A DNA stretch of 64,000 nucleotides from Bacteroidia bacterium (GTDB lineage Bacteria; Bacteroidota; Bacteroidia; J057): contig JAWPMV010000003.1 in the NCBI GenBank assembly GCA_033391075.1, forward strand, positions 62,001-126,000. The letters run 5' to 3'. The position numbers and the translations under genes are program-made. The notes beneath the pieces were generated by a model. The model made no database searches. It saw only the letters and a list, made by a program, of their open reading frames with translations, and was not told the DNA's origin. This document shows positions 1 through 64,000 of this stretch, one piece after another (position 1 is the stretch's first letter; every line of letters begins with the position of its first letter).

Positions 1-2
1 TT

Positions 3-914
3 GAAATTGACCACCAGATCACCCGATACTATCAAAGAAAGTATCCCAAGCCTCAAGGTTTCTTCAAGAGCATATTGCTTCCCTTTCTCCTCAGCCTGGC
101 AATTTGCCTGGTCATAGTATTTGCCATGTATATTCCCTTTAAAAACTGGGAGATTCGCAATGGTTCAGTTGATTCTATTGGACTTTACCATATTACTTCC
201 ATTGGAATTCAGATCTTCCTCACAGTGGTCATTGCCAATACCATTCATCAGATCATATTTCTGGTTAGACGCTGGAAGGAAGAAGCCGTAAAAAGCGAGC
301 AATTGAAAAAGGAGAATGTAAAAGCTCGGCTGCGAACTTTAAGAAATCAGATTTCCCCACATTTCCTCTTTAATAATTTCAATACCCTATACGGTCTGAT
401 TGATCAGGAACCTCAGCAAGCCAAAGCCTATTTGCATAAGTTATCGGAATTGTATCGGCAAGTGTTGGCGAAGCGAAATGAAGAATTGATTTCCCTGGAA
501 GAGGAACTGGAAACCCTGGAAGCTTACCTCTACCTGATCCGGGTACGCTTTCCCCAGGATATAGAAATCGAACTTACGCTGGAAGAACAGAAGCGAGAGT
601 ATCACATCCCTCCTATGAGCCTTCAGATGTTGGTAGAAAATGCGATCAAACACAATGCATTCGATGAGGATCACCCTCTGAAAATTCATATCGAACAAAG
701 GGGTGATCAAATCACCGTCCACAATTCCAGGCAAGAGAAAGAAGACCATACACCTTCTATGGGCATAGGGCTTGAAAATATTGATAATCGTTATCAGCTT
801 TTATCGGATCGTAGCATTAAAATTGAGGAAAATCCTTCCTCCTACCGAGTTATTATTCCCCTGCTAAAGATTTCAGGTATCCATGAATCGAAGTTTGCAT
901 ATACTCATCATTGA
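3..914 (+). CDS. LytS/YehU-type sensor histidine kinase, 5' partial
   Basis: The frame is open to the left edge, so the gene starts outside the window; the TTG at 75 is an internal codon, not the start. Two hydrophobic stretches precede a coiled linker, then the His_kinase domain (PF06580 type) with the H-box NQISPHFLFNNFNTL, an N-box LVENAIKHN and a G-box GIGLENI. Such kinases sit in the inner membrane and phosphorylate a LytTR response regulator. The next gene starts inside this one with a 32-bp overlap, so the two are co-translated partners. The signal sensed cannot be read from the visible part. Confidence 0.9.
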   Translation, partial: EIDHQITRYYQRKYPKPQGFFKSILLPFLLSLAICLVIVFAMYIPFKNWEIRNGSVDSIGLYHITSIGIQIFLTVVIANTIHQIIFLVRRWKEEAVKSEQLKKENVKARLRTLRNQISPHFLFNNFNTLYGLIDQEPQQAKAYLHKLSELYRQVLAKRNEELISLEEELETLEAYLYLIRVRFPQDIEIELTLEEQKREYHIPPMSLQMLVENAIKHNAFDEDHPLKIHIEQRGDQITVHNSRQEKEDHTPSMGIGLENIDNRYQLLSDRSIKIEENPSSYRVIIPLLKISGIHESKFAYTHH

Positions 915-1653
915 GGATGAAATCATCGCTGCCCGCAATTTGCAGCAAATCCTCAAAGACTATCCTGAACAGGTAGAGATTCTGGCAACCCTGAGAAGTG
1001 TTGCCAAAGCGACTGCCTGGTTGAAAGATCATCAGGAAAAAGTAGATTTGGTCCTGATGGATATCCAGCTGACAGATGGAATCAGCTTTGATATTTTTGA
1101 AAAAATAGAGCTGCGAAAACCCATCATTTTTACTACTGCTTTTGATGAATATGCCATACGGGCTTTTAAACTCAATAGCATTGATTATTTGCTAAAACCT
1201 GTGCTTGCCGAAGAACTCTATTCTGCCCTGGATAAATGGAAAGACATCAATCCTCCCAGTCCCCGGATTGACTACCGAAAACTGGCCGAGGAGATTCAGC
1301 TCTACCAACCCAAATACAAACATCGATTTCTGGTAAAAAGGGGAGCCTCGCTCTTTTCTATACCGACCTCTGAGATCGCTTATTTTCATGCCGATGGAAA
1401 TTTGGTCCTCCTACGTACCCTGGATAACAAAAACTATCCTGTCAGTTATTCGCTGGACCAACTAAGCCAGGAACTGGATCCCGAATTCTTCTTTCGCATC
1501 ACCCGCAATGTTCTCATCCATTTCCCGGCTATCAAAAAAGTAAACAGCTATTTCAAAGGCCGACTGAGTCTGGAAGTAGAACCTCCGGCCAAAGAAAACC
1601 TTGTGATCAGTAGTAAAAAAGCCCCTGCCTTTAAGGAATGGCTGGATCGCTAA
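883..1653 (+). CDS. LytTR-family response regulator
   Basis: This is a 256-residue protein with an N-terminal receiver domain (acidic pocket E11-D12, phospho-acceptor Asp60 in LVLMDIQ, conserved Lys105 in YLLKP). The C-terminal LytTR DNA-binding domain lies at about residues 145-255 and contains the RITRNVLIH region typical of the family. It overlaps the upstream sensor kinase and should be its cognate output regulator. LytTR regulators bind direct repeats upstream of target promoters; no target is evident here. The flanking genes on the other strand are convergent, so the pair ends a transcription unit at 1653. Confidence 0.92.
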   Translation: MNRSLHILIIEDEIIAARNLQQILKDYPEQVEILATLRSVAKATAWLKDHQEKVDLVLMDIQLTDGISFDIFEKIELRKPIIFTTAFDEYAIRAFKLNSIDYLLKPVLAEELYSALDKWKDINPPSPRIDYRKLAEEIQLYQPKYKHRFLVKRGASLFSIPTSEIAYFHADGNLVLLRTLDNKNYPVSYSLDQLSQELDPEFFFRITRNVLIHFPAIKKVNSYFKGRLSLEVEPPAKENLVISSKKAPAFKEWLDR

Positions 1654-1654
1654 T

Positions 1655-2656
1655 TTATCTCCAAAAACTCAGCTTCAAAGCCCCCCAATAATGAATGGGA
1701 TGATCTGTAGGAGCAAACTCTGCATTCCGGAGAAAAAGACTATAATCCAGCTCCCAATCTTTCCCTTGATAGCAAAGCCCAACGCTAGCCCGATATAGCC
1801 AATTATTTAGGCTTTTGTAGCTAAGTCTGTGGACCGAATACCGGAATTGACCTTGTAGCAGGGCATTGTATCCAACTAGCTCCCCTGCCAGACTGCTATG
1901 GAGGTAAATACCTGTTTTATCAGAAGCTTTATTCGGTATCCAACCGAGTTTCAACTTCAGGCCTGAACCCAGGTATGATCTGTATCCCAAACTAAGTTCA
2001 GAAAATAGGGTGCTTTCTAGATGTTTCACACCTTGCCGCTTTCTGCTTTTCCAACTGAGCATCCCGATCTTCTGTTCTACTCCGATGCTATATCGGAAGG
2101 TGAATTCGCCTCCCCGTGAGATCTGATTTTGCCAACCTTGGGGTTCATAGGGATCCTCTCTTTGCCGCAAGCTTCGGACCATCGCATGTGCTGCACTCTG
2201 CACCTGTTTGGCTGCAAAAAACCCCAAAAGTCCTATCTCAAATTGACTCTTTATCCGCAATCCCTTTTCTATAAACTGACTATTCCTGCTACTCCCCAAA
2301 GTCAGGATAGAGGCATAGGGCCGATCTATCCGGATGGGTTCGCTTGCTTGTAAATCATCTGGGGTAAAAAGCCGGAGCTCCAGGGAAGTGCTGTAGGTAT
2401 GGATCGATGCATTCAGTAGCAGGGATTCCCATCCTAATATGCCATCTAAATGCCTGTGTATAGCTCCGGCCATAGATTTATTTTCCTGTGAATGGTAAAA
2501 ATTCACTCCCATTCCCAGGGTATAGTCGCGGTCTTCATTTTCTGTGATAAAGAGCAGGTCATTGTCGAAGAAATAGGAGATGCCTGATCTTTGGCCCAAA
2601 CATTTCCCCATACACAGGAAGATGCACAGAAAGACCCATGAAGTACATACTTTCAT
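1655..2656 (-). CDS. lpxR: Outer-membrane lipid A 3'-O-deacylase, LpxR family (DUF2219)
   Basis: This 333-residue protein has a signal peptide ending near residue 21. The mature N-terminus carries the Asn-Asp pair (N32-D33, in YFFDNDLLF) that in LpxR binds Ca2+ and helps catalysis. The family segment with LFTPDD and DRPYASILTLG follows at about 96-121, and a candidate catalytic His157 sits in KQVQSAAHAM. LpxR is a 12-strand outer-membrane barrel that removes the 3'-acyloxyacyl group from lipid A. The match rests on these motifs; activity is inferred. The gene ends one base after the response regulator and is convergent with it. A DUF3943 gene lies upstream on the same strand. Confidence 0.8.
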   Translation of the reverse strand: MKVCTSWVFLCIFLCMGKCLGQRSGISYFFDNDLLFITENEDRDYTLGMGVNFYHSQENKSMAGAIHRHLDGILGWESLLLNASIHTYSTSLELRLFTPDDLQASEPIRIDRPYASILTLGSSRNSQFIEKGLRIKSQFEIGLLGFFAAKQVQSAAHAMVRSLRQREDPYEPQGWQNQISRGGEFTFRYSIGVEQKIGMLSWKSRKRQGVKHLESTLFSELSLGYRSYLGSGLKLKLGWIPNKASDKTGIYLHSSLAGELVGYNALLQGQFRYSVHRLSYKSLNNWLYRASVGLCYQGKDWELDYSLFLRNAEFAPTDHPIHYWGALKLSFWR

Positions 2657-2710
2657 AGCTATTGCATTCTATTTAAACTGGAAGTAGAATTTGGCAGCTT
2701 TCAGCTGCCT

Positions 2711-3379
2711 TTACCGATACCCATTGTTCAGGACATAGGAGGGATTAAAAACTGTCACCAAAATTTTTTCCCAGGTACGGAATCCTCCTCGCCGCATACG
2801 AAGGGTAGATCGATGAATCAATTCTCCAAAGAGAATGCCTCCTACAGGGGTAGTAATAAGGTCCTGCCGACTGGGTTGTTCTTTGATGGCTTCAAAAACA
2901 AATTCCCACATAAGGCTTTGTCCCACGCAAAAAAGAGAACTTTCCCAGACTTTGGCTCCCTGGCTTCTCATGCTATTGTAATAAAATGCTCCCTGATAGG
3001 GATGCCCCACATAATTGGTTAGCATAGCGTCTCTATCCCAAACCGGTTCCTTGGTCCAGGCCTTCCCCAAATTGGGTCCAGCAGTCTTGAAAAAATCTTC
3101 CCGCTTCCAGTTGGTAACTTTTGGAGGCAAAATCAAAAGGCCTGCACCTATGCTCAAATTGTAAACTGTACTGAGTCGGAGTCCTCGTTTTACTTTTTCT
3201 ATTCTGGGCTGACTTTCATTTCGTAGTTCCTTTTCTTCCTCATATTCATAAGTACCAAATTCAGGGAAACCATCCATGATTCCCAAAGGCAGATTCACGT
3301 TTAGCTGCTGGCTGTAAAGGCTTTGCTGGTAGAGAAAAAAGAGCAGGATAAGTATTTTTTGATATCGTCGCATGATCAT
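2711..3379 (-). CDS. DUF3943-type secreted/envelope protein
   Basis: A 222-residue protein with an N-terminal signal sequence (hydrophobic residues 7-20, cleavage near YSQQ). The core has the DUF3943 pattern: a WDRDAMLTNYVGHPYQG segment, then YYNSMRSQGAKVWES, WEFVFEAIKEQPSRQDL and a glycine-rich TPVGGILFGEL segment. The family is widespread in Gram-negative envelopes and has no established biochemical role. The 54-bp gap to the downstream LpxR-like gene on the same strand suggests one transcript and possibly a shared role in lipid A or outer-membrane remodelling, which is inference. Confidence 0.78.
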   Translation of the reverse strand: MIMRRYQKILILLFFLYQQSLYSQQLNVNLPLGIMDGFPEFGTYEYEEEKELRNESQPRIEKVKRGLRLSTVYNLSIGAGLLILPPKVTNWKREDFFKTAGPNLGKAWTKEPVWDRDAMLTNYVGHPYQGAFYYNSMRSQGAKVWESSLFCVGQSLMWEFVFEAIKEQPSRQDLITTPVGGILFGELIHRSTLRMRRGGFRTWEKILVTVFNPSYVLNNGYR

Positions 3380-3726
3380 GAATTAGAGAGGTTAAAAAAA
3401 TAGGGATCAGGTTTCCTGAGATATAGTCTTCCCTTTCAGCCATATGAGTGAACATGCAGCTGTGTTGAAAGCCTATCTCTATTGATAGCTTATCAAATAT
3501 TATGTGGATCTGATCATCTTAGAATCTCCTTCACTGGATGGACGAGGGGAGCAATAGAGCTAATGCCTGTTATTGACTACCTTTAAAATAGCTAAGGGTC
3601 ATGATAGGGTTTTGCAATAGTCTAAAGTCCGGGTACCCGGAAGTCTATTCTTCTTTGGTTTAATAAGTTTGAAAAATGATTGTTAGCCTAAGGGAGATAA
3701 GGACGAGGTAGGGTCTCCCAGCTATG
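3380..3726. other. Intergenic stretch, 347 bp, no gene found
   Basis: No convincing reading frame is present. It should hold the promoter of the minus-strand DUF3943/LpxR pair near 3380-3450. A 12-bp perfect palindrome, CCGGGTACCCGG, lies at 3629-3640; nothing links it to a function. Confidence 0.5.
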
Positions 3727-4128
3727 TTAAACGAACTTTCGAAGGGCTATTTTTTCGTAGCCCCATAGCACCCACAAGTAAAGCAGATGACTGAACAAGG
3801 AAAATCCGTGAAGTCCGCCATTTAAAACACGGACAATTTGTGAATACCGTCTTTCGCTTCTGTGATCGTCAAGCAGATCGTAAAAGTTGCAGACTACATC
3901 TTCCCATTCCATACGAAATCCCGGATGACCCAGGTAGGGAATAGTTAGAGCAATGGCTTTTCTCGCAGGAGTGTATTCCCATATGGATTTTCTTCTCTTC
4001 CACATCAGGATGTAGTTCCCGCATGCAAAATACTTTGCATTCAAGACATTGGGGGGAGCTGGTATTACGATAAAGTTCTTCCCCTTTAGGCGCTTTGTCT
4101 TCGGCCTGAGTTTACGGAATATTATCAT
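3727..4128 (-). CDS. Small uncharacterised protein with C-terminal membrane segment
   Basis: 133 residues, not recognised. The N-terminal part is basic (KLRPKTKRLKGK). The C-terminus has one hydrophobic segment, about residues 108-127 (SLFSHLLYLWVLWGYEKIAL), which could anchor it in the membrane. The ATG at 4126-4128 lies 16 bp after the PadR stop, so it is very probably the second gene of a PadR operon and may be that regulator's target or effector. PadR genes in Bacteroidota are often followed by membrane transporters; this protein is too small for one and shows no permease motif. Confidence 0.6.
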   Translation of the reverse strand: MIIFRKLRPKTKRLKGKNFIVIPAPPNVLNAKYFACGNYILMWKRRKSIWEYTPARKAIALTIPYLGHPGFRMEWEDVVCNFYDLLDDHRSERRYSQIVRVLNGGLHGFSLFSHLLYLWVLWGYEKIALRKFV

Positions 4129-4144
4129 AATTAAGTGGTTTCTA

Positions 4145-4486
4145 TTAGTGTGCGAATTTCTTGAGAATGGGATTCTGGGTCTTCAGCCAAATGGAGACTA
4201 AAACCTCCTCATCTTCTCGATATACCCTTTCTCCCAAACCAGTGATCTTATAATACCGCCTTTGTGGTTTATGATCATTGGCATCTCTCTCTGCCCAAAC
4301 ACTCTCAACAAAGCCCTTCTTTTCCATGCCTTTAAGGGTGTTATACAAACTCCCTATCAGGATCTTCCGCTCTACGGGGGCCGCATCATTAATCAACTTC
4401 AAGATTCCGTATCCATGCTTTTGCTCTCCAGAGGAAAGCACTGCGAGGATCTTGAATTCATTCTGTGATAAAGATAATCTTGCCAT
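4145..4486 (-). CDS. PadR-family transcriptional regulator
   Basis: 113 residues with the PadR winged-helix layout: LSQNEFKILAVL, HGYGILKLI, then the recognition helix and wing in LIGSLYNTLKGMEKKGFVES, and RRYYKITGLGERV. PadR proteins are dimeric repressors that respond to small phenolics, antibiotics or envelope stress and usually control an adjacent gene. The 133-residue membrane protein follows 16 bp downstream. The C-terminal dimerisation helix is short, as in PadR subfamily 2. An AT-rich stretch at 4515-4600 upstream would contain its promoter. Confidence 0.88.
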   Translation of the reverse strand: MARLSLSQNEFKILAVLSSGEQKHGYGILKLINDAAPVERKILIGSLYNTLKGMEKKGFVESVWAERDANDHKPQRRYYKITGLGERVYREDEEVLVSIWLKTQNPILKKFAH

Positions 4487-4623
4487 TCTTTGTTGAGTCT
4501 TGGTGAGATTACGGGACTTATTAAATAAAGGTTACTAATATTTATTAAATAGATTCAATATAAATATATAATTAAATTAATAGTATATCCAAATTTTTTT
4601 ATTCCCGTGTATACAAAAAAGAA

Positions 4624-4650
4624 GCAGCCCGCACACCTGGTGCGGGCTGA
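4624..4650 (-). terminator. GC-rich hairpin, possible minus-strand terminator
   Basis: A 10-bp stem (CAGCCCGCAC at 4625-4634 with GTGCGGGCTG at 4640-4649) has a 5-base loop. Read on the minus strand it is followed by CTTCTTTTTTG, a good U-tract. No minus-strand gene lies to its right before 4873, so it may block antisense transcription coming from the ccoI side, or act inside a long PadR leader. The rest of the 4487-4872 gap is AT-rich promoter DNA without a gene. Confidence 0.5.
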
Positions 4651-4789
4651 CTGAAACGTGGAAATCTATATCTAAATGCAAAATAAAAAGCCGTTAATAT
4701 CGGATTTCCAAACACACATAGCTCCCTGATTTGGGTATTGCTAACTCTACTCTGATATCAAATCTAGAACATAGACTCCTCGATTGAAA

Positions 4790-4801
4790 TGACAATAGTC
4801 A
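4790..4801. promoter_or_regulatory. Crp/Fnr-like dyad upstream of ccoI
   Basis: The dyad TGAC-AATA-GTCA is perfect and centred 77 bp before the ccoI start. The same TGAC-N4-GTCA form occurs at 7359-7370 before ccoS-ccoNO. Crp/Fnr regulators bind 14-bp dyads of this kind and commonly control cbb3 oxidase genes under low oxygen. Which protein binds is inference. Confidence 0.5.
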
Positions 4802-4872
4802 CTCCCCTTCCCCACTTTCGGCAGGAATTTTAGGATAAATCTTCCCGTACTTGTTTCCGGTCTATATATCAA

Positions 4873-7266
4873 ATGCACATGAAAAAGGAATCCTTGTCAT
4901 GTTATCATTGTGGGGAAAGCTGTCCGGATGATACAATTCAACTGGACCAGAAATACTTTTGCTGTGAAGGCTGCAAAACGGTCTATGAAATTCTGGAGTC
5001 GAAAGGCATGGAGGCTTATTATGAGATTGAAGTTCAAGCAGGAATTTCAGCCAGAAATAAAAAGAGGGTCGAGGATTATTCCTTTCTGGACACAGCGGAG
5101 GCCTTTGAGAAACTGATCAAATTTCGACAGGGAAAACAGATTCATATAGAACTAAGAATTCCGCAAATTCATTGTGCGTCATGTGTGTGGTTACTGGAAA
5201 ATCTCTATAAGTTACATCCGGGCATATTAGGAGCAGAAGTTCGTTTTCTGGAGAAGAAGCTCAACCTTCGTTTTGACTTAGATAAGATTCAACTATCCGA
5301 GATCGCCCAACTCATCGCCAATTTAGGCTATGCTCCCGATATTAACCTTCAGGATTTAGACGAAAACACCTATATCCCTAAGGACAGGTCCTTTTACTAC
5401 AAACTGGGAGTCGCAGGCTTTTGTGCTGGAAATATTATGTTGATGAGTTTTCCGGAATATCTGGGACTGCAAGATCTCAATTTCCAGCACTTCTTTTCCT
5501 GGATAAACCTCGTATTGGCAATACCGGTCTTGTTTTATTCAGCTAATATTTTTTTCAAATCTGCCTGGCAGGGACTCAAATTGGGTAATCTCAATATTGA
5601 TGTCCCTGTGAGTTTGGGTATTCTAGCCTTATTCTCCCAAAGTCTCTACGAAATCCTGAGTCAAACGGGCCCGGGCTATCTTGATTCTCTGGCAGGTTTG
5701 GTCTTTTTCCTTTTGTTGGGGAAATGGTTTCAGCAAAAAAGCTATGATCAATTATACTTCGACCGGGACTATCGTTCCTATTTTCCTCTTTCGGCAAAAA
5801 AGATTGAGCTGGGAAAAGAGAAGCAGGTATTATTATCAAATCTAAAGAAAGGAGATATTCTCTATATACGAAATGAGGAAATCATACCCGCAGATGCCCT
5901 TTTGCTGGATACAGAAGCTTACCTGGATTATAGCTTTGTGAGTGGGGAATCGGTTCCGGTTTTATTGAAGGAAGGAGAAAGAGTCTATGCAGGAGCCAAA
6001 TTGATAGGAAAAGGGGTAAAAGTCAGCTTGCTCAAAGCGGTTTCTGAAAGTTACCTCAGCCAGCTTTGGAAGAAATACAAAAAAAGTACGGGAGAGAAAG
6101 TTGGTTTCCGAAGATTGACGGATCAGCTGGCCCGCTACTTTACCTACATCATTTTGGGTATCGCTTTGCTGGCAGCTAGCTACTGGTTTTTTCAGGAGAG
6201 TCTTTCATTTGCCCTGCAGGTCGGTATCGCAGTCCTGATTGTGGCATGTCCCTGTGGATTGGCCCTCTCCTCCCCTATCGTCCTCGGAAATGCCATGCGA
6301 ATGCTGGGAAGGAATGGATTTTTCCTTAAAGATAGTCAGGTATTGGAAGGCATTGCCGAGATGGACAGCTGGATATTTGACAAAACCGGCACCCTTACTC
6401 AAACCAGAGCTGACCTTTCTTTCCAACAACTTCATAGCTTAAGTCAGGAAGAACAATCTCTGGTTGTAGCCCTCGCAAATGAGTCCAGTCATCCTTTGAG
6501 CAAAGAAATCAGCAAGGAACTCATCGCTGCTCCTGCTGCTGTACTCGAAGAAAGCCAGGAACATCCGGGGGCAGGTTTGAAAGGGATTAGCCAAAATCAT
6601 CGAATCGCAATAGGAAATGACAAACTTCTGGCTTCGGAGATTGAAGAAGTATTGGAAGAAGGAATTACTGGTATCGCCATCGATGGAAAACTGGTAGCAG
6701 GCATTGACAGAGAAGAAATCGTACGGGAAGATTTAAAGGCGGTATTGAGAGAATTGGGGGAAGATTACGAATTATCTCTATTGACTGGTGATACAAAAAA
6801 GCGGGCCTTGAAGCTGCTCTCTCATTTCCCCGAAAACAGCAAATTCTATTGGAAACAACTGCCGGATGAAAAGCTGGATCATGTAAAAAATCTTCAGGAG
6901 GCAGGGAGAAAAGTCATCATGATGGGAGACGGCCTCAATGATGCCGGTGCCCTTATGCAGGCGGATTTGGGAATCGTCCTGAGTGAGCAATTGGAATCCT
7001 TCAGCCCTGCCTCAGATATTATCCTGGATTCAGCGCGATTTTCTCAGCTTCCCAGCCTCATAAAATATGCTGTGGGCTCCAAAAAACTCTTAAAAGGCGC
7101 GCTGATTATTTCCCTCATCTATAATACAATAGGCCTCGCTTTTGCCGTACAGGGCCTACTAAGCCCTTTGGTAGCCGCCATACTCATGCCGCTCAGTTCT
7201 ATTTCCGTGATTTTCTGGGGAATGGCATCCACCTATTATCTGGCGAGGAAAATGGGTTTGGAATAA
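4873..7266 (+). CDS. ccoI: Copper-exporting P1B-type ATPase of cbb3 oxidase assembly (CcoI/FixI)
   Basis: 797 residues. An N-terminal cysteine-rich metal-binding segment (CYHCGESC, then CCEGC) is followed by a heavy-metal-associated domain with C101-A-S-C104. The P-type ATPase core then carries the transmembrane CPC (C459-P-C461), the phosphorylation motif DKTGTLT from D503, a NESSHPLS motif, and GDGLNDA. These features match CcoI/FixI, which moves Cu+ across the inner membrane for the binuclear centre of CcoN. The start is either ATG 4873 or the in-frame ATG 4879. A terminator-like hairpin after the gene separates it from the ccoS-ccoH operon, but the shared upstream dyad suggests joint control. 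Confidence 0.95.
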   Translation: MHMKKESLSCYHCGESCPDDTIQLDQKYFCCEGCKTVYEILESKGMEAYYEIEVQAGISARNKKRVEDYSFLDTAEAFEKLIKFRQGKQIHIELRIPQIHCASCVWLLENLYKLHPGILGAEVRFLEKKLNLRFDLDKIQLSEIAQLIANLGYAPDINLQDLDENTYIPKDRSFYYKLGVAGFCAGNIMLMSFPEYLGLQDLNFQHFFSWINLVLAIPVLFYSANIFFKSAWQGLKLGNLNIDVPVSLGILALFSQSLYEILSQTGPGYLDSLAGLVFFLLLGKWFQQKSYDQLYFDRDYRSYFPLSAKKIELGKEKQVLLSNLKKGDILYIRNEEIIPADALLLDTEAYLDYSFVSGESVPVLLKEGERVYAGAKLIGKGVKVSLLKAVSESYLSQLWKKYKKSTGEKVGFRRLTDQLARYFTYIILGIALLAASYWFFQESLSFALQVGIAVLIVACPCGLALSSPIVLGNAMRMLGRNGFFLKDSQVLEGIAEMDSWIFDKTGTLTQTRADLSFQQLHSLSQEEQSLVVALANESSHPLSKEISKELIAAPAAVLEESQEHPGAGLKGISQNHRIAIGNDKLLASEIEEVLEEGITGIAIDGKLVAGIDREEIVREDLKAVLRELGEDYELSLLTGDTKKRALKLLSHFPENSKFYWKQLPDEKLDHVKNLQEAGRKVIMMGDGLNDAGALMQADLGIVLSEQLESFSPASDIILDSARFSQLPSLIKYAVGSKKLLKGALIISLIYNTIGLAFAVQGLLSPLVAAILMPLSSISVIFWGMASTYYLARKMGLE

Positions 7267-7298
7267 AATAAAGGAATATCGATTAGAAGAATTTATAA

Positions 7299-7330
7299 GG
7301 GACGGATAAGCATCTGTCCCTCTGTTTTTT
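7299..7330 (+). terminator. Rho-independent terminator after ccoI
   Basis: The 8-bp stem GGGACGGA (7299-7306) pairs with TCTGTCCC (7313-7320) including one G-U pair. The loop is 6 bases, followed by TCTGTTTTTT. Confidence 0.7.
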
Positions 7331-7358
7331 CAACAAGATTGAATGTCATTTTCTCTAC

Positions 7359-7370
7359 TGACAAAAGTCA
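7359..7370. promoter_or_regulatory. Crp/Fnr-like dyad upstream of ccoS-ccoNO
   Basis: The dyad TGAC-AAAA-GTCA is centred about 80 bp before the ccoS ATG and lies just after the ccoI terminator. It has the same half-sites and spacing as the dyad before ccoI, and a similar distance to the start codon. Confidence 0.5.
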
Positions 7371-7443
7371 CCTCACCCCCTATCCAGGGTTATCCCAAAG
7401 GCAGACCTGAGCTTCTACCTTAGCCACATCAAACAGAAAAAAC

Positions 7444-7620
7444 ATGAGTAGCATTTTCGTCCTCATCATTTTAGGCTTTATCGTCGCAGCTGCATTCCTT
7501 GCTGCCTGTATTTGGGCCATCCGATCCGGACAATTTGAAGATGCTTACACACCCGCTATGCGCATCCTGTTTGACGACAAAATTACTTCCACCGAAAAAA
7601 CAGATTCTCAACATGATTAG
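7444..7620 (+). CDS. ccoS: cbb3-type cytochrome oxidase assembly protein CcoS
   Basis: A 58-residue protein starting at ATG 7444. It has one N-terminal transmembrane helix (about residues 4-26) followed by the CcoS signature SGQFEDAYTPAMRILFDD. CcoS is needed to insert heme and copper into the cbb3 catalytic subunit. The last codons overlap the start of ccoN by 8 bp, which implies translational coupling and also fixes the ccoN start. Confidence 0.9.
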   Translation: MSSIFVLIILGFIVAAAFLAACIWAIRSGQFEDAYTPAMRILFDDKITSTEKTDSQHD

Positions 7621-9802
7621 TAAAGTCAGGACGGACGATCCCGGTTTATCGGGAACATCCCTTGAGCGATTTAGCTATGACAATACAATTGTTAAGTATT
7701 TCGCTATTGCAACTCTCTTCTGGGGATTGGCCGGTATGCTGGTTGGTCTAATAGTAGCACTGGAGATGGTACTGCCAGAACTTTTTTTATGGGACGGCAT
7801 CCCTCTTCTTTCCTTTGGAAGGGTACGACCTCTGCATACCAATGCAGCGATTTTTGCCTTTGTAGGAAATGGAATTTACATGGGAGTCTATTATTCCCTT
7901 CAGCGCTTATGTAAAGCGAGGATGTGGAGTGATACTGCCAGTTGGATTCATTTCTGGGGATGGCAATTGATCATTCTTTCGGCTTTGGTTTCCCTGCCTA
8001 TGGGATTCACAACGGGTAAAGAATATGCCGAACTCGAATGGCCCATTGACCTTGCTATTGCATTGATATGGATTGTATTCGGCCTGAATATGTTCATGAC
8101 CATTTTCAAGCGAAGAGAAAAACACCTTTATGTAGCCATCTGGTTCTATATCGGGACCTGGGTAACAGTAACGGTTCTCCATGTGGTCAACAGCCTTGAA
8201 CTTCCTTACAGTATGATGCACAGTTACTCCATCTTTGCCGGAGTACAGGATGCTTTGGTTCAATGGTGGTATGGACATAATGCGGTCGCCTTCTTCCTGA
8301 CTACTCCCTATCTGGGATTGATGTACTACTTTATTCCTAAAGCAGCCAATCGTCCGGTATATTCTTACCGACTTTCGATTGTTCACTTCTGGGCATTGAT
8401 CTTTATCTACATCTGGGCAGGTCCTCACCACTTGCTGTATACAGCCTTACCTGACTGGGCACAATCTCTGGGAACCGTTTTCTCGCTTATGCTGATCGCT
8501 CCGAGTTGGGGAGGTATGCTAAATGGATTGCTGACCCTGCGGGGTGCCTGGGATAAGGTACGGACAGATCCTGTTCTAAAATTCATGGTAGTTGCGGTTA
8601 CGGCTTATGGTATGGCAACTTTTGAAGGGCCTTTACTTTCTATAAAAACCTTCAACGCTATTACCCACTTCACAGACTGGACCATTGGACACGTGCACGT
8701 TGGAACGCTGGGATGGAATGGATTTCTGACCTTTGGTGTAATCTACTGGCTGATGCCTCGTCTCTGGAGAACCAAACTTCACTCCATTAAGCTCGCCAAT
8801 TTCCATTTCTGGATCGGTACACTTGGTATTTTCTTCTATTGTGTGCCTTTGTACTGGGCAGGTCTTACGCAGAGTTTGATGTGGAAAGAATTTGATGGAG
8901 ATGGTTTCCTTGTTTACAAAAACTTCCTCGAAACGGTTGTCCAGATATTACCGATGTATTGGATGCGCGCACTGGGAGGAAGCCTTTATATCATAGGTGT
9001 AGTTGTGATGATTTATAACATCATCCGCACAACCCAGGCCGGAGACTTCCTCGCAAATGAAGAGGTAGAAGCTGCTCCTTACCCCAAAGAAGAAAAGAGT
9101 GGAAAAAAAGAGTACTGGCACAAACGCATTGAGAGAAAGCCTGCTCAAATGTTGTTCTGGGCTTTGATCCTCATCCTTATCGGCGGAATCGTCGAAATGG
9201 TGCCAACTTTTATGGTTCAATCGAATGTACCTACTATCGCTTCTGTACAACCCTATACGCCTTTGGAACTAGAGGGAAGAGATCTCTACATCCGGGAAGG
9301 CTGCTATACCTGCCACTCCCAAATGGTACGTCCTTTCCGCTCAGAATCCGAGCGTTATGGAGAGTATTCCAAAGCAGGCGAATTTGTATATGATCACCCC
9401 TTCCAGTGGGGCTCCAAAAGAACAGGGCCTGACCTCGCAAGGGAAGGAACGCCTAAACTGAGAAAATCAGATGCCTGGCATTATCAGCATATGCTGGATC
9501 CCCGCAGTACTTCTGCAGGTTCTATCATGCCTTCTTACGAATGGCTCATCGAAAATCGACTGGACCTCAGTATGACAGCTGATAAGATAGAAGCTATGCA
9601 AACCTTAGGAGTTCCTTATCCGGAGGGATATGCAGCAAAAGCTACAGATGACCTCCAGAAGCAAGCCGAAGAGATCGCGAATAATATAGCCTCTGAATTG
9701 GAGGAAGAAGAACTCAAGGCACTGAAGGATCGGGAGATTGTAGCCATCATCGCCTATCTCCAACGCCTGGGAACAGATATCATGGTTGACAACAAAAAAT
9801 AA
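7613..9802 (+). CDS. ccoN: cbb3 cytochrome c oxidase, fused subunits I and II (CcoNO)
   Basis: A 729-residue fusion. The true start is ATG 7613 (MISKVRTDD), inside the end of ccoS; the longer open frame upstream would read through ccoS in another frame. The CcoN part has about 12 membrane helices with heme-copper ligands in RPLHTNAAI, WWYGHNAV, GPHHLLYTALP and TIGHVHVGTLGWNG. The CcoO part, about residues 510-729, begins with a membrane anchor and carries one c-type heme motif, CYTCHSQMVRPF. It reduces O2 to water at high affinity in the inner membrane. The N-O fusion is common in Bacteroidota. Confidence 0.96.
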   Translation: MISKVRTDDPGLSGTSLERFSYDNTIVKYFAIATLFWGLAGMLVGLIVALEMVLPELFLWDGIPLLSFGRVRPLHTNAAIFAFVGNGIYMGVYYSLQRLCKARMWSDTASWIHFWGWQLIILSALVSLPMGFTTGKEYAELEWPIDLAIALIWIVFGLNMFMTIFKRREKHLYVAIWFYIGTWVTVTVLHVVNSLELPYSMMHSYSIFAGVQDALVQWWYGHNAVAFFLTTPYLGLMYYFIPKAANRPVYSYRLSIVHFWALIFIYIWAGPHHLLYTALPDWAQSLGTVFSLMLIAPSWGGMLNGLLTLRGAWDKVRTDPVLKFMVVAVTAYGMATFEGPLLSIKTFNAITHFTDWTIGHVHVGTLGWNGFLTFGVIYWLMPRLWRTKLHSIKLANFHFWIGTLGIFFYCVPLYWAGLTQSLMWKEFDGDGFLVYKNFLETVVQILPMYWMRALGGSLYIIGVVVMIYNIIRTTQAGDFLANEEVEAAPYPKEEKSGKKEYWHKRIERKPAQMLFWALILILIGGIVEMVPTFMVQSNVPTIASVQPYTPLELEGRDLYIREGCYTCHSQMVRPFRSESERYGEYSKAGEFVYDHPFQWGSKRTGPDLAREGTPKLRKSDAWHYQHMLDPRSTSAGSIMPSYEWLIENRLDLSMTADKIEAMQTLGVPYPEGYAAKATDDLQKQAEEIANNIASELEEEELKALKDREIVAIIAYLQRLGTDIMVDNKK

Positions 9803-9810
9803 CAAGCATC

Positions 9811-10014
9811 ATGTATAAAGAAACATTAAGAAGCATAGACGGAGTTAGCCTTTTTCCGGTCATAGCCATCCTGATCTTCGTCATCTTTTTCCTCATCGTC
9901 CTCTTTTTCGTCATCCGCATGGATAAAAAAAGAGTCCAGGAATTTTCAGCTCTACCATTGGAAGATGGACCTAAGAGCTCTAACACACTAACACAAGCTG
10001 TAAATCATGTATAA
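9811..10014 (+). CDS. ccoQ: CcoQ/FixQ-like small subunit
   Basis: 67 residues with one transmembrane helix (about 14-38, VSLFPVIAILIFVIFFLIVLF) followed by a charged cytoplasmic segment, RMDKKRVQEF. The position between ccoNO and ccoP is the standard place for CcoQ, which stabilises the cbb3 complex. It starts 9 bp after ccoNO and overlaps the ccoP start by 8 bp. Confidence 0.85.
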   Translation: MYKETLRSIDGVSLFPVIAILIFVIFFLIVLFFVIRMDKKRVQEFSALPLEDGPKSSNTLTQAVNHV

Positions 10015-10909
10015 AAAGTTCATCTATATATTCAGTATGCTGATCCTGCTTTTTGCCTCCGGTACCGTCCTGGGGCAGGCAGGGGAAGCCTCCTCACAAG
10101 AATCCCTGTTATGGTTGCTCATGATGGTGATCATAGGGATGAGCGTTGTTTGTATTGCGCTGGCTTTTACCATACTGGCACTCATTGCCCGGGTAAGAGA
10201 AGCTAAGGCAGAAACTTCGGCTGAAGGACAAGCCAGTGCTCAAAAAGAGCCGGTGGATCTTTGGAAGAAGTTCAAGGCAAAATTAACCGCTGCGGTTCCT
10301 GTCTCTCGAGAATCTGAAATTGATTTGGGACATAGTTTCGATGGTATCCGTGAACTGGACAACAAACTTCCTCCCTGGTGGCTCTATGGATTCTATTTCA
10401 CCATCGTTATTTCTTTTGTCTATATGTATGTCTACCATATTGATGGGGATTGGTCCTCCGATCAGGAGTATCGAGTCGAGATGGCGGAAGCTCAGAAGAT
10501 CAAGGACGCTTATCTGGCAAAAGTGGCAAATATGGTAAATGAAGAAACGGTTGAACACCTTACAGCCGCTCAGGATATTTCAGAGGGTGAATCCATTTAC
10601 ATGGCCAATTGTGTTGCGTGCCATGGAGCTGTGGGACAAGGAGGAATTGGCCCTAATCTCACAGACCCTTACTGGCTGCATGGAGGCGGCATCAAGAATG
10701 TCTTTAAGTCAGTCAAATATGGAATTCCGGAGAAAGGAATGATCCCCTGGCAGGATGCCTTAAAACCTCTCGAAATTCAACAAGTATCCAGTTTTATCAT
10801 GAACATGGAAGGAACAAATCCACCAGATGGGAAAGCTCCTCAGGGAGAAATATGGGAGCCGGAAGTAATGACAACAGATACGCTTCAAACCATTAGCATG
10901 AATCCTTAG
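10007..10909 (+). CDS. ccoP: cbb3 oxidase subunit III, mono-heme CcoP
   Basis: 300 residues. An N-terminal hydrophobic segment and a second helix near 36-62 precede the CcoP N-terminal signature FDGIRELDNKLPPWWLYGFYFTI (split here at IRELDNKLPPWW), then a third helix. A periplasmic cytochrome c domain at about 190-275 has one CVACH motif and a distal Met candidate in GMIPW. Proteobacterial CcoP has two CxxCH motifs; only one is present here. It delivers electrons from soluble cytochrome c to CcoNO. The extra N-terminal helices are typical of Bacteroidota versions. Confidence 0.92.
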   Translation: MYKKFIYIFSMLILLFASGTVLGQAGEASSQESLLWLLMMVIIGMSVVCIALAFTILALIARVREAKAETSAEGQASAQKEPVDLWKKFKAKLTAAVPVSRESEIDLGHSFDGIRELDNKLPPWWLYGFYFTIVISFVYMYVYHIDGDWSSDQEYRVEMAEAQKIKDAYLAKVANMVNEETVEHLTAAQDISEGESIYMANCVACHGAVGQGGIGPNLTDPYWLHGGGIKNVFKSVKYGIPEKGMIPWQDALKPLEIQQVSSFIMNMEGTNPPDGKAPQGEIWEPEVMTTDTLQTISMNP

Positions 10910-10914
10910 GAAAC

Positions 10915-12354
10915 ATGGCAAAGGAAATCTCTGAATCTATGCAAGATCCTTTTTTAAAGGAACTGGAATCTGACACTTTCCGCGACAGTATCGCTACGGT
11001 GGACAAGAGCGGAAAGCGTCAGTGGATCTACCCCAAAAAACCTCAGGGAAGTTTGTACAGGGGCAGGACCTGGTTGAGCATTCTTCTGATTGGCCTATTC
11101 TTTATAGGGCCATTTCTTAAGTGGAATGATCAGCCCCTTTTGCTATTCAATGTTCTTGAAAGGAAGTTTATCGTTTTTGGTCTGACCTTCTGGCCACAGG
11201 ATTTTCACCTCTTCGTCCTGGCGATGATTACCTTCTTTGTTTTTATTGTTCTTTTCACCGTGATCTTTGGGCGGGTCTGGTGTGGCTGGGCATGTCCCCA
11301 AACGATTTTCATGGAAATGTTTTTCCGCAAAATCGAATACTGGATTGAAGGAGACTATCGCCAACAGATGAAGCTGAACAAAGCTCCCTGGGATTTGGAG
11401 AAGGTCATGAAGAAAACAGCCAAGTTTTCGATTTTCGCCCTCTTCTCTTTCCTGATTGGAAATACGGTCATGGCCTATTTGGTGGGCATCGATCAACTCA
11501 GTGTTTTGATCACGAGTCCGCCTACTGAGAATTGGGGCCTCTTCAGCTTTGTGATGATCTTCTCGGGCATCTTTTATTTTGTTTTTGCCTGGTTTAGAGA
11601 GCAAGCTTGTATCGCTGTCTGTCCTTATGGGAGATTGCAGGGAGTATTGCTGGGGAGAGATTCGATTGTGGTTGCATACGACTGGCTTCGGGGAGAGCCC
11701 AGAGGAAAGCGAAAAAGGAATGAAGACCAAAGCAACAAAGGAGACTGTATTGATTGTAAACTTTGTATAGCCGTTTGTCCAACTGGCATAGATATCCGGA
11801 ATGGAACTCAGATGGAATGTGTGAATTGTACGGCTTGTATCGATGCCTGCGACCAGGTCATGGAGAAGGTAAAGAAACCTAAAGGCCTCATCCGTTTCGA
11901 TTCTTACAATGGAATAGCCAATGGTACACCCTTCCGATTCAACACAAGAATTATCGCCTATATAGTCGTTCTTCTTGGCTTACTTTCTGTCCTCGGATTT
12001 TCCCTGGCTAGCAGGTCAGATATCGAAACCACTTTATTGCGTGTTCCCGGTACTCTTTATCAAAAAACAGAGGATGGCAAGATCAGCAATATGTACAATA
12101 TCGACCTGGTCAACAAGACCAAAGAGGAATTGAATCTGGATATAAAGCTGATCTCTCACGAGGGAGAGATTCAGGTCATCGGGCAAGAATTTGTAGTTGC
12201 TCCTCAAAATATCAGTCAAGGAATCATTTTGATCATGATCCCCCGGGATCAATTGAAAGGAAGAAAAAACGAAATCAGAATAGAACTATGGTCTGGAGAT
12301 AAGCGGGTCGATGAAGCGAGCAGCAATTTTCTTGGACCAGTCAACTTAAATTAA
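10915..12354 (+). CDS. ccoG: cbb3 oxidase accessory ferredoxin-like protein CcoG/FixG
   Basis: 479 residues with several membrane helices (about 48-68, 98-122, 168-190, 200-222, 341-361). It carries the CGWACPQTIFMEMFFRKIE signature, an ACIAVCPYGRLQ motif, and two 4Fe-4S clusters in CIDCKLCIAVCP and CVNCTACIDAC. The C-terminus is an Ig-like periplasmic domain. CcoG reduces Cu2+ for cbb3 copper-site assembly. It begins 6 bp after ccoP and is followed 6 bp later by ccoH, so it is internal to the operon. Confidence 0.95.
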   Translation: MAKEISESMQDPFLKELESDTFRDSIATVDKSGKRQWIYPKKPQGSLYRGRTWLSILLIGLFFIGPFLKWNDQPLLLFNVLERKFIVFGLTFWPQDFHLFVLAMITFFVFIVLFTVIFGRVWCGWACPQTIFMEMFFRKIEYWIEGDYRQQMKLNKAPWDLEKVMKKTAKFSIFALFSFLIGNTVMAYLVGIDQLSVLITSPPTENWGLFSFVMIFSGIFYFVFAWFREQACIAVCPYGRLQGVLLGRDSIVVAYDWLRGEPRGKRKRNEDQSNKGDCIDCKLCIAVCPTGIDIRNGTQMECVNCTACIDACDQVMEKVKKPKGLIRFDSYNGIANGTPFRFNTRIIAYIVVLLGLLSVLGFSLASRSDIETTLLRVPGTLYQKTEDGKISNMYNIDLVNKTKEELNLDIKLISHEGEIQVIGQEFVVAPQNISQGIILIMIPRDQLKGRKNEIRIELWSGDKRVDEASSNFLGPVNLN

Positions 12355-12359
12355 TCATC

Positions 12360-12788
12360 ATGAACTGGGGTAAAAAAATAGCCATTTTCTATACAGTCTT
12401 TGCCGTCAGCATGCTTTCGGCTGTCATTTTCGCCAGCATGCAAAGCTTTCACCTGGTCAGTGAAGATTACTACCAGGAGGAAATCGCCTACGAAAAACGA
12501 ATTCAGGAAATCAAAAATGTCCAGGAATTGGAAGGAGAGGTGGAAGTACAAAAAGTGGGGGAATCGAAATTCTCCTTTCATTTTCCTGAGTCCGCACATC
12601 AAGCCATTGGAGTTATCCAGTTTTACCGACCTTCAGATGCTGAACTTGATCGGGCTTTCCCCATAAAGCTCGCCGATGGAAAACAAAGCATTTCTGTAGA
12701 GGGACTTGCCGGTGGAAACTGGCAGGTTCAGATCAGATGGGCCCAAAATGAGAAAGCCTATTACCAGGAATTGAATCTGAGTTTGTAA
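12360..12788 (+). CDS. ccoH: FixH/CcoH family protein
   Basis: 142 residues with an N-terminal transmembrane helix (about 7-27) followed by the FixH-type segment in which HLVSEDYYQEEIAYEKRI precedes a beta-rich periplasmic domain. FixH/CcoH helps assemble or stabilise the cbb3 oxidase together with CcoI. Position and spacing (6 bp after ccoG) support the call. Confidence 0.88.
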   Translation: MNWGKKIAIFYTVFAVSMLSAVIFASMQSFHLVSEDYYQEEIAYEKRIQEIKNVQELEGEVEVQKVGESKFSFHFPESAHQAIGVIQFYRPSDAELDRAFPIKLADGKQSISVEGLAGGNWQVQIRWAQNEKAYYQELNLSL

Positions 12789-12811
12789 GCAATGATCTAC
12801 CCTAACAATCT

Positions 12812-12905
12812 GTCATTGCGAGCCCAAATGTTGGGCGAAGCAATCTCCGTCAATACTGATGGCTATTTGAGGTCTAGGGGATTGCTTCGGTCCCCTCGCA
12901 ATGAC
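12812..12905. repeat. Extragenic palindromic repeat
   Basis: The outer arms GTCATTGCGAG (12812-12822) and CTCGCAATGAC (12895-12905) are perfectly complementary, as are inner arms around GAAGCAATC and GATTGCTTC. A small hairpin, GCCCAAATGTTGGGC, sits inside the left half. The architecture matches intergenic palindromic repeats seen in many bacterial genomes. It lies between ccoH and the SafE-type gene and could fold in the mRNA. Only one copy was seen in the window. Confidence 0.75.
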
Positions 12906-12946
12906 AAACGAGTTTGGAGCCTTTTCTCAACAAAATCTAAATAAAC

Positions 12947-13636
12947 ATGTACCTCCTTTCCGCCTTAAGTCTGGGATTTCTGGGAAGCTTACACTGCGTA
13001 GGCATGTGTGGGCCGATCAGTCTGGCTCTTTCTTCCGGAAGTGGGAAAGGAAAATTCTGGCTGGGTCGTTTACTCTATAACCTCGGAAGAACCACTACCT
13101 ACGTTCTTCTGGGTTTACTGGTAGGCATCTTTGGACAAAGCCTGAGCCTGGCAGGCTTTCAGCAAAGCTTGTCTATCATCCTGGGCATTAGCTGGCTTCT
13201 GATTCTTTTGCTCTTGCCTAATTGGGAAAATCGATTACTCAAACTTCCTTTCCTCAGAAAATTTCTCCTGAAAATTAAAGGCGGCCTTTCCTCCCTCATT
13301 CAAAAACGTTCTGTACCTCTGATGTACAATGCCGGCATTATGAATGGTTTCCTTCCATGCGGCCTTGTCTATGTCGCTCTTTCTGGAGCTATGGCAAGCA
13401 ATAGCCTGGAGGAATCACTCGCTTTTATGGCGCTGTTTGGACTCGGTACCATTCCGGCTATGCTGGCACTTAGCTTTTTTAGTCATGTCCGCCAGGGACT
13501 TACTCAATATATCAAGCCTGTCTTATATACAGCCTCTCTCGTATTTGCCTGTCTCCTTATATTGCGGGGAATGAATCTAGACATTCCTTTCCTGAGTCCT
13601 GGTTTGGGAGCAGAAGTGGATCCTCTTTGTCAATAA
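12947..13636 (+). CDS. SafE/UreH-type membrane protein of the cbb3 locus
   Basis: 229 residues with about six membrane helices. The first helix contains GSLHCVGMCGP, a conserved His/Cys motif likely to bind a metal, and a later helix has NGFLPCGLVYVALSGA. This is the sulfite exporter TauE/SafE-like or DsbD_2 (UreH) transmembrane family that regularly closes Bacteroidota cco operons. A role in copper handling or cytochrome biogenesis is inferred from context. It is separated from ccoH by the palindromic repeat and may be transcribed with it. Confidence 0.85.
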   Translation: MYLLSALSLGFLGSLHCVGMCGPISLALSSGSGKGKFWLGRLLYNLGRTTTYVLLGLLVGIFGQSLSLAGFQQSLSIILGISWLLILLLLPNWENRLLKLPFLRKFLLKIKGGLSSLIQKRSVPLMYNAGIMNGFLPCGLVYVALSGAMASNSLEESLAFMALFGLGTIPAMLALSFFSHVRQGLTQYIKPVLYTASLVFACLLILRGMNLDIPFLSPGLGAEVDPLCQ

Positions 13637-13886
13637 GAATCAAAAAAAGTCACTGTGACGTTTTTCGTTTATGTTTATAGTTTAATAGTTTAGACTAGCA
13701 TAACTATTTCATATTCAGAAAGTTAAAGTCCCCATCAGCGAGTATAATGGGGAATAAAACGAGTAGATTGGGGCTTAAAGCGAGTATAGTGGGGGCTATG
13801 GCGAGTAGTCTGGGGAACTAAAGCGAGTATTTTGGGCCGATAGGCGAGTATATTGGGGATGTACCTTCTCATCTAGCCTTGAAAAG

Positions 13887-13895
13887 TTATCCACA
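13887..13895 (+). promoter_or_regulatory. DnaA box (consensus)
   Basis: TTATCCACA, an exact match to the consensus DnaA box, lies between iterons 6 and 7. It supports origin function. Confidence 0.82.
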
Positions 13896-14194
13896 TAAAT
13901 TCGGATAAAAGCGAGTATAATGGGGCTTAAAGCGAGCATATTGGGGGATAAAGCGAGTATTTTGGGGAGCCATCCTTTGAAAAGCTACAAATCCCCTCCC
14001 CTTTTAGCTCCATTCTTGGATCGTTGGCTTCTAAAGACGAGTATTTTGGGGACTAAAAACGAGAATAATGGGGAATTCAGCCTTGTAAACTCCTTGAATT
14101 CCTGATCAGTCCTTTATAAAGCGAGTAAAATGGGGGGGAATTCGGGCTTTATCCCTTCAAAAGCGAGTAAATTGGGGCGAATAGCAGCCTTTGC

Positions 14195-14203
14195 TGTGGA
14201 TAA
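14195..14203 (-). promoter_or_regulatory. DnaA box (consensus, inverted)
   Basis: TGTGGATAA is the exact reverse complement of TTATCCACA and lies just before iteron 14. Together with 13887-13895 it makes a convergent pair enclosing the central iterons. Confidence 0.82.
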
Positions 14204-14271
14204 GACGAGCATATTGGGGATATCGGCGAGTAAATTGGGGAAAGAGAAAAGCGAGCAAAATGGGGATAAGA

Positions 14272-14293
14272 CGAGTAGTTTGGAAATACTCGC
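14272..14293. promoter_or_regulatory. Inverted half-iteron, likely rep autoregulatory operator
   Basis: The last iteron's CGAGTA (14272-14277) is followed by its inverted copy within AATACTCGC (14285-14293). Rep_3 initiators of plasmids such as pPS10 bind iterons as monomers and such inverted repeats as dimers to repress their own promoter. The site lies 40-60 bp before the rep ATG, where that operator is expected. Confidence 0.6.
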
Positions 14294-14333
14294 TTTTTTC
14301 CGAACTTGCTAATAATCAAAAAGGTATAGTCTT

Positions 14334-15641
14334 ATGGCAGTAGCTACCAGGTCCAATCCTCACCTGGTCGTTAAGAGTAATGAGCTCATTAACGCCCGGA
14401 TGAATGGCTTTACAGTGGCCCAAGTACGTTTGTTTGAGATGCTCATTGCTCAGTTGGATAAAGATCTGGATGAGTTTCAAACGCAACGGGTATATCTGGC
14501 CGATTTTATTTCGGAGACAGGGACCAAACATAAAGGCGAGTTTGAACGGGCAAGGGAAGTTACCAAATCCCTGATGGGACAGGTAATCGAAATTTGGGAC
14601 GGAGATAAACTCAAACAAAGGAATATCCTGTATCGGGCTGATTATGATAAAAAGAAGCCTTATGTGGAGATTGTTTTCCATCCTGATTTGAGGCCTTATT
14701 TGCTGCAATTGAAAGAGCGATTTACTTCTTATGATGTTCGAAACATTCTTGCCCTGAAGAAAATCCATTCCATTCGCCTCTATCAATTACTCAAACAATA
14801 CCTATTTACCGGAAGCTGCACCTTTGAGGTGGATCGCTTGAAATACATTCTGGGTGTTGAGAATAAATACAAAAAGTACAATGACTTCAAGAAGTATGCG
14901 GTTTTTGCTGCCCAGAAGGAGTTAAAGGAGAAATGTGATATCAGTTTTGAATTTGAGGAAATCAAAAAGGGAAAGAAAGTAGAATTACTCAAATTCACCA
15001 TTACCCGACAAAAATCTAAATACGCGATTGGAGCACGGAAAGAAAGCGAAGTCGAAATTCAGGCTGAACCCGAAGTTCTGGATACCTTATGTAAACTGGG
15101 GATTTCGGAGGAAAGAAGCCGCTACTATTTAAATACCCTCCAGGAAAAGGATATCAATGCAGCAATCGAATATACCCGAAAGCAATTTGAAGCAGGACGA
15201 ATAAAATCCAGCGCAACGGCTTATTTGATCAAATTGCTGGATTCAGGTTTTAAGGAATCTCCCAAGAGTGAGTTCGCTGTACCTCCGAAAGAACGCAGCA
15301 AGCGAAAGCGTACCGAGAGACAAGAGGAGGTTCGATTGATCGAGCAATTGGAAGCGGAGTTTGGAGCCTATCGCAAACAGCAGGTGGACAAGCTGTGCGA
15401 AAATGCAAAAGAAGAAGACTGGATTTTCTTTCAGGCCTGGGCACAACAACAACTTTTTATCAACAACAAGATTTTCGAAAGCGGAAGATTCCTTCGGGAT
15501 CATCCAGATACAGAAAATTACTTCCGCATTTTTATCTCCGACCGACTTCCGGAAAGAAATCAGGCCTTCATTGACTGGGCGGCTTTGAGGGGATATCGGA
15601 TTGGAATGGAATCAGGTAGCTTCTGGCTGATTCGCGATTGA
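14334..15641 (+). CDS. Rep_3/RepB-family replication initiator
   Basis: 435 residues. The N-terminal half matches the tandem winged-helix Rep_3 fold: VVKSNELINARMNGFTVAQVRLFEMLIAQ opens the first domain (seen in pieces, about residues 12-40), and SIRLYQLLKQY plus a FEVDRLKYILG segment lies in the second. The C-terminal region (about 240-435) is a longer, charged extension than in typical 250-300-residue plasmid Reps, ending in a helical region rich in Phe/Trp. Such proteins bind iterons, melt the origin and recruit helicase. ATG 14334 follows the iteron array and the inverted operator. Start and family are well supported; the replicon type it drives is inference. Confidence 0.92.
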   Translation: MAVATRSNPHLVVKSNELINARMNGFTVAQVRLFEMLIAQLDKDLDEFQTQRVYLADFISETGTKHKGEFERAREVTKSLMGQVIEIWDGDKLKQRNILYRADYDKKKPYVEIVFHPDLRPYLLQLKERFTSYDVRNILALKKIHSIRLYQLLKQYLFTGSCTFEVDRLKYILGVENKYKKYNDFKKYAVFAAQKELKEKCDISFEFEEIKKGKKVELLKFTITRQKSKYAIGARKESEVEIQAEPEVLDTLCKLGISEERSRYYLNTLQEKDINAAIEYTRKQFEAGRIKSSATAYLIKLLDSGFKESPKSEFAVPPKERSKRKRTERQEEVRLIEQLEAEFGAYRKQQVDKLCENAKEEDWIFFQAWAQQQLFINNKIFESGRFLRDHPDTENYFRIFISDRLPERNQAFIDWAALRGYRIGMESGSFWLIRD

Positions 15642-15658
15642 TCTGAAACGCTATCCCT

Positions 15659-15707
15659 TTTAAACGTTAAAACGTTTAAACTCTTAAAATTGATTATCAG
15701 TGATTTA
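15659..15707. repeat. Putative centromere (parS-like) repeat A
   Basis: A perfect 10-bp inverted repeat TTTAAACGTT/AACGTTTAAA (15659-15668 and 15671-15680) runs into a segment shared with the sites at 17140 and 18216: CGTTTAAACTCTTAAAA followed by TTGATTATCA. It lies 18 bp after the rep stop codon. Confidence 0.6.
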
Positions 15708-15788
15708 TGTGATTTCTCCTGAGAATAGGAAATCTCTCAGGAGAAAAGGAATAAATGTCTGAAAAGACAAAATCAGAGAGAGCATGAA

Positions 15789-16982
15789 TCAATCATACCA
15801 GGGTTTCCATTCATAATAGTATAGGATTGAATTATCAAGAGGTATGGGATCATCATATACAGGAGCTTTTTTGAACACCTTGGTGAATTTGTCATCTACT
15901 CCCCAGATCAATAAGAAAGTATGACAAGTATAGACCAAATTTCCTCCTCGGAGTCTATATCCTCCTGACCAGCTAGGAAAATCAAAATTGATGTGATTAC
16001 CCCCAGGCTGAAAGTCATGACTTCCACAACCCCCATATGCTTCCTCCTCATAGGTGTACCCTACCCTTCTTTCACAAAAGTCCGTTGAAGCTCTGCTATA
16101 TTGCTTTTTAACATAATACCCATAGAAACAAACCGACCCATCCTCGTAAATTTCCATCAACTCATAAGGGCGAACCGAATAGTCATTGACCGGAAGCTCT
16201 ACCCAGCTCAGGTTTTGGGCGCTGGTATTGGGGACGCATGCAGGATTATTGGAAGTATTGGAACTCTGGCCATTGCTATTGCAGCAGCCTGCTCCCTGGG
16301 AATTAATGCTTGAAGTTAAACCTGGGGCAAATACATTCAGAATTTCCCCATTATACTCTCTGATCATATAATCCCATTCCCAATGAATCCTGTTATTCGA
16401 ATTCGCCTGGGCAATAGAATTGCACCCTCCTGAAGTATTAGGGACATCCGGATCTTCAACCATCAGGGTTCTTTCAAATTCGTCAAGCGGATTGCCCCCC
16501 TCATCATGAGGCTGGATGATGATATCTACACTAAGCGGATAAGAGAAAGGCTTTGCAGATGGATCCAGATCGAGCATGAGAACAGAACTGCTATCTGTTT
16601 CGGCCTGGCCTTCAAGCTTTGCTTCTGGAAGATCAAAATAGGAGCTGGCTCCTTTTATCCCTACAAAAAAGCCCGAAATCTGCTGACTGCTTGTATGCAA
16701 CACATCGATACGATTTCCCAGAGGAAAACCTTTGACGGAAAAAATACTGTCCCTGATGTCCAGCTTTATTTGGCCATCTGGAGCATTGGGCATACTAGCA
16801 TAAATTTGGGAAGCGTCTTTCAATACTAAAAATGTTGAAAGCTCATCAGGATCTAAAGTCTGGTATTCCTGTTCTGGAGGAGTGGGACTGTCCGGGCCAC
16901 CTAATTGCTCACAGGCCAGGAGAATCATCAGAGAGACCAAGGTGATCAGGAAGGAGATCAGAGTTGCTTGTGAAAATTTCAT
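15789..16982 (-). CDS. Uncharacterised Cys-rich lipoprotein
   Basis: 397 residues, family not recognised. The N-terminus is a lipoprotein signal with lipobox LMILLAC (Cys24), followed by a Pro-rich linker. The middle looks beta-rich (about 45-170). The C-terminal half is rich in Cys, Asn and Gly (GGCNS, GAGCCNSNG, FCERR, GGCGSHDF) and aromatic residues, suggesting a disulfide-stabilised surface domain. It lies between rep and par on the opposite strand to rep, so it could be cargo of the replication module. No homology-based function is offered. Confidence 0.7.
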   Translation of the reverse strand: MKFSQATLISFLITLVSLMILLACEQLGGPDSPTPPEQEYQTLDPDELSTFLVLKDASQIYASMPNAPDGQIKLDIRDSIFSVKGFPLGNRIDVLHTSSQQISGFFVGIKGASSYFDLPEAKLEGQAETDSSSVLMLDLDPSAKPFSYPLSVDIIIQPHDEGGNPLDEFERTLMVEDPDVPNTSGGCNSIAQANSNNRIHWEWDYMIREYNGEILNVFAPGLTSSINSQGAGCCNSNGQSSNTSNNPACVPNTSAQNLSWVELPVNDYSVRPYELMEIYEDGSVCFYGYYVKKQYSRASTDFCERRVGYTYEEEAYGGCGSHDFQPGGNHINFDFPSWSGGYRLRGGNLVYTCHTFLLIWGVDDKFTKVFKKAPVYDDPIPLDNSILYYYEWKPWYD

Positions 16983-17139
16983 GACTTTCTCGTTTTTTGC
17001 TTGCAGAGGAAAGGAATTTTTCCTGCATGCATAAGGCCAAGTTGAGAAAGAATTTTCAGGCCAGCCTCACCCGGATAGGTGATTTTTGAAGGCCATCAGT
17101 TTTGAGGATTGAGAAGGGAAAATATATTTTTGCGTTTAA

Positions 17140-17175
17140 TCGTTTTAACTCCAAAAATTGATAATCAAATAGTTA
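17140..17175. repeat. Putative centromere (parS-like) repeat B
   Basis: This copy aligns over about 36 bp with the sites at 15672 and 18216 (CGTTTTAACTCCAAAAA, then TTGATAATCA). It is the most diverged copy and lies just after the stop of the small ParA-partner gene. Confidence 0.55.
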
Positions 17176-17200
17176 TGGTGCTTTTTGATTGAAAATCAAT

Positions 17201-17485
17201 TTATGAGGTTGTATCCAGGTAATGAAGCAGAGCTGCATTGACGAAAGCATCCTGGGTCTTGAATTTCCCTTCATGACTGGTCAGCATAGCGATAGAAAGC
17301 TTGCGTTTGGTTTCAAAGGGAACCATTGCACAAAGCTTGACATAGTGCTTATCCGGATCCTTATCGGAGGGTCTTCCAATTTTGCCAGCGGGCTTTTTCA
17401 CTACGGGTTTTTGCATGCGGGGAACATGCGGCTGCTGAGGCTTTTTGGTAAACTTTGCTAAGCGGTTTTTCTTCTCGTCACTCAT
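17201..17485 (-). CDS. Small ParA partner, probable centromere-binding protein
   Basis: 94 residues. A basic, Pro/Lys-rich N-terminus (about 1-45) leads into KIGRPSDKDPDKHYVKLCAMVPFETKRKL, whose spacing resembles a ribbon-helix-helix strand and helix, and a C-terminal helix with QDAFVNAALLHYL. Many plasmid ParA proteins pair with small ribbon-helix-helix proteins encoded directly downstream; here the gene starts 34 bp after the parA stop. The DNA-binding fold is inferred from pattern and position. Its likely sites are the three repeats around the module. Confidence 0.7.
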   Translation of the reverse strand: MSDEKKNRLAKFTKKPQQPHVPRMQKPVVKKPAGKIGRPSDKDPDKHYVKLCAMVPFETKRKLSIAMLTSHEGKFKTQDAFVNAALLHYLDTTS

Positions 17486-17519
17486 GATTCAGATCTGTTT
17501 TTTGGATGAATGGAAATTA

Positions 17520-18146
17520 TTAACCTACGTCCACGAGATTGATGATCTCATTGCCGATAGCTTCGATCTCGCTGATGGCTTTGGGGTTTTCAGTGCTGTA
17601 AATGGCTTTGTCTGTATCCAGGGAACGTGCATAATCTACCCGCATTTTCATCACAGAACTCAGAACAGGCAAGCCGTATTCCTTCACTGCAAGACGGGCA
17701 TCTTTGTTGAAACCGGTGGAGTGTATTCCCTGAGTGAGGACGATACAGGCCCGTAGAGCGCCGTTCTCCTTCTTTGCTGACTCCACCAGCCCAACGGTAG
17801 CATTAAGCGCTAAGATGTCAAATGCGGCGGCCCTGAAGGGGATTACCACAATATCAGACATTGCAAAAATAGCTGGCAGGTCGGAAGCGAGGTAAGGAGG
17901 CGTATCGATGATGATCACGTCCGCATCCTCAATAGCCGCTATATCCTCCCAGGAATCGATATTAGCCCTCGGGATAAGGTTCATGCCTTCATTGTCCTCA
18001 AAGAGCTGTGTGAGGCTTCCCTGTTCGTCTGCGTCCACCAAAGCACAGGTAAGCCCTCCGTCAGTGAAATAGTGGTACAAATTTAAAGACAGGGTGGTTT
18101 TACTCGTTCCGCCTTTCTGGGAATTAATGGTAATGATTCGAGGCAT
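17520..18146 (-). CDS. parA: ParA-family partition ATPase
   Basis: 208 residues with a deviant Walker A motif KGGTSKTT at about 11-18, DADEQGS (switch region) and a Walker B-like segment VIIIDTPPY. The length matches short type Ib ParA proteins of plasmids, which lack an N-terminal HTH and segregate DNA with a small partner protein. The small gene 34 bp downstream is that partner. A nested dyad at 18180-18231, just upstream of the start, is the probable operator or centromere. Confidence 0.93.
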   Translation of the reverse strand: MPRIITINSQKGGTSKTTLSLNLYHYFTDGGLTCALVDADEQGSLTQLFEDNEGMNLIPRANIDSWEDIAAIEDADVIIIDTPPYLASDLPAIFAMSDIVVIPFRAAAFDILALNATVGLVESAKKENGALRACIVLTQGIHSTGFNKDARLAVKEYGLPVLSSVMKMRVDYARSLDTDKAIYSTENPKAISEIEAIGNEIINLVDVG

Positions 18147-18179
18147 GTATTTGTTTTTTTCGAAAGGTCTGATTTTAAT

Positions 18180-18251
18180 TTAAGAGTTAAAACAAGAAAA
18201 CGTTAAAGAGATTTAACGTTTAAACTCTTAAAATTGATAATCAATAGTTTA
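18180..18251. repeat. Putative centromere/operator repeat C with nested dyads, parA promoter region
   Basis: The inner dyad ACGTTAAA-GAGA-TTTAACGT (18200-18219) is perfect. An outer dyad pairs TTAAGAGTTAAA (18180-18191) with TTAAACTCTTAA (18220-18231), 10 of 12 positions. The right arm continues into the 36-bp block shared with repeats A and B (18216-18251). Lying 34 bp before the parA start, it could serve both for partition-complex assembly and autorepression. The rest of the gap to 18582 shows no gene. Confidence 0.62.
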
Positions 18252-18582
18252 ACTTATTAATCCTGCTGCATATTTCCAAAAATGTGGAGTAAATACTGAA
18301 AATGAACTCCCTGATAATTCTTGCTTTCCAGTAAGAAACTATAAGCTTGAGAGGAGCTAATGTTTGATACGCAGAGCTAAGAGCGGGACTTCAGGCAAGC
18401 TTCTATTGGCCGTTATAGGCAATGTGGCTGGATCCTAAGGAGTCTTGCTTTAGAAATGGTATATCTGGGTGTTCGGATAGAGATCGTTGTTCCTGGGGCA
18501 AAATTGAGGCTCATAACTAAATTCCCAGTCTGAATCACCTAACTCAGACTGGGAAAGAAAAACCGATGGGGTAGGGGAGGGG

Positions 18583-21500
18583 TTAGAAGAAAAAGCCGAA
18601 CTTGATTTCGAAGATGTTGAATTCCTCTGACCAATTGTAAGTGGCAGTTAGTACAGCCACAGAAAGAGGACTCAGCATAATCCCTGCACCATAGCCTCTA
18701 TGCCATTTGCTGGAGTTTTCTGGGGCATACCAGACTCTACCCTGATCCATATAGGCCAAAAAACCGGTTCGAAAGGGAATGAATCGATTGTTGATTTTGA
18801 TAAGGGGGATACGAATTTCCGTATTGTGGTAGAACATGGCATCTCCGGCAAATCGTTCAGCCCGATATCCCCGCAAATTATCTCTCCTGCCCAGCTTTTG
18901 AGCTTGAAAGAATTCATAATTTCCCCAATTTCTTCCAAACCCAATACGAGTTGCCAGAGAGATAAGGATAGGGGAGTAAAAGGTGTAATAGGCTGCCAGG
19001 TCTGCATTCATGGAATAGAAATCCTGGCTTCTGTCCTGTAGATTCAGCTGGTATTTGGAGAGGAAATTCAGGTGCAGGCCTCTCAAAGGGAGGATGGGAT
19101 TATCTCTGCCATCCAATTCATAATTAAAGGTCAGGCCCCCATAATATTTGCCTTCAAAGTCTTCTTCCGAGAGGCTGGGATCACTGTCTACAAAGCGATT
19201 TGGGGTTCTTTCTACCTGGGTAAAGGTGAATTCTGGGCCAAAACGCAGGAACTGTTTGTTGCCATTGAAGCTTCGTTGAATCGCCGGGAAAGCCCTGATT
19301 CGAGAGAATCTGAGGCGGTTGAAATCAAAATCCTCATTCATTTCATCAGAATAAGGAGTTTCATTGCCCAGCCCAAAGTAATTGATGATGTAAGAGGGGG
19401 CAAAAGCCCTGAAATCCAGATATAGATCTGATTTCCCCAATACCTGGCTGAAGATTCCTGTGTAATAACCATTCAAAGAGCCCGTAGTCAAGGAACCTTT
19501 TAGCAGAACCGTTTGCTGGGACTTGAAAGGCGTTTTCCGAAAACCATATTGGGTCCATTTTAGGCCTCCTCCTATTATAAATCCATCATCCTGATTGAAT
19601 CCCAGCACCACCAAAGGGAGATGCTTGTCCTGTTGAAAAGCCTTTCGATTGTAAGTATTGATGCCAATTCGGTTGGAAAGCAGGCTTTTTGCTTCAGACC
19701 CCAACTGCAATTTGTTACCGGAATAGGTATCATAGATGCGGGTTCGCCTACCTCCTTTAACTCTCGAATTATCTACAATACTATCCGCATCTCCACCCCC
19801 AATCACGCGAATCAGGCTGCTTTTCGGGGAAATCCCTGATATTTCAAAGACATCTTCCCCGCTTAAACCGTAGAGCCTGATTTCTTTGGTTTCCGGAAAG
19901 GAAAAGTGGCGATCGTAGATGCGGTCTTTTTTCTCACCTTCTTTATTCAAACGAAAGAGCTGTACCCGTGTAATGCCTAGTTCCTTCCTTTCTACCTCGA
20001 ATAATTCCCGCTTATCAGTTCCTGCCACATCTACCTCTTTGCTCAATTTCTTGTAATAGGCTTCTGCCAACTCATGCAGATGATCTTTCCGGTAGATCAG
20101 GATCTTTGTAATTGAATCACCATGAAGGTCATAGACCTCTTTCGGCCAGGCTTTGATCGAGTTTTTGATGACTTCATTGCTCAATTTTCCTTTAATCTCC
20201 TCAGCCATCTCCAACCAGTCACTTTTGCTGGGCTCTGTAAGGAATGTGCGATCAAAAAATTGTGCATTGAAGTTTAATCCAACAACATCCCTCGTCTTAT
20301 AGGTGAAATTATGGACAAAACGCAGGCCCCATTTGCTACTCAAAATGGTGGGGAGCACTCCATTTACTAAAGAAAAAACCTGATCTCTATCCCGAGGAAT
20401 GGGTTGGTACCAAGTGATCTTTCCTTCCTTTTTCACCAACCATCTCCACTGATCGTCATGTCTGTCCCAATCCCCGAGCAACATATCAAACAATCGCGCT
20501 CGTAGCACTTCTTTCTGATTGATTCTGTGCTGATTGGAGGACTTGATCGCTCGAAGTACTTTAGGGGTAGATGTGATCCTTTTCCCATCTCCAAAGCTTG
20601 TTCCGGGAGGAGTATGCTTGGTCGGTCTTTCCTCAAAAAGATAAATCTCGCCCCCTATTCGATCATTAAAATCACCCAATAGAGGCTGTTTGGGGACAAA
20701 AAAGTAAGAAGGATCGGAATGAGGAACCCCCACCGCATCGGCAAGGGCAGGAACTACCCAGGCAGCATAAGGATTAGACATAGATATCTGATCCTGCACA
20801 ATTTCTGATATAATGGTATTTTGAGGAATGCCCGGGAAATTAAATTGAATGGCCCGGGTGACATCTTTCCGAACGGATCGAATCACATATTGGCGTTTAT
20901 CGGGGGCTTTAAAGCGCAAGGATCGGGTTTGCATGCCTCCGCCCAACTTAACCGGTTTCAAGCCGCCATTGAGTTGGCTTAGGTCCATAACCGGAAAACG
21001 CAGTTTCGTTCCCCATAGGTCCCGATATACTTTTCCAAACCAGAATTCCTTGCCTTTGCCTGCCTGGTAAGTGGTATCTGCGAAAGCCAGAACTTCTTCT
21101 TTGGGTAATGGAGTTTGACGGGTTTCGGGCGAAATAGAAAGGCTTTTATCCTTGACTTTTTTGCGAAACAGGACCTCAGATCGATCCCCATTGCCAAGTG
21201 GACGAATCATTTCCAGCCAAACGGAGCCATCTTTATAGTAGGTCAATTTGGCAAAGCCTTCTTTCCCATAAGTAAAACGAACCCTTCCGCCCCTTCTCAA
21301 TCCATGTTCCTTACTACCTGCTCCACTTACGATGTAGTGCCTGTCGCTAACCGTACTGGCATCCCGAAAATATTGCAAAGCATGTTCATGGCCTGAAGCG
21401 AAAAGGATATTTCCTTTTTTATAGGTGACATCCTGTAAAATCTGGATCAGTTGCTGGTTGAGGGGATGTCCCAGATCCTGAGGAGAAACGCCCAAATATC

Positions 21501-22323
21501 TTAGGCTAGGGTAGATGGAGCCTATTATTGGCAGAGGTAGAAAAAGGTGCTTATTGATTTTACTCAGGGGAAAGAGATGATCCTGCAAAGAAAAATAGCC
21601 TCCATGGGGACCATTGGTGAAGATAGGGTGGTGGAGAGCAAGCAGAATGTGTCCCCCATCATATTCGTCGATCAGTTCGATCAGTTTCTCTCGAAACTCA
21701 AAGCGGGTTTTGACTTCACAGCCTTCATTCATTTCCGGCTCTTTCTCCCAATCATGTAAAAACCAGTGAGAATCGATGAAGATGATGGCCAGGTCCTTTT
21801 CCACTTCAACTGCTACCGGATCTCCACAGGCATTATCGGGCAGAAAGGCATGCTTGTTAGCAAGCTTTTCCTCTATATAAGCTTCCTGCCTGAGAATGGC
21901 TTTTCGACCCCCAATTTTATCCGGATAGGCCCAGTCATGATTGCCGGGAATGAAGTAAGCTTTGCCTGCAGCCTCTTTCACGGTATTGATCTGTGCATCG
22001 AGGATTCCTTCAGCTCTTTCCCTGCCGGGCATACCTACTTCAGGTAAACCTTTAGGATAAATATTGTCCCCAAGGAAAAGGACGCTGCTATGTTTACCTG
22101 CTTCCTGAAATTCATGTTTGAGTAAACGGAGGACGGGATCACTTTCTTTGGCTTTGCCGGCATCTCCAATCAGAAAGATCGTATGTTCTATTTCCAGATT
22201 GGGATTCGGACGATTTCGGGACCAGTCCTTTTCTTTTCGGTGATAATAGGGATTTACACTTTGACAGGAGAGTAAGCTGAACAATAACAAGACTTCCCAT
22301 CGCAGCAGCTTTCTAATTTGCAT
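18583..22323 (-). CDS. Metallophosphoesterase / kinase-like / outer-membrane barrel lipoprotein
   Basis: 1246 residues. A lipoprotein signal ends at Cys20 (LFSLLSC). A calcineurin-like phosphoesterase follows at about 48-345 with all metal motifs: GDAG (53-56), GDNIYP (85-90), GNHDW (127-131), HH (231-232) and GHEH (311-314). Residues about 455-760 resemble an atypical protein- or HipA/CotH/Fam20-like kinase: GDWDRHDDQWRW at 617-628 and PRDRDQ at 643-648 look like catalytic and metal-binding motifs. The C-terminal part, about 880-1246, is a beta-barrel of the bacterial surface antigen (BamA/TamA-like) type ending in Phe. The phosphatase and barrel are clear; the kinase-like call is inference. 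Confidence 0.85.
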   Translation of the reverse strand: MQIRKLLRWEVLLLFSLLSCQSVNPYYHRKEKDWSRNRPNPNLEIEHTIFLIGDAGKAKESDPVLRLLKHEFQEAGKHSSVLFLGDNIYPKGLPEVGMPGRERAEGILDAQINTVKEAAGKAYFIPGNHDWAYPDKIGGRKAILRQEAYIEEKLANKHAFLPDNACGDPVAVEVEKDLAIIFIDSHWFLHDWEKEPEMNEGCEVKTRFEFREKLIELIDEYDGGHILLALHHPIFTNGPHGGYFSLQDHLFPLSKINKHLFLPLPIIGSIYPSLRYLGVSPQDLGHPLNQQLIQILQDVTYKKGNILFASGHEHALQYFRDASTVSDRHYIVSGAGSKEHGLRRGGRVRFTYGKEGFAKLTYYKDGSVWLEMIRPLGNGDRSEVLFRKKVKDKSLSISPETRQTPLPKEEVLAFADTTYQAGKGKEFWFGKVYRDLWGTKLRFPVMDLSQLNGGLKPVKLGGGMQTRSLRFKAPDKRQYVIRSVRKDVTRAIQFNFPGIPQNTIISEIVQDQISMSNPYAAWVVPALADAVGVPHSDPSYFFVPKQPLLGDFNDRIGGEIYLFEERPTKHTPPGTSFGDGKRITSTPKVLRAIKSSNQHRINQKEVLRARLFDMLLGDWDRHDDQWRWLVKKEGKITWYQPIPRDRDQVFSLVNGVLPTILSSKWGLRFVHNFTYKTRDVVGLNFNAQFFDRTFLTEPSKSDWLEMAEEIKGKLSNEVIKNSIKAWPKEVYDLHGDSITKILIYRKDHLHELAEAYYKKLSKEVDVAGTDKRELFEVERKELGITRVQLFRLNKEGEKKDRIYDRHFSFPETKEIRLYGLSGEDVFEISGISPKSSLIRVIGGGDADSIVDNSRVKGGRRTRIYDTYSGNKLQLGSEAKSLLSNRIGINTYNRKAFQQDKHLPLVVLGFNQDDGFIIGGGLKWTQYGFRKTPFKSQQTVLLKGSLTTGSLNGYYTGIFSQVLGKSDLYLDFRAFAPSYIINYFGLGNETPYSDEMNEDFDFNRLRFSRIRAFPAIQRSFNGNKQFLRFGPEFTFTQVERTPNRFVDSDPSLSEEDFEGKYYGGLTFNYELDGRDNPILPLRGLHLNFLSKYQLNLQDRSQDFYSMNADLAAYYTFYSPILISLATRIGFGRNWGNYEFFQAQKLGRRDNLRGYRAERFAGDAMFYHNTEIRIPLIKINNRFIPFRTGFLAYMDQGRVWYAPENSSKWHRGYGAGIMLSPLSVAVLTATYNWSEEFNIFEIKFGFFF

Positions 22324-22567
22324 GCGAATACTTTACAAGACCAACGGAACGATTATAGAGACGATGTGTTAGGATTCAACACAGAGGATATACGGAAAAA
22401 AGAGGCTTCGGTTATGCCAGGCATGCTACTAAAATGCAGGCCTTGTTGTGCTACCTATGCTAATCAAAAAGTGGGTAGAAAATATGGGGCAAAGGGAGGA
22501 TAATGCGCTCAGTTCTTAATATATTCGAGCATTATAATCATATCTACTACTTGCAAGAGCTGCTTTT

Positions 22568-24136
22568 ATGGAAGGAATTACTACGCTAGATCTATCGATC
22601 ATTGGGATCTATTTTGTTGCCGTTTTAGGAATAGGGCTTTACATAGCCCGCTCAACCAAAACAGGCGAAGATTTATTTCTGGGGGGCCGTACCTTTGGTT
22701 GGGGACTCATTGGTCTTTCCCTATTTGCCTCCAATATTTCCAGTTCTACCATCATTGGACTATCCGGAGCGGCCTATAGCACGGGGGTTGTCCAATCGGT
22801 TTTCGAATGGATGTCTGGTCTACCTTTGATCGTAGCTGCTTTGGTCTTTGTCCCCCTCTACCTGAAATCTCAAATCACCACCATCCCCGAATTTCTGGAA
22901 AGAAGATTTGACAGAAGATCTCAGGTAATTTTCTCCGTCATCACCATTTTCATCAGTATAGTTGTGGATACAGCGGGAGGACTTTATGCAGGGGCTATTG
23001 TTTTACGAACCTTCTTTCCGGATTTGATCCTCTGGCAAACCTGTCTTGTATTGGCTTTGATCGCGGGGGTCTATACGGCTTTTGGGGGATTAAAAGCGGT
23101 AGTATATACCGACGCTATTCAGGCGATCATCCTGATTTTAGGATGTAGCATTTTGACCTATATGTTATTTGAGCGACTGGATTTTTCCTGGCAAACAGTA
23201 GTTGACTCTGCTCCTGAAGGACACTTTTCTATGGTGAGGCCTTTGAGTGATAGCTCTCTTCCCTGGCCCGGTCTTTTGCTGGGGGTTCCGATTCTGGGCT
23301 TCTGGTACTGGTCCACCAACCAGTATATAGTCCAAAGAATTCTGGGGGGTAAGAATATCCAACATGCTCGTTGGGGGGTGATTCTTGCTGGTTTCCTCAA
23401 AGTGATTCCTTTATTTATAATGGTGATTCCTGGTGCAATGGCGATCAGTTTATTTCCAGGACTTGAAAATGCAGATGCTGTTTTCCCAACTATTGTAGTA
23501 GAAGTTTTGCCATCTGGTCTGATTGGGCTGGTTCTGGCGGGATTGATCTCTGCTATTATGTCTAGTGTCGATTCAACCCTCAACTCAGCCTCGACTTTAT
23601 TGGTCGTTGACTTTATAAAGCCTCGCAATCCTGGCATTACTCCCGAGCGGACCGCATACTATGGGAGAATGTCCACCTTGATTTTAATGGTAGTTGCAGC
23701 TGGATGGGCTCCGATGATTGCCAACTTTGGAGGACTTTGGGCATATCTACAGCAAATGTTTGCCATAGTAGTACCTCCGATAGCCTGTATTTTTCTCTTA
23801 GGAGTTTTTTATAAAAGGGGAAATGCAGAAGGTGCTTTCTGGACCCTGGTCATCGGCACTGTTTTAGGGACGATTCTATTCCTCCTGGGACAATTTGATA
23901 TGTGGCCGATTCACTTTACCATCAATGTAGGAATCATGCTGGCAGTTAGTGCTGCCATCTTTATAGGAGTAAGTGAAAGAACGGAAGCTCCACCTTCTGA
24001 AAAAATTGAGAACTATACCTTCAAAAAGTCATTGATTTCAGAAGGAATGGAAGGAATGCCCTGGTACAAAGATTACCGCTTTCATATGGTACTTCTTCTG
24101 GGCTTGATTCTGTATATTTTGGTAGCCTTCTTCTAG
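22568..24136 (+). CDS. Sodium:solute symporter (SSS family)
   Basis: 522 residues and about 13-14 membrane helices. The first helices carry the SSS pattern DLFLGGRTFGWGLIGLSLFASNISSS (seen around residues 35-60) and the family helix GFWYWSTNQYIVQRILGGKN near residues 244-263, as in SGLT-type sugar and anion symporters. SISSVDSTLNSAS-like Na+-site residues occur in IMSSVDSTLNSAS. Substrate cannot be told from sequence; the subgroup is closest to sugar or inositol carriers. It is followed 138 bp later by another transporter on the same strand. Confidence 0.9.
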   Translation: MEGITTLDLSIIGIYFVAVLGIGLYIARSTKTGEDLFLGGRTFGWGLIGLSLFASNISSSTIIGLSGAAYSTGVVQSVFEWMSGLPLIVAALVFVPLYLKSQITTIPEFLERRFDRRSQVIFSVITIFISIVVDTAGGLYAGAIVLRTFFPDLILWQTCLVLALIAGVYTAFGGLKAVVYTDAIQAIILILGCSILTYMLFERLDFSWQTVVDSAPEGHFSMVRPLSDSSLPWPGLLLGVPILGFWYWSTNQYIVQRILGGKNIQHARWGVILAGFLKVIPLFIMVIPGAMAISLFPGLENADAVFPTIVVEVLPSGLIGLVLAGLISAIMSSVDSTLNSASTLLVVDFIKPRNPGITPERTAYYGRMSTLILMVVAAGWAPMIANFGGLWAYLQQMFAIVVPPIACIFLLGVFYKRGNAEGAFWTLVIGTVLGTILFLLGQFDMWPIHFTINVGIMLAVSAAIFIGVSERTEAPPSEKIENYTFKKSLISEGMEGMPWYKDYRFHMVLLLGLILYILVAFF

Positions 24137-24274
24137 GTAATAGATGAAAATTCGAACTTGTCAAATTAAAGAAATAGGAAAACAATAGAAGTCGATATGA
24201 TACGGTTTCTAGGGTTTTTCCCTTAATATCCTATTTTGTAGCTTGAGATAAGATATTTGTAAAAATTCCACGCT

Positions 24275-26536
24275 TTGAAAAAACTTGAACGCACCCTATC
24301 CTTACCATATGTAGTCGCAATTGCAATCGGAGGTATGCTAGGGTCAGGGATCTTTGTATTGCCCGGACTAGCTGCAGCGAAAACAGGTCCTTCTATCTGG
24401 ATGGCCTATCTGGTTGCAGGTATCTGTGTATTGCCGGCTGCCCTCTCCAAATCCGAATTGTCTACCGCCATGCCCACATCAGGAGGTACTTATATCTACC
24501 TTGAGCGGGTATTTGGGCCCTTGATGGGAACCATTTCTGGTTTTGGTTTATGGTTTTCCCTATTGCTGAAAAGCTCCTTTGCCCTGGTAGGTGTAAGCGC
24601 TTATCTCAATGTCCTGGCAAATGTCCCCCTTAAACTCACCTCGATTGTATTGCTTTGCATTATTATTGGCTTAAATATCATGGGGGTTAAAAAGGTAGGG
24701 CTGGCGCAATTGGTAATCGTAACCCTAAGTCTTATCTGTTTGATTGGTGTTTCAGCTATGGGGTTGATTAATCTGGACAGTAGCTATTTGGAACCTGCAT
24801 TTATGGAGGGAGCTGATGGCTTTGTGACCGCCATTGGATTTGTATTTGTTTCATATGCAGGGGTCACCAAAGTTGCCGCAATAGCTGAAGAGGTCAAAAA
24901 TCCCGGTAAGAACTTACCCCGGGCTATCATGGCTGCCCTTACTATTATCACCATTATATACTGTTTGGTTGTATTTGTCCTTGTGGGGAATATTCCGATA
25001 GATGAATTGGCAACAGATATAAAGCCGATATATACCCTCTTTCATTTACTGGGAGGAGAATGGGCAGGAACCATTGCTGCTGTTCTGGGAGTGGTTACTC
25101 TCTCTTCCATGGCCAACTCAGGTGTGCTCGCCGCTTCTCGTTTCCCTTTTGCCATGAGTCGAGACAATTTGTTGCCTCCGATGTTCCACAAAGTAAATAA
25201 GCGTTACCTGACTCCTTACATCTGTATTTTGGTAACAGGTGCTTTGATGGCATGTATGATCCTCTTTATCCCTATAGAAAGAATTGTCAAACTTGCCTCT
25301 GCTTTCAAGATTATGATGTTTGTAGGAGTGAATGCCTGTGTAATCATTTTGAGAGAGACAGGGGTGGAATGGTATAAGCCGGATTATCGATCTCCTTTCT
25401 ATCCCTGGATACAAATATTTGGGGTGGTTTCGGGAATGGTATTGATTGCTTTTCTGGGAGGACTGGCTTTGACAGGTGCGATTGTGATCACGGTTTCAGG
25501 CATCCTTGCCTATCAGTTTTATGGAAAAAAGAATGCAGACCGAAAAGGCGTCTGGCAACGATATGGAAAACGAGCTTATTTGAATCCCAAGGAAAAACCG
25601 GCCCTTCTGCCCAGCTATAGATCTGAAGAAGGAAAAGAGATGGAATTGGAAGAAGGAGCTCCTTTCAAAAAGAACATTACCTCTGTTGCTGAAAATGCTG
25701 AAATCGTTGTTCCCCTTTTTGGAAACGAACGATCTCCGGAAACCCTGGCAGAAATAGCCGGAGCACTGGCGAATGGAAAAAAGGTGCAGGTAGTACATCT
25801 GACAGAAGCTCCAGAGCAAACCATGCTTACTGCTATGATCGAAGATAATCCGGCAGTACTCTCCCTCAATAGACGGATGGCAGCAATGGCCGAAGAGAAA
25901 AAGATCAATATTGAATTTGATTCCTCGGTAACCCACGAACTTTTAGATACTGTTCAGGTCATCAGCGAACGAACAGATTGTGAATGGATGGTCATGGGAA
26001 TCTCCGGACGTGCCAGCCATGGTAGTTGGATCAGGAACCCGGTCCGATGGTTGATGACGCACCTGGATTGCAATATGGCCCTCTTCCGGGATGCGGGAGT
26101 GCGGTACATACGCCAGATTCTGGTTTATCCCGAAAGAGGATCCCATCTGGATCTGGTCGTCAGTACAGCTGATGATATGGCTCGTATCTTTAATGCAGAA
26201 ATTACCTTTATAAGAGTAGCAGCTCCTGAAGCGGATCATACTGAATTGGCAGCGGAAGAAGGATATCTCAAAGAACTCGGCAAAAGTTGTAAATCCACTA
26301 CACATTATATGGTCTTCCAGGATAAAAAACCCCTGGCAAAGATCATCGAGAAGTCGGCAGGCTTTGACCTCTTGATTACAGGTATGCCCAAAGAAGAAAA
26401 GTTTATCAACTCTATCCTGGGAACCTGGAAAGATGCACTCTTTGAGAAAGCTGCATGCTCCGTTTTGGAACTTTCTACTCCCCGGACAAATGCCTGGGAT
26501 GCGATTATACCGAATGTTCTAAAGGAGAAAGAGTAA
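24275..26536 (+). CDS. APC-family amino acid permease with C-terminal UspA-like domains
   Basis: 753 residues. The first 425 form a 12-helix APC permease (GGMLGSGIFVLPG in helix 1, a GGTYIYLERVFGP helix 3 motif). The C-terminal 280 residues are soluble and look like tandem universal stress domains (ENAEIVVPLFGNERSPETLAEIA start at about 470, and a second from about 610). Similar permease-Usp fusions are known in bacteria and archaea. The only in-frame start nearby is TTG 24275; no ATG precedes it. Substrate unknown. The domain split is read from hydrophobicity and motif pattern. Confidence 0.85.
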   Translation: MKKLERTLSLPYVVAIAIGGMLGSGIFVLPGLAAAKTGPSIWMAYLVAGICVLPAALSKSELSTAMPTSGGTYIYLERVFGPLMGTISGFGLWFSLLLKSSFALVGVSAYLNVLANVPLKLTSIVLLCIIIGLNIMGVKKVGLAQLVIVTLSLICLIGVSAMGLINLDSSYLEPAFMEGADGFVTAIGFVFVSYAGVTKVAAIAEEVKNPGKNLPRAIMAALTIITIIYCLVVFVLVGNIPIDELATDIKPIYTLFHLLGGEWAGTIAAVLGVVTLSSMANSGVLAASRFPFAMSRDNLLPPMFHKVNKRYLTPYICILVTGALMACMILFIPIERIVKLASAFKIMMFVGVNACVIILRETGVEWYKPDYRSPFYPWIQIFGVVSGMVLIAFLGGLALTGAIVITVSGILAYQFYGKKNADRKGVWQRYGKRAYLNPKEKPALLPSYRSEEGKEMELEEGAPFKKNITSVAENAEIVVPLFGNERSPETLAEIAGALANGKKVQVVHLTEAPEQTMLTAMIEDNPAVLSLNRRMAAMAEEKKINIEFDSSVTHELLDTVQVISERTDCEWMVMGISGRASHGSWIRNPVRWLMTHLDCNMALFRDAGVRYIRQILVYPERGSHLDLVVSTADDMARIFNAEITFIRVAAPEADHTELAAEEGYLKELGKSCKSTTHYMVFQDKKPLAKIIEKSAGFDLLITGMPKEEKFINSILGTWKDALFEKAACSVLELSTPRTNAWDAIIPNVLKEKE

Positions 26537-26600
26537 TCCCAAGTGCAGGAAATACAAGCGAGTCCGGTCTCAAATCCGGGCCTGACTTTGTTTTTTTACG

Positions 26601-26648
26601 TTGATTTTCTAATCAATATTTTGACATTAAAAATAAAAGCCCTAATAT
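26601..26648 (+). promoter_or_regulatory. Promoter of the first gntR/susCD unit
   Basis: TTGACA (26621-26626) and TAATAT (26643-26648) are 16 bp apart; the second hexamer lies inside the left arm of the operator. Upstream, TTGATTTTCTAATCAA (26601-26616) is an inverted repeat of possible regulatory use. Bacteroidota primary sigma usually prefers other elements, so the hexamers are suggestive only. Confidence 0.45.
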
Positions 26649-26690
26649 TGGTTAACCAATTACCAATGATTGGTTAACCAATATTAGGGC
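26639..26690. promoter_or_regulatory. Double-palindrome GntR/FadR operator 1
   Basis: Two perfect 14-bp palindromes ATTGGTTAACCAAT (26647-26660 and 26669-26682) are embedded in a perfect 22-bp inverted repeat (26639-26660 with 26669-26690) around an 8-bp spacer. The GGT-TA-ACC core fits FadR-subfamily GntR sites. The regulator ATG is only 2 bp downstream, so binding would block its own promoter and transcription into susCD. Confidence 0.82.
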
Positions 26691-26692
26691 AG

Positions 26693-27412
26693 ATGGCTAC
26701 TCAATTCGACAAGGGATCGAAGAAATTCTTTCAAGAAATATCTCTGGCAAAACCTTCAGATAACATTATTGATCAAATCAGAAATTTGATTAGAACCGGT
26801 CAATTGAACCCTGGAGACAAATTGCCCCCTGAGCGAAAATTAGTCGAGCAATTTGGCGTGGGGAGAGGACATGTGAGAGATGCCTTGAAAAAGCTGGAAT
26901 TTTATGGGATTCTAAAAACCCTTCCTCAAAACGGGACAGTTGTTTCCGGTTTGGGAGTTAAAGCTTTGGAAGGCCTGATTACAAATGTACTCCAAATTGA
27001 AGATCCTGATTTCCACTCATTGGTAGAAACGCGGACAATGCTGGAAGTGAAAGCGGTAAGCCTGGCAGCAGAAAGAAGAACAGATGAGGACCTGGTTCAA
27101 ATTTCCAATGCACTATCGGAATTTAGAAAAAAGGTAGAGATGGAAGAAGCCGGGGTAGAAGAGGATTTGATGTTTCATCTAAGAATCGCAGAAGCAAGCA
27201 AAAACTCTGTATTGCGCTCGCTTTCGATGATCATCTTTCCAGACATGGTTAAGTATTCCCAGAGACTCAATATCTGTGGAGATGGACGATTCTATCAATC
27301 ATTACAAGAACACGAAGAAATTCTCGAATACATCCAGGAAAAAAATCCGGAGAAAGCTGCAAAAACTATGCGCTTTCATCTCGAGGATATGCTTGGTAAA
27401 GGCTCCGATTAA
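26693..27412 (+). CDS. GntR-family regulator, FadR subfamily (copy 1)
   Basis: 239 residues. The winged-helix domain at about 22-90 has the GntR signature (IDQIRNLIRTGQLNPGDKLPPERKL, in pieces, then GRGHVRDALKKLEFYGIL). A helical FCD ligand-binding domain follows at about 100-232 with LVETRTMLEVKAVSLAAERR and an FHLRIAEAS metal/ligand helix. It should sense an alginate-derived uronate and repress the adjacent operator. It heads the susCD unit. A second copy at 32546 differs at only a handful of residues, mostly in the first 15 and last 40, showing a recent duplication. Confidence 0.93.
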   Translation: MATQFDKGSKKFFQEISLAKPSDNIIDQIRNLIRTGQLNPGDKLPPERKLVEQFGVGRGHVRDALKKLEFYGILKTLPQNGTVVSGLGVKALEGLITNVLQIEDPDFHSLVETRTMLEVKAVSLAAERRTDEDLVQISNALSEFRKKVEMEEAGVEEDLMFHLRIAEASKNSVLRSLSMIIFPDMVKYSQRLNICGDGRFYQSLQEHEEILEYIQEKNPEKAAKTMRFHLEDMLGKGSD

Positions 27413-27544
27413 CTAATTATTTATTATAGACTCTCGAGGGTTCTCGAACCCACACAACTGACTTAAAGAAGACTTTGAACTATTAAACATTTAACCAAAA
27501 AAAAGAATCTCAAACTCGCGAATAACCTAAATCATTTTTAAAAA

Positions 27545-27577
27545 ATAAGCCAGCAATCTAGGTGATTACTAGCTTAT
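27545..27577 (+). promoter_or_regulatory. Conserved leader hairpin before susC
   Basis: ATAAGCCAGCAATC (27545-27558) pairs with GATTACTAGCTTAT (27564-27577) with two mispairs around a 5-base loop. An equivalent hairpin with a different loop occurs at 33392-33422 in the duplicated leader. The bases that follow, to the susC ATG at 27685, are also almost identical in both copies. An RNA or DNA regulatory element is likely; its role is unknown. Confidence 0.6.
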
Positions 27578-27684
27578 CCCCATTTTCCTTCCTGAGCAAG
27601 AAACCGACCATTTGGCGATGAGAGTTTCGAGCCGGGAACAGGATATTTTTTTGACAAATTTTGTTATCAAAAACATTTTAAACT

Positions 27685-30600
27685 ATGAAACTTAGACTAC
27701 TCTATCAAGCCAAAATATCCCTGCTTATGATTGCTGGGATGTTGATGTGTTTGATTAGTCCCCAAAACGCTTTCGCGACTGATACACATATGACTGTATC
27801 GGAGCAAAGCCAGATCGAAATTACAGGTAAAGTCATAGGAGAAGAGGGTACTGGATTGGAAGGAGCTGCTATCCGAATCAAAGGTACTACAGAAGGTACA
27901 TTGACGGGAGAAGATGGCTCATATAAAATCTCAGTTCCAGATGAGGGTGCTACCCTTATATTCTCTTATGTTGGGTACAAGACCCAGGAAATTGCCACGA
28001 ATGGGCAGACTCAAATAAATGTGACCTTGGAACAAGACTTCGGCGACTTAGACGAAGTGGTTGTTGTTGGATATGGTTCACGTAAAAAGTCTCACAATAC
28101 GGGTGCAATTTCTCAAGTTAAAGGACGGGATGTTGCGGCGATTCAGGCGAATCGTGTTGATGATGCATTGGCTGGTAAACTGGCAGGTGTCCTGATTCAA
28201 AACCAGGACGGAGCGCCTGGTGCAGATCCAAAGATTCAGATTAGAGCAGCTTCCTCTATTTCAGGTGCCTCAAATCCGCTAATTGTTGTTGATGGTTATC
28301 CGATCTCCGGAAGTTTGGCTACTGTCAATCCTAACGACATCGAAAGTATTGAGGTATTGAAAGATGCTGCCTCAGCTGCTATCTACGGTTCACGGGGTGC
28401 AAATGGGGTAATTCTTGTTACCACCAAAAAAGGAAAAAGTGGAAAACCTAGCATTAGCTATAATGCATATGCCAGTACCTCCAGCAGATATGTAGGGGAA
28501 AACATCAATCCTACTTCTTCTGAATGGGCTGACATAATTCAGTCAGGTATCGATGATGGAACCTTTGATGTTTCTGAATTGGATCAAAACATCTTGAACT
28601 ATCGCTTAAATGCTTTCAGAAACTCTCCTGATGTTGTTGCAGTAGAAGATTGGCTTTTCAGAGATGGATACAGTACCAATCATGATCTGAGCATCAGTGG
28701 TGGTACGGACGATGTAAGCTACTTCGCTTCATTGGGTTACCTGAATACAGAGGGGATCGTAATTACCCAGGGTTTCGAAAGATATAATGCACGCGTAAAT
28801 GTAGATGCAAAAATCGGAGACCGCTTTAAAACAGGGGTTAATATCAATGGATTTGTAGGGAATAGAGATATGGTAGGTCATGACATGAGAGACCTTTTGA
28901 GAGCGTATAGCGTTCACCCAATCTATCACACAGAAGCTTCCATTGCATTTGTTCAGCAATTGGATCAGCAAGCCCAGGCTTTAGGTCTTTCTTCTTTTGA
29001 CTCTGGATTCAGAGGAGGTTCTGCTGCGCCATGGAATAGCAGTATCTATACACTGGAACCAGGTATGACTGCTCAGGACTGGCATTACGGAAGAAGTGGT
29101 AACGGAATCGGAGGATCTGGAGATGCCGGACCTGCTACCAAATTGGATAATACGGATCGCTATCAAAACACAATCTTTGGTAACCTGAGTTCTTACCTGC
29201 AATTCAATATTGTTGATGGTTTGAACATCAAGACAGTTCTTGGTGCTGATGTCAGAGATACAGAAGATTTCTTCTGGAGAGGTCTGGAGTTTGATTCCAG
29301 AGCACGTACTACGCAAACGGCCCTGGATCAGACTAATTTAAAAAGGTCTTCTATCCTGAGTGAAACTACTTTGAACTATGCCAAAGTAATGGGCAAGCAT
29401 GATGTATCTGCTGTAGCAGGTGTTGAATTTCAAAACTTCTACATCAAGGGAATTACCCTGGATGCTACTAATGTGCCTTTTGGTCAGCCTCAAAACTATG
29501 CATTACTCGAGCCCGCTGATATCGCTGTTACTGAAAGAGATGAGACCATTGCCAGACAGAGTGTTTTTGGAAGGATTAACTATGCTTACGACAATCGTTT
29601 CCTTGCATCTGTTTCTGTAAGAAGAGACGGTGATTCACGTTTCGGAGCTAATAACAAATTCCAAACTTTCCCTGCCTTTTCTTTGGGCTGGAATATGCAC
29701 AACGAAGCCTGGTTCAATTCAAACTTCCTGACTGATGTCAAACTACGATTCAGCAGAGGTTCTTTGGGAACTACTTCTTTCCTGGGTGCATACAACTCTT
29801 TGAGTCTGCTTAATCCACAAGCCTCCATTTTTGGAAATGCATTCCTGATTCCGTCTGATATTGCAAACCCAGACCTGACATGGCAAACCAATACGGAGAC
29901 CAATATGGGACTCAACTTAGGCTTCCTTGGCAACCGATTTACTTTGGGAGTTGATTATTACATCTCTAACATTGAAGATATCCTGATTAGCCAAAGTGTT
30001 TCTGAGGTATTGGGTACTACTTCGATCGCATTGAACTCAGGAGACGTGAAAAGTTCCGGATTGGAGTTTGAAGTAGGTGCTGTTGTAGTCAACAAGACGG
30101 ATCTTCGCTGGAGCGTAAATGCAAACCTTTCTACCGTTAATTCAGAAATCACGGATTTAGGTGGACTGACTGAATTGCCACGTACCATTTACGGACAGAG
30201 TGGTAGAGGTCCTGTATTTAGAAACTATGTAGGAGGAGAAATAGGTGAAATGTGGGGATTGCAAACGATAGCTCCTGTTGAAATGTCTTTCGTAGCAGAC
30301 CCAACAAGAAATAACGGTATCAATAGTGGAGAAAGCTATGTGGTAGATCAAAATGGTGATGGAGTAATTGACAGAACCAGAACAGTTGAAGAAGGTGGTG
30401 ACCTGGTTAAAATTGGTCAGAATACCCCCGATTTCTACTGGGGATTGAATAGCCAGGTAGTGTACAAAGCTTTTGACCTGTCCGTCCAATTCCAGGGTGC
30501 TCAGGGAGGAGAAGTATTCAATATTGACCCTCTTTACTACAACTCACAATGGGGAGGAAGACTTAAAGGAAGTTTTGATGCTGATGGCGATGGTGTAGCT

Positions 30601-30906
30601 GATCATAATGGAGAGCATTATGAAAGAAACAGAAACCAGACAGATGCGACTGTTCAGGATGCTTCTTACGTAGCATTGAGAAACCTTACGGTTGGTTATA
30701 CAGTCAATGCTGGTTGGGCACGTTTGAGATTCTATGCTGCCTCTACCAACTTATTGTACCTGATGGCGGACAACTACACTTCTTTCAATCCTGAAGGTGT
30801 TGAGATCACAAACGGTGGCTACCTCGGACCAACCACTTATGGTGTTCAGGTAGGAGCAAGTCCTGTTGTTAGAAGCTTCACAATTGGTGCTAACGTCAAT
30901 TTCTAA
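27685..30906 (+). CDS. SusC-like TonB-dependent outer-membrane transporter
   Basis: 1073 residues. The signal peptide (to about FAT, residue 32) is followed by a carboxypeptidase-regulatory-like domain at about 44-118 (ITGKVIGEEGTGLEGAAIRI, split), a TonB box region DEVVVVGYGSRKK, the plug domain with NPLIVVDGYPISG and the SusC signature SIEVLKDAASAAIYGSRGANGVILVTTKKG (split), then a 22-strand barrel ending in Phe. With the SusD-like lipoprotein 23 bp downstream it forms the oligosaccharide importer of the alginate locus; substrate is inferred from the downstream enzymes. The N-terminal 60-80 residues are duplicated in the chimera at 33530. Confidence 0.95.
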   Translation: MKLRLLYQAKISLLMIAGMLMCLISPQNAFATDTHMTVSEQSQIEITGKVIGEEGTGLEGAAIRIKGTTEGTLTGEDGSYKISVPDEGATLIFSYVGYKTQEIATNGQTQINVTLEQDFGDLDEVVVVGYGSRKKSHNTGAISQVKGRDVAAIQANRVDDALAGKLAGVLIQNQDGAPGADPKIQIRAASSISGASNPLIVVDGYPISGSLATVNPNDIESIEVLKDAASAAIYGSRGANGVILVTTKKGKSGKPSISYNAYASTSSRYVGENINPTSSEWADIIQSGIDDGTFDVSELDQNILNYRLNAFRNSPDVVAVEDWLFRDGYSTNHDLSISGGTDDVSYFASLGYLNTEGIVITQGFERYNARVNVDAKIGDRFKTGVNINGFVGNRDMVGHDMRDLLRAYSVHPIYHTEASIAFVQQLDQQAQALGLSSFDSGFRGGSAAPWNSSIYTLEPGMTAQDWHYGRSGNGIGGSGDAGPATKLDNTDRYQNTIFGNLSSYLQFNIVDGLNIKTVLGADVRDTEDFFWRGLEFDSRARTTQTALDQTNLKRSSILSETTLNYAKVMGKHDVSAVAGVEFQNFYIKGITLDATNVPFGQPQNYALLEPADIAVTERDETIARQSVFGRINYAYDNRFLASVSVRRDGDSRFGANNKFQTFPAFSLGWNMHNEAWFNSNFLTDVKLRFSRGSLGTTSFLGAYNSLSLLNPQASIFGNAFLIPSDIANPDLTWQTNTETNMGLNLGFLGNRFTLGVDYYISNIEDILISQSVSEVLGTTSIALNSGDVKSSGLEFEVGAVVVNKTDLRWSVNANLSTVNSEITDLGGLTELPRTIYGQSGRGPVFRNYVGGEIGEMWGLQTIAPVEMSFVADPTRNNGINSGESYVVDQNGDGVIDRTRTVEEGGDLVKIGQNTPDFYWGLNSQVVYKAFDLSVQFQGAQGGEVFNIDPLYYNSQWGGRLKGSFDADGDGVADHNGEHYERNRNQTDATVQDASYVALRNLTVGYTVNAGWARLRFYAASTNLLYLMADNYTSFNPEGVEITNGGYLGPTTYGVQVGASPVVRSFTIGANVNF

Positions 30907-30929
30907 TCAAAATCCTAAATTCTAAAAAA

Positions 30930-32240
30930 ATGAAACGATTATATATCATATTGGCTGCACTGCTATTTACGATAGCATGTGAAGACCTGGACCAGGTTCC
31001 GCCAAATATTCCGAGTTCAAGTTCTTTGACAGACTTCTCCGGAGTATTGAATGCAGCTTATTTCTACCAGCACGGTTCGGTAACTCCGATGGCTGTCATG
31101 GGAGACTTCAGAGCAGACAATGCCTTAATGCTAGAAGCCCCTTATACAGAGTTCGATACCTACGGTCCTGAATTGTCCACTATGGAAGATCAATTCTTCG
31201 GCCCTTTCTATACGGCTTTGTACAAGTCTATATTGAGTGCAAATAATGTGATTGAAAATTCCAAAGATGCCACCGAAGTAGGGGAGGCCAAGTTTTTGAG
31301 AGGCTTGTCTTATTTCAAACTCGTGCGTGTATTCGGAGACGTTACCGTAAACTTATCTGCGACTCCCAGTACTACAGATGAATCTATCCTGGCAAGAGTT
31401 TCAGCAACAGATGTTTATAATAACGTGATCATTCCTGATTTGACAGATGCAATTGCAGCTTTAGGGACTGATATTGTTAATGGAAGAGCGTCTAAATTGG
31501 CTGCTCAGGGAATGCTGGGCAAAGTATATGTCCAAATAGGCAACTTTAGCGCTGCTCAAGAGCATTTGGCAGCTGTTGTAAATGGAGCTGCTGCTGCAGG
31601 AGTTAGCTTGCAAGCCAACTTCGCAGACATTTTTGGAGTGGATAATGATTTGAATTCTGAAATCATCTTTGCACATCAAATCTCAAGTTCCATTTCTGAT
31701 GAATATGGATTCTCTGAGTTCTGGTCATGGTCAGGTGGTCTTGATACAAAATCTCTGACACCTCTGGATTCTGACCTGGTTACTGCTTTCGATGCAAGTC
31801 CTGGTGATTTGAGAAGAGCGGTTACTATTGATGATGCGGCTATGATGTCTCCTAAATTTCCTCAAACAGGAGGTCCTGATCACGACTGGATTGAATTGAG
31901 ATTAGCTGATGTTCTGCTTTTATATGCAGAAACCTTAAATGAAACAGGTGCTTCTGCGGAAGTTGCATTAGACGTTCTGGATCCGATTCGTACCAGAGCA
32001 GGAATAGATCCTTTGGATCATACAGTTCTTAATTCTCAGGCTTTGGTTAGACAAGCTATTCAAGACGAAAGAAGACTTGAGCTGGCATTTGAAGGTCAGA
32101 GATGGTTTGATTTGGTGAGAACAGGAACAGTGAATGCTGAAATGGGAGAGACGATTGATAGTAAATATCACCTGTTTCCAGTTCCTATCTCAGAAGTACT
32201 CGCCAGCTTTGGAGTGATTACTCAGAATGATGGCTACTAA
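30930..32240 (+). CDS. SusD-like surface glycan-binding lipoprotein
   Basis: 436 residues. A lipoprotein signal (LLFTIACEDLDQVPPN, Cys17) precedes a TPR-rich SusD fold: AKFLRGLSYFKLVRVFGDV in the N-terminal half, and the RagB/SusD C-terminal signature LRLADVLLLYAETLNETG and ERRLELAFEGQRWFDLVRTG. It caps the SusC barrel and binds oligoalginate at the cell surface (substrate inferred). The protein is somewhat shorter than usual for the family (often 500 or more), mainly in loop regions. A strong terminator follows 32 bp after the stop. Confidence 0.94.
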   Translation: MKRLYIILAALLFTIACEDLDQVPPNIPSSSSLTDFSGVLNAAYFYQHGSVTPMAVMGDFRADNALMLEAPYTEFDTYGPELSTMEDQFFGPFYTALYKSILSANNVIENSKDATEVGEAKFLRGLSYFKLVRVFGDVTVNLSATPSTTDESILARVSATDVYNNVIIPDLTDAIAALGTDIVNGRASKLAAQGMLGKVYVQIGNFSAAQEHLAAVVNGAAAAGVSLQANFADIFGVDNDLNSEIIFAHQISSSISDEYGFSEFWSWSGGLDTKSLTPLDSDLVTAFDASPGDLRRAVTIDDAAMMSPKFPQTGGPDHDWIELRLADVLLLYAETLNETGASAEVALDVLDPIRTRAGIDPLDHTVLNSQALVRQAIQDERRLELAFEGQRWFDLVRTGTVNAEMGETIDSKYHLFPVPISEVLASFGVITQNDGY

Positions 32241-32272
32241 TTAATAATTAGGTAGGCTATTATACATAATGA

Positions 32273-32308
32273 ATTAAAGGGGCAAGATTTCTTGCCCCTT
32301 TAATTTTA
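32273..32308 (+). terminator. Rho-independent terminator after susD
   Basis: A perfect 14-bp stem, ATTAAAGGGGCAAG (32273-32286) with CTTGCCCCTTTAAT (32291-32304), has a 4-base loop and is followed by TTTA. It ends the gntR1-susCD unit. The rest of the gap to 32500 holds no gene. Confidence 0.88.
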
Positions 32309-32504
32309 TCTCAGTTTATCCCCTAAGGGCCAGCGAGTTTTGGATTTAGGCTTCTTTAAGTGAAAGGAAAAAGATAATTTGAGCCTGCTTCAGTTAATCT
32401 GTTTTCCAGGAGAATCCTGCTTTGAGCAGCAAAAATTCCGCCCACTTTAGCTTTTTGTAAATCTTTCTCTTTAAAGGTTGCGATCCATCAAAAAAAGATG
32501 TAAT

Positions 32505-32540
32505 ATTGGTTAACCAATTACCAATGATTGGTTAACCAAT
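32505..32540. promoter_or_regulatory. Double-palindrome GntR/FadR operator 2
   Basis: ATTGGTTAACCAAT occurs at 32505-32518 and 32527-32540 with the same 8-bp spacer as operator 1. The flanking arms are not symmetric here, unlike at 26639-26690, so only the two core palindromes are conserved. It ends 5 bp before the ATG of the second regulator. Confidence 0.82.
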
Positions 32541-32545
32541 TTAAA

Positions 32546-33265
32546 ATGGCTACTCAATCCGATAAGGGATCTACCAAATTCTTCAAAGAAATCCCTTTGG
32601 CGAAACCTTCAGATAACATCATTGATCAAATCAGAAATCTGATTAGAACGGGTCAATTGAATCCTGGAGACAAATTGCCACCGGAGCGGAAATTAGTGGA
32701 GCAGTTTGGCGTGGGCAGAGGACATGTGAGAGATGCTTTGAAAAAGCTGGAGTTTTATGGGATTCTGAAAACCCTTCCTCAAAACGGGACAGTTGTTTCC
32801 GGTTTGGGAGTTAAAGCTTTGGAAGGGCTGATTACGAATGTACTCCAAATTGAAGATCCTGATTTCCATTCATTGGTAGAAACGCGGACGATGTTAGAAG
32901 TGAAAGCGGTAAGCCTGGCAGCAGAAAGAAGAACAAATGAGGACCTGATTCAAATTTCCAATGCACTATCGGAATTTAGAAAAAAGGTAGAGATGGAAGA
33001 AGCCGGAGTAGAAGAGGATTTGATGTTTCATCTAAGAATTGCAGAAGCAAGCAAGAACTCTGTATTGCGCTCGCTTTCGATGATCATCTTTCCAGACATG
33101 GTTAAGTATTCCCAGAGACTCAATATCTGTGGAGATGGACGATTTCATCAATCATTACATGAACACGAAGAAATTCTCGAATACGTTCAGGCGAAAGACT
33201 CAGAGAAGGCGGCAAATGCAATGCGCTTCCACCTCGAAGACATGCTTGATAAGGGTTCCGAATAA
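32546..33265 (+). CDS. GntR-family regulator, FadR subfamily (copy 2)
   Basis: 239 residues, nearly identical to the protein at 26693, including the whole recognition helix (GRGHVRDALKKLEFYGIL) and the FCD ligand helix. Differences cluster at the N-terminus (SDKGSTKFFKEIPL) and near the C-terminus (HEHEEILEYVQAKDSEKAANAM). The start is ATG 32546; an earlier in-frame ATG at 32528 lies inside the operator and has no counterpart in copy 1. It heads the catabolic unit (lyase, cupin, MFS, SDRs, KdgK). Identical DNA-binding residues and operators imply both copies regulate both units. Confidence 0.92.
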   Translation: MATQSDKGSTKFFKEIPLAKPSDNIIDQIRNLIRTGQLNPGDKLPPERKLVEQFGVGRGHVRDALKKLEFYGILKTLPQNGTVVSGLGVKALEGLITNVLQIEDPDFHSLVETRTMLEVKAVSLAAERRTNEDLIQISNALSEFRKKVEMEEAGVEEDLMFHLRIAEASKNSVLRSLSMIIFPDMVKYSQRLNICGDGRFHQSLHEHEEILEYVQAKDSEKAANAMRFHLEDMLDKGSE

Positions 33266-33391
33266 GCTTACACTCAGGAGGGGCTTTCATAAAGAGGCCT
33301 AAACTACTGACCAATTATAGATTTAACCTTAACTACTTAACCCTGTAACAAATTCTTAAACTCGCAAGTGACTTAAATTATATTTAAAAAA

Positions 33392-33422
33392 ATAAGCCAG
33401 CAATCAAAGATTACTAGCTTAT
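33392..33422 (+). promoter_or_regulatory. Duplicated leader hairpin (copy 2)
   Basis: Stem ATAAGCCAGCAATC/GATTACTAGCTTAT with a 3-base AAA loop. The stem is identical to copy 1 at 27545, while the loop differs, as expected if the folded form is kept. The downstream 100 bp to ATG 33530 is also conserved. Confidence 0.58.
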
Positions 33423-33529
33423 CTCATTTCCTTCCTGAGCAAGAAACCGACCATTTGGCGATGAGAGTTTCAAGCCGGGAACAAAGTATTTTTTTTGACA
33501 AATTTTGTTATCAAAAAACAGTTAAAACT

Positions 33530-34228
33530 ATGAAACTTAGACTACTCTACCAAGCGAAAGCTCACCTATTCTTGTTGATAGGCTGCATGCTTGGCTTGAT
33601 AGTCCCTCAAAGTTCGTTTGCCGATAATATACCGCTGGATGAACGTTCTGTGAACGCCATCGCAATGTGCGGTGCAATTAGTTCAGTTGATGAAGGCAAA
33701 GGGCTATCTGGTACTACTGTTAGAATAAAGGTAAGTACGGATGGAGTGCTAAGTGTTGGAAACGGAAAAAATACGGTGAACGAAGGTGTAGATTATTTTT
33801 TGCCAAAGATTGATTTGGGGAATTGGAAGCTGAACCTTCCAATAGGGAACCCCACCGAGCTAAGGCCTCCGGCAATCCTTGATAATGCGAAAAATGAGAC
33901 TCTTCAAAATTTCATGTTTAAAACAAAAATTCTGAAAAATCCGGATGCAACAGATACCGAAATCTTGCATGCTGATGCTGAGGGAGAGGATGAAGGATAT
34001 ACCTTTGATGAGTATGTCGAAACGGATCCTTTTACCCTTGAAGTTAGCGCATCTGATGGTCGCCTTGAAGTAATCCTCAATGAAAATTGCTCTGCAGTAT
34101 ATGCCGACATCCATATGCAAAAATGGGGCATCTTCGAGAATTACTTCAAAGCGGGCAATTATTTGCTTACAAGGGATGAGGGAGCATTTGCCCGGGTCAA
34201 ATATTACAATTTAGTAGTTAGTCATTAG
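33530..34228 (+). pseudogene. Chimera: SusC-like N-terminus fused to an internally deleted PL7 alginate lyase
   Basis: 232 residues from ATG 33530 (the duplicated susC start). Residues 1-75 mirror the SusC signal peptide and the start of its carboxypeptidase-regulatory domain (MKLRLLYQAK..., GLSGTTVRIK against GLEGAAIRIK). Residues about 92-232 are a PL7 lyase: NWKLNLP at the start and NYFKAGNYL plus VKYYNLVVSH at the end are family hallmarks. The middle strands carrying the RSELR and QIH catalytic motifs are missing, and the PL7 part is about 140 residues instead of about 220. The frame is intact, so it may be expressed, but endolytic activity is unlikely. It could be a decaying gene or a secreted alginate-binding protein. 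Confidence 0.72.
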
Positions 34229-34319
34229 ATACTCATATGGATTTCAGTAGTTATCCTATTCAAGAAGCATCAGGAGAACTTTCTCCTGATGCCCTTTCTC
34301 AAGAATCTCTGCTCAATAA

Positions 34320-36581
34320 ATGAAAGTATTGACACAACATATCGCACTTCACCTATTCCTTTGGCTTGGCCTGGCTTTCTCAGCCTGGACCCAAACTCAC
34401 CCCAATCTAATTCTGACGAAATCGGGTATAGATCAGGTTCGTGAGCAATTGGACGAGGTGCCGCTTTTTACTGAGAGCTTGAAAAATGCAAGCGAAGAGG
34501 TGGAAAGTTGGATGGCTAAAGGTCCACAAGTTCCTGTACCTAAAGATATGGCCGGAGGCTATAGCCATGAAGTACACAAACAGAACTTTTTCCTTGCCCA
34601 GAAAGCAGGAGCACTTTACCAGATCAAAGAAGACGAAAAATACGCCAGCTTCATTAAGGAGCTTTTCATGGCCTATGCTGAACTATTTCCTACCCTTGGG
34701 AAACACCCCGCAACGCGCTCATATGCAAGAGGCAAACTCTTTTGGCAATGTCTGAATGATGCCAATTGGCTGGTGTACATGAGTCAGGCCTATGACTGTG
34801 TGTATGAATACCTGAGTCCTGCTGAAAGAGAGCATTTGGAGAAAAACCTCTTTGGACCTTATATGGATTATATCTCTGTTGAGAATCCTCAGTTCTTCAA
34901 TCGGATTCACAACCATAGTACCTGGGGAAATGCAGGCGTAGGTATGATGGCTTTAGTAATGGGGGATGAGGAACGTTTGCAAAGAGCTTTGTACGGCCTC
35001 GACCTGAAAACAGAAGAAAAAGAAGCTGTTGACAATGATGGGGGATTGATCCAGATGCCCGACCAGAGAACGGCAGGTTTTTTCGCTCAGTTAGACAATG
35101 CATTTTCTCCAGACGGATACTATACAGAGGGACCCTATTACCAGCGGTATGCAATGTCCCCCTTCATCCTTTTTGCTCAGGCTCTGGAAAACCATAAACC
35201 CGAAATTGAGATATTTAAATACAGAGGAGAATTATTAAAAAATGCAGTTTATGTCCTCTTGAATCTGACAGATAGCCAGGGACGGTTTTATCCCCTAAAT
35301 GATGCCCAAAAAGGCATGTCCTATCATTCCCGAGAACTCATCTCTGCGGTAGATGCTGTTTACTATCTATGTGGACGGGACAAAGGCCTGCTTTCGATAG
35401 CTAAAGAACAAAATGTTTTCCAGTTGGATCAAACCGGCTTTCAGGTTGCAGCGGATATAAGCCAGGGTTTGACGGAGCCTTTCGCTAAAATACCAATGGA
35501 ACTGAGAGATGGTGCGAAAGGAGATGAAGGAGCTATGGCCATTCTGAGAGCTCCTGGAGGAGATACAGATATCAGTTGCCTCTTTAAATACTCTGCACAG
35601 GGAATGGGCCACGGACACTTTGACAGGCTCGCTTATTCCCTTTATGACGGAAGTACGGAAATTTTGCAGGATTATGGTTCGGCAAGGTGGGTAAACATTG
35701 ATCAGAAATCCGGAGGTGGCTATCTCAAAGAAAATAAAAGCTGGGCCAAACAAAGCCTGGCACATAATACGATCGTAGTAGATCAGCGGTCTCAGTTTGG
35801 AGGGAATACGAAAAAGGCAAATCCCTTCCATGCTGAACCCTGGTATTATAATACAAGCAATCCTTCCGTCCAATTGGTAAGTGCTAAAGAGAGCAATGCC
35901 TATAAAGGGGTAGAATTGCATCGGACCCTATGTTTATTGACAGATGAGGCCTTTGAGAAGCCATTGCTCATTGATGTGTTCAGGTTGCAGTCAGAGGAGT
36001 CTCATCAGTTGGATTTGCCCTTTCATTTTCAAGAGCAATTAATTTCTACCAATTTCTCCTATGAGAATTTTGGGGAAAAGCTGGAAGTATTGGGAGAAAA
36101 GCAGGGCTATCAGCATGTTTGGAAAGAAGCAGAGGGAAATCCCGATGGAAATGAAGTTCGTCTGGGCTGGTTTGCAGATAATAAATTCTACGAAATAACC
36201 ACATTGGCTGATAGTTCGGATAAATTGATCCTGGCTCGTACAGGTGCCAATGATCCCAACTTTAATTTGCGCAGAGATGCATTCCTTGTTTTAAGGAAAG
36301 AATCAAAAAAAGACGCCATTTTTGTATCTACTATCCGAGCGCATGGCTCTTACAGCCCTGTGTCCGAAATACCGACAAACCCTTATCCTGATCAGATTAA
36401 TCTGAAAATTTTGCTTGATCAGCGAGACTATAGTATCATTGAGATCAGAACTAAAAACTCATCGCCCTTTATTTTGATGATTGCCAATAGCTCCAAAGAT
36501 CCTAAGAAAAAACATCAGGTGGATCTGGGTAACAAGGAATTTTCCTGGATAGGTCCTGTTTCACTAATTAAAAATCAATAA
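34320..36581 (+). CDS. PL17-type oligoalginate lyase (exolytic)
   Basis: 753 residues. A signal peptide (to about WTQ, residue 25) is followed by the alpha-barrel alginate lyase domain and a C-terminal heparinase II/III-like beta-sandwich. The pair N198-H199 (NRIHNHSTWGN) matches the catalytic Asn-His of Alg17c, and DGYYTEGPYYQRY at about 265-277 holds the catalytic Tyr. The metal-binding GMGHGHFDRLAYSLYDG segment opens the second domain. It releases unsaturated monouronate from oligoalginate in the periplasm. The cupin gene follows 3 bp later, so the two are tightly coupled. Confidence 0.92.
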   Translation: MKVLTQHIALHLFLWLGLAFSAWTQTHPNLILTKSGIDQVREQLDEVPLFTESLKNASEEVESWMAKGPQVPVPKDMAGGYSHEVHKQNFFLAQKAGALYQIKEDEKYASFIKELFMAYAELFPTLGKHPATRSYARGKLFWQCLNDANWLVYMSQAYDCVYEYLSPAEREHLEKNLFGPYMDYISVENPQFFNRIHNHSTWGNAGVGMMALVMGDEERLQRALYGLDLKTEEKEAVDNDGGLIQMPDQRTAGFFAQLDNAFSPDGYYTEGPYYQRYAMSPFILFAQALENHKPEIEIFKYRGELLKNAVYVLLNLTDSQGRFYPLNDAQKGMSYHSRELISAVDAVYYLCGRDKGLLSIAKEQNVFQLDQTGFQVAADISQGLTEPFAKIPMELRDGAKGDEGAMAILRAPGGDTDISCLFKYSAQGMGHGHFDRLAYSLYDGSTEILQDYGSARWVNIDQKSGGGYLKENKSWAKQSLAHNTIVVDQRSQFGGNTKKANPFHAEPWYYNTSNPSVQLVSAKESNAYKGVELHRTLCLLTDEAFEKPLLIDVFRLQSEESHQLDLPFHFQEQLISTNFSYENFGEKLEVLGEKQGYQHVWKEAEGNPDGNEVRLGWFADNKFYEITTLADSSDKLILARTGANDPNFNLRRDAFLVLRKESKKDAIFVSTIRAHGSYSPVSEIPTNPYPDQINLKILLDQRDYSIIEIRTKNSSPFILMIANSSKDPKKKHQVDLGNKEFSWIGPVSLIKNQ

Positions 36582-36584
36582 AAA

Positions 36585-36932
36585 ATGAATCCAATATCAG
36601 CTAGCAAAGAATTCCTCTTTGGAAATGACATCGAATGGGAAGAAGTAGGGCCCGGTCTCAAAAGAAAGATCATGGGCTTTGATGATAAGATCATGCTTGT
36701 AAAAGTAGATTTTCAGGCAGGTGCCGTAGGGCAACTCCACGAACACCACCATTCTCAGGTTACCTATGTTGAAAGCGGTGAATTTGAGATGACCATAGGT
36801 GAAGAAGTGAAGACCCTCAAAGGAGGAGACTCTTTTTATATCCCCCCTCATGTTATGCATGGATGTGTCTGTAAATCCCCAGGGGTTCTCATCGACGTAT
36901 TCAGCCCTGCAAGAGAGGATTTTTTATCCTAA
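36585..36932 (+). CDS. kdgF: KdgF-type cupin, linearises unsaturated uronate
   Basis: 115 residues, a single small beta-barrel. The metal-binding cupin motif is H52-E-H54 with Q58 and a distal His92 (IPPHVMHG), matching the His-His-Gln-His ligand set of KdgF. KdgF converts the cyclic 4,5-unsaturated uronate released by lyases to the linear ketouronate DEH. It lies directly between the PL17 lyase and the MFS importer. A general cupin of other function is possible but the context makes KdgF most likely. Confidence 0.85.
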   Translation: MNPISASKEFLFGNDIEWEEVGPGLKRKIMGFDDKIMLVKVDFQAGAVGQLHEHHHSQVTYVESGEFEMTIGEEVKTLKGGDSFYIPPHVMHGCVCKSPGVLIDVFSPAREDFLS

Positions 36933-36952
36933 TTCATTAGAACCCTACTACT

Positions 36953-38236
36953 ATGAAAATTAAAGGATTAAGATGGTGGATCATTGGTCTGATCTTTATA
37001 GCCACTGTCATAAACTATGTGGATAGAACTGCATTTGCTTTGCTATGGCCGCAAATGGGAGAGGATTTGGGGATGGATAAATCAGATTATGCATTCCTCC
37101 TCAATGTTTTCCTGGCGACCTATGCTGCAAGTAAGTTTCTCTCAGGGAGATTGTATGACAAAATCGGCACAAGGATAGGATTTACCCTTTCCATTGTGGT
37201 TTGGTCATTAGCGGCTGGTTTTCACGCAATCGCAAGGGGGATCGTATCACTTTCTGTGGTCCGAGGTCTTCTTGGATTAGGGGAAGCCGGACTATGGCCT
37301 GGAGCAGTAAAGAGCAATGGCGAATGGTTTCCTACCAAGCAAAGAGCCTTAGCTCAGGGGATATTTAATTCAGGCGCATCCATAGGAAATGTTATTGCAC
37401 CTGTAATTATCGTTTACCTGTACGCACAATTTGGATGGAAATCCACCTATGTCATACTGGGAGTTCTTGGACTGATCTGGGTGATTCCCTGGCTATTCAT
37501 TAATAAAACGACCCCCAATAAGCATCCATGGATCACTGAGGAAGAAAAAAATCTTATATCAGCTGATCAAAGTATTGATCGGGAAACCGATCTGGATAAT
37601 ATGGGGAAAAGCTTAAGTCTGGGGAAAATATTAAGCTTCAGAGAGTCCTGGGGAGTTTTATTATGCCGATTTTTTATCGAACCGATTTGGTGGTTCTTTG
37701 CAGGCTGGATGCCAATTTACCTCAACTCCAAATTTGGGCTAAGTATTGAGGAAATTGGTAATACCATGTGGATTTCCTATTTGATGGCAGCTGCAGGAAG
37801 TATTTTGGGCGGCATCTTTACAGAATTTGCAATCAATAGAAGATCCGTAGATTTCGGAAGAAAAGTGAGTATTGTCATAGGGAGTGCCCTGATTATTCTT
37901 GCCTTCACCGGGATCATCATGTTTGTGAAAGAAACAAACTTTATGCTCTTCATCTATTTGGCGGGGGTTGCTCTATTTGGATTTCAATTTGCCATCGGCA
38001 ACATTCAAACTTTATCGAGTGATTTGTTAAAAGGACCGTCAGTTGGAACCTTAGCTGGATTGGCAGGTACAGTTGCAGCCGTTTCACCTATGATCATGAA
38101 TTGGTTTATTGGGCAAATAACAAGTGGGGGTTCTTATGTCCCTGCCTTTATAGCAATTACTATTTCAGTAGGACTTGGAGTCCTGGCTATATTTTTCTTT
38201 ATCAAACAAGTAAGATTAGTTGACAAGACTATTTAA
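36953..38236 (+). CDS. MFS transporter, hexuronate (ExuT)/ACS type
   Basis: 427 residues with 12 membrane helices. The first helix region INYVDRTAFALLWP and the loop motif GRLYDKIGTRIGF are characteristic of the anion:cation symporter family that includes hexuronate and glucarate importers. In this locus it should carry unsaturated uronate or DEH across the inner membrane. Spacing (20 bp after kdgF, 43 bp before the first SDR) fits a single operon. Confidence 0.88.
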   Translation: MKIKGLRWWIIGLIFIATVINYVDRTAFALLWPQMGEDLGMDKSDYAFLLNVFLATYAASKFLSGRLYDKIGTRIGFTLSIVVWSLAAGFHAIARGIVSLSVVRGLLGLGEAGLWPGAVKSNGEWFPTKQRALAQGIFNSGASIGNVIAPVIIVYLYAQFGWKSTYVILGVLGLIWVIPWLFINKTTPNKHPWITEEEKNLISADQSIDRETDLDNMGKSLSLGKILSFRESWGVLLCRFFIEPIWWFFAGWMPIYLNSKFGLSIEEIGNTMWISYLMAAAGSILGGIFTEFAINRRSVDFGRKVSIVIGSALIILAFTGIIMFVKETNFMLFIYLAGVALFGFQFAIGNIQTLSSDLLKGPSVGTLAGLAGTVAAVSPMIMNWFIGQITSGGSYVPAFIAITISVGLGVLAIFFFIKQVRLVDKTI

Positions 38237-38279
38237 TCAAAACAGAACTTAATTTTTAAATAATAAACAGAAAACATAA

Positions 38280-39038
38280 ATGAGCAATAATAGAATAGCG
38301 ATAATTACGGGAGCTACAGGTGGTATAGGTTTCGCTGTAGCAAAAAGATTAGGTAAAGATGGATTTACAGTAGTATTAAATGGTATCGAAGATGAAACCG
38401 GAGCGCAAAGAGTTGAAGAACTCAAAGCAGAGGGAATAGATGCTGAATATTGCGGATTTGATGTTACCAAAGAAGAACTGGTAACTGAAAACATTACCAA
38501 AATAGGCGAAAAGTACGGTAAGATAGATGTGCTGGTTAATAATGCCGGTGGATTGGGAGGAAGATCTCGATTTGAAGATATGACAACAGAATTTTACCGC
38601 TTTGTGATGGCATTAAATCTGGATTCTGTTTTCTTCGCCTCCAGGGCTGCAATCCCTTTCCTGAAAAAGGGAGAACATCCAACCATCATCAACTATACCT
38701 CAAATGCTGCATGGAATGCAGGAGGACCCGGGGCTGGAATTTATGGTACTTCTAAAGCTGGAGTTCATACAATTACAAGAGCCCTGGCCAAGGATTTGGC
38801 TGAGTACGGCATTCGAGTAAATGCAGTATCTCCCGGTACAATTGATACCCCCTTTCACCAACAAATTAAATCCACGAAGCCAGAAGTTTTTGCGTCATGG
38901 GCTAATAACATTATGTTGGGAAGATTGGGTCAGCCTGATGATGTTGCAGGGGTTGTTTCCTTTTTGGCCAGTGGTGATGCCGGCTTCATAACGGCTGAAA
39001 CCATCCAGATTGGAGGGGGACAGGCGCTAGGAATCTAA
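38280..39038 (+). CDS. SDR-family dehydrogenase 1 (candidate DEH reductase)
   Basis: 252 residues with a Rossmann TGATGGIGFA motif (about 11-20), NNAGG, and the catalytic Tyr-x3-Lys in YGTSKAG with the upstream Ser in NYTSNAA. Alginate loci encode SDR enzymes that reduce DEH to KDG with NADH or NADPH; this is one of two candidates here. KduD-like activity is an alternative. The cofactor-choosing loop after strand 2 (VVLNGIED) does not show a clear NADPH arginine. Confidence 0.85.
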   Translation: MSNNRIAIITGATGGIGFAVAKRLGKDGFTVVLNGIEDETGAQRVEELKAEGIDAEYCGFDVTKEELVTENITKIGEKYGKIDVLVNNAGGLGGRSRFEDMTTEFYRFVMALNLDSVFFASRAAIPFLKKGEHPTIINYTSNAAWNAGGPGAGIYGTSKAGVHTITRALAKDLAEYGIRVNAVSPGTIDTPFHQQIKSTKPEVFASWANNIMLGRLGQPDDVAGVVSFLASGDAGFITAETIQIGGGQALGI

Positions 39039-39065
39039 TTATCAATTAAATTTAGAGAAAGAATA

Positions 39066-39821
39066 ATGAGTACACTTAATGGTAAAGTAGCAGTAGTAAC
39101 CGGAGGGGCAAGGGATATTGGGAGAGCCATATCCGTTTGTTTAGCAAAAGAAGGAGCGAAAGTAGTGGTGAATTATTACAATTCTGAAGCTGGAGCTAAT
39201 GAAACCCTTGAGGAGATAAAGGCTTTGGGAGGAGAAGCTATTGCTGTTAAAGCTGATGTATCAAATTTATCGGATATCAAGAATCTGAAAGCAAAAACAG
39301 TAGAAGCATTCGGAGAGAAAATTGATATTCTTGTAAATAATGCAGGAGGCCTTTTTGCTCGCAAGACCTTAGAAGAATTCGATGAGTCTTTTTATGAGTT
39401 GGTGATGAATGTCAACTTTAAGGCTACCGTTTTCATCATGCAGGCATTTGAACCATTAATGGGTGCAGGCTCTTCCATCATAAATCTTTCTTCTCAGGCT
39501 GCCAGAGATGGCGGCGGCGGCGGATCTTCTCTATATGCTTCTTCCAAAGGAGCGGTGACTACCTTTTCCAGAGCCATGGCAAAAGAGCTGGGCCCAAAAG
39601 GGATTAGAGTAAATGCCGTTTGTCCCGGCTTAATTGCAACAAAATTTCACGATGATTTCACAAAGGATGAAATTCGTAAAATGGTTGCAGGTAAAACTCC
39701 TTTGAGGAGAGAAGGGAGTGCTGAAGAGGTGGCAGACCTGGTGGTCTATTTAGCTTCTGATAATAGCTCGTTCGTAAACGGAGCGAACTTTGACATCAAT
39801 GGTGGCTTAGCATTCTCCTAA
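39066..39821 (+). CDS. SDR-family dehydrogenase 2 (candidate DEH reductase)
   Basis: 251 residues with TGGARDIGRA (Rossmann), NNAGG, the catalytic Ser in INLSSQAA and Tyr-Lys in YASSKGA. A glycine run DGGGGGSS sits next to the active site. It follows SDR 1 by 27 bp. The two SDRs are only distantly similar in sequence, so they are not a recent duplication; they may use different cofactors or act on different steps. Which is the main DEH reductase cannot be decided by reading. Confidence 0.85.
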   Translation: MSTLNGKVAVVTGGARDIGRAISVCLAKEGAKVVVNYYNSEAGANETLEEIKALGGEAIAVKADVSNLSDIKNLKAKTVEAFGEKIDILVNNAGGLFARKTLEEFDESFYELVMNVNFKATVFIMQAFEPLMGAGSSIINLSSQAARDGGGGGSSLYASSKGAVTTFSRAMAKELGPKGIRVNAVCPGLIATKFHDDFTKDEIRKMVAGKTPLRREGSAEEVADLVVYLASDNSSFVNGANFDINGGLAFS

Positions 39822-39867
39822 GAAGATTTTTCAAATACATGCTATAAACGAAAGCTATAAATAAATT

Positions 39868-40902
39868 ATGAAAGTAGTAACCTTTGGAGAAATCATGTTA
39901 AGATTATCTCCTCCTGGTTGGAAGCGTTTCAGCCAAGCGAATTCCTTTGAGGTAATTTATGGTGGGGGTGAAAGTAATGTCGCAGTGAGCCTTGCCAATT
40001 ATGGAGTACCTGTAGACTTTGTTACTCGCATTCCTGATAATGATATCGGTGACTGTGCAGAAATGGAGATGAGGAAAAGAGGGGTAGGAACTCAACATAT
40101 GATTCGGGGAGGAGAAAGACTTGGCATTTACTTTCTCGAGACCGGAGCTGTATCACGCGGGAGTAAAGTTGTATATGATCGTGCATATTCTTCCATGTCT
40201 CAAATTGAGGCAGGGATGATCGACTGGGAAGAAGTATTGAAAGGTGCAGACTGGTTTCACTGGACCGGAATCACACCTGCTATTTCTCAGGGGGCAGCAG
40301 ATGCCTGTCTGGAAGCAATTCAGATGGCTAATAAACTCGGAGTGACGGTTTCTACAGACCTCAATTATCGTAAGAAGCTGTGGAAGTACGGCAAAGAACC
40401 GGGCGAGATTATGCCTGATCTGGTTGCAGGATGTGATGTAATCCTCGGAAATGAGGAAGATGCTGAAAAGCACTTTGGATTGCACCCGGAAAATGTAGAT
40501 GTAACCCAGGGAGGTTCTGTATCCGGGGAAGCCTATCTATCTGTGCTCAAGCAATTGATGGAAATGTTCCCTCGTGCAAAGAAAGTGATCACAACCCTGC
40601 GGGGCTCAATCAGCGCCTCTCACAATAGTTGGTCCGGTGTCCTCTATGATGGTGAAACATTGTATGAAGCTCCTACTTATCAGATTACTCATATCGTCGA
40701 TAGAGTAGGGGGAGGAGACAGTTTTATGGGCGGCCTGATTTATGGATTACTTACCTATCCGGAAGATGATCAAAGAGCCCTGAACTTTGCTGTGGCTGCA
40801 TCCTGCCTCAAGCATACCATTTTTGGAGATGCCAATTTGGCAAGCATAGAAGAAGTTGAAAAACTGATGTCTGGAGATGCCTCCGGACGAGTTTCACGAT
40901 AA
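39868..40902 (+). CDS. kdgK: 2-keto-3-deoxygluconate kinase (PfkB family)
   Basis: 344 residues with an N-terminal GEIMLRLSPP, the substrate-binding GGGESNVAVSLANYG, and the PfkB catalytic signature DRVGGGDSFMGGLIYGL containing the base Asp. It phosphorylates KDG to KDPG with ATP. It is the last gene before a strong terminator at 40929-40961. The next step, the aldolase, is encoded immediately after that terminator. Confidence 0.93.
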   Translation: MKVVTFGEIMLRLSPPGWKRFSQANSFEVIYGGGESNVAVSLANYGVPVDFVTRIPDNDIGDCAEMEMRKRGVGTQHMIRGGERLGIYFLETGAVSRGSKVVYDRAYSSMSQIEAGMIDWEEVLKGADWFHWTGITPAISQGAADACLEAIQMANKLGVTVSTDLNYRKKLWKYGKEPGEIMPDLVAGCDVILGNEEDAEKHFGLHPENVDVTQGGSVSGEAYLSVLKQLMEMFPRAKKVITTLRGSISASHNSWSGVLYDGETLYEAPTYQITHIVDRVGGGDSFMGGLIYGLLTYPEDDQRALNFAVAASCLKHTIFGDANLASIEEVEKLMSGDASGRVSR

Positions 40903-40928
40903 GCATACATATTATTTTGAGTTAGTCT

Positions 40929-40961
40929 GCAGGTTCAAGCCTTGCTTGGGCCTGCTTTTTT
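40929..40961 (+). terminator. Strong terminator between kdgK and eda
   Basis: A 12-bp stem (GCAGGTTCAAGC at 40929-40940 with GCTTGGGCCTGC at 40944-40955, two U-G pairs) has a 3-base loop and a run of six T (40956-40961). The eda ATG is only 3 bp further on, so the terminator occupies the eda leader. Confidence 0.85.
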
Positions 40962-40964
40962 ACT

Positions 40965-41630
40965 ATGGCAAGCGTTAAAAAACATATCTGTCTGGGAAGC
41001 ATAAGATCCCAAAAGATCATACCCCTTTTCTATCACGCAGATCAGGAAACTGCCCGGGAAATTTTGAAAGCCTGTTCTAAAGGCGGAACCCGGGTAATAG
41101 AATTTACCAATCGAGGAGATTTTGCCCAGGAAGTTTTTGCTGACCTGGTCAAATTTGCTCAGGAAGAATTACCGGAAATGATTCTGGGGATCGGCTCTGT
41201 TACAGATGCAGCTACGGCAGCGATGTATATACAATTAGGAGCCAACTTCATTGTTTCTGCTTCCTTGCGAAAAGATATAGCTACTGTATGCAACAGGAGA
41301 AAGATCCCCTATCTACCCGGTTGCGGTTCTTTGACTGAGATAGGCGAGGCTGAAGAACTCGGCTGCGATATCGTAAAGTTATTTCCCGGTTCGGTCTATG
41401 GTCCCGGCTTTATCAAAGCTGTGAAAGGTCCTCAATCCTGGACAGAAATTATGGTCACAGGAGGAGTTAGCCCTAATCAGGAAAATCTCTCTGGCTGGTT
41501 TGAAAGTGGAGCTGTTGCCGTCGGTATGGGATCCAAGCTCATTAAAAAAGATTGGGTGCAGGAAAAACAATTCGATAAGATCGCAGAAGAAATCAGGAGG
41601 TCTTTATCTATGATTAAAGCCTATAACTAA
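40965..41630 (+). CDS. eda: KDPG aldolase (Eda family)
   Basis: 221 residues, a single TIM barrel. The family residues are present: Glu46 and Arg50 in TRVIEFTNRG, and the Schiff-base Lys138 in CDIVKLFPGS. It splits KDPG into pyruvate and glyceraldehyde-3-phosphate, the last step of the alginate route. The start codon lies 3 bp after the U-run of a terminator, so its mRNA is either made by read-through or from a promoter hidden in that hairpin region. The transporter gene begins 7 bp after its stop. Confidence 0.93.
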   Translation: MASVKKHICLGSIRSQKIIPLFYHADQETAREILKACSKGGTRVIEFTNRGDFAQEVFADLVKFAQEELPEMILGIGSVTDAATAAMYIQLGANFIVSASLRKDIATVCNRRKIPYLPGCGSLTEIGEAEELGCDIVKLFPGSVYGPGFIKAVKGPQSWTEIMVTGGVSPNQENLSGWFESGAVAVGMGSKLIKKDWVQEKQFDKIAEEIRRSLSMIKAYN

Positions 41631-41637
41631 TAACAAG

Positions 41638-42909
41638 ATGTCTGCTCCATCGTCCATTCTCCAGAAAATTTCCGCATTTCTTCGAAAGATCGGTCCGGGA
41701 ATATTTGCCATTGGCTATACGATCGGTACAGGGAGTGTCACTACTATGGCTGTCGCAGGCAGTCAGTATGGGATGCAATTGCTTTGGGTTCTCTTTATCA
41801 GTTGTCTGTTTTCCTGGGTTTTGATGGAGGCTTATGGCAGGTATACCCTTGTTACGGGTGAAACGGCTCTTTATGGTTTCCGCAGACATCTGAAGTTTGG
41901 GAAAATCATGGCGATTCTCATTATAGTCGGAGTCTCCGTGGGGCAGTGGAATTCGCTGATTGGGATATTGGGAATTTCAGCGCATTCCATCTATGAAATG
42001 TTGAGTCTGTTTATCCCTGCTGCCGCTGGTTATGAATATGCCTTGATCCTGATCATTGCGATTGTGATTATTGGAAGTATGTATGCCTTGTTGTGGGTGG
42101 GTACCTATACCCTCTTCGAAAAGATCCTTTTGGTCTTTGTATCCATTATGGGCTTATCCTTCCTTTTGTCCATGTTTATTGTGCTGCCAGATCCTACTTC
42201 GATTGCAAAAGGCATGATCCCATCCATACCAGAAGTAGAAGGAGGAAGACAGTTGGTTGTCGCTTTTGTCGGTACAACTATGGCAGCTGCTACTTTCCTT
42301 TCCCGTCCTTTATTTATTCAGGGGAAAGGCTGGACAAAGGATAATCTGAAAGACCAGAGAAATGATGCCCTTTGGGCCTCGATTCTGATATTCCTGATCA
42401 GTGGATCTATCATGGCCGTAGCTATGGGGACCTTATTCGCAGAAGGGAAATCGATAGAAAAGGTCCTGGATATGGTTTATATCCTTGAACCTATTGCAGG
42501 GAAATTTGCTATCTCAGTCTTCTTTTTGGGAACCCTGGGTGCTGGACTCTCCTCCATATTCCCCATACTTATGATCACCCCTATACTGGTGGCAGATTAT
42601 CAGGCTGGAAAGCTGGATGTCGGTTCAAAACAGTTCAAAATTCTGACGGGGATTGTTTGTGCTATAGGGTTAACGGTACCTATTCTGGGTAGTAATCCTA
42701 TTAAGGCTCAAATTCTGACTCAGGTATTCAATGTCTTTGTCTTGCCATTGGTTATAATCGGCATAATGTTTCTGAGTAATAGTAAACGCCTGATGCAGGA
42801 ACATAAGGCAGGTTGGCTCCTGAATGTCGGGATGGCGCTTGCCTTAATATTTGCTAGTCTGATTTCTTATAATGGGGTACTCTCCGTGATAAATACATTT
42901 AATGGCTAA
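41638..42909 (+). CDS. Nramp-related transporter lacking the metal-site motifs
   Basis: 423 residues with about 11 membrane helices and the Nramp-like start GPGIFAIGYTIGTGSVTTM. In metal-transporting Nramps helix 1 carries DPGN and helix 6 carries MPHN; here the matching places read GYTIGTGS and GTTMAAATFLSRP, so neither metal-binding motif exists. The protein may carry another substrate. Its position 7 bp after KDPG aldolase ties it to uronate metabolism, for instance sugar-acid or organic-acid transport, which is inference. A hairpin at 42976-43020 follows. Confidence 0.82.
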   Translation: MSAPSSILQKISAFLRKIGPGIFAIGYTIGTGSVTTMAVAGSQYGMQLLWVLFISCLFSWVLMEAYGRYTLVTGETALYGFRRHLKFGKIMAILIIVGVSVGQWNSLIGILGISAHSIYEMLSLFIPAAAGYEYALILIIAIVIIGSMYALLWVGTYTLFEKILLVFVSIMGLSFLLSMFIVLPDPTSIAKGMIPSIPEVEGGRQLVVAFVGTTMAAATFLSRPLFIQGKGWTKDNLKDQRNDALWASILIFLISGSIMAVAMGTLFAEGKSIEKVLDMVYILEPIAGKFAISVFFLGTLGAGLSSIFPILMITPILVADYQAGKLDVGSKQFKILTGIVCAIGLTVPILGSNPIKAQILTQVFNVFVLPLVIIGIMFLSNSKRLMQEHKAGWLLNVGMALALIFASLISYNGVLSVINTFNG

Positions 42910-42975
42910 GCATTAACAGGCCCATTTCACCAAAAAACAAGAACCTGAACGTACACAAAACACATTTCTCTATAC

Positions 42976-43020
42976 TACCCTTTTCCGTAGGATGCCAGGT
43001 CGGGAAAGGGTATTCTTCTT
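42976..43020 (+). terminator. Probable terminator after the Nramp-related gene
   Basis: A 12-bp stem, TACCCTTTTCCG (42976-42987) with CGGGAAAGGGTA (43001-43012, one G-U), has a 13-base loop and is followed by TTCTTCTT. Confidence 0.6.
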
Positions 43021-43161
43021 CATATTTATAAATGCTTGTTTGAGTAAAGAAAGCAGAAAGCCAATCGACATCATCTCAGCTCTTTAGTTATCGGATCATC
43101 AGAGATCCCTGAGAAAATCGAAAAGCAGCAATCTTTCTTGTAAATACTTAAGAGGCATTTT

Positions 43162-44268
43162 ATGCAAATCACACTCGTCCATGTATACAGGGTAAGGATA
43201 CCTTTTTCCTTCTCTGTAGACCATAACCTTAAAAAACGTAAAAGCTCCGAATCGCTTGTATTATCCCTTCATGGAGACGATGGAGAGCTGGGATATGGCG
43301 AATGTACTCCACGCCCTTATGTTACCGGAGAAAGTACTGCAGAAGTATGGCAGAGTTTTCAGGAAATCATCCAGCATTGGCCCTTGCCTCGGATTCAAAA
43401 GCTGGAAGACATTTTTAGCTTTTGCAGGAAACTGGAAGAACGATTTGCTATGCCCTCGCTGGTATGTGCCTGGGAGATGGCCTTGCTGGACCTTTGGGGG
43501 AAACACCAGAGATTGCCTCTGGCCTCTTTAATGGGAAAAGAAGTTGATTATGAGCCGCAATATTCCGCAGTTCTTCCCATGCTTCCACCCTTGAAACTCG
43601 AACATTGGTTGAAAAAGATCTCTGCCCTGAATTTAGCACACATAAAAATCAAGGTAGGGCATGAAGGAGATGTCGCAGACCTTGCTTTGGCCCGAATGAT
43701 CATGGGGCCTGAGGTTGATATCCGTATAGATGCCAATCGTGCCTGGAGCCTGAGTGAAGCAACTCAAAAGCTGGAAGAATTTCAGCCCTATCACATCAGT
43801 TGTGTAGAAGAACCTTTGCGGGAAGAAGAGACCGGGAATTTGTCGAAACTTGCGCAAAGAACTGATATCCCCCTTCTTCTTGACGAATCCCTTTGTCGCA
43901 AAGAACAGCTCCATTTTTATCTGAATGAGATGTCCCGGGATTCCTTTATGGTGAACCTGAAAATCTCAAAACTGGGAGGCTTGAGCAAATGCTCAGAAAT
44001 CTATCAAATCGCCCAGAAACATGGCATTTATTGTCAGTTGGGCTGCCATGTGGGAGAAACCGCCATCCTCAGTGCCGCTGGCAGAATCTTCGCCCAACAT
44101 CATGAACTCAAATATCTGGAAGGCTCCTTTGCGCCTTTCTTTATGGAAGATGACATTGCCCGACAGCCTTTGTTTTTCTCCTCAGAGGGAAAGGCTGATC
44201 GGATCGAAGGAAACGGTCTGGGAATTGAGATCGATCCTGTAAAGCTCGAAAGATATAGCGAGCACTGA
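43162..44268 (+). CDS. Enolase-superfamily enzyme, dipeptide epimerase/MLE-like
   Basis: 368 residues. The N-terminal capping domain is followed by a TIM barrel with the MLE-subgroup residues: K162-x-K164 (HIKIKVG), metal ligands Asp190 (RIDANRAW), Glu216 (VEEPL) and Asp241 (LLLDESL), and Lys267 in NLKISKLGG. Bacteroidota members of this subgroup include L-Ala-D/L-Glu and related dipeptide epimerases and o-succinylbenzoate synthase. The exact substrate is not fixed by these motifs. The gene is followed 35 bp later by an unknown protein on the same strand. Confidence 0.85.
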   Translation: MQITLVHVYRVRIPFSFSVDHNLKKRKSSESLVLSLHGDDGELGYGECTPRPYVTGESTAEVWQSFQEIIQHWPLPRIQKLEDIFSFCRKLEERFAMPSLVCAWEMALLDLWGKHQRLPLASLMGKEVDYEPQYSAVLPMLPPLKLEHWLKKISALNLAHIKIKVGHEGDVADLALARMIMGPEVDIRIDANRAWSLSEATQKLEEFQPYHISCVEEPLREEETGNLSKLAQRTDIPLLLDESLCRKEQLHFYLNEMSRDSFMVNLKISKLGGLSKCSEIYQIAQKHGIYCQLGCHVGETAILSAAGRIFAQHHELKYLEGSFAPFFMEDDIARQPLFFSSEGKADRIEGNGLGIEIDPVKLERYSEH

Positions 44269-44303
44269 GCCCTTATTTATTCCACTTACAAGCAAACCTA
44301 ATC

Positions 44304-45365
44304 ATGACTGCATCCATTACCCGAAAAATGACTTTTGCAGAATTTAACATAAACTTCAATACAATATCTGTAGACGAACTCTTTCAGCAATATGAGGAAA
44401 TCGGTTTTATATATCCCGCAAAGAAAGCTTTACTGGCGCCTCATATGGAAGAAATCAGGAACAACTGGAAAAACCTCTACCAAAGCCAGGAAAAGTATCT
44501 ATGGATTTTTACCAATGATCTTGCAAAAGTGAAAAACTTTGCCTCTATCACTGCCTGGAAACAAAGCAATTATTGCCTGCAGGCCCAGCACCTGGTCAGT
44601 GATGGAAATCCTTTCCTTTCCCTGAAAGTTATGCTGGGTGCCCAATTCAAAGCTGAGCACCAGCACCAAGCAGATGATGTACGTGCCAGTCAAAACTGGT
44701 TTCGTCCTAATAACCGTTATGCCTATCGGGTATTTGCTTCTATGTTTGAAAAGCTCGGCAGAGAAAAGGCAGCCCTTAACCTCTTCCAATTTCTGCAACT
44801 CCCGCTGAGGTTTATTCCGGAAACAGGCATGTATCCCTATGAAGTTGAAGAAGTGAAAGGAGTAGATGATGAGTTGATTAGCTGTATGACCGATCGATTC
44901 GGAGAGGCTTTTGTTCAGGCGGAAGAATTGAATGAAGCAGACATTTGTCTGGAAAAGATTGGGGCCGATTTCAGGAAGTACGGCTTAAATAGATCGAGAA
45001 AAGTCTTAAAAATCAAAGGGAAAAGTGGAAGACTATTGGCAGCTATGATTATGAACCGGGCACCCTTGGGGATCAATTTTAGCTATCTGGAAAATCGCGC
45101 CTATTATGTGATGGCTGAAAACCTCCGAAATGAGGAACGACTGGAAGTTCTTCGATTTATGAATAAACAAGCAAAACCCTACTATAGGGATATCAGTCTG
45201 AAAGCTATCCCGATCGTAACGGATAAGAAAACCTCCGATGCTTTGCAAAAACTGGATGCAAGATGGTTGAGAGAATATCTGCAAAGTATCTGGCTACGGG
45301 AAGGTTTCTCTCAATGGTATGAACATATCGCTTCCTTCCTGGAAAGAATAGAAAGAAGAATGTAG
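44304..45365 (+). CDS. Uncharacterised protein, 353 residues
   Basis: Not recognised. It has no signal peptide or membrane helix. It looks like a mixed alpha/beta cytoplasmic protein; the C-terminal half (KIKGKSGRLLAAMIMNRAPLGINFSYLENRAYY, in pieces) and the pairing of charged strands with an alpha-helical end hint at an acyltransferase (GNAT-like) fold, but no acetyl-CoA motif is clear. It probably shares a transcript with the epimerase-like gene, and a strong terminator ends the unit at 45447. Confidence 0.7.
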   Translation: MTASITRKMTFAEFNINFNTISVDELFQQYEEIGFIYPAKKALLAPHMEEIRNNWKNLYQSQEKYLWIFTNDLAKVKNFASITAWKQSNYCLQAQHLVSDGNPFLSLKVMLGAQFKAEHQHQADDVRASQNWFRPNNRYAYRVFASMFEKLGREKAALNLFQFLQLPLRFIPETGMYPYEVEEVKGVDDELISCMTDRFGEAFVQAEELNEADICLEKIGADFRKYGLNRSRKVLKIKGKSGRLLAAMIMNRAPLGINFSYLENRAYYVMAENLRNEERLEVLRFMNKQAKPYYRDISLKAIPIVTDKKTSDALQKLDARWLREYLQSIWLREGFSQWYEHIASFLERIERRM

Positions 45366-45417
45366 TTTATATATAGGAAAAGCTAAATAAGCATCATAAG
45401 TCTATTGTTTAGATGTA

Positions 45418-45447
45418 CCCCTGTCAGTATTGGCAGGGGATTTTTTG
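45418..45447 (+). terminator. Rho-independent terminator
   Basis: A 9-bp stem, CCCCTGTCA (45418-45426) with TGGCAGGGG (45431-45439, one U-G), has a 4-base loop and is followed by ATTTTTTG. Confidence 0.85.
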
Positions 45448-45477
45448 TGGGAAATATTCAACCCTAAACGAGTAGGT

Positions 45478-45530
45478 CAGTTATAAAACTGAAAATTTAG
45501 TTGATAAACTGATTTTTTAGTTATATACTT
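45478..45530. promoter_or_regulatory. Three-site BlaI-type operator
   Basis: AGTT half-sites begin at 45479, 45499 and 45519, exactly 20 bp apart. The first two form perfect dyads, CAGTT-ATAA-AACTG (45478-45491) and AGTT-GATA-AACT (45499-45510). The third, AGTTATATACT, is imperfect. They end 6 bp before the BlaI-like ATG, so they should cover the promoter of the pair. Confidence 0.65.
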
Positions 45531-45535
45531 GTGAC

Positions 45536-45910
45536 ATGAAACCTTTAACCCGCAAAGAAGAAGAGATCATGCAGATCCTATGGGAGCTGGAAAAAGCCTT
45601 TGTGAAAGACATTCGCGAACGCATTCCTGAACCCAAGCCGCATTATAATACTGTTTCCTCTATGGTTCGCTTCATGGTGGACAAAGGATATATAGGATAT
45701 AAGGCCTATGGAAAAACCCATGAATACTTTCCTCTGATCAGCAAGGAGAGTTATAGCAAACATTCCCTTTCAAATCTGGTCAATGGATATTTCTCAAATT
45801 CTTACAAAAGTGTCATTTCATTTATGGCTAAAGAAGAAGATATCAGCATTGACGAATTGAAGGAAATTATCTCCATGATCGAAAACGAAAAATCCGAGCA
45901 CAATGAATGA
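45536..45910 (+). CDS. BlaI/MecI/CopY-family repressor
   Basis: 124 residues with the penicillinase-repressor winged helix: LTRKEEEIMQILWELEKAFVKDI (in pieces), then HYNTVSSMVRFMVDKGYIGYK and a C-terminal dimerisation helix ending in DELKEIISMIEN. Such repressors are cleaved when the partner membrane protease is activated. The stop overlaps the start of the BlaR1-like gene by 8 bp, indicating translational coupling. The upstream array of three dyads is the probable operator. Confidence 0.92.
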   Translation: MKPLTRKEEEIMQILWELEKAFVKDIRERIPEPKPHYNTVSSMVRFMVDKGYIGYKAYGKTHEYFPLISKESYSKHSLSNLVNGYFSNSYKSVISFMAKEEDISIDELKEIISMIENEKSEHNE

Positions 45911-47324
45911 AATTATTCTGTACCTCTTTAAGAGCTCTCTCATTCTGACGGGCTTTTATCTTTTCTACAAATTCTTTTTGGACAACGATACTCACTATGG
46001 TATGCGGAGAGGGTTTTTGCTCCTTTCCATGATTACTGCCATACTGACACCCATGATTCCTTTTGGGTATGTAGAATACCAAAGCTGGGAGAATGTACTC
46101 TATTACCTGATCATTTCAGGTTCCCCTACAGAAGGAGGCGAGTTAGTCGAACAAATTACTCCGATCATCCAATCCTGGTCCTGGACGGATTATGCTGGTT
46201 TGATCTATGCCTTGGGAGTGGCAGTGATGTTGATACGCTTGATCTGGATAGGCATTCAATTGGCGGGCTTATTTGCCAAAGCGGAGTTTACAGAATTTGA
46301 CGGAAGATTGATTACTTATTCGCCAGAAGTAGTGATTCCTTTTTCTTTCTTCCATTATATTTTCCTTCCTGCTTTTGAGGAAGGTGAATATCCTGACCCG
46401 GTAATCCTCACCCACGAAGGTTTACATATACAAAAAAGACATAGCTGGGATGTAATCCTCTCTGAGGTAATCTTGCTGGTCTTTTGGTTCAACCCTATAA
46501 GTTGGCTCTTTAAAAAAGCTTTGCAAGAAGTTCACGAATACCAGGTTGATGCGCAAATCCTGGATGCGGGCTTCGATAAAAAAGCTTATCAGTTGCTTTT
46601 GCTCAATTACAGTGTCGGCAAGCAAAAAGTGGCGATCGCCAACTCTTTTAATCAACTAACAACTAAAAAAAGAATTTCCATGATGAACAAAAGAAAGTCA
46701 TCCAGACACGCAATGTTGAAATATTTAAGCTTTCTACCGATTGCTTTTCTGAGTCTTACCCTCATGTCTTCCAGCCCGGTTCCTGCGCTCGAACTTCAAT
46801 CTGTTAAGCAGGGAGAAGGTTGGATTGTCGTAGGAAAGGTTCTGGATAAAAATAATGAAGAGGCTTTGGTTGGTGCGACTGTTATTGTCAAAGGTACCCA
46901 GGTAGGTACCGTGACCGATCAGTACGGAATCTTCCAGATCGAAATTCCCAATGAGCCACCTGCCGACTTAATCATAAGTTATATTGGCTACGAAAAATAT
47001 GAAGTAGCTGTAGCCAAGAGTGGCGAATTGACGGTCAATTTGTCTACGGATACCGGATCAAGTTCTCACAGTTTTAAGGAACTGAGTATTCTGGTGAAAA
47101 GTAATAAGAAGGGAGATAGCGTTGTCATCAGATCCAATGATAGCAGCAAGGACGGACTAAAGCCTCTCTATGTTATAGACGGAGAAATAGTTACGATAGA
47201 AATATCCGAGCTTAAGCCAGATGATATCGCTTCCATCAATGTTCTGAAGGGAGAGGCTGCGGCTAAAAAGTACGGAAAAGATGGAGCGAATGGCGTAATA
47301 GAAATTACGATGAAAAAGAAATAA
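45903..47324 (+). CDS. BlaR1/M56-family metallopeptidase with CarboxypepD-like and TonB-plug domains
   Basis: 473 residues. An M56 membrane protease with several N-terminal helices and the zinc motif HEGLH (H171, E172, H175), followed by the family HEYQVD segment near 211-216. After a further helix, a carboxypeptidase-regulatory domain (about 307-372, GKVLDKNNEEALVGATVIVKGT in pieces) and a SusC-type plug fragment (about 405-470: LYVIDGE, SINVLKGEAAAKKYGKDGANGVIEITM in pieces) form the C-terminus. The plug has no barrel. The protein should relay an envelope signal to the BlaI-like repressor. This domain order recurs in Bacteroidota. Confidence 0.9.
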   Translation: MNEIILYLFKSSLILTGFYLFYKFFLDNDTHYGMRRGFLLLSMITAILTPMIPFGYVEYQSWENVLYYLIISGSPTEGGELVEQITPIIQSWSWTDYAGLIYALGVAVMLIRLIWIGIQLAGLFAKAEFTEFDGRLITYSPEVVIPFSFFHYIFLPAFEEGEYPDPVILTHEGLHIQKRHSWDVILSEVILLVFWFNPISWLFKKALQEVHEYQVDAQILDAGFDKKAYQLLLLNYSVGKQKVAIANSFNQLTTKKRISMMNKRKSSRHAMLKYLSFLPIAFLSLTLMSSSPVPALELQSVKQGEGWIVVGKVLDKNNEEALVGATVIVKGTQVGTVTDQYGIFQIEIPNEPPADLIISYIGYEKYEVAVAKSGELTVNLSTDTGSSSHSFKELSILVKSNKKGDSVVIRSNDSSKDGLKPLYVIDGEIVTIEISELKPDDIASINVLKGEAAAKKYGKDGANGVIEITMKKK

Positions 47325-47348
47325 ATGAAAAAGGGATAGACGTTTATT

Positions 47349-47379
47349 GCTCAGCCATTGATTTGGCTGAGCTTTTTTT
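47349..47379 (+). terminator. Rho-independent terminator after the BlaR1-like gene
   Basis: GCTCAGCCA (47349-47357) pairs with TGGCTGAGC (47364-47372) and is followed by seven T. Confidence 0.88.
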
Positions 47380-47496
47380 ATGGAAAATCCTTGTACGTGA
47401 AGTTTGTATCTCGACCCTAGAGAATAAGCCCTGGTATCAAATAGTAAGATTTGTAGATAGCCCCTTATCAGGAGGGAATTTATTAATAGGCTGGCT

Positions 47497-48204
47497 TCAG
47501 TTTCTTTCTTCTATAACCTCATGACTAGAGAATCGATACCTCATATTTCGGTAAACAGCAATATCTGTAATGTCCTCCGGTGTACCTGCTGGAATAGCTC
47601 TGCAATTGATGGAGATGCGATAAGGCCCATGAACAGGATTTACCCTATGCCAATTGTGCCCATGCAGAAGAAGCAGGCTGCCCTTTTTGGGACTTAATAC
47701 GAGCTGGCCCTGTAGTTCTTCATGAGGCTCACCTACCGATATTGGACCCACTTTATGGGTTTGAGGCAAAAGGAGAGTCTGTCCTCCGCTGCTTTCATCT
47801 ATATCGTGGGTATATACCAAACGATTCAAATTGAACTGCTCTTGATTTTCGGGAGGACAATCCTGGTGCCAGGCCTGTCCTCGGGTCCCTTGTTTGGAGA
47901 ACATGGCCATGGTGTAGAGGTTCTGCCAATTTGCTCCCAGAATGGCAGTACTTAAGGCGATCATTCGGGCATCCTTTTCCAATACCTCAAAACTGAGATT
48001 TCCCTCTTGAATTGGAAACCAGGGGATGACCTCCGTGGCTGATTTTTGGATGAATTCAAGCGAATGTTCCCATTCTGGATTTATCCCAAAGTGAGAGAGT
48101 ACTTCTTGATTCAGTTCATCCATAAGTGAAGCATCGAAAAAATCTTCGAGGAGGAGGTAGCCCTGAGACCAGAACTCTTTTGCTTTTTCTTGCCAGTTTA
48201 TCAT
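47497..48204 (-). CDS. Phytanoyl-CoA dioxygenase (PhyH) family protein
   Basis: 235 residues with a double-stranded beta-helix fold. The Fe(II) facial triad is H113-x-D115 in AWHQDCPP and His186 in HGHNWHRVNP; Arg196 in GPYRISIN probably binds 2-oxoglutarate. Substrate unknown; many small bacterial PhyH proteins hydroxylate lipids or secondary metabolites. The HD-domain gene is 25 bp upstream on the same strand. Confidence 0.88.
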   Translation of the reverse strand: MINWQEKAKEFWSQGYLLLEDFFDASLMDELNQEVLSHFGINPEWEHSLEFIQKSATEVIPWFPIQEGNLSFEVLEKDARMIALSTAILGANWQNLYTMAMFSKQGTRGQAWHQDCPPENQEQFNLNRLVYTHDIDESSGGQTLLLPQTHKVGPISVGEPHEELQGQLVLSPKKGSLLLLHGHNWHRVNPVHGPYRISINCRAIPAGTPEDITDIAVYRNMRYRFSSHEVIEERN

Positions 48205-48229
48205 AATCTTTTTGGAGAAGTTCAGGAAT

Positions 48230-48787
48230 TTATTTCTTCATCATCGGCAGGGGATTTAAGGGATGTTTGAGAAAATGCCGGAAGAAAGAAGAAAGGATGA
48301 TCAGGTGAAAGTTCAGCAAGGGAAATCGGCGGTAATTCTCTCTGATGAAGCGGCGCTCTAATCCAAAGGAAATCTTGCCAAAGGAAAGGTCTAACAAATC
48401 AGCTTTTCTGAAGGCTTCCACATTATCACGATAAGGTCCTTTATAAGAAGTAATCTTATGGTGCATATCGATCATGCTTGCGATCTCTTCATTCCATTCG
48501 GATTTCCCTGCCTGCGAAAGATAGGAGGAGGCCATTCGACGGGAAGGATCGAGATAATCGAAGGTGCTATCTGTCCAGATACCGATATCGTGGTAAACCG
48601 CTGCTATGGCAATTTTCTCCACATCATCCGGATCTGAATTATGCTTTAGGGCCCAAGTCAGATTGGCTACTCTGTGTACATGATTTCTGTAGGGAAGATA
48701 ATGTTTGCCCAGACGCCTTTCGAAAGGAGAGATCAGGGCGTCTATTTTTTCTTCAAATATATGGGAATGGGTTCTGCGATCACTCAT
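48230..48787 (-). CDS. HD-domain phosphohydrolase-like protein
   Basis: 185 residues. The HD motif appears as HRVANLTWAL at about 38-47 followed by VYHDIGIWTDS at about 64-74, with IDMHHK and AFRKADLLDLSFG further on. HD proteins hydrolyse nucleotides or related phosphoesters; the substrate is unknown. It precedes the PhyH gene on the same strand (25 bp gap), probably as one transcript. Confidence 0.85.
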   Translation of the reverse strand: MSDRRTHSHIFEEKIDALISPFERRLGKHYLPYRNHVHRVANLTWALKHNSDPDDVEKIAIAAVYHDIGIWTDSTFDYLDPSRRMASSYLSQAGKSEWNEEIASMIDMHHKITSYKGPYRDNVEAFRKADLLDLSFGKISFGLERRFIRENYRRFPLLNFHLIILSSFFRHFLKHPLNPLPMMKK

Positions 48788-48932
48788 ACGGGGAGATCTT
48801 TCCCCAATATAAATCCTTTCCCGCGTATTATTATCAGGGAAATTACTTCGCCCGAAATTTTGAGGGGCAATGAGCCGATGCGACCCTGATCAGCTCGTCA
48901 TACACAAAAAGCCTGTCAGTCCGTAGCTGGAA

Positions 48933-49451
48933 TCAGAGGTAGCGTTCGCGGATGATTTTCATGTGCCAGCGTTCATGGCCAAGGATCATGAAAGCAATGG
49001 CCCTGGAAGATGCGTCAAAGCCACTGGCTTCTCCCATATTTGAGAGGTCTGTATCATTGAGGCTAGCGAGCAGAGACTGGCTGCTTTTGCGCAAGATTTG
49101 AAACTCTTCTATCAGCTCGGCCATGCTTTTGGCATTTGCACCTGAAGGTTCGATATATACCTCTTGATTAAAGCCAGCCAATGGAGTTGCATCTCCTCTG
49201 CCGATACGAAACATGCGATAAGCAAAGATGCGCTCGCTATCGATCAGGTGTTGGAAGACTTCTTTGATGCTCCATTTCCCTTCGGCATAGCGATAGCTTC
49301 CTTTTTCTTCCGGGATAGCAGAAAAGAAATCCACGACTTCGGCGAGAGAGGATAGGAAGCCATCCCTTAAGGAAAGATCGGCGGGAATCTGTTCGATATA
49401 GCGATCGTAGTATTCGTTATTTTCTTTGCGGGCAAGTTCAGTTCTATTCAT
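48933..49451 (-). CDS. DinB-family protein
   Basis: 172 residues, a four-helix bundle of the DinB_2 type: KWSIKEVFQHLIDSERIFAYR holds the first metal His, and GHERWHMKIIRERYL at the C-terminus holds the other two. DinB-like bundles include metal-dependent thiol transferases and stress proteins; the role here is unknown. It is monocistronic between the HD gene and the LytTR pair. Confidence 0.86.
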   Translation of the reverse strand: MNRTELARKENNEYYDRYIEQIPADLSLRDGFLSSLAEVVDFFSAIPEEKGSYRYAEGKWSIKEVFQHLIDSERIFAYRMFRIGRGDATPLAGFNQEVYIEPSGANAKSMAELIEEFQILRKSSQSLLASLNDTDLSNMGEASGFDASSRAIAFMILGHERWHMKIIRERYL

Positions 49452-49567
49452 AATCAGACATGTATTGGAAGAACTAAATTAGTAGATTTTGGGAAAAAGG
49501 AAGTGGTCCGGTTTTTAAGAGAAGAGCCATCCGGTTGGCGGGTATGAGTTCAAATTCAGAAGAACTC

Positions 49568-50281
49568 TCATTTTCTAAAGAATTTCATGACTTCCTGTTT
49601 GTAGCTGATGCCGATAGGAATTTCATGCTCCTGGATTTCGATGTCATGCGTGGAATAGGCACTGACCTTCCGGGTGTTGACGATGAAAGACCGGTGTACC
49701 CTGAGAAAGTGATCGGGTAGGATATTGGCAAACTCACTGATCTTTTCTTTGGTGGTGATGCTTTTGTCAGGAAGATGAATGCGGATGTAGTCTTTAAGAC
49801 TTTCGATGAATAGAACTTCCGTGAATTTAACCTTCACAAATTTGCGATTGGTATTTACATAAAGGAAGTCCTCCTCGGGGCTTTCCTGTGGCTTCTGAGG
49901 GCTTATGTCTACTTTTTGAGGCTCCCGACTCATGTATTTGTTTACGGAGCGGAAAAAGCGTTCAAAGGTGATGGGCTTAAGCAGGTAATCAATGACATCC
50001 AGCTCATAACCCTCCAGGGCATATTCTCGGTAAGCGGTAGTCAGGATGATGCCCGGTTTGTAATGAAGAGATTTGATAAATTCTATACCATTGAGGACCG
50101 GCATCTGAATATCCAGAAAGAGGAGGTCAATCTTTTCCTTTTTCAGGATATCAAAAGCCTCCAGGGCATTCCAGCAACTGGCCACCCATTCCAATTGTGG
50201 AACCTGCTCTATATGCTTTTGGATTAAACCGGCGGCTAGCGGTTCATCATCAACTACCAGACATCTGATAAGATCGCTCAT
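49568..50281 (-). CDS. LytTR-family response regulator
   Basis: 237 residues with a receiver domain (acidic D11-D12, phospho-acceptor Asp57 in LLFLDIQMP, Lys107-region YLLKP) and a C-terminal LytTR DNA-binding domain (about 138-235, DHFLRVHRSFIVN). The start codon overlaps the upstream sensor kinase stop by 4 bp. It is the output half of the second LytS/LytTR pair in the window. Confidence 0.93.
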   Translation of the reverse strand: MSDLIRCLVVDDEPLAAGLIQKHIEQVPQLEWVASCWNALEAFDILKKEKIDLLFLDIQMPVLNGIEFIKSLHYKPGIILTTAYREYALEGYELDVIDYLLKPITFERFFRSVNKYMSREPQKVDISPQKPQESPEEDFLYVNTNRKFVKVKFTEVLFIESLKDYIRIHLPDKSITTKEKISEFANILPDHFLRVHRSFIVNTRKVSAYSTHDIEIQEHEIPIGISYKQEVMKFFRK

Positions 50282-51348
50282 AGTTCTATACTTAATTGAA
50301 CCTCATAGGTATCTTCCTCTTCATGGATCTGCCAGACATGCCTGTCCGGATAACTGAGTTCCAATTGGCGTCGGATATTTTGCGAACCAATTCCTCCTTT
50401 ATAATTCATCTTATCTTCCTGTATTGTGGGAGGTTTGGTATTGAAGACATTGAAATAGAGGATTTGATCTTTGACCTCCAGATTTATTCGGATAATGGCC
50501 TCTCCTATGGCCCCGCTTACTCCATGCTTAAAGGCATTTTCCACGATAGATAGCAGCATCAGGGGAGATATCTTTGCATGCTCACTTTCCACCTCCTTTT
50601 TAAAACTCAACCTTAGCCTATTGCCGTATCTCAAGGTCTCCAAATCAATGAAATTTTGAATCAGGTCTATTTCCTGTTGGATACTTACCTTGTCCTGGGT
50701 GCCTTTGTATAGCATAAAGTCCAGCATTCCCGAAAGCTTTTCAACTACTTCCGGCGCTTTATCTGATTTGTCCAGGGTCAGGGCATAGAGGTTATTGAGG
50801 GTATTGAAAAGAAAGTGAGGATGTATTTGAGATTTCAGGAAGTTGAGCTCGCTGATAGCCTTTTCCTTTTGGAGTTGGTCCAATTGCTGTTTTTCCTCTG
50901 CTCGGTTTTTCACCATCTTAACAAAAAGAAAGACAAAACTGAAGAAATAGGTAGGAATCAAATAATTCCCGATGGTGATGGAGTAATTGCTCATGATCTC
51001 GAGGATTGACTCCTGATAGATGGTTTCGCCTCCCAAGGGTTCAGCTATGTACACATTGTTGATCCGGTAGAGGACAGTGAATACATAAAGACTGAGGAGG
51101 AATGAAAGAATAAACTGAATGTATTTGCCTTTCTGCAGGTAGCGGGGTATTTGGAAGTACACCAGGAAATAGGTCGCCAGCATTTTGGTGGGAATACCGA
51201 TGGCGCGGTATACATAGGAGTAAAGAACTTTGTCACCCGTAGGTTCTGAATAAATGGGAGCTATCAGCAACACTCCTAACCAGAAAAGGGCGTGGGAGAG
51301 AAGCCGATTTTGCAGGATGCGATCTATGAGGCTAACTTCTTGCTTCAT
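50278..51348 (-). CDS. LytS-type sensor histidine kinase
   Basis: 356 residues. Four membrane helices at the N-terminus (about 15-140) are followed by the His_kinase domain with H-box KSQIHPHFLFNTLNNLYAL and an HATPase end (SIVENAFKHG N-box, GGIGSQNIRRQLEL G-box). It has no extracytoplasmic sensor domain, so it likely responds to membrane or intracellular cues. It is translationally coupled to the response regulator. Confidence 0.92.
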   Translation of the reverse strand: MKQEVSLIDRILQNRLLSHALFWLGVLLIAPIYSEPTGDKVLYSYVYRAIGIPTKMLATYFLVYFQIPRYLQKGKYIQFILSFLLSLYVFTVLYRINNVYIAEPLGGETIYQESILEIMSNYSITIGNYLIPTYFFSFVFLFVKMVKNRAEEKQQLDQLQKEKAISELNFLKSQIHPHFLFNTLNNLYALTLDKSDKAPEVVEKLSGMLDFMLYKGTQDKVSIQQEIDLIQNFIDLETLRYGNRLRLSFKKEVESEHAKISPLMLLSIVENAFKHGVSGAIGEAIIRINLEVKDQILYFNVFNTKPPTIQEDKMNYKGGIGSQNIRRQLELSYPDRHVWQIHEEEDTYEVQLSIEL

Positions 51349-51569
51349 CTTGTGAAATCTTGATCCTCAAAATACATAAAGTCCCCAATCTCCTGAACTT
51401 TGTCGACCAATGAGAGACTTCAACCCCCGAATGTGGCTGTTCTTCCCCTAAATAATATTGAGCGATCCTGAAAAGGTATTCGGCAGTTCAAAGTGCTTGT
51501 CTGCCGCTTTTTTTCATATAGCCTGTTTTTTTCCCCCATACTTGTATCAAACATCAAAAAAATAAGCTC

Positions 51570-53060
51570 ATGAAACGATTACTTATCATTTGCACGATAC
51601 TACTAGCTGTTCAATCTCTTGCAGCTTTTACCCCAACATTTAATCTAAGTCTGGTAGATACCAGCTTTACTGGAGAATCCGGCGAAAGAGTAACTGCTCA
51701 ATTGGGCTATCTGGAGGTTCCAGAGAACAGAGAGAAGTCAAGTTCGCAGAAGATTTCCATTAAATTCATAAAACTCAAAAGCACGAATCCCAATCCCGGA
51801 ACACCTATGATTTATCTGGAAGGAGGTCCGGGGAGCAGTTGTACCTGGCAGGCAGGGCAGCCTTATTTTCTGGATAGGTGGAGACCCTATCTTGAGTTGG
51901 GGGATGTGATTTTGGTAGACCAGAGAGGAACAGGCGAAGCTTCTCAAAGACTTACCTATATCTGGATGAATGAATTGCCCGACGATTTATTTGTGAGTGC
52001 GGAGAATGCACAGAATCATTTTGCCAAAGTATATTCTGCTGCGATTAAGGCTTATGATGAAAGAGGTATCGACCTGAGAGGATTTACCACCAAACAAAAT
52101 GCAGAAGACATAGATGCTTTGCGAGAGGCTTTGGGCTATGAGAAAGTTACCATCATGGGCTTTAGCTATGGTACGCATCTGGGATTGGCCTATATCAGGT
52201 ATTTTGGAGAGCATATCGAAAATGCTGTTTTGATTGGAACAGAAGGGCCTAATCATACCTTTAAATTGCCTTCCTCTATGGATAGTCATTTGGGGAAAGT
52301 TGCCTTGATGGCTAAAAATGATACGGAGATCAGCGAGGAAGTGCCTGATTTGCTTGAGCTCTATAAGGAAGTAATAGCTCAATTGGAGAAAGAACCCGCA
52401 GTTGTTACCATCACCAATCCTCTGACTCGAAAAGATATGGATATAAAGGTAGGGCCTTTTGGTTTACAAATAGTCATGCGCCTGGATATCGGAGATGCCA
52501 GTGATCTGCCGGTTTTTCCCCGACTTCTTTACAGCATCAAACAAAAAGACTACTCCACTCTGGAATGGTTCATCCGCAAGCGTTTCAATATGGTGCTGGG
52601 TACACAGGGGATGTCAACAACCATGGACCTGGCTTCTGGTGCAACAAAAGATCGTATGGAACGCATTCAAAGAGAAGAAAAAGAAACCCTCTTCCCGCAG
52701 GTTGCCAATTTGCAGCTATACCTGACCCAAAAAATGGATGGCATCTGGCCCAATCCTGATCTGGGCAAAGAATTCCGCGCGCCCTTGATCAGCGATACGA
52801 GAACCCTCTTCATGAGCGGTACCCTCGACTTCAACACCCCACCTTATCAGGCAGAGGAAGTTCGCTGGGGCTTTTCGAATAGCAGCCACATCATCGTGAA
52901 ACATGCGGGTCATGAGCAGGTGCTTACTCATCCGGGTGCCCTGCCTGCGGTCTTGAGTTTCCTAAAAGGGGAAAGTGTAGACGAAGTAGGATTGGCCTAT
53001 CCGCCGCTAAAGTTTATTCCGGTGAAAGGGAAAGCAGAAGGGCATCCTTCGATTAAATAA
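51570..53060 (+). CDS. S33-family alpha/beta hydrolase (tripeptidyl/prolyl aminopeptidase-like)
   Basis: 496 residues with an N-terminal signal peptide (to about AAF, residue 20). The oxyanion motif EGGPGSS (84-90) and VDQRGTG, the nucleophile Ser199 in GFSYGTH, and the C-terminal acid and base in GTLDFNTPP and HAGHEQVLTHP are those of peptidase family S33 with a TAP-like C-terminus. It should cleave N-terminal residues or small esters outside the cytoplasm. A bidirectional terminator follows. Confidence 0.9.
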   Translation: MKRLLIICTILLAVQSLAAFTPTFNLSLVDTSFTGESGERVTAQLGYLEVPENREKSSSQKISIKFIKLKSTNPNPGTPMIYLEGGPGSSCTWQAGQPYFLDRWRPYLELGDVILVDQRGTGEASQRLTYIWMNELPDDLFVSAENAQNHFAKVYSAAIKAYDERGIDLRGFTTKQNAEDIDALREALGYEKVTIMGFSYGTHLGLAYIRYFGEHIENAVLIGTEGPNHTFKLPSSMDSHLGKVALMAKNDTEISEEVPDLLELYKEVIAQLEKEPAVVTITNPLTRKDMDIKVGPFGLQIVMRLDIGDASDLPVFPRLLYSIKQKDYSTLEWFIRKRFNMVLGTQGMSTTMDLASGATKDRMERIQREEKETLFPQVANLQLYLTQKMDGIWPNPDLGKEFRAPLISDTRTLFMSGTLDFNTPPYQAEEVRWGFSNSSHIIVKHAGHEQVLTHPGALPAVLSFLKGESVDEVGLAYPPLKFIPVKGKAEGHPSIK

Positions 53061-53079
53061 GATGTGTTTGGGTGTTAGC

Positions 53080-53143
53080 GTATTAGTGTGTTAGGGATTA
53101 TTTCAATTTACTCTCGAACGCTAATACCCTAACACCCTAATAC
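53080..53143. repeat. Imperfect inverted repeat
   Basis: GTATTAGTGTGTTAGGG (53080-53096) and CCCTAACACCCTAATAC (53127-53143) are complementary at 16 of 17 positions across a 30-base loop. Short TAACACCC-like motifs repeat within it. Confidence 0.6.
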
Positions 53144-53146
53144 GTT

Positions 53147-53177
53147 AAAAATCCTCGATAATCCATCGAGGATTTTT
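53147..53177. terminator. Bidirectional terminator
   Basis: A perfect 13-bp stem, AAAAATCCTCGAT with ATCGAGGATTTTT, has a 5-base loop. Both flanks give a T-run in the relevant strand. It separates the convergent hydrolase and sulfatase genes, overlapping the last two bases of the sulfatase stop. Confidence 0.88.
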
Positions 53178-54528
53178 ATTTCACATACCTCCGCTTCCAT
53201 CCCGCAATCTCCTCCTCAAATTTTGCTACTAAATCCGGACGCGCCTTTACCTGATTGGTCTGAGTTGCACGACCTCCCCATGCGGCTAGGAGCAATTTTT
53301 CGCCAGTGGTGAGGTTCGTACTGTAGAACCAGCCATCTCTGTTCTTATACCAATAGCCTTCGATCTGTTTGCCCATCATGTCCTCTTCTGATCGCATGAC
53401 ATTAACTCTGCCTGCAATAGATACCCGCATGTTTCCATGGGTGCCGTTCAATAAGCTTCGATAGGAGGTGCCGAAGTAATTCTCAGGAGGTTTGATGCCC
53501 ACATAGTCAAGAATGGTTGCAGGAATGTCCGCGCTATGTATTAGTGCACGGGATATACCACCGGGATTGATCTTGCCGTACCAGGAAAATATGATGGGGG
53601 TACGAAAAGATTGATCGTGCAAGGCGGTTTTTCCTTTATCTCCGCCCTTGTGCCACCTCAGCGAATCATGTCGAAATTCCTGATCGGGGTCTTGTTCCCA
53701 GCCATTATCGTTGACGTAAATGAAAAGGGTATTCTTAAACTCACCCTGTTTTCTCAGAAACATCTGCAATTCGCCTACCCCTTCATCAAACCAGGTGCAA
53801 TTGGCATAATAGCGCTTGGCGGATTCGCTCATATCCTTATTCTTGTAGATATTGTAATACTTATCCGGGGCATCGAAAGGGTAGTGGGGTAGTTGGGGGG
53901 CATACCAGATGAAAAAAGGATCGTCCTTGTTTTCGGTGATAAAATCATAGATCGGCTGCATTGTAACTCTTGCCAGATCCAGTCCTTCACCTCCCATAAG
54001 TTGATTGGACCTTTTATCGCCTTGCTTTTGATCTTCCGGAGTCCATCCCTTTGTCATGCCGTGGGTAAAGCCACCGTTTTGATAGTTGTATTCCCACCAC
54101 TTGCCTCCCTGAAAACTCTTGTATCCTTTTTGAGCAAGCAATTTGGGCAGGGTCTCAAAGTACTGCATGGCGTGCTGTTCAAATTCCTTTCTCTCTTCTT
54201 CCTTTATTCCTTTTTCCACCAGCAATTCTTCGACTCGATTTTGGTACTCTACCGGTTGAATACCTGTCATCAAAGTTGCCAGAGAAGGGCGGCAATGATT
54301 GTCTGGCACATAGCCATACTTAAAGAGCAGACCGCTTCTGGCCAATTGATCCATGTGGGGCGTTTGGACATAATCGGCGCCCATAAAACCAAAGTAGGGA
54401 TAGCCCTGGTCATCCCCGATCAGGAGAACGATATTGGGAAGTTCTTCAGGAGCTGCTTTTTGTTGACAACTATATGAGAAGAAGAGAAGAAAAATAATCA
54501 GGAGAAGCGGGATATTGTGTGAATTCAT
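53176..54528 (-). CDS. Sulfatase-family protein with altered C-x-P-S-R motif
   Basis: 450 residues. The signal is a lipoprotein type (FFSYSCQQ, Cys21). The sulfatase metal motif IGDDQGYPY (about 38-46) and an alkaline-phosphatase superfamily fold with NDNGWEQD and H-x-G segments are present. The active-site signature reads C79-R-P-S-L-A-T-L-M-T-G, where the usual fifth residue is Arg. The Cys normally becomes formylglycine, and the Arg is part of the recognition motif. Catalysis is therefore uncertain. The target would be a sulfated polysaccharide or related ester. Confidence 0.86.
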   Translation of the reverse strand: MNSHNIPLLLIIFLLFFSYSCQQKAAPEELPNIVLLIGDDQGYPYFGFMGADYVQTPHMDQLARSGLLFKYGYVPDNHCRPSLATLMTGIQPVEYQNRVEELLVEKGIKEEERKEFEQHAMQYFETLPKLLAQKGYKSFQGGKWWEYNYQNGGFTHGMTKGWTPEDQKQGDKRSNQLMGGEGLDLARVTMQPIYDFITENKDDPFFIWYAPQLPHYPFDAPDKYYNIYKNKDMSESAKRYYANCTWFDEGVGELQMFLRKQGEFKNTLFIYVNDNGWEQDPDQEFRHDSLRWHKGGDKGKTALHDQSFRTPIIFSWYGKINPGGISRALIHSADIPATILDYVGIKPPENYFGTSYRSLLNGTHGNMRVSIAGRVNVMRSEEDMMGKQIEGYWYKNRDGWFYSTNLTTGEKLLLAAWGGRATQTNQVKARPDLVAKFEEEIAGWKRRYVK

Positions 54529-54548
54529 GATAGATCAAAATAGGCAAC

Positions 54549-55016
54549 TTATTTCAAACGTCCCACTTTGATCGCAGTGTCCCGAAGTCTGAGTTTGTCA
54601 CCTTTACTATTGACCAACTCAAGACCTACAGGCTCAAGTTCTTCTCTATCGGCAATCACGATAGTCTCATGACCTCTTGCTACCAGATAGGTATTTCCCC
54701 AATTCAAAAGACTGATGATAACTTTGCCCAGGTCTTTACCTTTGCGGGTCAGGTGATATTCGTATCTGGTTCTCTCATTGGGATTTTTGTAGCTCACTTT
54801 CTGAAGTAGCTCTAGCTCCAGCATTTTATTGAGCTTATTGGACAGGACGGATTTGGAAACTTTAAGATTTTCCTGAAACTCATCAAAACGTCGCGCACCA
54901 ATGAAACTTTCCCTCAGGATGAGCAAAATCCATTTATCGCCGATCTCTCCGATGGCGCTAACAATGGGACACAAATCCCTGTCCAGATCCTTTGGTTCCC
55001 GTAAATCCATCCCCAA
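54549..55016 (-). CDS. HxlR-family transcriptional regulator
   Basis: 155 residues with the HxlR winged helix: CPIVSAIGEIGDKWILLILRES (in pieces), RRFDEFQENLKVSKSVLSNKLNKMLE as recognition helix and YEYHLTRKGKDLG as wing, followed by a C-terminal extension. Divergent from the alpha/beta hydrolase at 55101 with 84 bp between, so it probably controls that gene. HxlR proteins often sense aldehydes or quinones, but the conserved Cys lies near the N-terminus. Confidence 0.9.
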   Translation of the reverse strand: MGMDLREPKDLDRDLCPIVSAIGEIGDKWILLILRESFIGARRFDEFQENLKVSKSVLSNKLNKMLELELLQKVSYKNPNERTRYEYHLTRKGKDLGKVIISLLNWGNTYLVARGHETIVIADREELEPVGLELVNSKGDKLRLRDTAIKVGRLK

Positions 55017-55100
55017 ACATAAAAAAACAGTATCTGAGTTGCAAATAAGAACCTAGCTGCATATATTTGGGTTCTAAAAAAGAACTCAGCTATAAGACAT

Positions 55101-55913
55101 ATGAAACCCTTATTCAAGTTACTTGATACCGTTGCGCCGGGATTTGCTGCCAAAGAAGTATACCGGGTCATGTCCAATCCCCGCATCCGAAAGCTCAGAG
55201 ATTTTGAAGAAACAGTATTGGACAGGGCAGAGAAGAAACGTATTCCTTTCGGCAAATTTGAGATCCAAACCTATGCCTGGGGAAATCCGGAACATAAGTC
55301 GGTTTTCCTGATTCATGGCTGGGAAGGGCAAGCCGGGAATTTTGGCGCTCTGGTAGATGTACTCTTGGAAAAGGAATACTATGTACAAGCCTTTGATGGG
55401 CCTTCTCATGGAAAGAGCAGTATAGGCAAAACCAATATGTTTGAATTTGTGGATTTGGTGGAAATGCTGCTAAAAAAATACCAGCCGGAAAGTGTAGTCA
55501 GCCATTCTTTTGGGAGTGTGACCTCGGTCATTGCTTTGGGACGAAATCCTCAGATTCAGGTGAAAAAATGGATGCTTGTAACCACTCCTCATAATTTCAG
55601 AAATCGTATCAAGCAAGTCTCCGAATTTTTGGGGTTAACGGATCGCACAGTTTCGAAGGTGATAGATCAATTGGAATCCAATACCCAGATGCGAATCGAT
55701 GAAATGAATATGGCGTATTACGGTCCCAAGGTCAGCCATGTCGAGGAGATCACCATCGTCCACTCTCAGTCCGACAAAGTGATACCCATCGAGTCTGCCC
55801 GCTTTACCCATCAACAGATGCCGCAGTCAACTCTGTACGAATTGGATGGGATGGGGCACTATGCGATCCTTTGGTCCAATGAGCTAAAAAATATTGTCAT
55901 TAGTTGTCTATAG
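55101..55913 (+). CDS. Alpha/beta hydrolase
   Basis: 270 residues. The oxyanion region is FLIHGWEGQAGNF, the nucleophile Ser lies in VVSHSFGSVTS (SxSxG type instead of the more usual GxSxG), and the base His in DGMGHYAIL. No signal peptide. It is divergently transcribed from the HxlR gene; the shared 84-bp region should carry the operator. Substrate unknown. Confidence 0.87.
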   Translation: MKPLFKLLDTVAPGFAAKEVYRVMSNPRIRKLRDFEETVLDRAEKKRIPFGKFEIQTYAWGNPEHKSVFLIHGWEGQAGNFGALVDVLLEKEYYVQAFDGPSHGKSSIGKTNMFEFVDLVEMLLKKYQPESVVSHSFGSVTSVIALGRNPQIQVKKWMLVTTPHNFRNRIKQVSEFLGLTDRTVSKVIDQLESNTQMRIDEMNMAYYGPKVSHVEEITIVHSQSDKVIPIESARFTHQQMPQSTLYELDGMGHYAILWSNELKNIVISCL

Positions 55914-55915
55914 GA

Positions 55916-55943
55916 AAGCCCATCCCCTATATGGGGACGGGCT
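55916..55943. terminator. Hairpin between convergent genes
   Basis: AGCCCATCCCC pairs with GGGGACGGGCT with one mispair around a short loop. No strong T-run follows on either strand, so terminator function is uncertain. Confidence 0.4.
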
Positions 55944-55976
55944 GGCTCCTTTCAAGAATTCTATCTAACCGATCAC

Positions 55977-57440
55977 TTAAATTGCTACAATTCCTTGTGT
56001 ATTGGTTGCGGGTAGGTCGCCTGTAATCTCTTCGATAAAGCTAAGGCTGCTACCATTGATTCCATAGACTCCGATGGTTCCTTCCAGTCCGTATAGTTGG
56101 TAAAGGTGTCTTCCATCATCGCTAATCCAGAGGTCGATCCATCCTTGTGTTCTTCCGAAAGCTTCTGAAGGATCTGTGGTCGTTCCAGCACCCGTTCCTT
56201 CTGCTGCCAATTCGTCCAGCAATTGTACCTGGCCTGCGTCAAAGCTAAAAGCTGCGAGACCTGCTTCGATGGCATTGGAAACAAAGAATACATCCTCATC
56301 TTCATTAAAGTCTATCCAGCAAGCGGTTCTTCCGGACTCTGTAGCTCTGTTTCCAGAAGGGACATCGAGATTTATGGCATTCAGAGAACCATCTGCCTGT
56401 ATCTGCCAGGTACTGATTGAACCGGATTGTAAGGCGGTGAAGGCTGGAGGTGTACCATCTGGTCTGAATTCACGCGCTTCTGTTACGACCAGATAATTGT
56501 CTCCTACAATCTGAAAGCCAATAGCTGAGGGCAGATTACGTCCTTCTGCATTGTTGCGAAGGGTAGAAGTTGCGGCCCCTGTTGGAGCATTGCTTAGCGT
56601 ACCATCTCCATTTACCTGGTAGATTACGACTTCGTCTTCACTTCCGCTTGCAAGGGCTGAGGATCCAGAGTTGATAGAAGTAACTGCTAACCAGTTTCCA
56701 TCAGGAGAAAATTGAACGGCTGAAGGGCGAGTTCCCAGATTACGAATGCTGCTAGAGATAGGGCTAAGGCTGCCATCATCGGCTACCTGGAATCCATAAA
56801 GATTTCCTTCCTGATCAGGCTCTCCATTGAAAATCCCATCTGCATCAATATTAGAAACATAAAGGACACCATTATGGTAGGCTAAGCTGTTTGGGCCGGT
56901 ACCGCCGCTGTTTTGCTGATCTGCCAGGCTGAGGCTAAAGTCATCATTTACCAGAAAAGAAGTGATGGTATTGCTTCCTGCATTTACGGCAAATACAAAA
57001 CGATTGTCTGCTGATTTGGTCAATGCATAGGCTGAGATCAGCGGATCTAGTCCTTCACCCCCATCAAAGTCGCCCCCATCTCCTCCTGTTTGGAAAGTTC
57101 CAATATTGCTGAGGCTCCCGTCTTCATTTCTTCCATAAGCTACGATGCTATTTGTTGGGTTCTGGTCCTGTCCGTTACCATTGTTCATGGCATAAACGGC
57201 ACCGATGAATTCATCTTCTACTGTGGGGGTATCATCTTCACAACTGATGAGGAAAAGAACTAAAAGGGCTGCGGCAAAATTGGCAGTCAGGCGCTTGATG
57301 TTTTTGAGTTTAAGGTTTTCGGAGGCGATAGCCAGTACCTCTCTGTTTTGTTGTTGGCTTATCATTCGTTGATTAGTCATAGCACTGTTGTTGTTGTATT
57401 GTTTGTCGATTTGAATAAAGTGTTTGTTTGCTGTTGACAA
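55977..57440 (-). CDS. Lactonase-like beta-propeller lipoprotein
   Basis: 487 residues as read from 57440; the real start is probably later, because a lipoprotein signal LLVLFLISCEDD lies at about residues 56-68 and is normally within the first 30 residues. The body is a seven-bladed propeller of the 6-phosphogluconolactonase-like (YbhE) type, with repeats such as NTITSFLVNDDFSLSLADQQ, AVQFSPDGNWLAVTS and WISDDGRHLYQL. No catalytic residues can be named. It may be an outer-membrane surface or periplasmic binding propeller. Promoter-side motifs TTATCAC lie just upstream. Confidence 0.8.
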   Translation of the reverse strand: MSTANKHFIQIDKQYNNNSAMTNQRMISQQQNREVLAIASENLKLKNIKRLTANFAAALLVLFLISCEDDTPTVEDEFIGAVYAMNNGNGQDQNPTNSIVAYGRNEDGSLSNIGTFQTGGDGGDFDGGEGLDPLISAYALTKSADNRFVFAVNAGSNTITSFLVNDDFSLSLADQQNSGGTGPNSLAYHNGVLYVSNIDADGIFNGEPDQEGNLYGFQVADDGSLSPISSSIRNLGTRPSAVQFSPDGNWLAVTSINSGSSALASGSEDEVVIYQVNGDGTLSNAPTGAATSTLRNNAEGRNLPSAIGFQIVGDNYLVVTEAREFRPDGTPPAFTALQSGSISTWQIQADGSLNAINLDVPSGNRATESGRTACWIDFNEDEDVFFVSNAIEAGLAAFSFDAGQVQLLDELAAEGTGAGTTTDPSEAFGRTQGWIDLWISDDGRHLYQLYGLEGTIGVYGINGSSLSFIEEITGDLPATNTQGIVAI

Positions 57441-57813
57441 TTAATCGAACGCGGAAGGTAGAGGGCAGTTATCACGAGAGATTAAAGCTTTTATCACAGA
57501 AAAATTAGCCTGAGAGTTGATAATGAAGGCTTTTCGGGAGAAAATGGAGAAAGCTTAATTCTGAGACCGTGATAGCTTGTGATAAATAGAGAAATATTTT
57601 GGGAGAAGAAGGGCCTAAAATTTTGAAAAAATCTTGAAATAAAACTGAAACTATCTAGCCCTGCTGTAAAAAAGCCCCTCCATCCGTTAGAAAATTGCGC
57701 CTGCGCTTTTTCCCTAGAATAAGCTCAAACACACAGAAAACATTCTCGTCCTTAAAGTAGCCGAAGACTGCCTTCGGTCCCCTCTTTCTATATTTTTCAA
57801 TTCACCAAACACC
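57441..57813. other. Intergenic stretch, 373 bp, divergent promoter region
   Basis: No gene is visible. TTATCAC-type words occur four times: 57469-57475 and 57491-57497 on the plus strand, and inverted copies at 57569-57574 and 57579-57585. They might be operator half-sites for the divergent propeller and barrel genes. Confidence 0.45.
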
Positions 57814-58422
57814 ATGACGTTTTTGAGAGCAGCCCTAATCCTGCTAATTCTCATCCCTAATCCAATGCATACTACTCAGGCACAGGACCTGAAGATTGGC
57901 TTAAAAACCGGGATCAATATTTCTACTTTATCCGGACCCGCAGCTTCGACAGATGATGTGAGTTCGAGGCTTCTTTACCATATCGGAGCTTTTGCTTCCC
58001 AGGAAGTCGCAGATAAAATCGAGGCTCAGGCAGAACTCCTTTTCTCAGCACAGGGAGCGACGGAAGACAATGATTTCGCAGCTTCCAAAATCCGCCTGAA
58101 TTTCACCTACTTAAATATCCCCCTGATCGCCAGGTATCAAGTCCTGGAAGGAGTCTGTGTATATGCAGGTATTCAGCCCGGAATTCGTTTGACAGCCAAT
58201 GGGAAAATCCTGGAAGGACAATTTCAGGGAACCCTGGATGCAAAGGATGATACCAAAGCCTTTGATTTTGCCTTGATTTTTGGCCTCTATTATCAAATAG
58301 AGAAAAACCTCTTCGTCGAAGCCAGGGTGGTTCCCGGTCTGGTCGATATAGAGCAAGACGAGCCTGTTTTTAGAAACCAGCTTGTGCAATTATCAGTCGG
58401 ATATGTTCTAGTGGGCAATTAG
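57814..58422 (+). CDS. Small outer-membrane beta-barrel protein (PorT family)
   Basis: 202 residues. A signal peptide (to about TQAQ, residue 24) precedes a repeating strand pattern: LKIGLKTGINISTLSGP, EAQAELLFSAQG, LNFTYLNIPLIARYQVL and VCVYAGIQPGIRL. This is the PorT/OMP_b-brl_2 fold that is very common in Bacteroidota. Function of individual members is mostly unknown. It is probably monocistronic; a GC-rich hairpin (58445-58468) follows. Confidence 0.85.
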   Translation: MTFLRAALILLILIPNPMHTTQAQDLKIGLKTGINISTLSGPAASTDDVSSRLLYHIGAFASQEVADKIEAQAELLFSAQGATEDNDFAASKIRLNFTYLNIPLIARYQVLEGVCVYAGIQPGIRLTANGKILEGQFQGTLDAKDDTKAFDFALIFGLYYQIEKNLFVEARVVPGLVDIEQDEPVFRNQLVQLSVGYVLVGN

Positions 58423-58444
58423 CCGTAACGACGCTTGCTCCCAG

Positions 58445-58468
58445 CCAGGCAGGATGCTTCCTGTCTGG
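58445..58468. terminator. Hairpin after the barrel gene
   Basis: CCAGGCAGGA pairs with TCCTGTCTGG around a 4-base loop. A weak T-run (CCTTTGCGTTT) follows on the plus strand. Confidence 0.5.
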
Positions 58469-58568
58469 CGCCTTTGCGTTTAGTAGCCAGGCTATCTTTG
58501 AGAGACTTATTTATTTGCCATTCATGCAAAAGAATGCTAACATGAAATAAGCCTTTAACAATCCTCAA

Positions 58569-60350
58569 ATGAAAAAGCTACTCCTACTTTTTAGCCTATG
58601 GCTACTGGCAGCATCTTCTGCCTTCCCTCAGCATGATTTTTTGATAGAAGCCGAAAGTTTCCTGGATAAAGGGGGATGGGTGAGTGATCCCCAATTTGTC
58701 GAACAGATGGGATCGCCCTATCTCATGGCACATGGGATGGGAAAGCCCGTTTCAAATGCTTCAACAGAAATTATCCTCAGAGAAAACGGCAACTACCACA
58801 TCTGGGCTCGAACCAAAAACTGGGTACCTGGAAATTGGGAGGCCCCGGGAAGGTTTCAATTGATGGTGGATGGGAAAAAGATGGAGCAGGTGCTGGGCTT
58901 GGGACCGGACTGGAATTGGGAGTATGTAGGGGAAATGAAGCTGAGCTCGAAAACGTTCAAACTGGAATTGATCGACCTCACGGGATTCAATGGACGAGTA
59001 GATGCTATCTATTTTAACCAGGAGAAAAAAGCACCTCCAATATCTGTAGATAAATTGAATGCATGGCGGCCGGACAAATTGGGAGAAACTGCAGCACCGG
59101 CTGAAACGAAAGAGTTTGACCTGGTCATTACGGGTGGTGGAATTGCAGGCTGTGCGGCAGCAATTGCGGCGGCAGAACAGGGCATGGAAGTAGCTTTGAT
59201 TCATGACCGGGGATTATTGGGAGGAAATGCAAGTAGCGAAATTCGTGTCCATACCCTGGGAATTTATGGCAAGTTTGAGCGTATCCTGCGCATGATAGAT
59301 ACCGAGCATTATCCCAATGGATCGGAAGATGCCAAAAAGGATCAGCTCAAGCGAGATAAAAATGTGAAGAGCTATAAGAATATTCACCTCTTTTTGAATT
59401 ATCGTGCTTATGATGCGGTAGCGGAAAAGAATACTATTCAATATGTAGATGCCCGTCATACCTCCAGTGGAGAAAGGATACGTTTTATCTCTCCATTATT
59501 TCTGGATGCAACCGGAGATGGATGGATCGGATACTGGGCGGGAGCAGATTACAGTTACGGACGGGAAGGGGTCGAAGAATATGGAGAGGCCTGGGACAAA
59601 TGGGGCGAACTTTGGAGTCCGGAAGAGCCTGACAATGCAGTCATGGGTTCCTCAATTCTCTGGATCACCGATCTCACAACAGAAGCCCACAATTTCCCCG
59701 AACTCCCCTGGGCCAAAGATGTCGCCAATGAACACGAAGCTACAGCCGGCGAATGGTACTGGGAGTTTTCCAGAAATGACCTGCACCAGATCGAGGATGG
59801 AGAAGAAATCCGGGATCATATGCTTAGGGCCATTTTTGGCTCTTTTTCCAATGCCAAACAAAAAGTAGAAAATGCCAACTATAAATTGAAATGGGTTTCT
59901 TATCTATTGGGGAAAAGAGAATCCCGCAGATTGATGGGCGACCATATTTTCACTTTTAGAGATGTGCTGGATCAGGTGAAATTTCCTGATTCTGTGGTGG
60001 TCGAAACCCGTGAAGTGGACATCCATTTTCAGCAAAACCTTCAGGACGAAAACAAACCGGATTTCCTTTCGACAGCCCTCTTCTTTGAAACAGATGCCTA
60101 CTACATTCCTTATCGAAGCTTATACTCCCGCAATGTCGATAACCTCTTTATGGCAGGACGCTGTTTTAGTTGTTCGCATGTAGGGCTGGGAGGCCCGCGG
60201 GTGATGCGGACCACCGGACAAATGGGAGCAGCTGTAGGCTTTGCAGCATCTCTGTGTAAAAAGTATAAGGTGAATCCCCGCGATATTTATAGCGAGCACC
60301 TGGAAGAGTACATGAAACTCATTATGGAGCAACAATGGCGAGAGCGGTAG
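58569..60350 (+). CDS. Secreted FAD-dependent oxidoreductase
   Basis: 593 residues. The signal peptide ends near FPQ (residue 21). Residues about 22-155 form a beta-rich domain resembling carbohydrate- or ligand-binding modules. The FAD domain starts at about 182 with the Rossmann motif DLVITGGGIAGCAAAIAAA and ends with an NLFMAGRCFSCSHVG and MRTTGQMGAAVGFAAS segment typical of the FAD_oxidored family. Substrate unknown; relatives sit in glycan utilisation loci. The next gene starts 16 bp inside its end. Confidence 0.88.
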   Translation: MKKLLLLFSLWLLAASSAFPQHDFLIEAESFLDKGGWVSDPQFVEQMGSPYLMAHGMGKPVSNASTEIILRENGNYHIWARTKNWVPGNWEAPGRFQLMVDGKKMEQVLGLGPDWNWEYVGEMKLSSKTFKLELIDLTGFNGRVDAIYFNQEKKAPPISVDKLNAWRPDKLGETAAPAETKEFDLVITGGGIAGCAAAIAAAEQGMEVALIHDRGLLGGNASSEIRVHTLGIYGKFERILRMIDTEHYPNGSEDAKKDQLKRDKNVKSYKNIHLFLNYRAYDAVAEKNTIQYVDARHTSSGERIRFISPLFLDATGDGWIGYWAGADYSYGREGVEEYGEAWDKWGELWSPEEPDNAVMGSSILWITDLTTEAHNFPELPWAKDVANEHEATAGEWYWEFSRNDLHQIEDGEEIRDHMLRAIFGSFSNAKQKVENANYKLKWVSYLLGKRESRRLMGDHIFTFRDVLDQVKFPDSVVVETREVDIHFQQNLQDENKPDFLSTALFFETDAYYIPYRSLYSRNVDNLFMAGRCFSCSHVGLGGPRVMRTTGQMGAAVGFAASLCKKYKVNPRDIYSEHLEEYMKLIMEQQWRER

Positions 60351-61438
60351 TTCTGGGAATTTTCTGTTTATGCTCATTTCTACTTTCCCTGGCTGATGGG
60401 GGGAAAGCAAAACCCCTTTTTTTCGAAATGGGGGAGGAGTATAAAGAAGTGGGCCAGCAGCAGGAAGTATTTTTGTTTCGGGGGAAAGATTCCTTGCCGG
60501 AGCATCAGATGCTGCTACTTTCAGACTCAGCAGGCAATCCTCTCCTTTTTTATGCAGATATCTACACGCCCGTTTGTATAGACAATATTTGCAAGCCTGT
60601 TCAGATTGAAGTGTACTGGGATTTGCTAGGCGAATATGTAGGCTTTGCCCTCCAGAAAGATCAGCCCCTGACCAAATTTGACCATGAAGAATTCGAGCCG
60701 GAGGATTATGAAAAATTTCATGCTTTGATGCTGGATGATCATTCGGTTTTAGGTCGCAGCAAAATGGAGGACCTTTTCGACAAAAACGCCAAAGCTGAAC
60801 CCGAGAAGGAACAGGTAGTTTATAATGGGGTAGAAGTAGATGCAGTTTCTGAGCCTACCAAAAAAGTGATTCGTGAATCCACGGTTGAGGGAGCCCTCTA
60901 TTCCTGTTACACCCTTTGGCACCTGATCAATGCAGAATCCAGTCAGAAGATCAAAGCCTACTTCGCTGAGATATATAATGCAGAAATTTCCACTTACCTG
61001 CTGGATTCTCCCTACGAAAGCTATCAGCGTTTTGCCCTGAAAAAACTTTCTCCAGAGGCTTACCTCAACTTTCGCCCCCAAATCCTGCACATCCTCAAAG
61101 ATGCCTCGCCTCTGACTCGCTCCTACATCCTGAAAAAATTGCCGGATGAAGATTGGAAGGACCGAATACTTAGCCAGTATCTCTATGAGAACTTTTCGAA
61201 CTGGGACATGAATACCCAAACCTTGCTCTTGAAGCATCTGGAGTTTGCGGACGAAAGGGCAGCGCTTTGGCTATCAAGTCAGCTTAGTTCGATGAAGAAA
61301 CGGCAATTGGAGATGTACCTGAAATTTTTGCCGGAGAAGCCTGAAGCATTGGATGAAAGGATTAGGAAAGCATTAGAGAAAGAGGGGCAGTCTGCTTATA
61401 ACTATGCCTATTTGATCCAGGCTTATTTGGGATCATAA
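60335..61438 (+). CDS. Uncharacterised secreted protein with helical repeats
   Basis: 367 residues, family not recognised. A signal peptide is likely (LGIFCLCSFLLSLADG). The region about 80-140 (VYWDLLGEYVGFALQKDQPLTKFDHEEFEPEDY in pieces) resembles FMN-binding-like segments of electron-transfer proteins. The C-terminal 200 residues look like HEAT-type helical repeats. It overlaps the FAD oxidoreductase gene by 16 bp in another frame, so the two are translationally coupled and probably act together, perhaps as an electron-transfer partner. Confidence 0.75.
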   Translation: MARAVVLGIFCLCSFLLSLADGGKAKPLFFEMGEEYKEVGQQQEVFLFRGKDSLPEHQMLLLSDSAGNPLLFYADIYTPVCIDNICKPVQIEVYWDLLGEYVGFALQKDQPLTKFDHEEFEPEDYEKFHALMLDDHSVLGRSKMEDLFDKNAKAEPEKEQVVYNGVEVDAVSEPTKKVIRESTVEGALYSCYTLWHLINAESSQKIKAYFAEIYNAEISTYLLDSPYESYQRFALKKLSPEAYLNFRPQILHILKDASPLTRSYILKKLPDEDWKDRILSQYLYENFSNWDMNTQTLLLKHLEFADERAALWLSSQLSSMKKRQLEMYLKFLPEKPEALDERIRKALEKEGQSAYNYAYLIQAYLGS

Positions 61439-61618
61439 GACTTCAAAATGGAGTGGGGATATGTGATATTCTTGAATTTTAGTAGCTTGTGTGTTCGAAG
61501 AATGAAAGGCATATTCATGTTAAACCCTTCCATTTGCAGGGGATTAAAATTGGCAAGAACTCTTTTAACTTGACATAATCATTCCTCAAAACTTTCTACA
61601 AAATAATTGTAAAGGAGA

Positions 61619-62461
61619 ATGGGTGAAAAACTTAATATTGATGGGCTCCAGATTTCAGTGAAGCCTGTGAATGGGGAAGATTATATCAGTTTGACTGATA
61701 TGGCCAAGGCACGAATCACCGATAGTGCAAATTCAGAGCCTCGAATCATTATCAGGAATTGGCTACGTCTGGGGGCAACCCTCAATTTTATTGGCATTTG
61801 GGAGGGCCTAAATAATCCCGCTTTTAAACAGGTCGAATTCGACCGGGTTTATAGATCAAGGATAGGAGATAATACTTTTACCCCTTCTGCAACCCAATTA
61901 TTAAAAGATACTGATTGTATTGGTTTTGTGGTTAAAAGTGGTAGATATGGAGGGACCTGGGCTCATAAAGATATCGCATTTTCATTCGGAAGCTGGATTT
62001 CACCTGAATTCCAGTATTTTTTGATAAAAGATTACCAACGACTTAGAAATGTTGAAGAACAATTATTGGGAAAGGCATGGGACACTGGGAGATTCTTTTC
62101 TAAAATCAACTATGACCTTCACACAAAAAGTATAGAAGAAAATTTAGCGCCCAGAGCGAGTGAGAAAGAGAGTCCCTTCCTTTATTCTTCTGAGGCAGAT
62201 CTTCTCAATATGGCAGTGTTTCAAATGACTGCTAAACAATGGCGAGAGGCAAATCCTGATTTTAAAGGTAATATCAGAGACAATGCAAGCTTAGTTGAGA
62301 TTGTTGTCCTGGCTAATATGGAAAGTATTAACTCTATGCTGATAAGTGCAGGAGCAAGTAAAGAAGCCAGATACTTACGTTTAGCAGAAGAAGCTGCTAA
62401 ACAAATTGAAATCCTAAGCAAAGACAAGCGATTGAGCTCCGGTAAAAAATTCCTGAAGTAA
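61619..62461 (+). CDS. KilA-N domain protein
   Basis: 280 residues. The N-terminal 140 residues form a KilA-N DNA-binding domain: DYISLTDMAKARI, RNWLRLGATLNFIGIWEGLNNPAFK (in pieces), then KSGRYGGTWAHKDIAFSFGSWISPEFQYFLIKDYQRL (in pieces). The domain is typical of phages, large DNA viruses and mobile elements. The C-terminal part (about 165-280) is helical and unrecognised. An AAAGGAG sequence sits only 1 base before the ATG. A broken second copy of the KilA-N domain follows at 62471. Confidence 0.88.
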   Translation: MGEKLNIDGLQISVKPVNGEDYISLTDMAKARITDSANSEPRIIIRNWLRLGATLNFIGIWEGLNNPAFKQVEFDRVYRSRIGDNTFTPSATQLLKDTDCIGFVVKSGRYGGTWAHKDIAFSFGSWISPEFQYFLIKDYQRLRNVEEQLLGKAWDTGRFFSKINYDLHTKSIEENLAPRASEKESPFLYSSEADLLNMAVFQMTAKQWREANPDFKGNIRDNASLVEIVVLANMESINSMLISAGASKEARYLRLAEEAAKQIEILSKDKRLSSGKKFLK

Positions 62462-62470
62462 TTAAGCTCC

Positions 62471-62555
62471 AAACAGGTCGAATACGACCTGTTTGAATCC
62501 AGAGTTTAAGTACTATTTGATCAAAGAGTTTCAACGACTTAAATCCGCACTATAA
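62471..62555 (+). pseudogene. Remnant of a second KilA-N gene
   Basis: Two short coding fragments align with the intact protein. In one frame (62471-62509) the codons give KQVEYDLFESRV then stop, against KQVEFDRVYRSRI. In another frame (62496-62555) they give NPEFKYYLIKEFQRLKSAL then stop, against SPEFQYFLIKDYQRL. The domain middle between them is missing, so this is an internally deleted and frameshifted copy. Its first part also forms the hairpin AAACAGGTCG/CGACCTGTTT (62471-62494), which may act as a terminator-like structure. Confidence 0.75.
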
Positions 62556-62652
62556 TCCTACCTACAATTCTATCGAATTCGATAGAATTAAATTGAGATG
62601 TTTCTTAAACTATGGACAATGGGTGCTTAAGGCTGGAGATAAATTCCTACTG

Positions 62653-64000
62653 TTATATACCTAAGCTCCTAAACACTTCTCTTTTTTCGCCCAGGAGTTG
62701 TACAAGATTCCTGATGTTACGTTCATCGCTTGCATAATTTGTAATACAGGCCCTAATCGTATTTTCTTCCTTAACTGGATAAGTGGAAATCCAGGCTTTC
62801 CCTGATTCGACAACATTCGAACAAATCCAGCTAACAAATGATGGGTACTTGCGCAATTCTTTGTCCGTAAAGCAAATGACCGGTAGTGAGGACGGGTTCA
62901 TGATTTTCCAGCCATTTTCAACTAATAATTCTCTGAATAGGTGTCCCATCCTTGATTGATGATTAATCATTTGTTCATATCCTTCCCATCCAAAAATGAG
63001 CAAGGAAAGATATAGCTTCAAGCCCGCAAATCTTCTTGACCATTGGATGGAGTGCGTAAATGGATCAACGATCTCGAGCTCATTGGCTTCCTTAGGCATA
63101 TATTCTGTGGAAACCCTGAATGTTTTGGCTAGAATCTCTTTATGGGAAGTAAGGAATAAACTGGTACCCATAGGGACAGACATCCATTTATGGGCATCGA
63201 AGGTAATCGAGTCTGCCTTTTCAATACCACTAAGCAGATGGGATAAATTTTGGCTAAGAATTGCTCCTCCTCCATAAGCCGCATCAACATGGAACCATAA
63301 ATTGAAATCCCTGGCAACACTATGTAGCTCATGTAACCTATCAATTACCCCCGTTCCTGTTGTTCCAGCCGTTGCGATCAATAGGAAGGGCCGACTTCCC
63401 TTTTGTTGATCTTCCTTAATCTGCTTGATCAACTGCTGCGTGTCCATTTGTAAATGATCGTCTACGCCTACTGTTCTCACAGAATTTCTTCCCAGACCTA
63501 CCGCTCGAGCTGCTTTTATGATGGAGTGGTGAGATTCCTGAGAACAATAGATAAGAGGTCTGGGAATTTGTCCTACAAGACCTTCATTTGCGAAGTCTGG
63601 GAAGTGCTCATTTAATGCACAAAGAACAGCTGTTAGGTTTGCCTCAGCTCCTCCGGTCGTAAACACCCCATCCATATCTTCTTTCTTTAGCCCAAACTTT
63701 TTCCCCAACGCTTGTACTAAGTGATTTTCTACCTCTACTGCAAAAGGTGCATGGCTCCAGGCCGCCAGTTGCGGATTAAAAACAGCCGTAATCAAATCAG
63801 CCAGGATACCCGAAAAATTGGCTCTAGGATTAAACAAACCGAAATAATCCGGATGTGGAGTATGTACCGAATAGGTGTCTAATGCATGAATGACATGCTC
63901 CACTGCTGCTTGAGGTGCTTTTGCCGCAGTAAAAGTCTCTTTTTTGATGCTCCGAAGGATTTCGTCTACCTCCAGCTTAGGCGATACCTTTCTAGAGTCT
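62653..64000 (-). CDS. PLP-dependent group II decarboxylase, 5' partial
   Basis: The frame runs open to the right edge. A GTG at 63901-63903 could be read as a start, but 32 more codons upstream (ending in the window edge) remain open, so the gene continues beyond the window. The fold is the aspartate aminotransferase type: TTGGAEANLTAVLCALNE, HVDAAYGGG, and the PLP Lys in DAHKWMSVPMG. The family includes aromatic-amino-acid, glutamate and diaminobutyrate decarboxylases. Substrate cannot be set from the visible part. Confidence 0.9.
   Translation of the reverse strand, partial: DSRKVSPKLEVDEILRSIKKETFTAAKAPQAAVEHVIHALDTYSVHTPHPDYFGLFNPRANFSGILADLITAVFNPQLAAWSHAPFAVEVENHLVQALGKKFGLKKEDMDGVFTTGGAEANLTAVLCALNEHFPDFANEGLVGQIPRPLIYCSQESHHSIIKAARAVGLGRNSVRTVGVDDHLQMDTQQLIKQIKEDQQKGSRPFLLIATAGTTGTGVIDRLHELHSVARDFNLWFHVDAAYGGGAILSQNLSHLLSGIEKADSITFDAHKWMSVPMGTSLFLTSHKEILAKTFRVSTEYMPKEANELEIVDPFTHSIQWSRRFAGLKLYLSLLIFGWEGYEQMINHQSRMGHLFRELLVENGWKIMNPSSLPVICFTDKELRKYPSFVSWICSNVVESGKAWISTYPVKEENTIRACITNYASDERNIRNLVQLLGEKREVFRSLGI

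Follow-up and report, generated by a model that had tools for sequence, protein, structure and literature searches.

A Rep_3 iteron origin on a 252-kb secondary replicon of a Bacteroidia bacterium, and a proposed code between initiator residues and iteron bases

The region at positions 13738 to 15641 of a 64,000-nucleotide stretch of Bacteroidia DNA (the window; G000:C3:62001-126000, on a contig of 251,874 bases) is a Rep_3 iteron origin of ordinary, known anatomy that belongs to a secondary replicon. We give a probability of about 0.88 to the fuller reading that it serves as the replication origin of this 252-kb replicon in a multi-replicon bacterium, whose gene content also points to Bacteroidota, by the mechanism proposed below. 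The identity of the window is settled as secondary replicon and not main chromosome, and four Rep_3 replicons with distinct iterons are shown in one assembly. Comparison across Rep_3 plasmids, which form a large group, further yielded an operator rule and a proposed recognition code, and we regard these two as the valuable outcome.

The Replicon and Its Assembly

The assembly consists of five contigs totalling 9.49 Mb (C1, 8,164,022; C2, 176,398; C3, 251,874; C4, 367,906; C5, 529,048 bases). Over the whole assembly, DnaA gives one match and 16S rRNA two, all on C1, and Rep_3 matches occur once each on C2, C3, C4, and C5 and nowhere on C1. Because C3 is a contig of its own with a single Rep_3 gene and without a 16S or dnaA match, it is a separate replicon of the assembly. 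An earlier note on this DNA had offered either an integrated plasmid or a chromid or other secondary replicon, and the second of these has stood, as the origin is not flanked by chromosome on one contig but sits on a separate 252-kb contig, near a turn of GC skew and with dnaA and 16S elsewhere. A second chromosome carrying rRNA was also considered and is ruled out, both 16S genes being on C1.

That C2 to C5 share a cell with C1 is suggested by their common assembly, for which the contamination estimate is 2.53%. When the ends are joined, C2 has a frame of 826 aa and C4 one of 1313 aa spanning the junction, as would be expected of circles cut within a gene, and C5 has only a frame of 123 aa there. 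The ends of C3 neither overlap nor, once joined, fall in a long frame, so it is by comparison with C2 and C4 that C3 is taken as probably circular. Near one end, ARAGORN calls a tRNA-Sec (C3:250467) for which L033 gives no Rfam match at gathering score, and which is regarded as doubtful.

In composition C3 is chromosome-like, with a GC content of 42.4% (41.9% in 220 kb sampled from the chromosome) and a delta* of 0.0126 for the whole contig (0.0075-0.0414 for its 20-kb pieces), compared with 0.0116-0.0431 for 20-kb chromosome pieces against the rest. As defined in the available part of one source (PMC12456017), a chromid also has plasmid-type replication and partition genes, which C3 has (Rep_3, ParA), and is conserved within its group, which is not found here, the Rep being matched in one of 13 family genomes, its own. 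At E 1e-10 the C3 Rep has no match in the 21 other genomes of the order, among which are the 12 other family genomes, and at 1e-20 it is matched by 4 of the 395 genomes sampled from the class, its own included; the genus is represented by one genome and several family relatives are fragmented assemblies. The core-gene comparison for C3 covers one operon, that of the cbb3 oxidase, whose FixO occurs in 12 of 13 family genomes (again counting its own) and lies on a 7.54-Mb contig in the relative G001, and the only FixO match of the present genome is in the cbb3 cluster of C3. We therefore describe C3 as a chromid-like large plasmid that agrees in part with the chromid definitions.

Architecture of the Origin

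The features of the origin and its surroundings are collected in Table 1. The earlier note had counted seventeen 15-bp iterons, and all are present, 14 matching RCGAGYANNNTGGGG exactly, two with one mismatch (13823, 14059) and one with two (14271). At up to two mismatches, RCGAGYANNNTGGGG occurs 31 times in the window against 9.6 expected, a number reached in none of 100 shuffles, and all 14 exact copies of the window fall within one 548-bp stretch. The exact pattern is found 16 times in the 9.49-Mb genome, 14 of these in the array and the other two as single copies on C1 and C2. Successive iterons mostly start at intervals of 21 bp or close to a multiple of this, with a helical phasing of R = 0.63 at 10.6-10.7 bp that was equalled by 50 of 5000 random placements made without a minimum spacing. 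The GAGTA/GGGG iteron, which the earlier note had not recognised as a described plasmid family, is private in its details and has a layout common to many Rep_3 plasmids.

Table 1. Features of the origin, partition region, and adjoining oxidase cluster, in window coordinates
Feature	Positions	Strand	Basis or remark
cbb3 oxidase cluster	4873..13636	+	ends 101 bp before first iteron
AT-rich stretch, candidate unwinding element	13650..13729		74% AT, adjoins first iteron
17 iterons, RCGAG-YANNN-TGGGG	13738..14285	+	15-bp units, all in same orientation
DnaA box TTATCCACA	13887..13895	+	exact match, inside array
DnaA box TTATCCACA	14195..14203	-	exact match, inside array
DnaA-box-like TTATCCCCA	14261..14269	-	one mismatch
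Candidate rep operator, CGAGTA-n9-TACTCG	14272..14292		inverted iteron 5′ halves, overlaps last iteron
rep, Rep_3 initiator, 435 aa	14334..15641	+	Pfam Rep3_N + Rep3_C
Repeat TTTAAACTCTTAAAATTGAT, candidate partition site	15675..15694	+	exact copy, after rep
TTTAAACTCTTAAAATTGAT repeat copy	17143..17162	+	3 mismatches, between rep and parA
94-aa protein adjoining parA, candidate partition partner	17201..17485	-	ORF
parA, 208-aa ParA/AAA_31 ATPase	17520..18146	-	Pfam
TTTAAACTCTTAAAATTGAT repeat copy	18219..18238	+	exact, upstream of parA

The two opposed DnaA boxes noticed earlier are confirmed as the only exact copies of TTATCCACA in the whole window, both within the array. The additional TTATCCCCA at 14261 may be a chance match, one-mismatch matches numbering 20 in the window against 16.6 expected. 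Among 80-bp stretches sampled along C3, 0.5% equal the AT content of 13650-13729, a putative unwinding element. Downstream of rep, the TTTAAACTCTTAAAATTGAT repeats are a candidate centromere or partition site. Neither the 94-aa protein (at E 0.1) nor a 397-aa protein encoded after rep has a Pfam match, in a survey of about 55 ORFs of the window that were searched or set aside as overlapping frames.

The initiator was rightly assigned to the Rep_3 type from the letters, as it matches Rep3_N (E 5.4e-33) and Rep3_C (E 3.7e-14) and its predicted fold is like those of RepE and pi. Its layout comprises WH1 (residues 12-154), WH2 (165-223, with a predicted recognition helix at 182-200), and a mostly helical C-terminal extension (246-435). 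The structure model (mean pLDDT 84.2) superimposes on the RepE-iteron complex 1rep with Z 22.2 and 2.6 A over 204 residues and on pi 2nra with Z 18.8; since only model residues 14-228 were covered, the comparison says nothing of the fold of the extension. To call this extension unusually long was an overstatement, for lengths are 416-449 aa in the remaining three Reps of the genome and 405-469 aa in the first 12 Bacteroidota plasmid Reps obtained from PLSDB, the latter having been taken from coverage-ranked matches, a ranking that favours long Reps. Reps of about 300 aa are also present among the relatives. PLSDB holds 2,539 records matching the C3 Rep, with Acinetobacter and Escherichia the commonest; a single-protein scan of a genome-contig collection gave no relative, and four viral contig scans gave eight loci in one, one each in two, and zero in the last. 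Together with the direct iterons by rep, the DnaA boxes, and the inverted half-iterons described below, the WH1/WH2 initiator bears out the layout of an iteron theta plasmid.

Replication Asymmetry and the Position of the Origin

A GC-skew check around the array had been proposed, and the skew does turn close to the array and once more at half a contig's distance: cumulative skew on C3 has its minimum at 67 kb and its maximum at 194 kb, and the iterons and the rep start lie at 75.7-76.3 kb, 9 kb (3.6% of the contig) from the minimum. The strength of this skew was equalled by none of 2000 permutations with either 1-kb or 5-kb blocks, and third-codon-position skew on the plus strand is +0.069 for the right-hand arm, counted from the origin, and -0.069 for the left-hand one. 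The best-fit skew origin is at 68 kb, with the rep position ranking 23 of 251, and the bias of genes toward the leading strand is weak and not significant (96/172 genes, p = 0.15). Among the sister replicons, C2 has its skew minimum at most 1 kb from rep (p 0.0135, 5-kb blocks), C4 has no significant GC skew, and on C5 rep and the minimum are 195 kb apart, or 0.37 of the circle, which might reflect a recent rearrangement or a second origin.

These data bear on two other readings of the locus. A window full of ordinary metabolic genes with chromosome-like GC could belong to a plasmid that has integrated into the chromosome and whose origin is now silent, yet the contig is 252 kb long and lacks 16S and dnaA matches next to a main contig of 8.16 Mb, the iteron array, inverted repeat, and rep frame all look intact, and the skew turns near the origin, all of which makes integration very improbable. 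Somewhat less remote, though still improbable, is that C3 replicates from some other origin that escaped notice, perhaps at 67-68 kb or thereabouts, with the Rep_3 locus being an extra or an incompatibility determinant. The 9-kb distance between skew minimum and iterons, the best-fit origin at 68 kb, and the wide separation of rep and skew minimum on C5 would all suit such an arrangement; it is opposed by the single Rep_3 gene of C3 with its full origin anatomy, the initiator search having covered the Rep_3 family, by the close agreement of rep and skew minimum on C2, and by the small size of the C3 offset relative to the contig. Our preferred reading remains that the Rep_3 locus is the origin of C3.

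Under that reading, Rep monomers would bind the 17 direct iterons, with WH2 reading the 5′ half RCGAG and WH1 the 3′ half TGGGG, and Rep together with DnaA at its two boxes would open the AT-rich stretch, and replication would run bidirectionally, the forks meeting roughly half a circle on. As a dimer, Rep would bind the inverted 5′ halves before rep and shut the gene off, copy number would be held low by iteron titration, and ParA with its small partner would segregate the replicon. Private iterons, read partly by residues N183, D184, K187, and Y188 of WH2, would allow four Rep_3 replicons to share one cell.

A Proposed Operator Rule

An inverted repeat of iteron 5′ halves, absent from the earlier note, lies 41 bp before rep (14272-14292) and looks like an autorepression operator. 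Its generality was assessed on 89 loci (12 PLSDB plasmids, 67 GTDB loci, six further loci, and the four of this genome), of which 87 had a Rep ORF, 85 an array, and 68 an array score of at least 20 after five had been removed by hand: L127 for a run of N, L177 for a 30-bp array, and L136, L137, and L158 as near-duplicates. An inverted repeat of the replicon's own iteron within 170 bp of rep, allowing any iteron 6-mer, was found in 34/68 replicons, compared with 294/4556 swapped combinations. When the 68 replicons were reduced to 48 clusters at 60% identity, the own four included, a 5′-half inverted repeat stood before rep in 22 clusters with 6-mers (swapped 2.4%) and in 26 with 5-mers (swapped 7.0%), against 1 and 4 clusters, respectively, for the 3′ half and 6 and 10 for the diverging order. 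With 6-mers, 26 of the 48 clusters have no operator-like repeat; where the operator is present, these cluster counts indicate that it is made from the 5′ half. In known structures it is this half that is read by WH2. According to the part of a review available, WH2 contacts GAG in pi and GTG in RepE (PMC4980987).

The sister replicons have iterons of their own on the rep strand (RCGAG-N5-CAGGG on C5, GCAAC-N5-GGATG on C4, and GTGGAAG-N3-TGTGGG on C2) and Reps with 37, 40, and 23% identity to that of C3, respectively. Each has its own 5′-half inverted repeat before rep when inspected by eye; the automated operator test caught C2, C3, and C4 and not C5, for which the repeat is by eye only. The C5 array holds one C3-like iteron, ACGAGGGATTTGGGG.

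Several oddities turned up beside these loci. About 720-755 bp upstream of rep on C5, after an upstream gene, there is a palindrome of two facing iteron-like units, which may act as a terminator or as an additional site for Rep. Upstream of rep on Emticicia pEMTOL02 (L116), an operator-like inverted repeat has one arm, ACTAC, from its own half-site and another, GTCGT, which is the half-site of the sister plasmid pEMTOL03, a possible hybrid operator. The excluded L177, a Desulfobacteraceae MAG outside the counts, carries 14 repeats at 30-bp spacing before a Rep_3 gene.

Covariation Between WH2 Residues and the Iteron 5′ Half

Residues of the WH2 helix covary with bases of the iteron 5′ half, a pattern first noticed by eye in the training set and afterward examined in an unguided mutual-information scan, the iterons having been phased by an automated fit to the DNA alone. 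Among 4188 residue-base pairs, the highest rank went to residue 184 with base 3 (z 11.2) and the third to residue 188 with base 5; between them stood L197, a pair of low information. After removal of near-invariant columns, the top four of 2439 5′-half pairs were D184-p3, Y188-p5, K187-p3, and N183-p2, and all four residues are located where the predicted recognition helix begins. Nothing comparable was found in the residue-base scan between WH1 and the 3′ half. In the training set, base 3 is G where residue 184 is D, C where it is H, and A or T where it is N, L, or M in 37/41 cases, and base 5 is C where residue 188 is R or K and not C with other residues in 46/48.

For the hold-out, we fixed the rules in writing ahead of any inspection of the new iterons, loci L192-L199 having already been fetched by then, and the PLSDB records were hand-picked from match listings. 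From 52 new loci, we set aside two without a Rep match, eight without a usable array, five at least 60% identical to training Reps, and six duplicates, which left 31. The residue 184 rule was correct in 18 of 22 callable cases (permutation mean 7.9, p = 5e-5) and holds only at base 3 (profile index 7), the other 16 indices giving 4 to 11. The residue 188 rule reached 23/30 (mean 18.7, p = 0.058), which is not significant, and breaks down into 16/16 for R to C, 3/7 for K to C, and 4/7 for other residues. The bases would follow a scheme in which base 3 is G with aspartate, C with histidine, and A or T with asparagine, leucine, or methionine at 184, and base 5 is C with arginine and often G with an aromatic residue at 188. 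By alignment, RepE has aspartate and arginine at the 184 and 188 positions (203 and 207 of the chain sequence). The F half-iteron TGTGAC fits both rules.

Shared ancestry, or the phasing of the iterons, might produce such covariation in place of a contact code, and several features of the data lend themselves to that explanation: the pattern was initially spotted by eye among the training loci, the iteron phase came from an automated fit, with some hold-out misses resembling errors of phase, and some training groups share helix and iteron alike. A phylogeny control was redone on the 48 clusters (41 usable) because a group of near relatives had supplied several pairs among the 68 replicons (25/28 and 25/29 on all 68); here 17 of 18 disjoint closest pairs of different residue class differ in base class and 16 of 20 pairs of the same residue class share it, at a mean identity of 0.38 and 0.39, respectively. 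Since, in addition, the hold-out is free of Reps at least 60% identical to training, the 184 rule holds at a single index, phasing used only DNA, and WH2 of pi and RepE contacts GAG and GTG as cited above, we consider ancestry or phasing an unlikely source of the pattern.

On balance we lean toward a Rep_3 code in which residue 184 sets base 3, residue 188 tends to set base 5, and the inverted half forms the operator, so that the initiator partly predicts iteron, operator, and incompatibility. If it holds, incompatibility of Rep_3 plasmids would be partly predictable from initiator sequence and many copy-control operators would be readable from the genome. C3 and C5, which share CGAG in iteron and operator, would then cross-repress, and would still differ in the half read by WH1 (TGGGG vs CAGGG). 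Titles and abstracts among the literature matches listed held no Rep_3 or iteron recognition code; most subscription papers lay outside the scope of the search, and with this limited scope the negative is no proof of novelty. The language model OriGen writes Rep_3 origins from a given Rep sequence and so uses the link between Rep and origin, and in the available part of its description no residue-to-base rule is stated, in which it differs from the WH2 code (PMC12663086).

A separate observation concerns L121, Aureispira pAUEb, whose WH2 recognition helix has a one-residue gap and whose half-site is changed to CTATCCA.

Relation to Known Systems

The F plasmid has an operator of inverted half-iterons adjoining rep, to which the candidate operator of C3 corresponds, and PDB 2z9o is dimeric RepE on operator DNA. 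F ori2 with RepE and R6K with pi share with C3 the Rep_3 WH1-WH2 fold and direct iterons; C3 differs from them in iteron sequence, in about 200 extra C-terminal residues, and in being a 252-kb replicon. The C3 Rep has Y188 where RepE has arginine. At position 5 the C3 iteron has G, whereas that of F has C. Closer in taxonomy, the Rep_3 plasmids of the Bacteroidota Aureispira, Saprospira, Emticicia, Runella, Hymenobacter, and Persicobacter resemble C3 in their long initiators and in having iterons immediately upstream that are for the most part spaced by 21-22 bp, and several have the inverted 5′-half operator, but their iteron letters are different and Rep identity is about 24-32%.

In the available part of a study of Persicobacteraceae and other genomes, several Rep_3 replicons per cell and the movement of important genes onto Rep_3 plasmids are described (PMC10645730); there the rRNA operons are on small plasmids, whereas here 16S is on C1 and a cbb3 oxidase on the replicon. 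Flammeovirga chromosome II, as presented in the part of its description available (PMC8653839), resembles C3 in plasmid-type replication, a GC content within 1% of the chromosome, and polysaccharide genes, whereas C3 is far smaller (0.25 Mb), without a 16S match, and has an initiator not found in family relatives. A Rep_3 origin is also seen on Aureibacter pATrrn (L124), a 13.7-kb plasmid whose name refers to its rRNA operons; its iterons read ACGAC and its Rep has the aspartate that matches them.

Gene Content of the Window

The cbb3 cluster encodes a P-type ATPase, a CcoNO fusion, CcoP, CcoG, CcoH, and a DsbD-like protein. In the cbb3 surroundings of six relatives (12-36 kb each) the cluster genes match, and none of 12 other window genes tried does. 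A putative alginate-use cluster (26693-41630) contains two GntR regulators, a TonB receptor, SusD, two alginate lyase-like proteins, an MFS transporter, two SDR enzymes, a PfkB kinase, and a KDPG aldolase; a literature search gave no paper on alginate together with Saprospir and plasmid. Toward the end of the window (61619-62461) lies a gene for a KilA-N domain protein, and a KilA-N gene is also found beside rep on Aureispira pAUEb.
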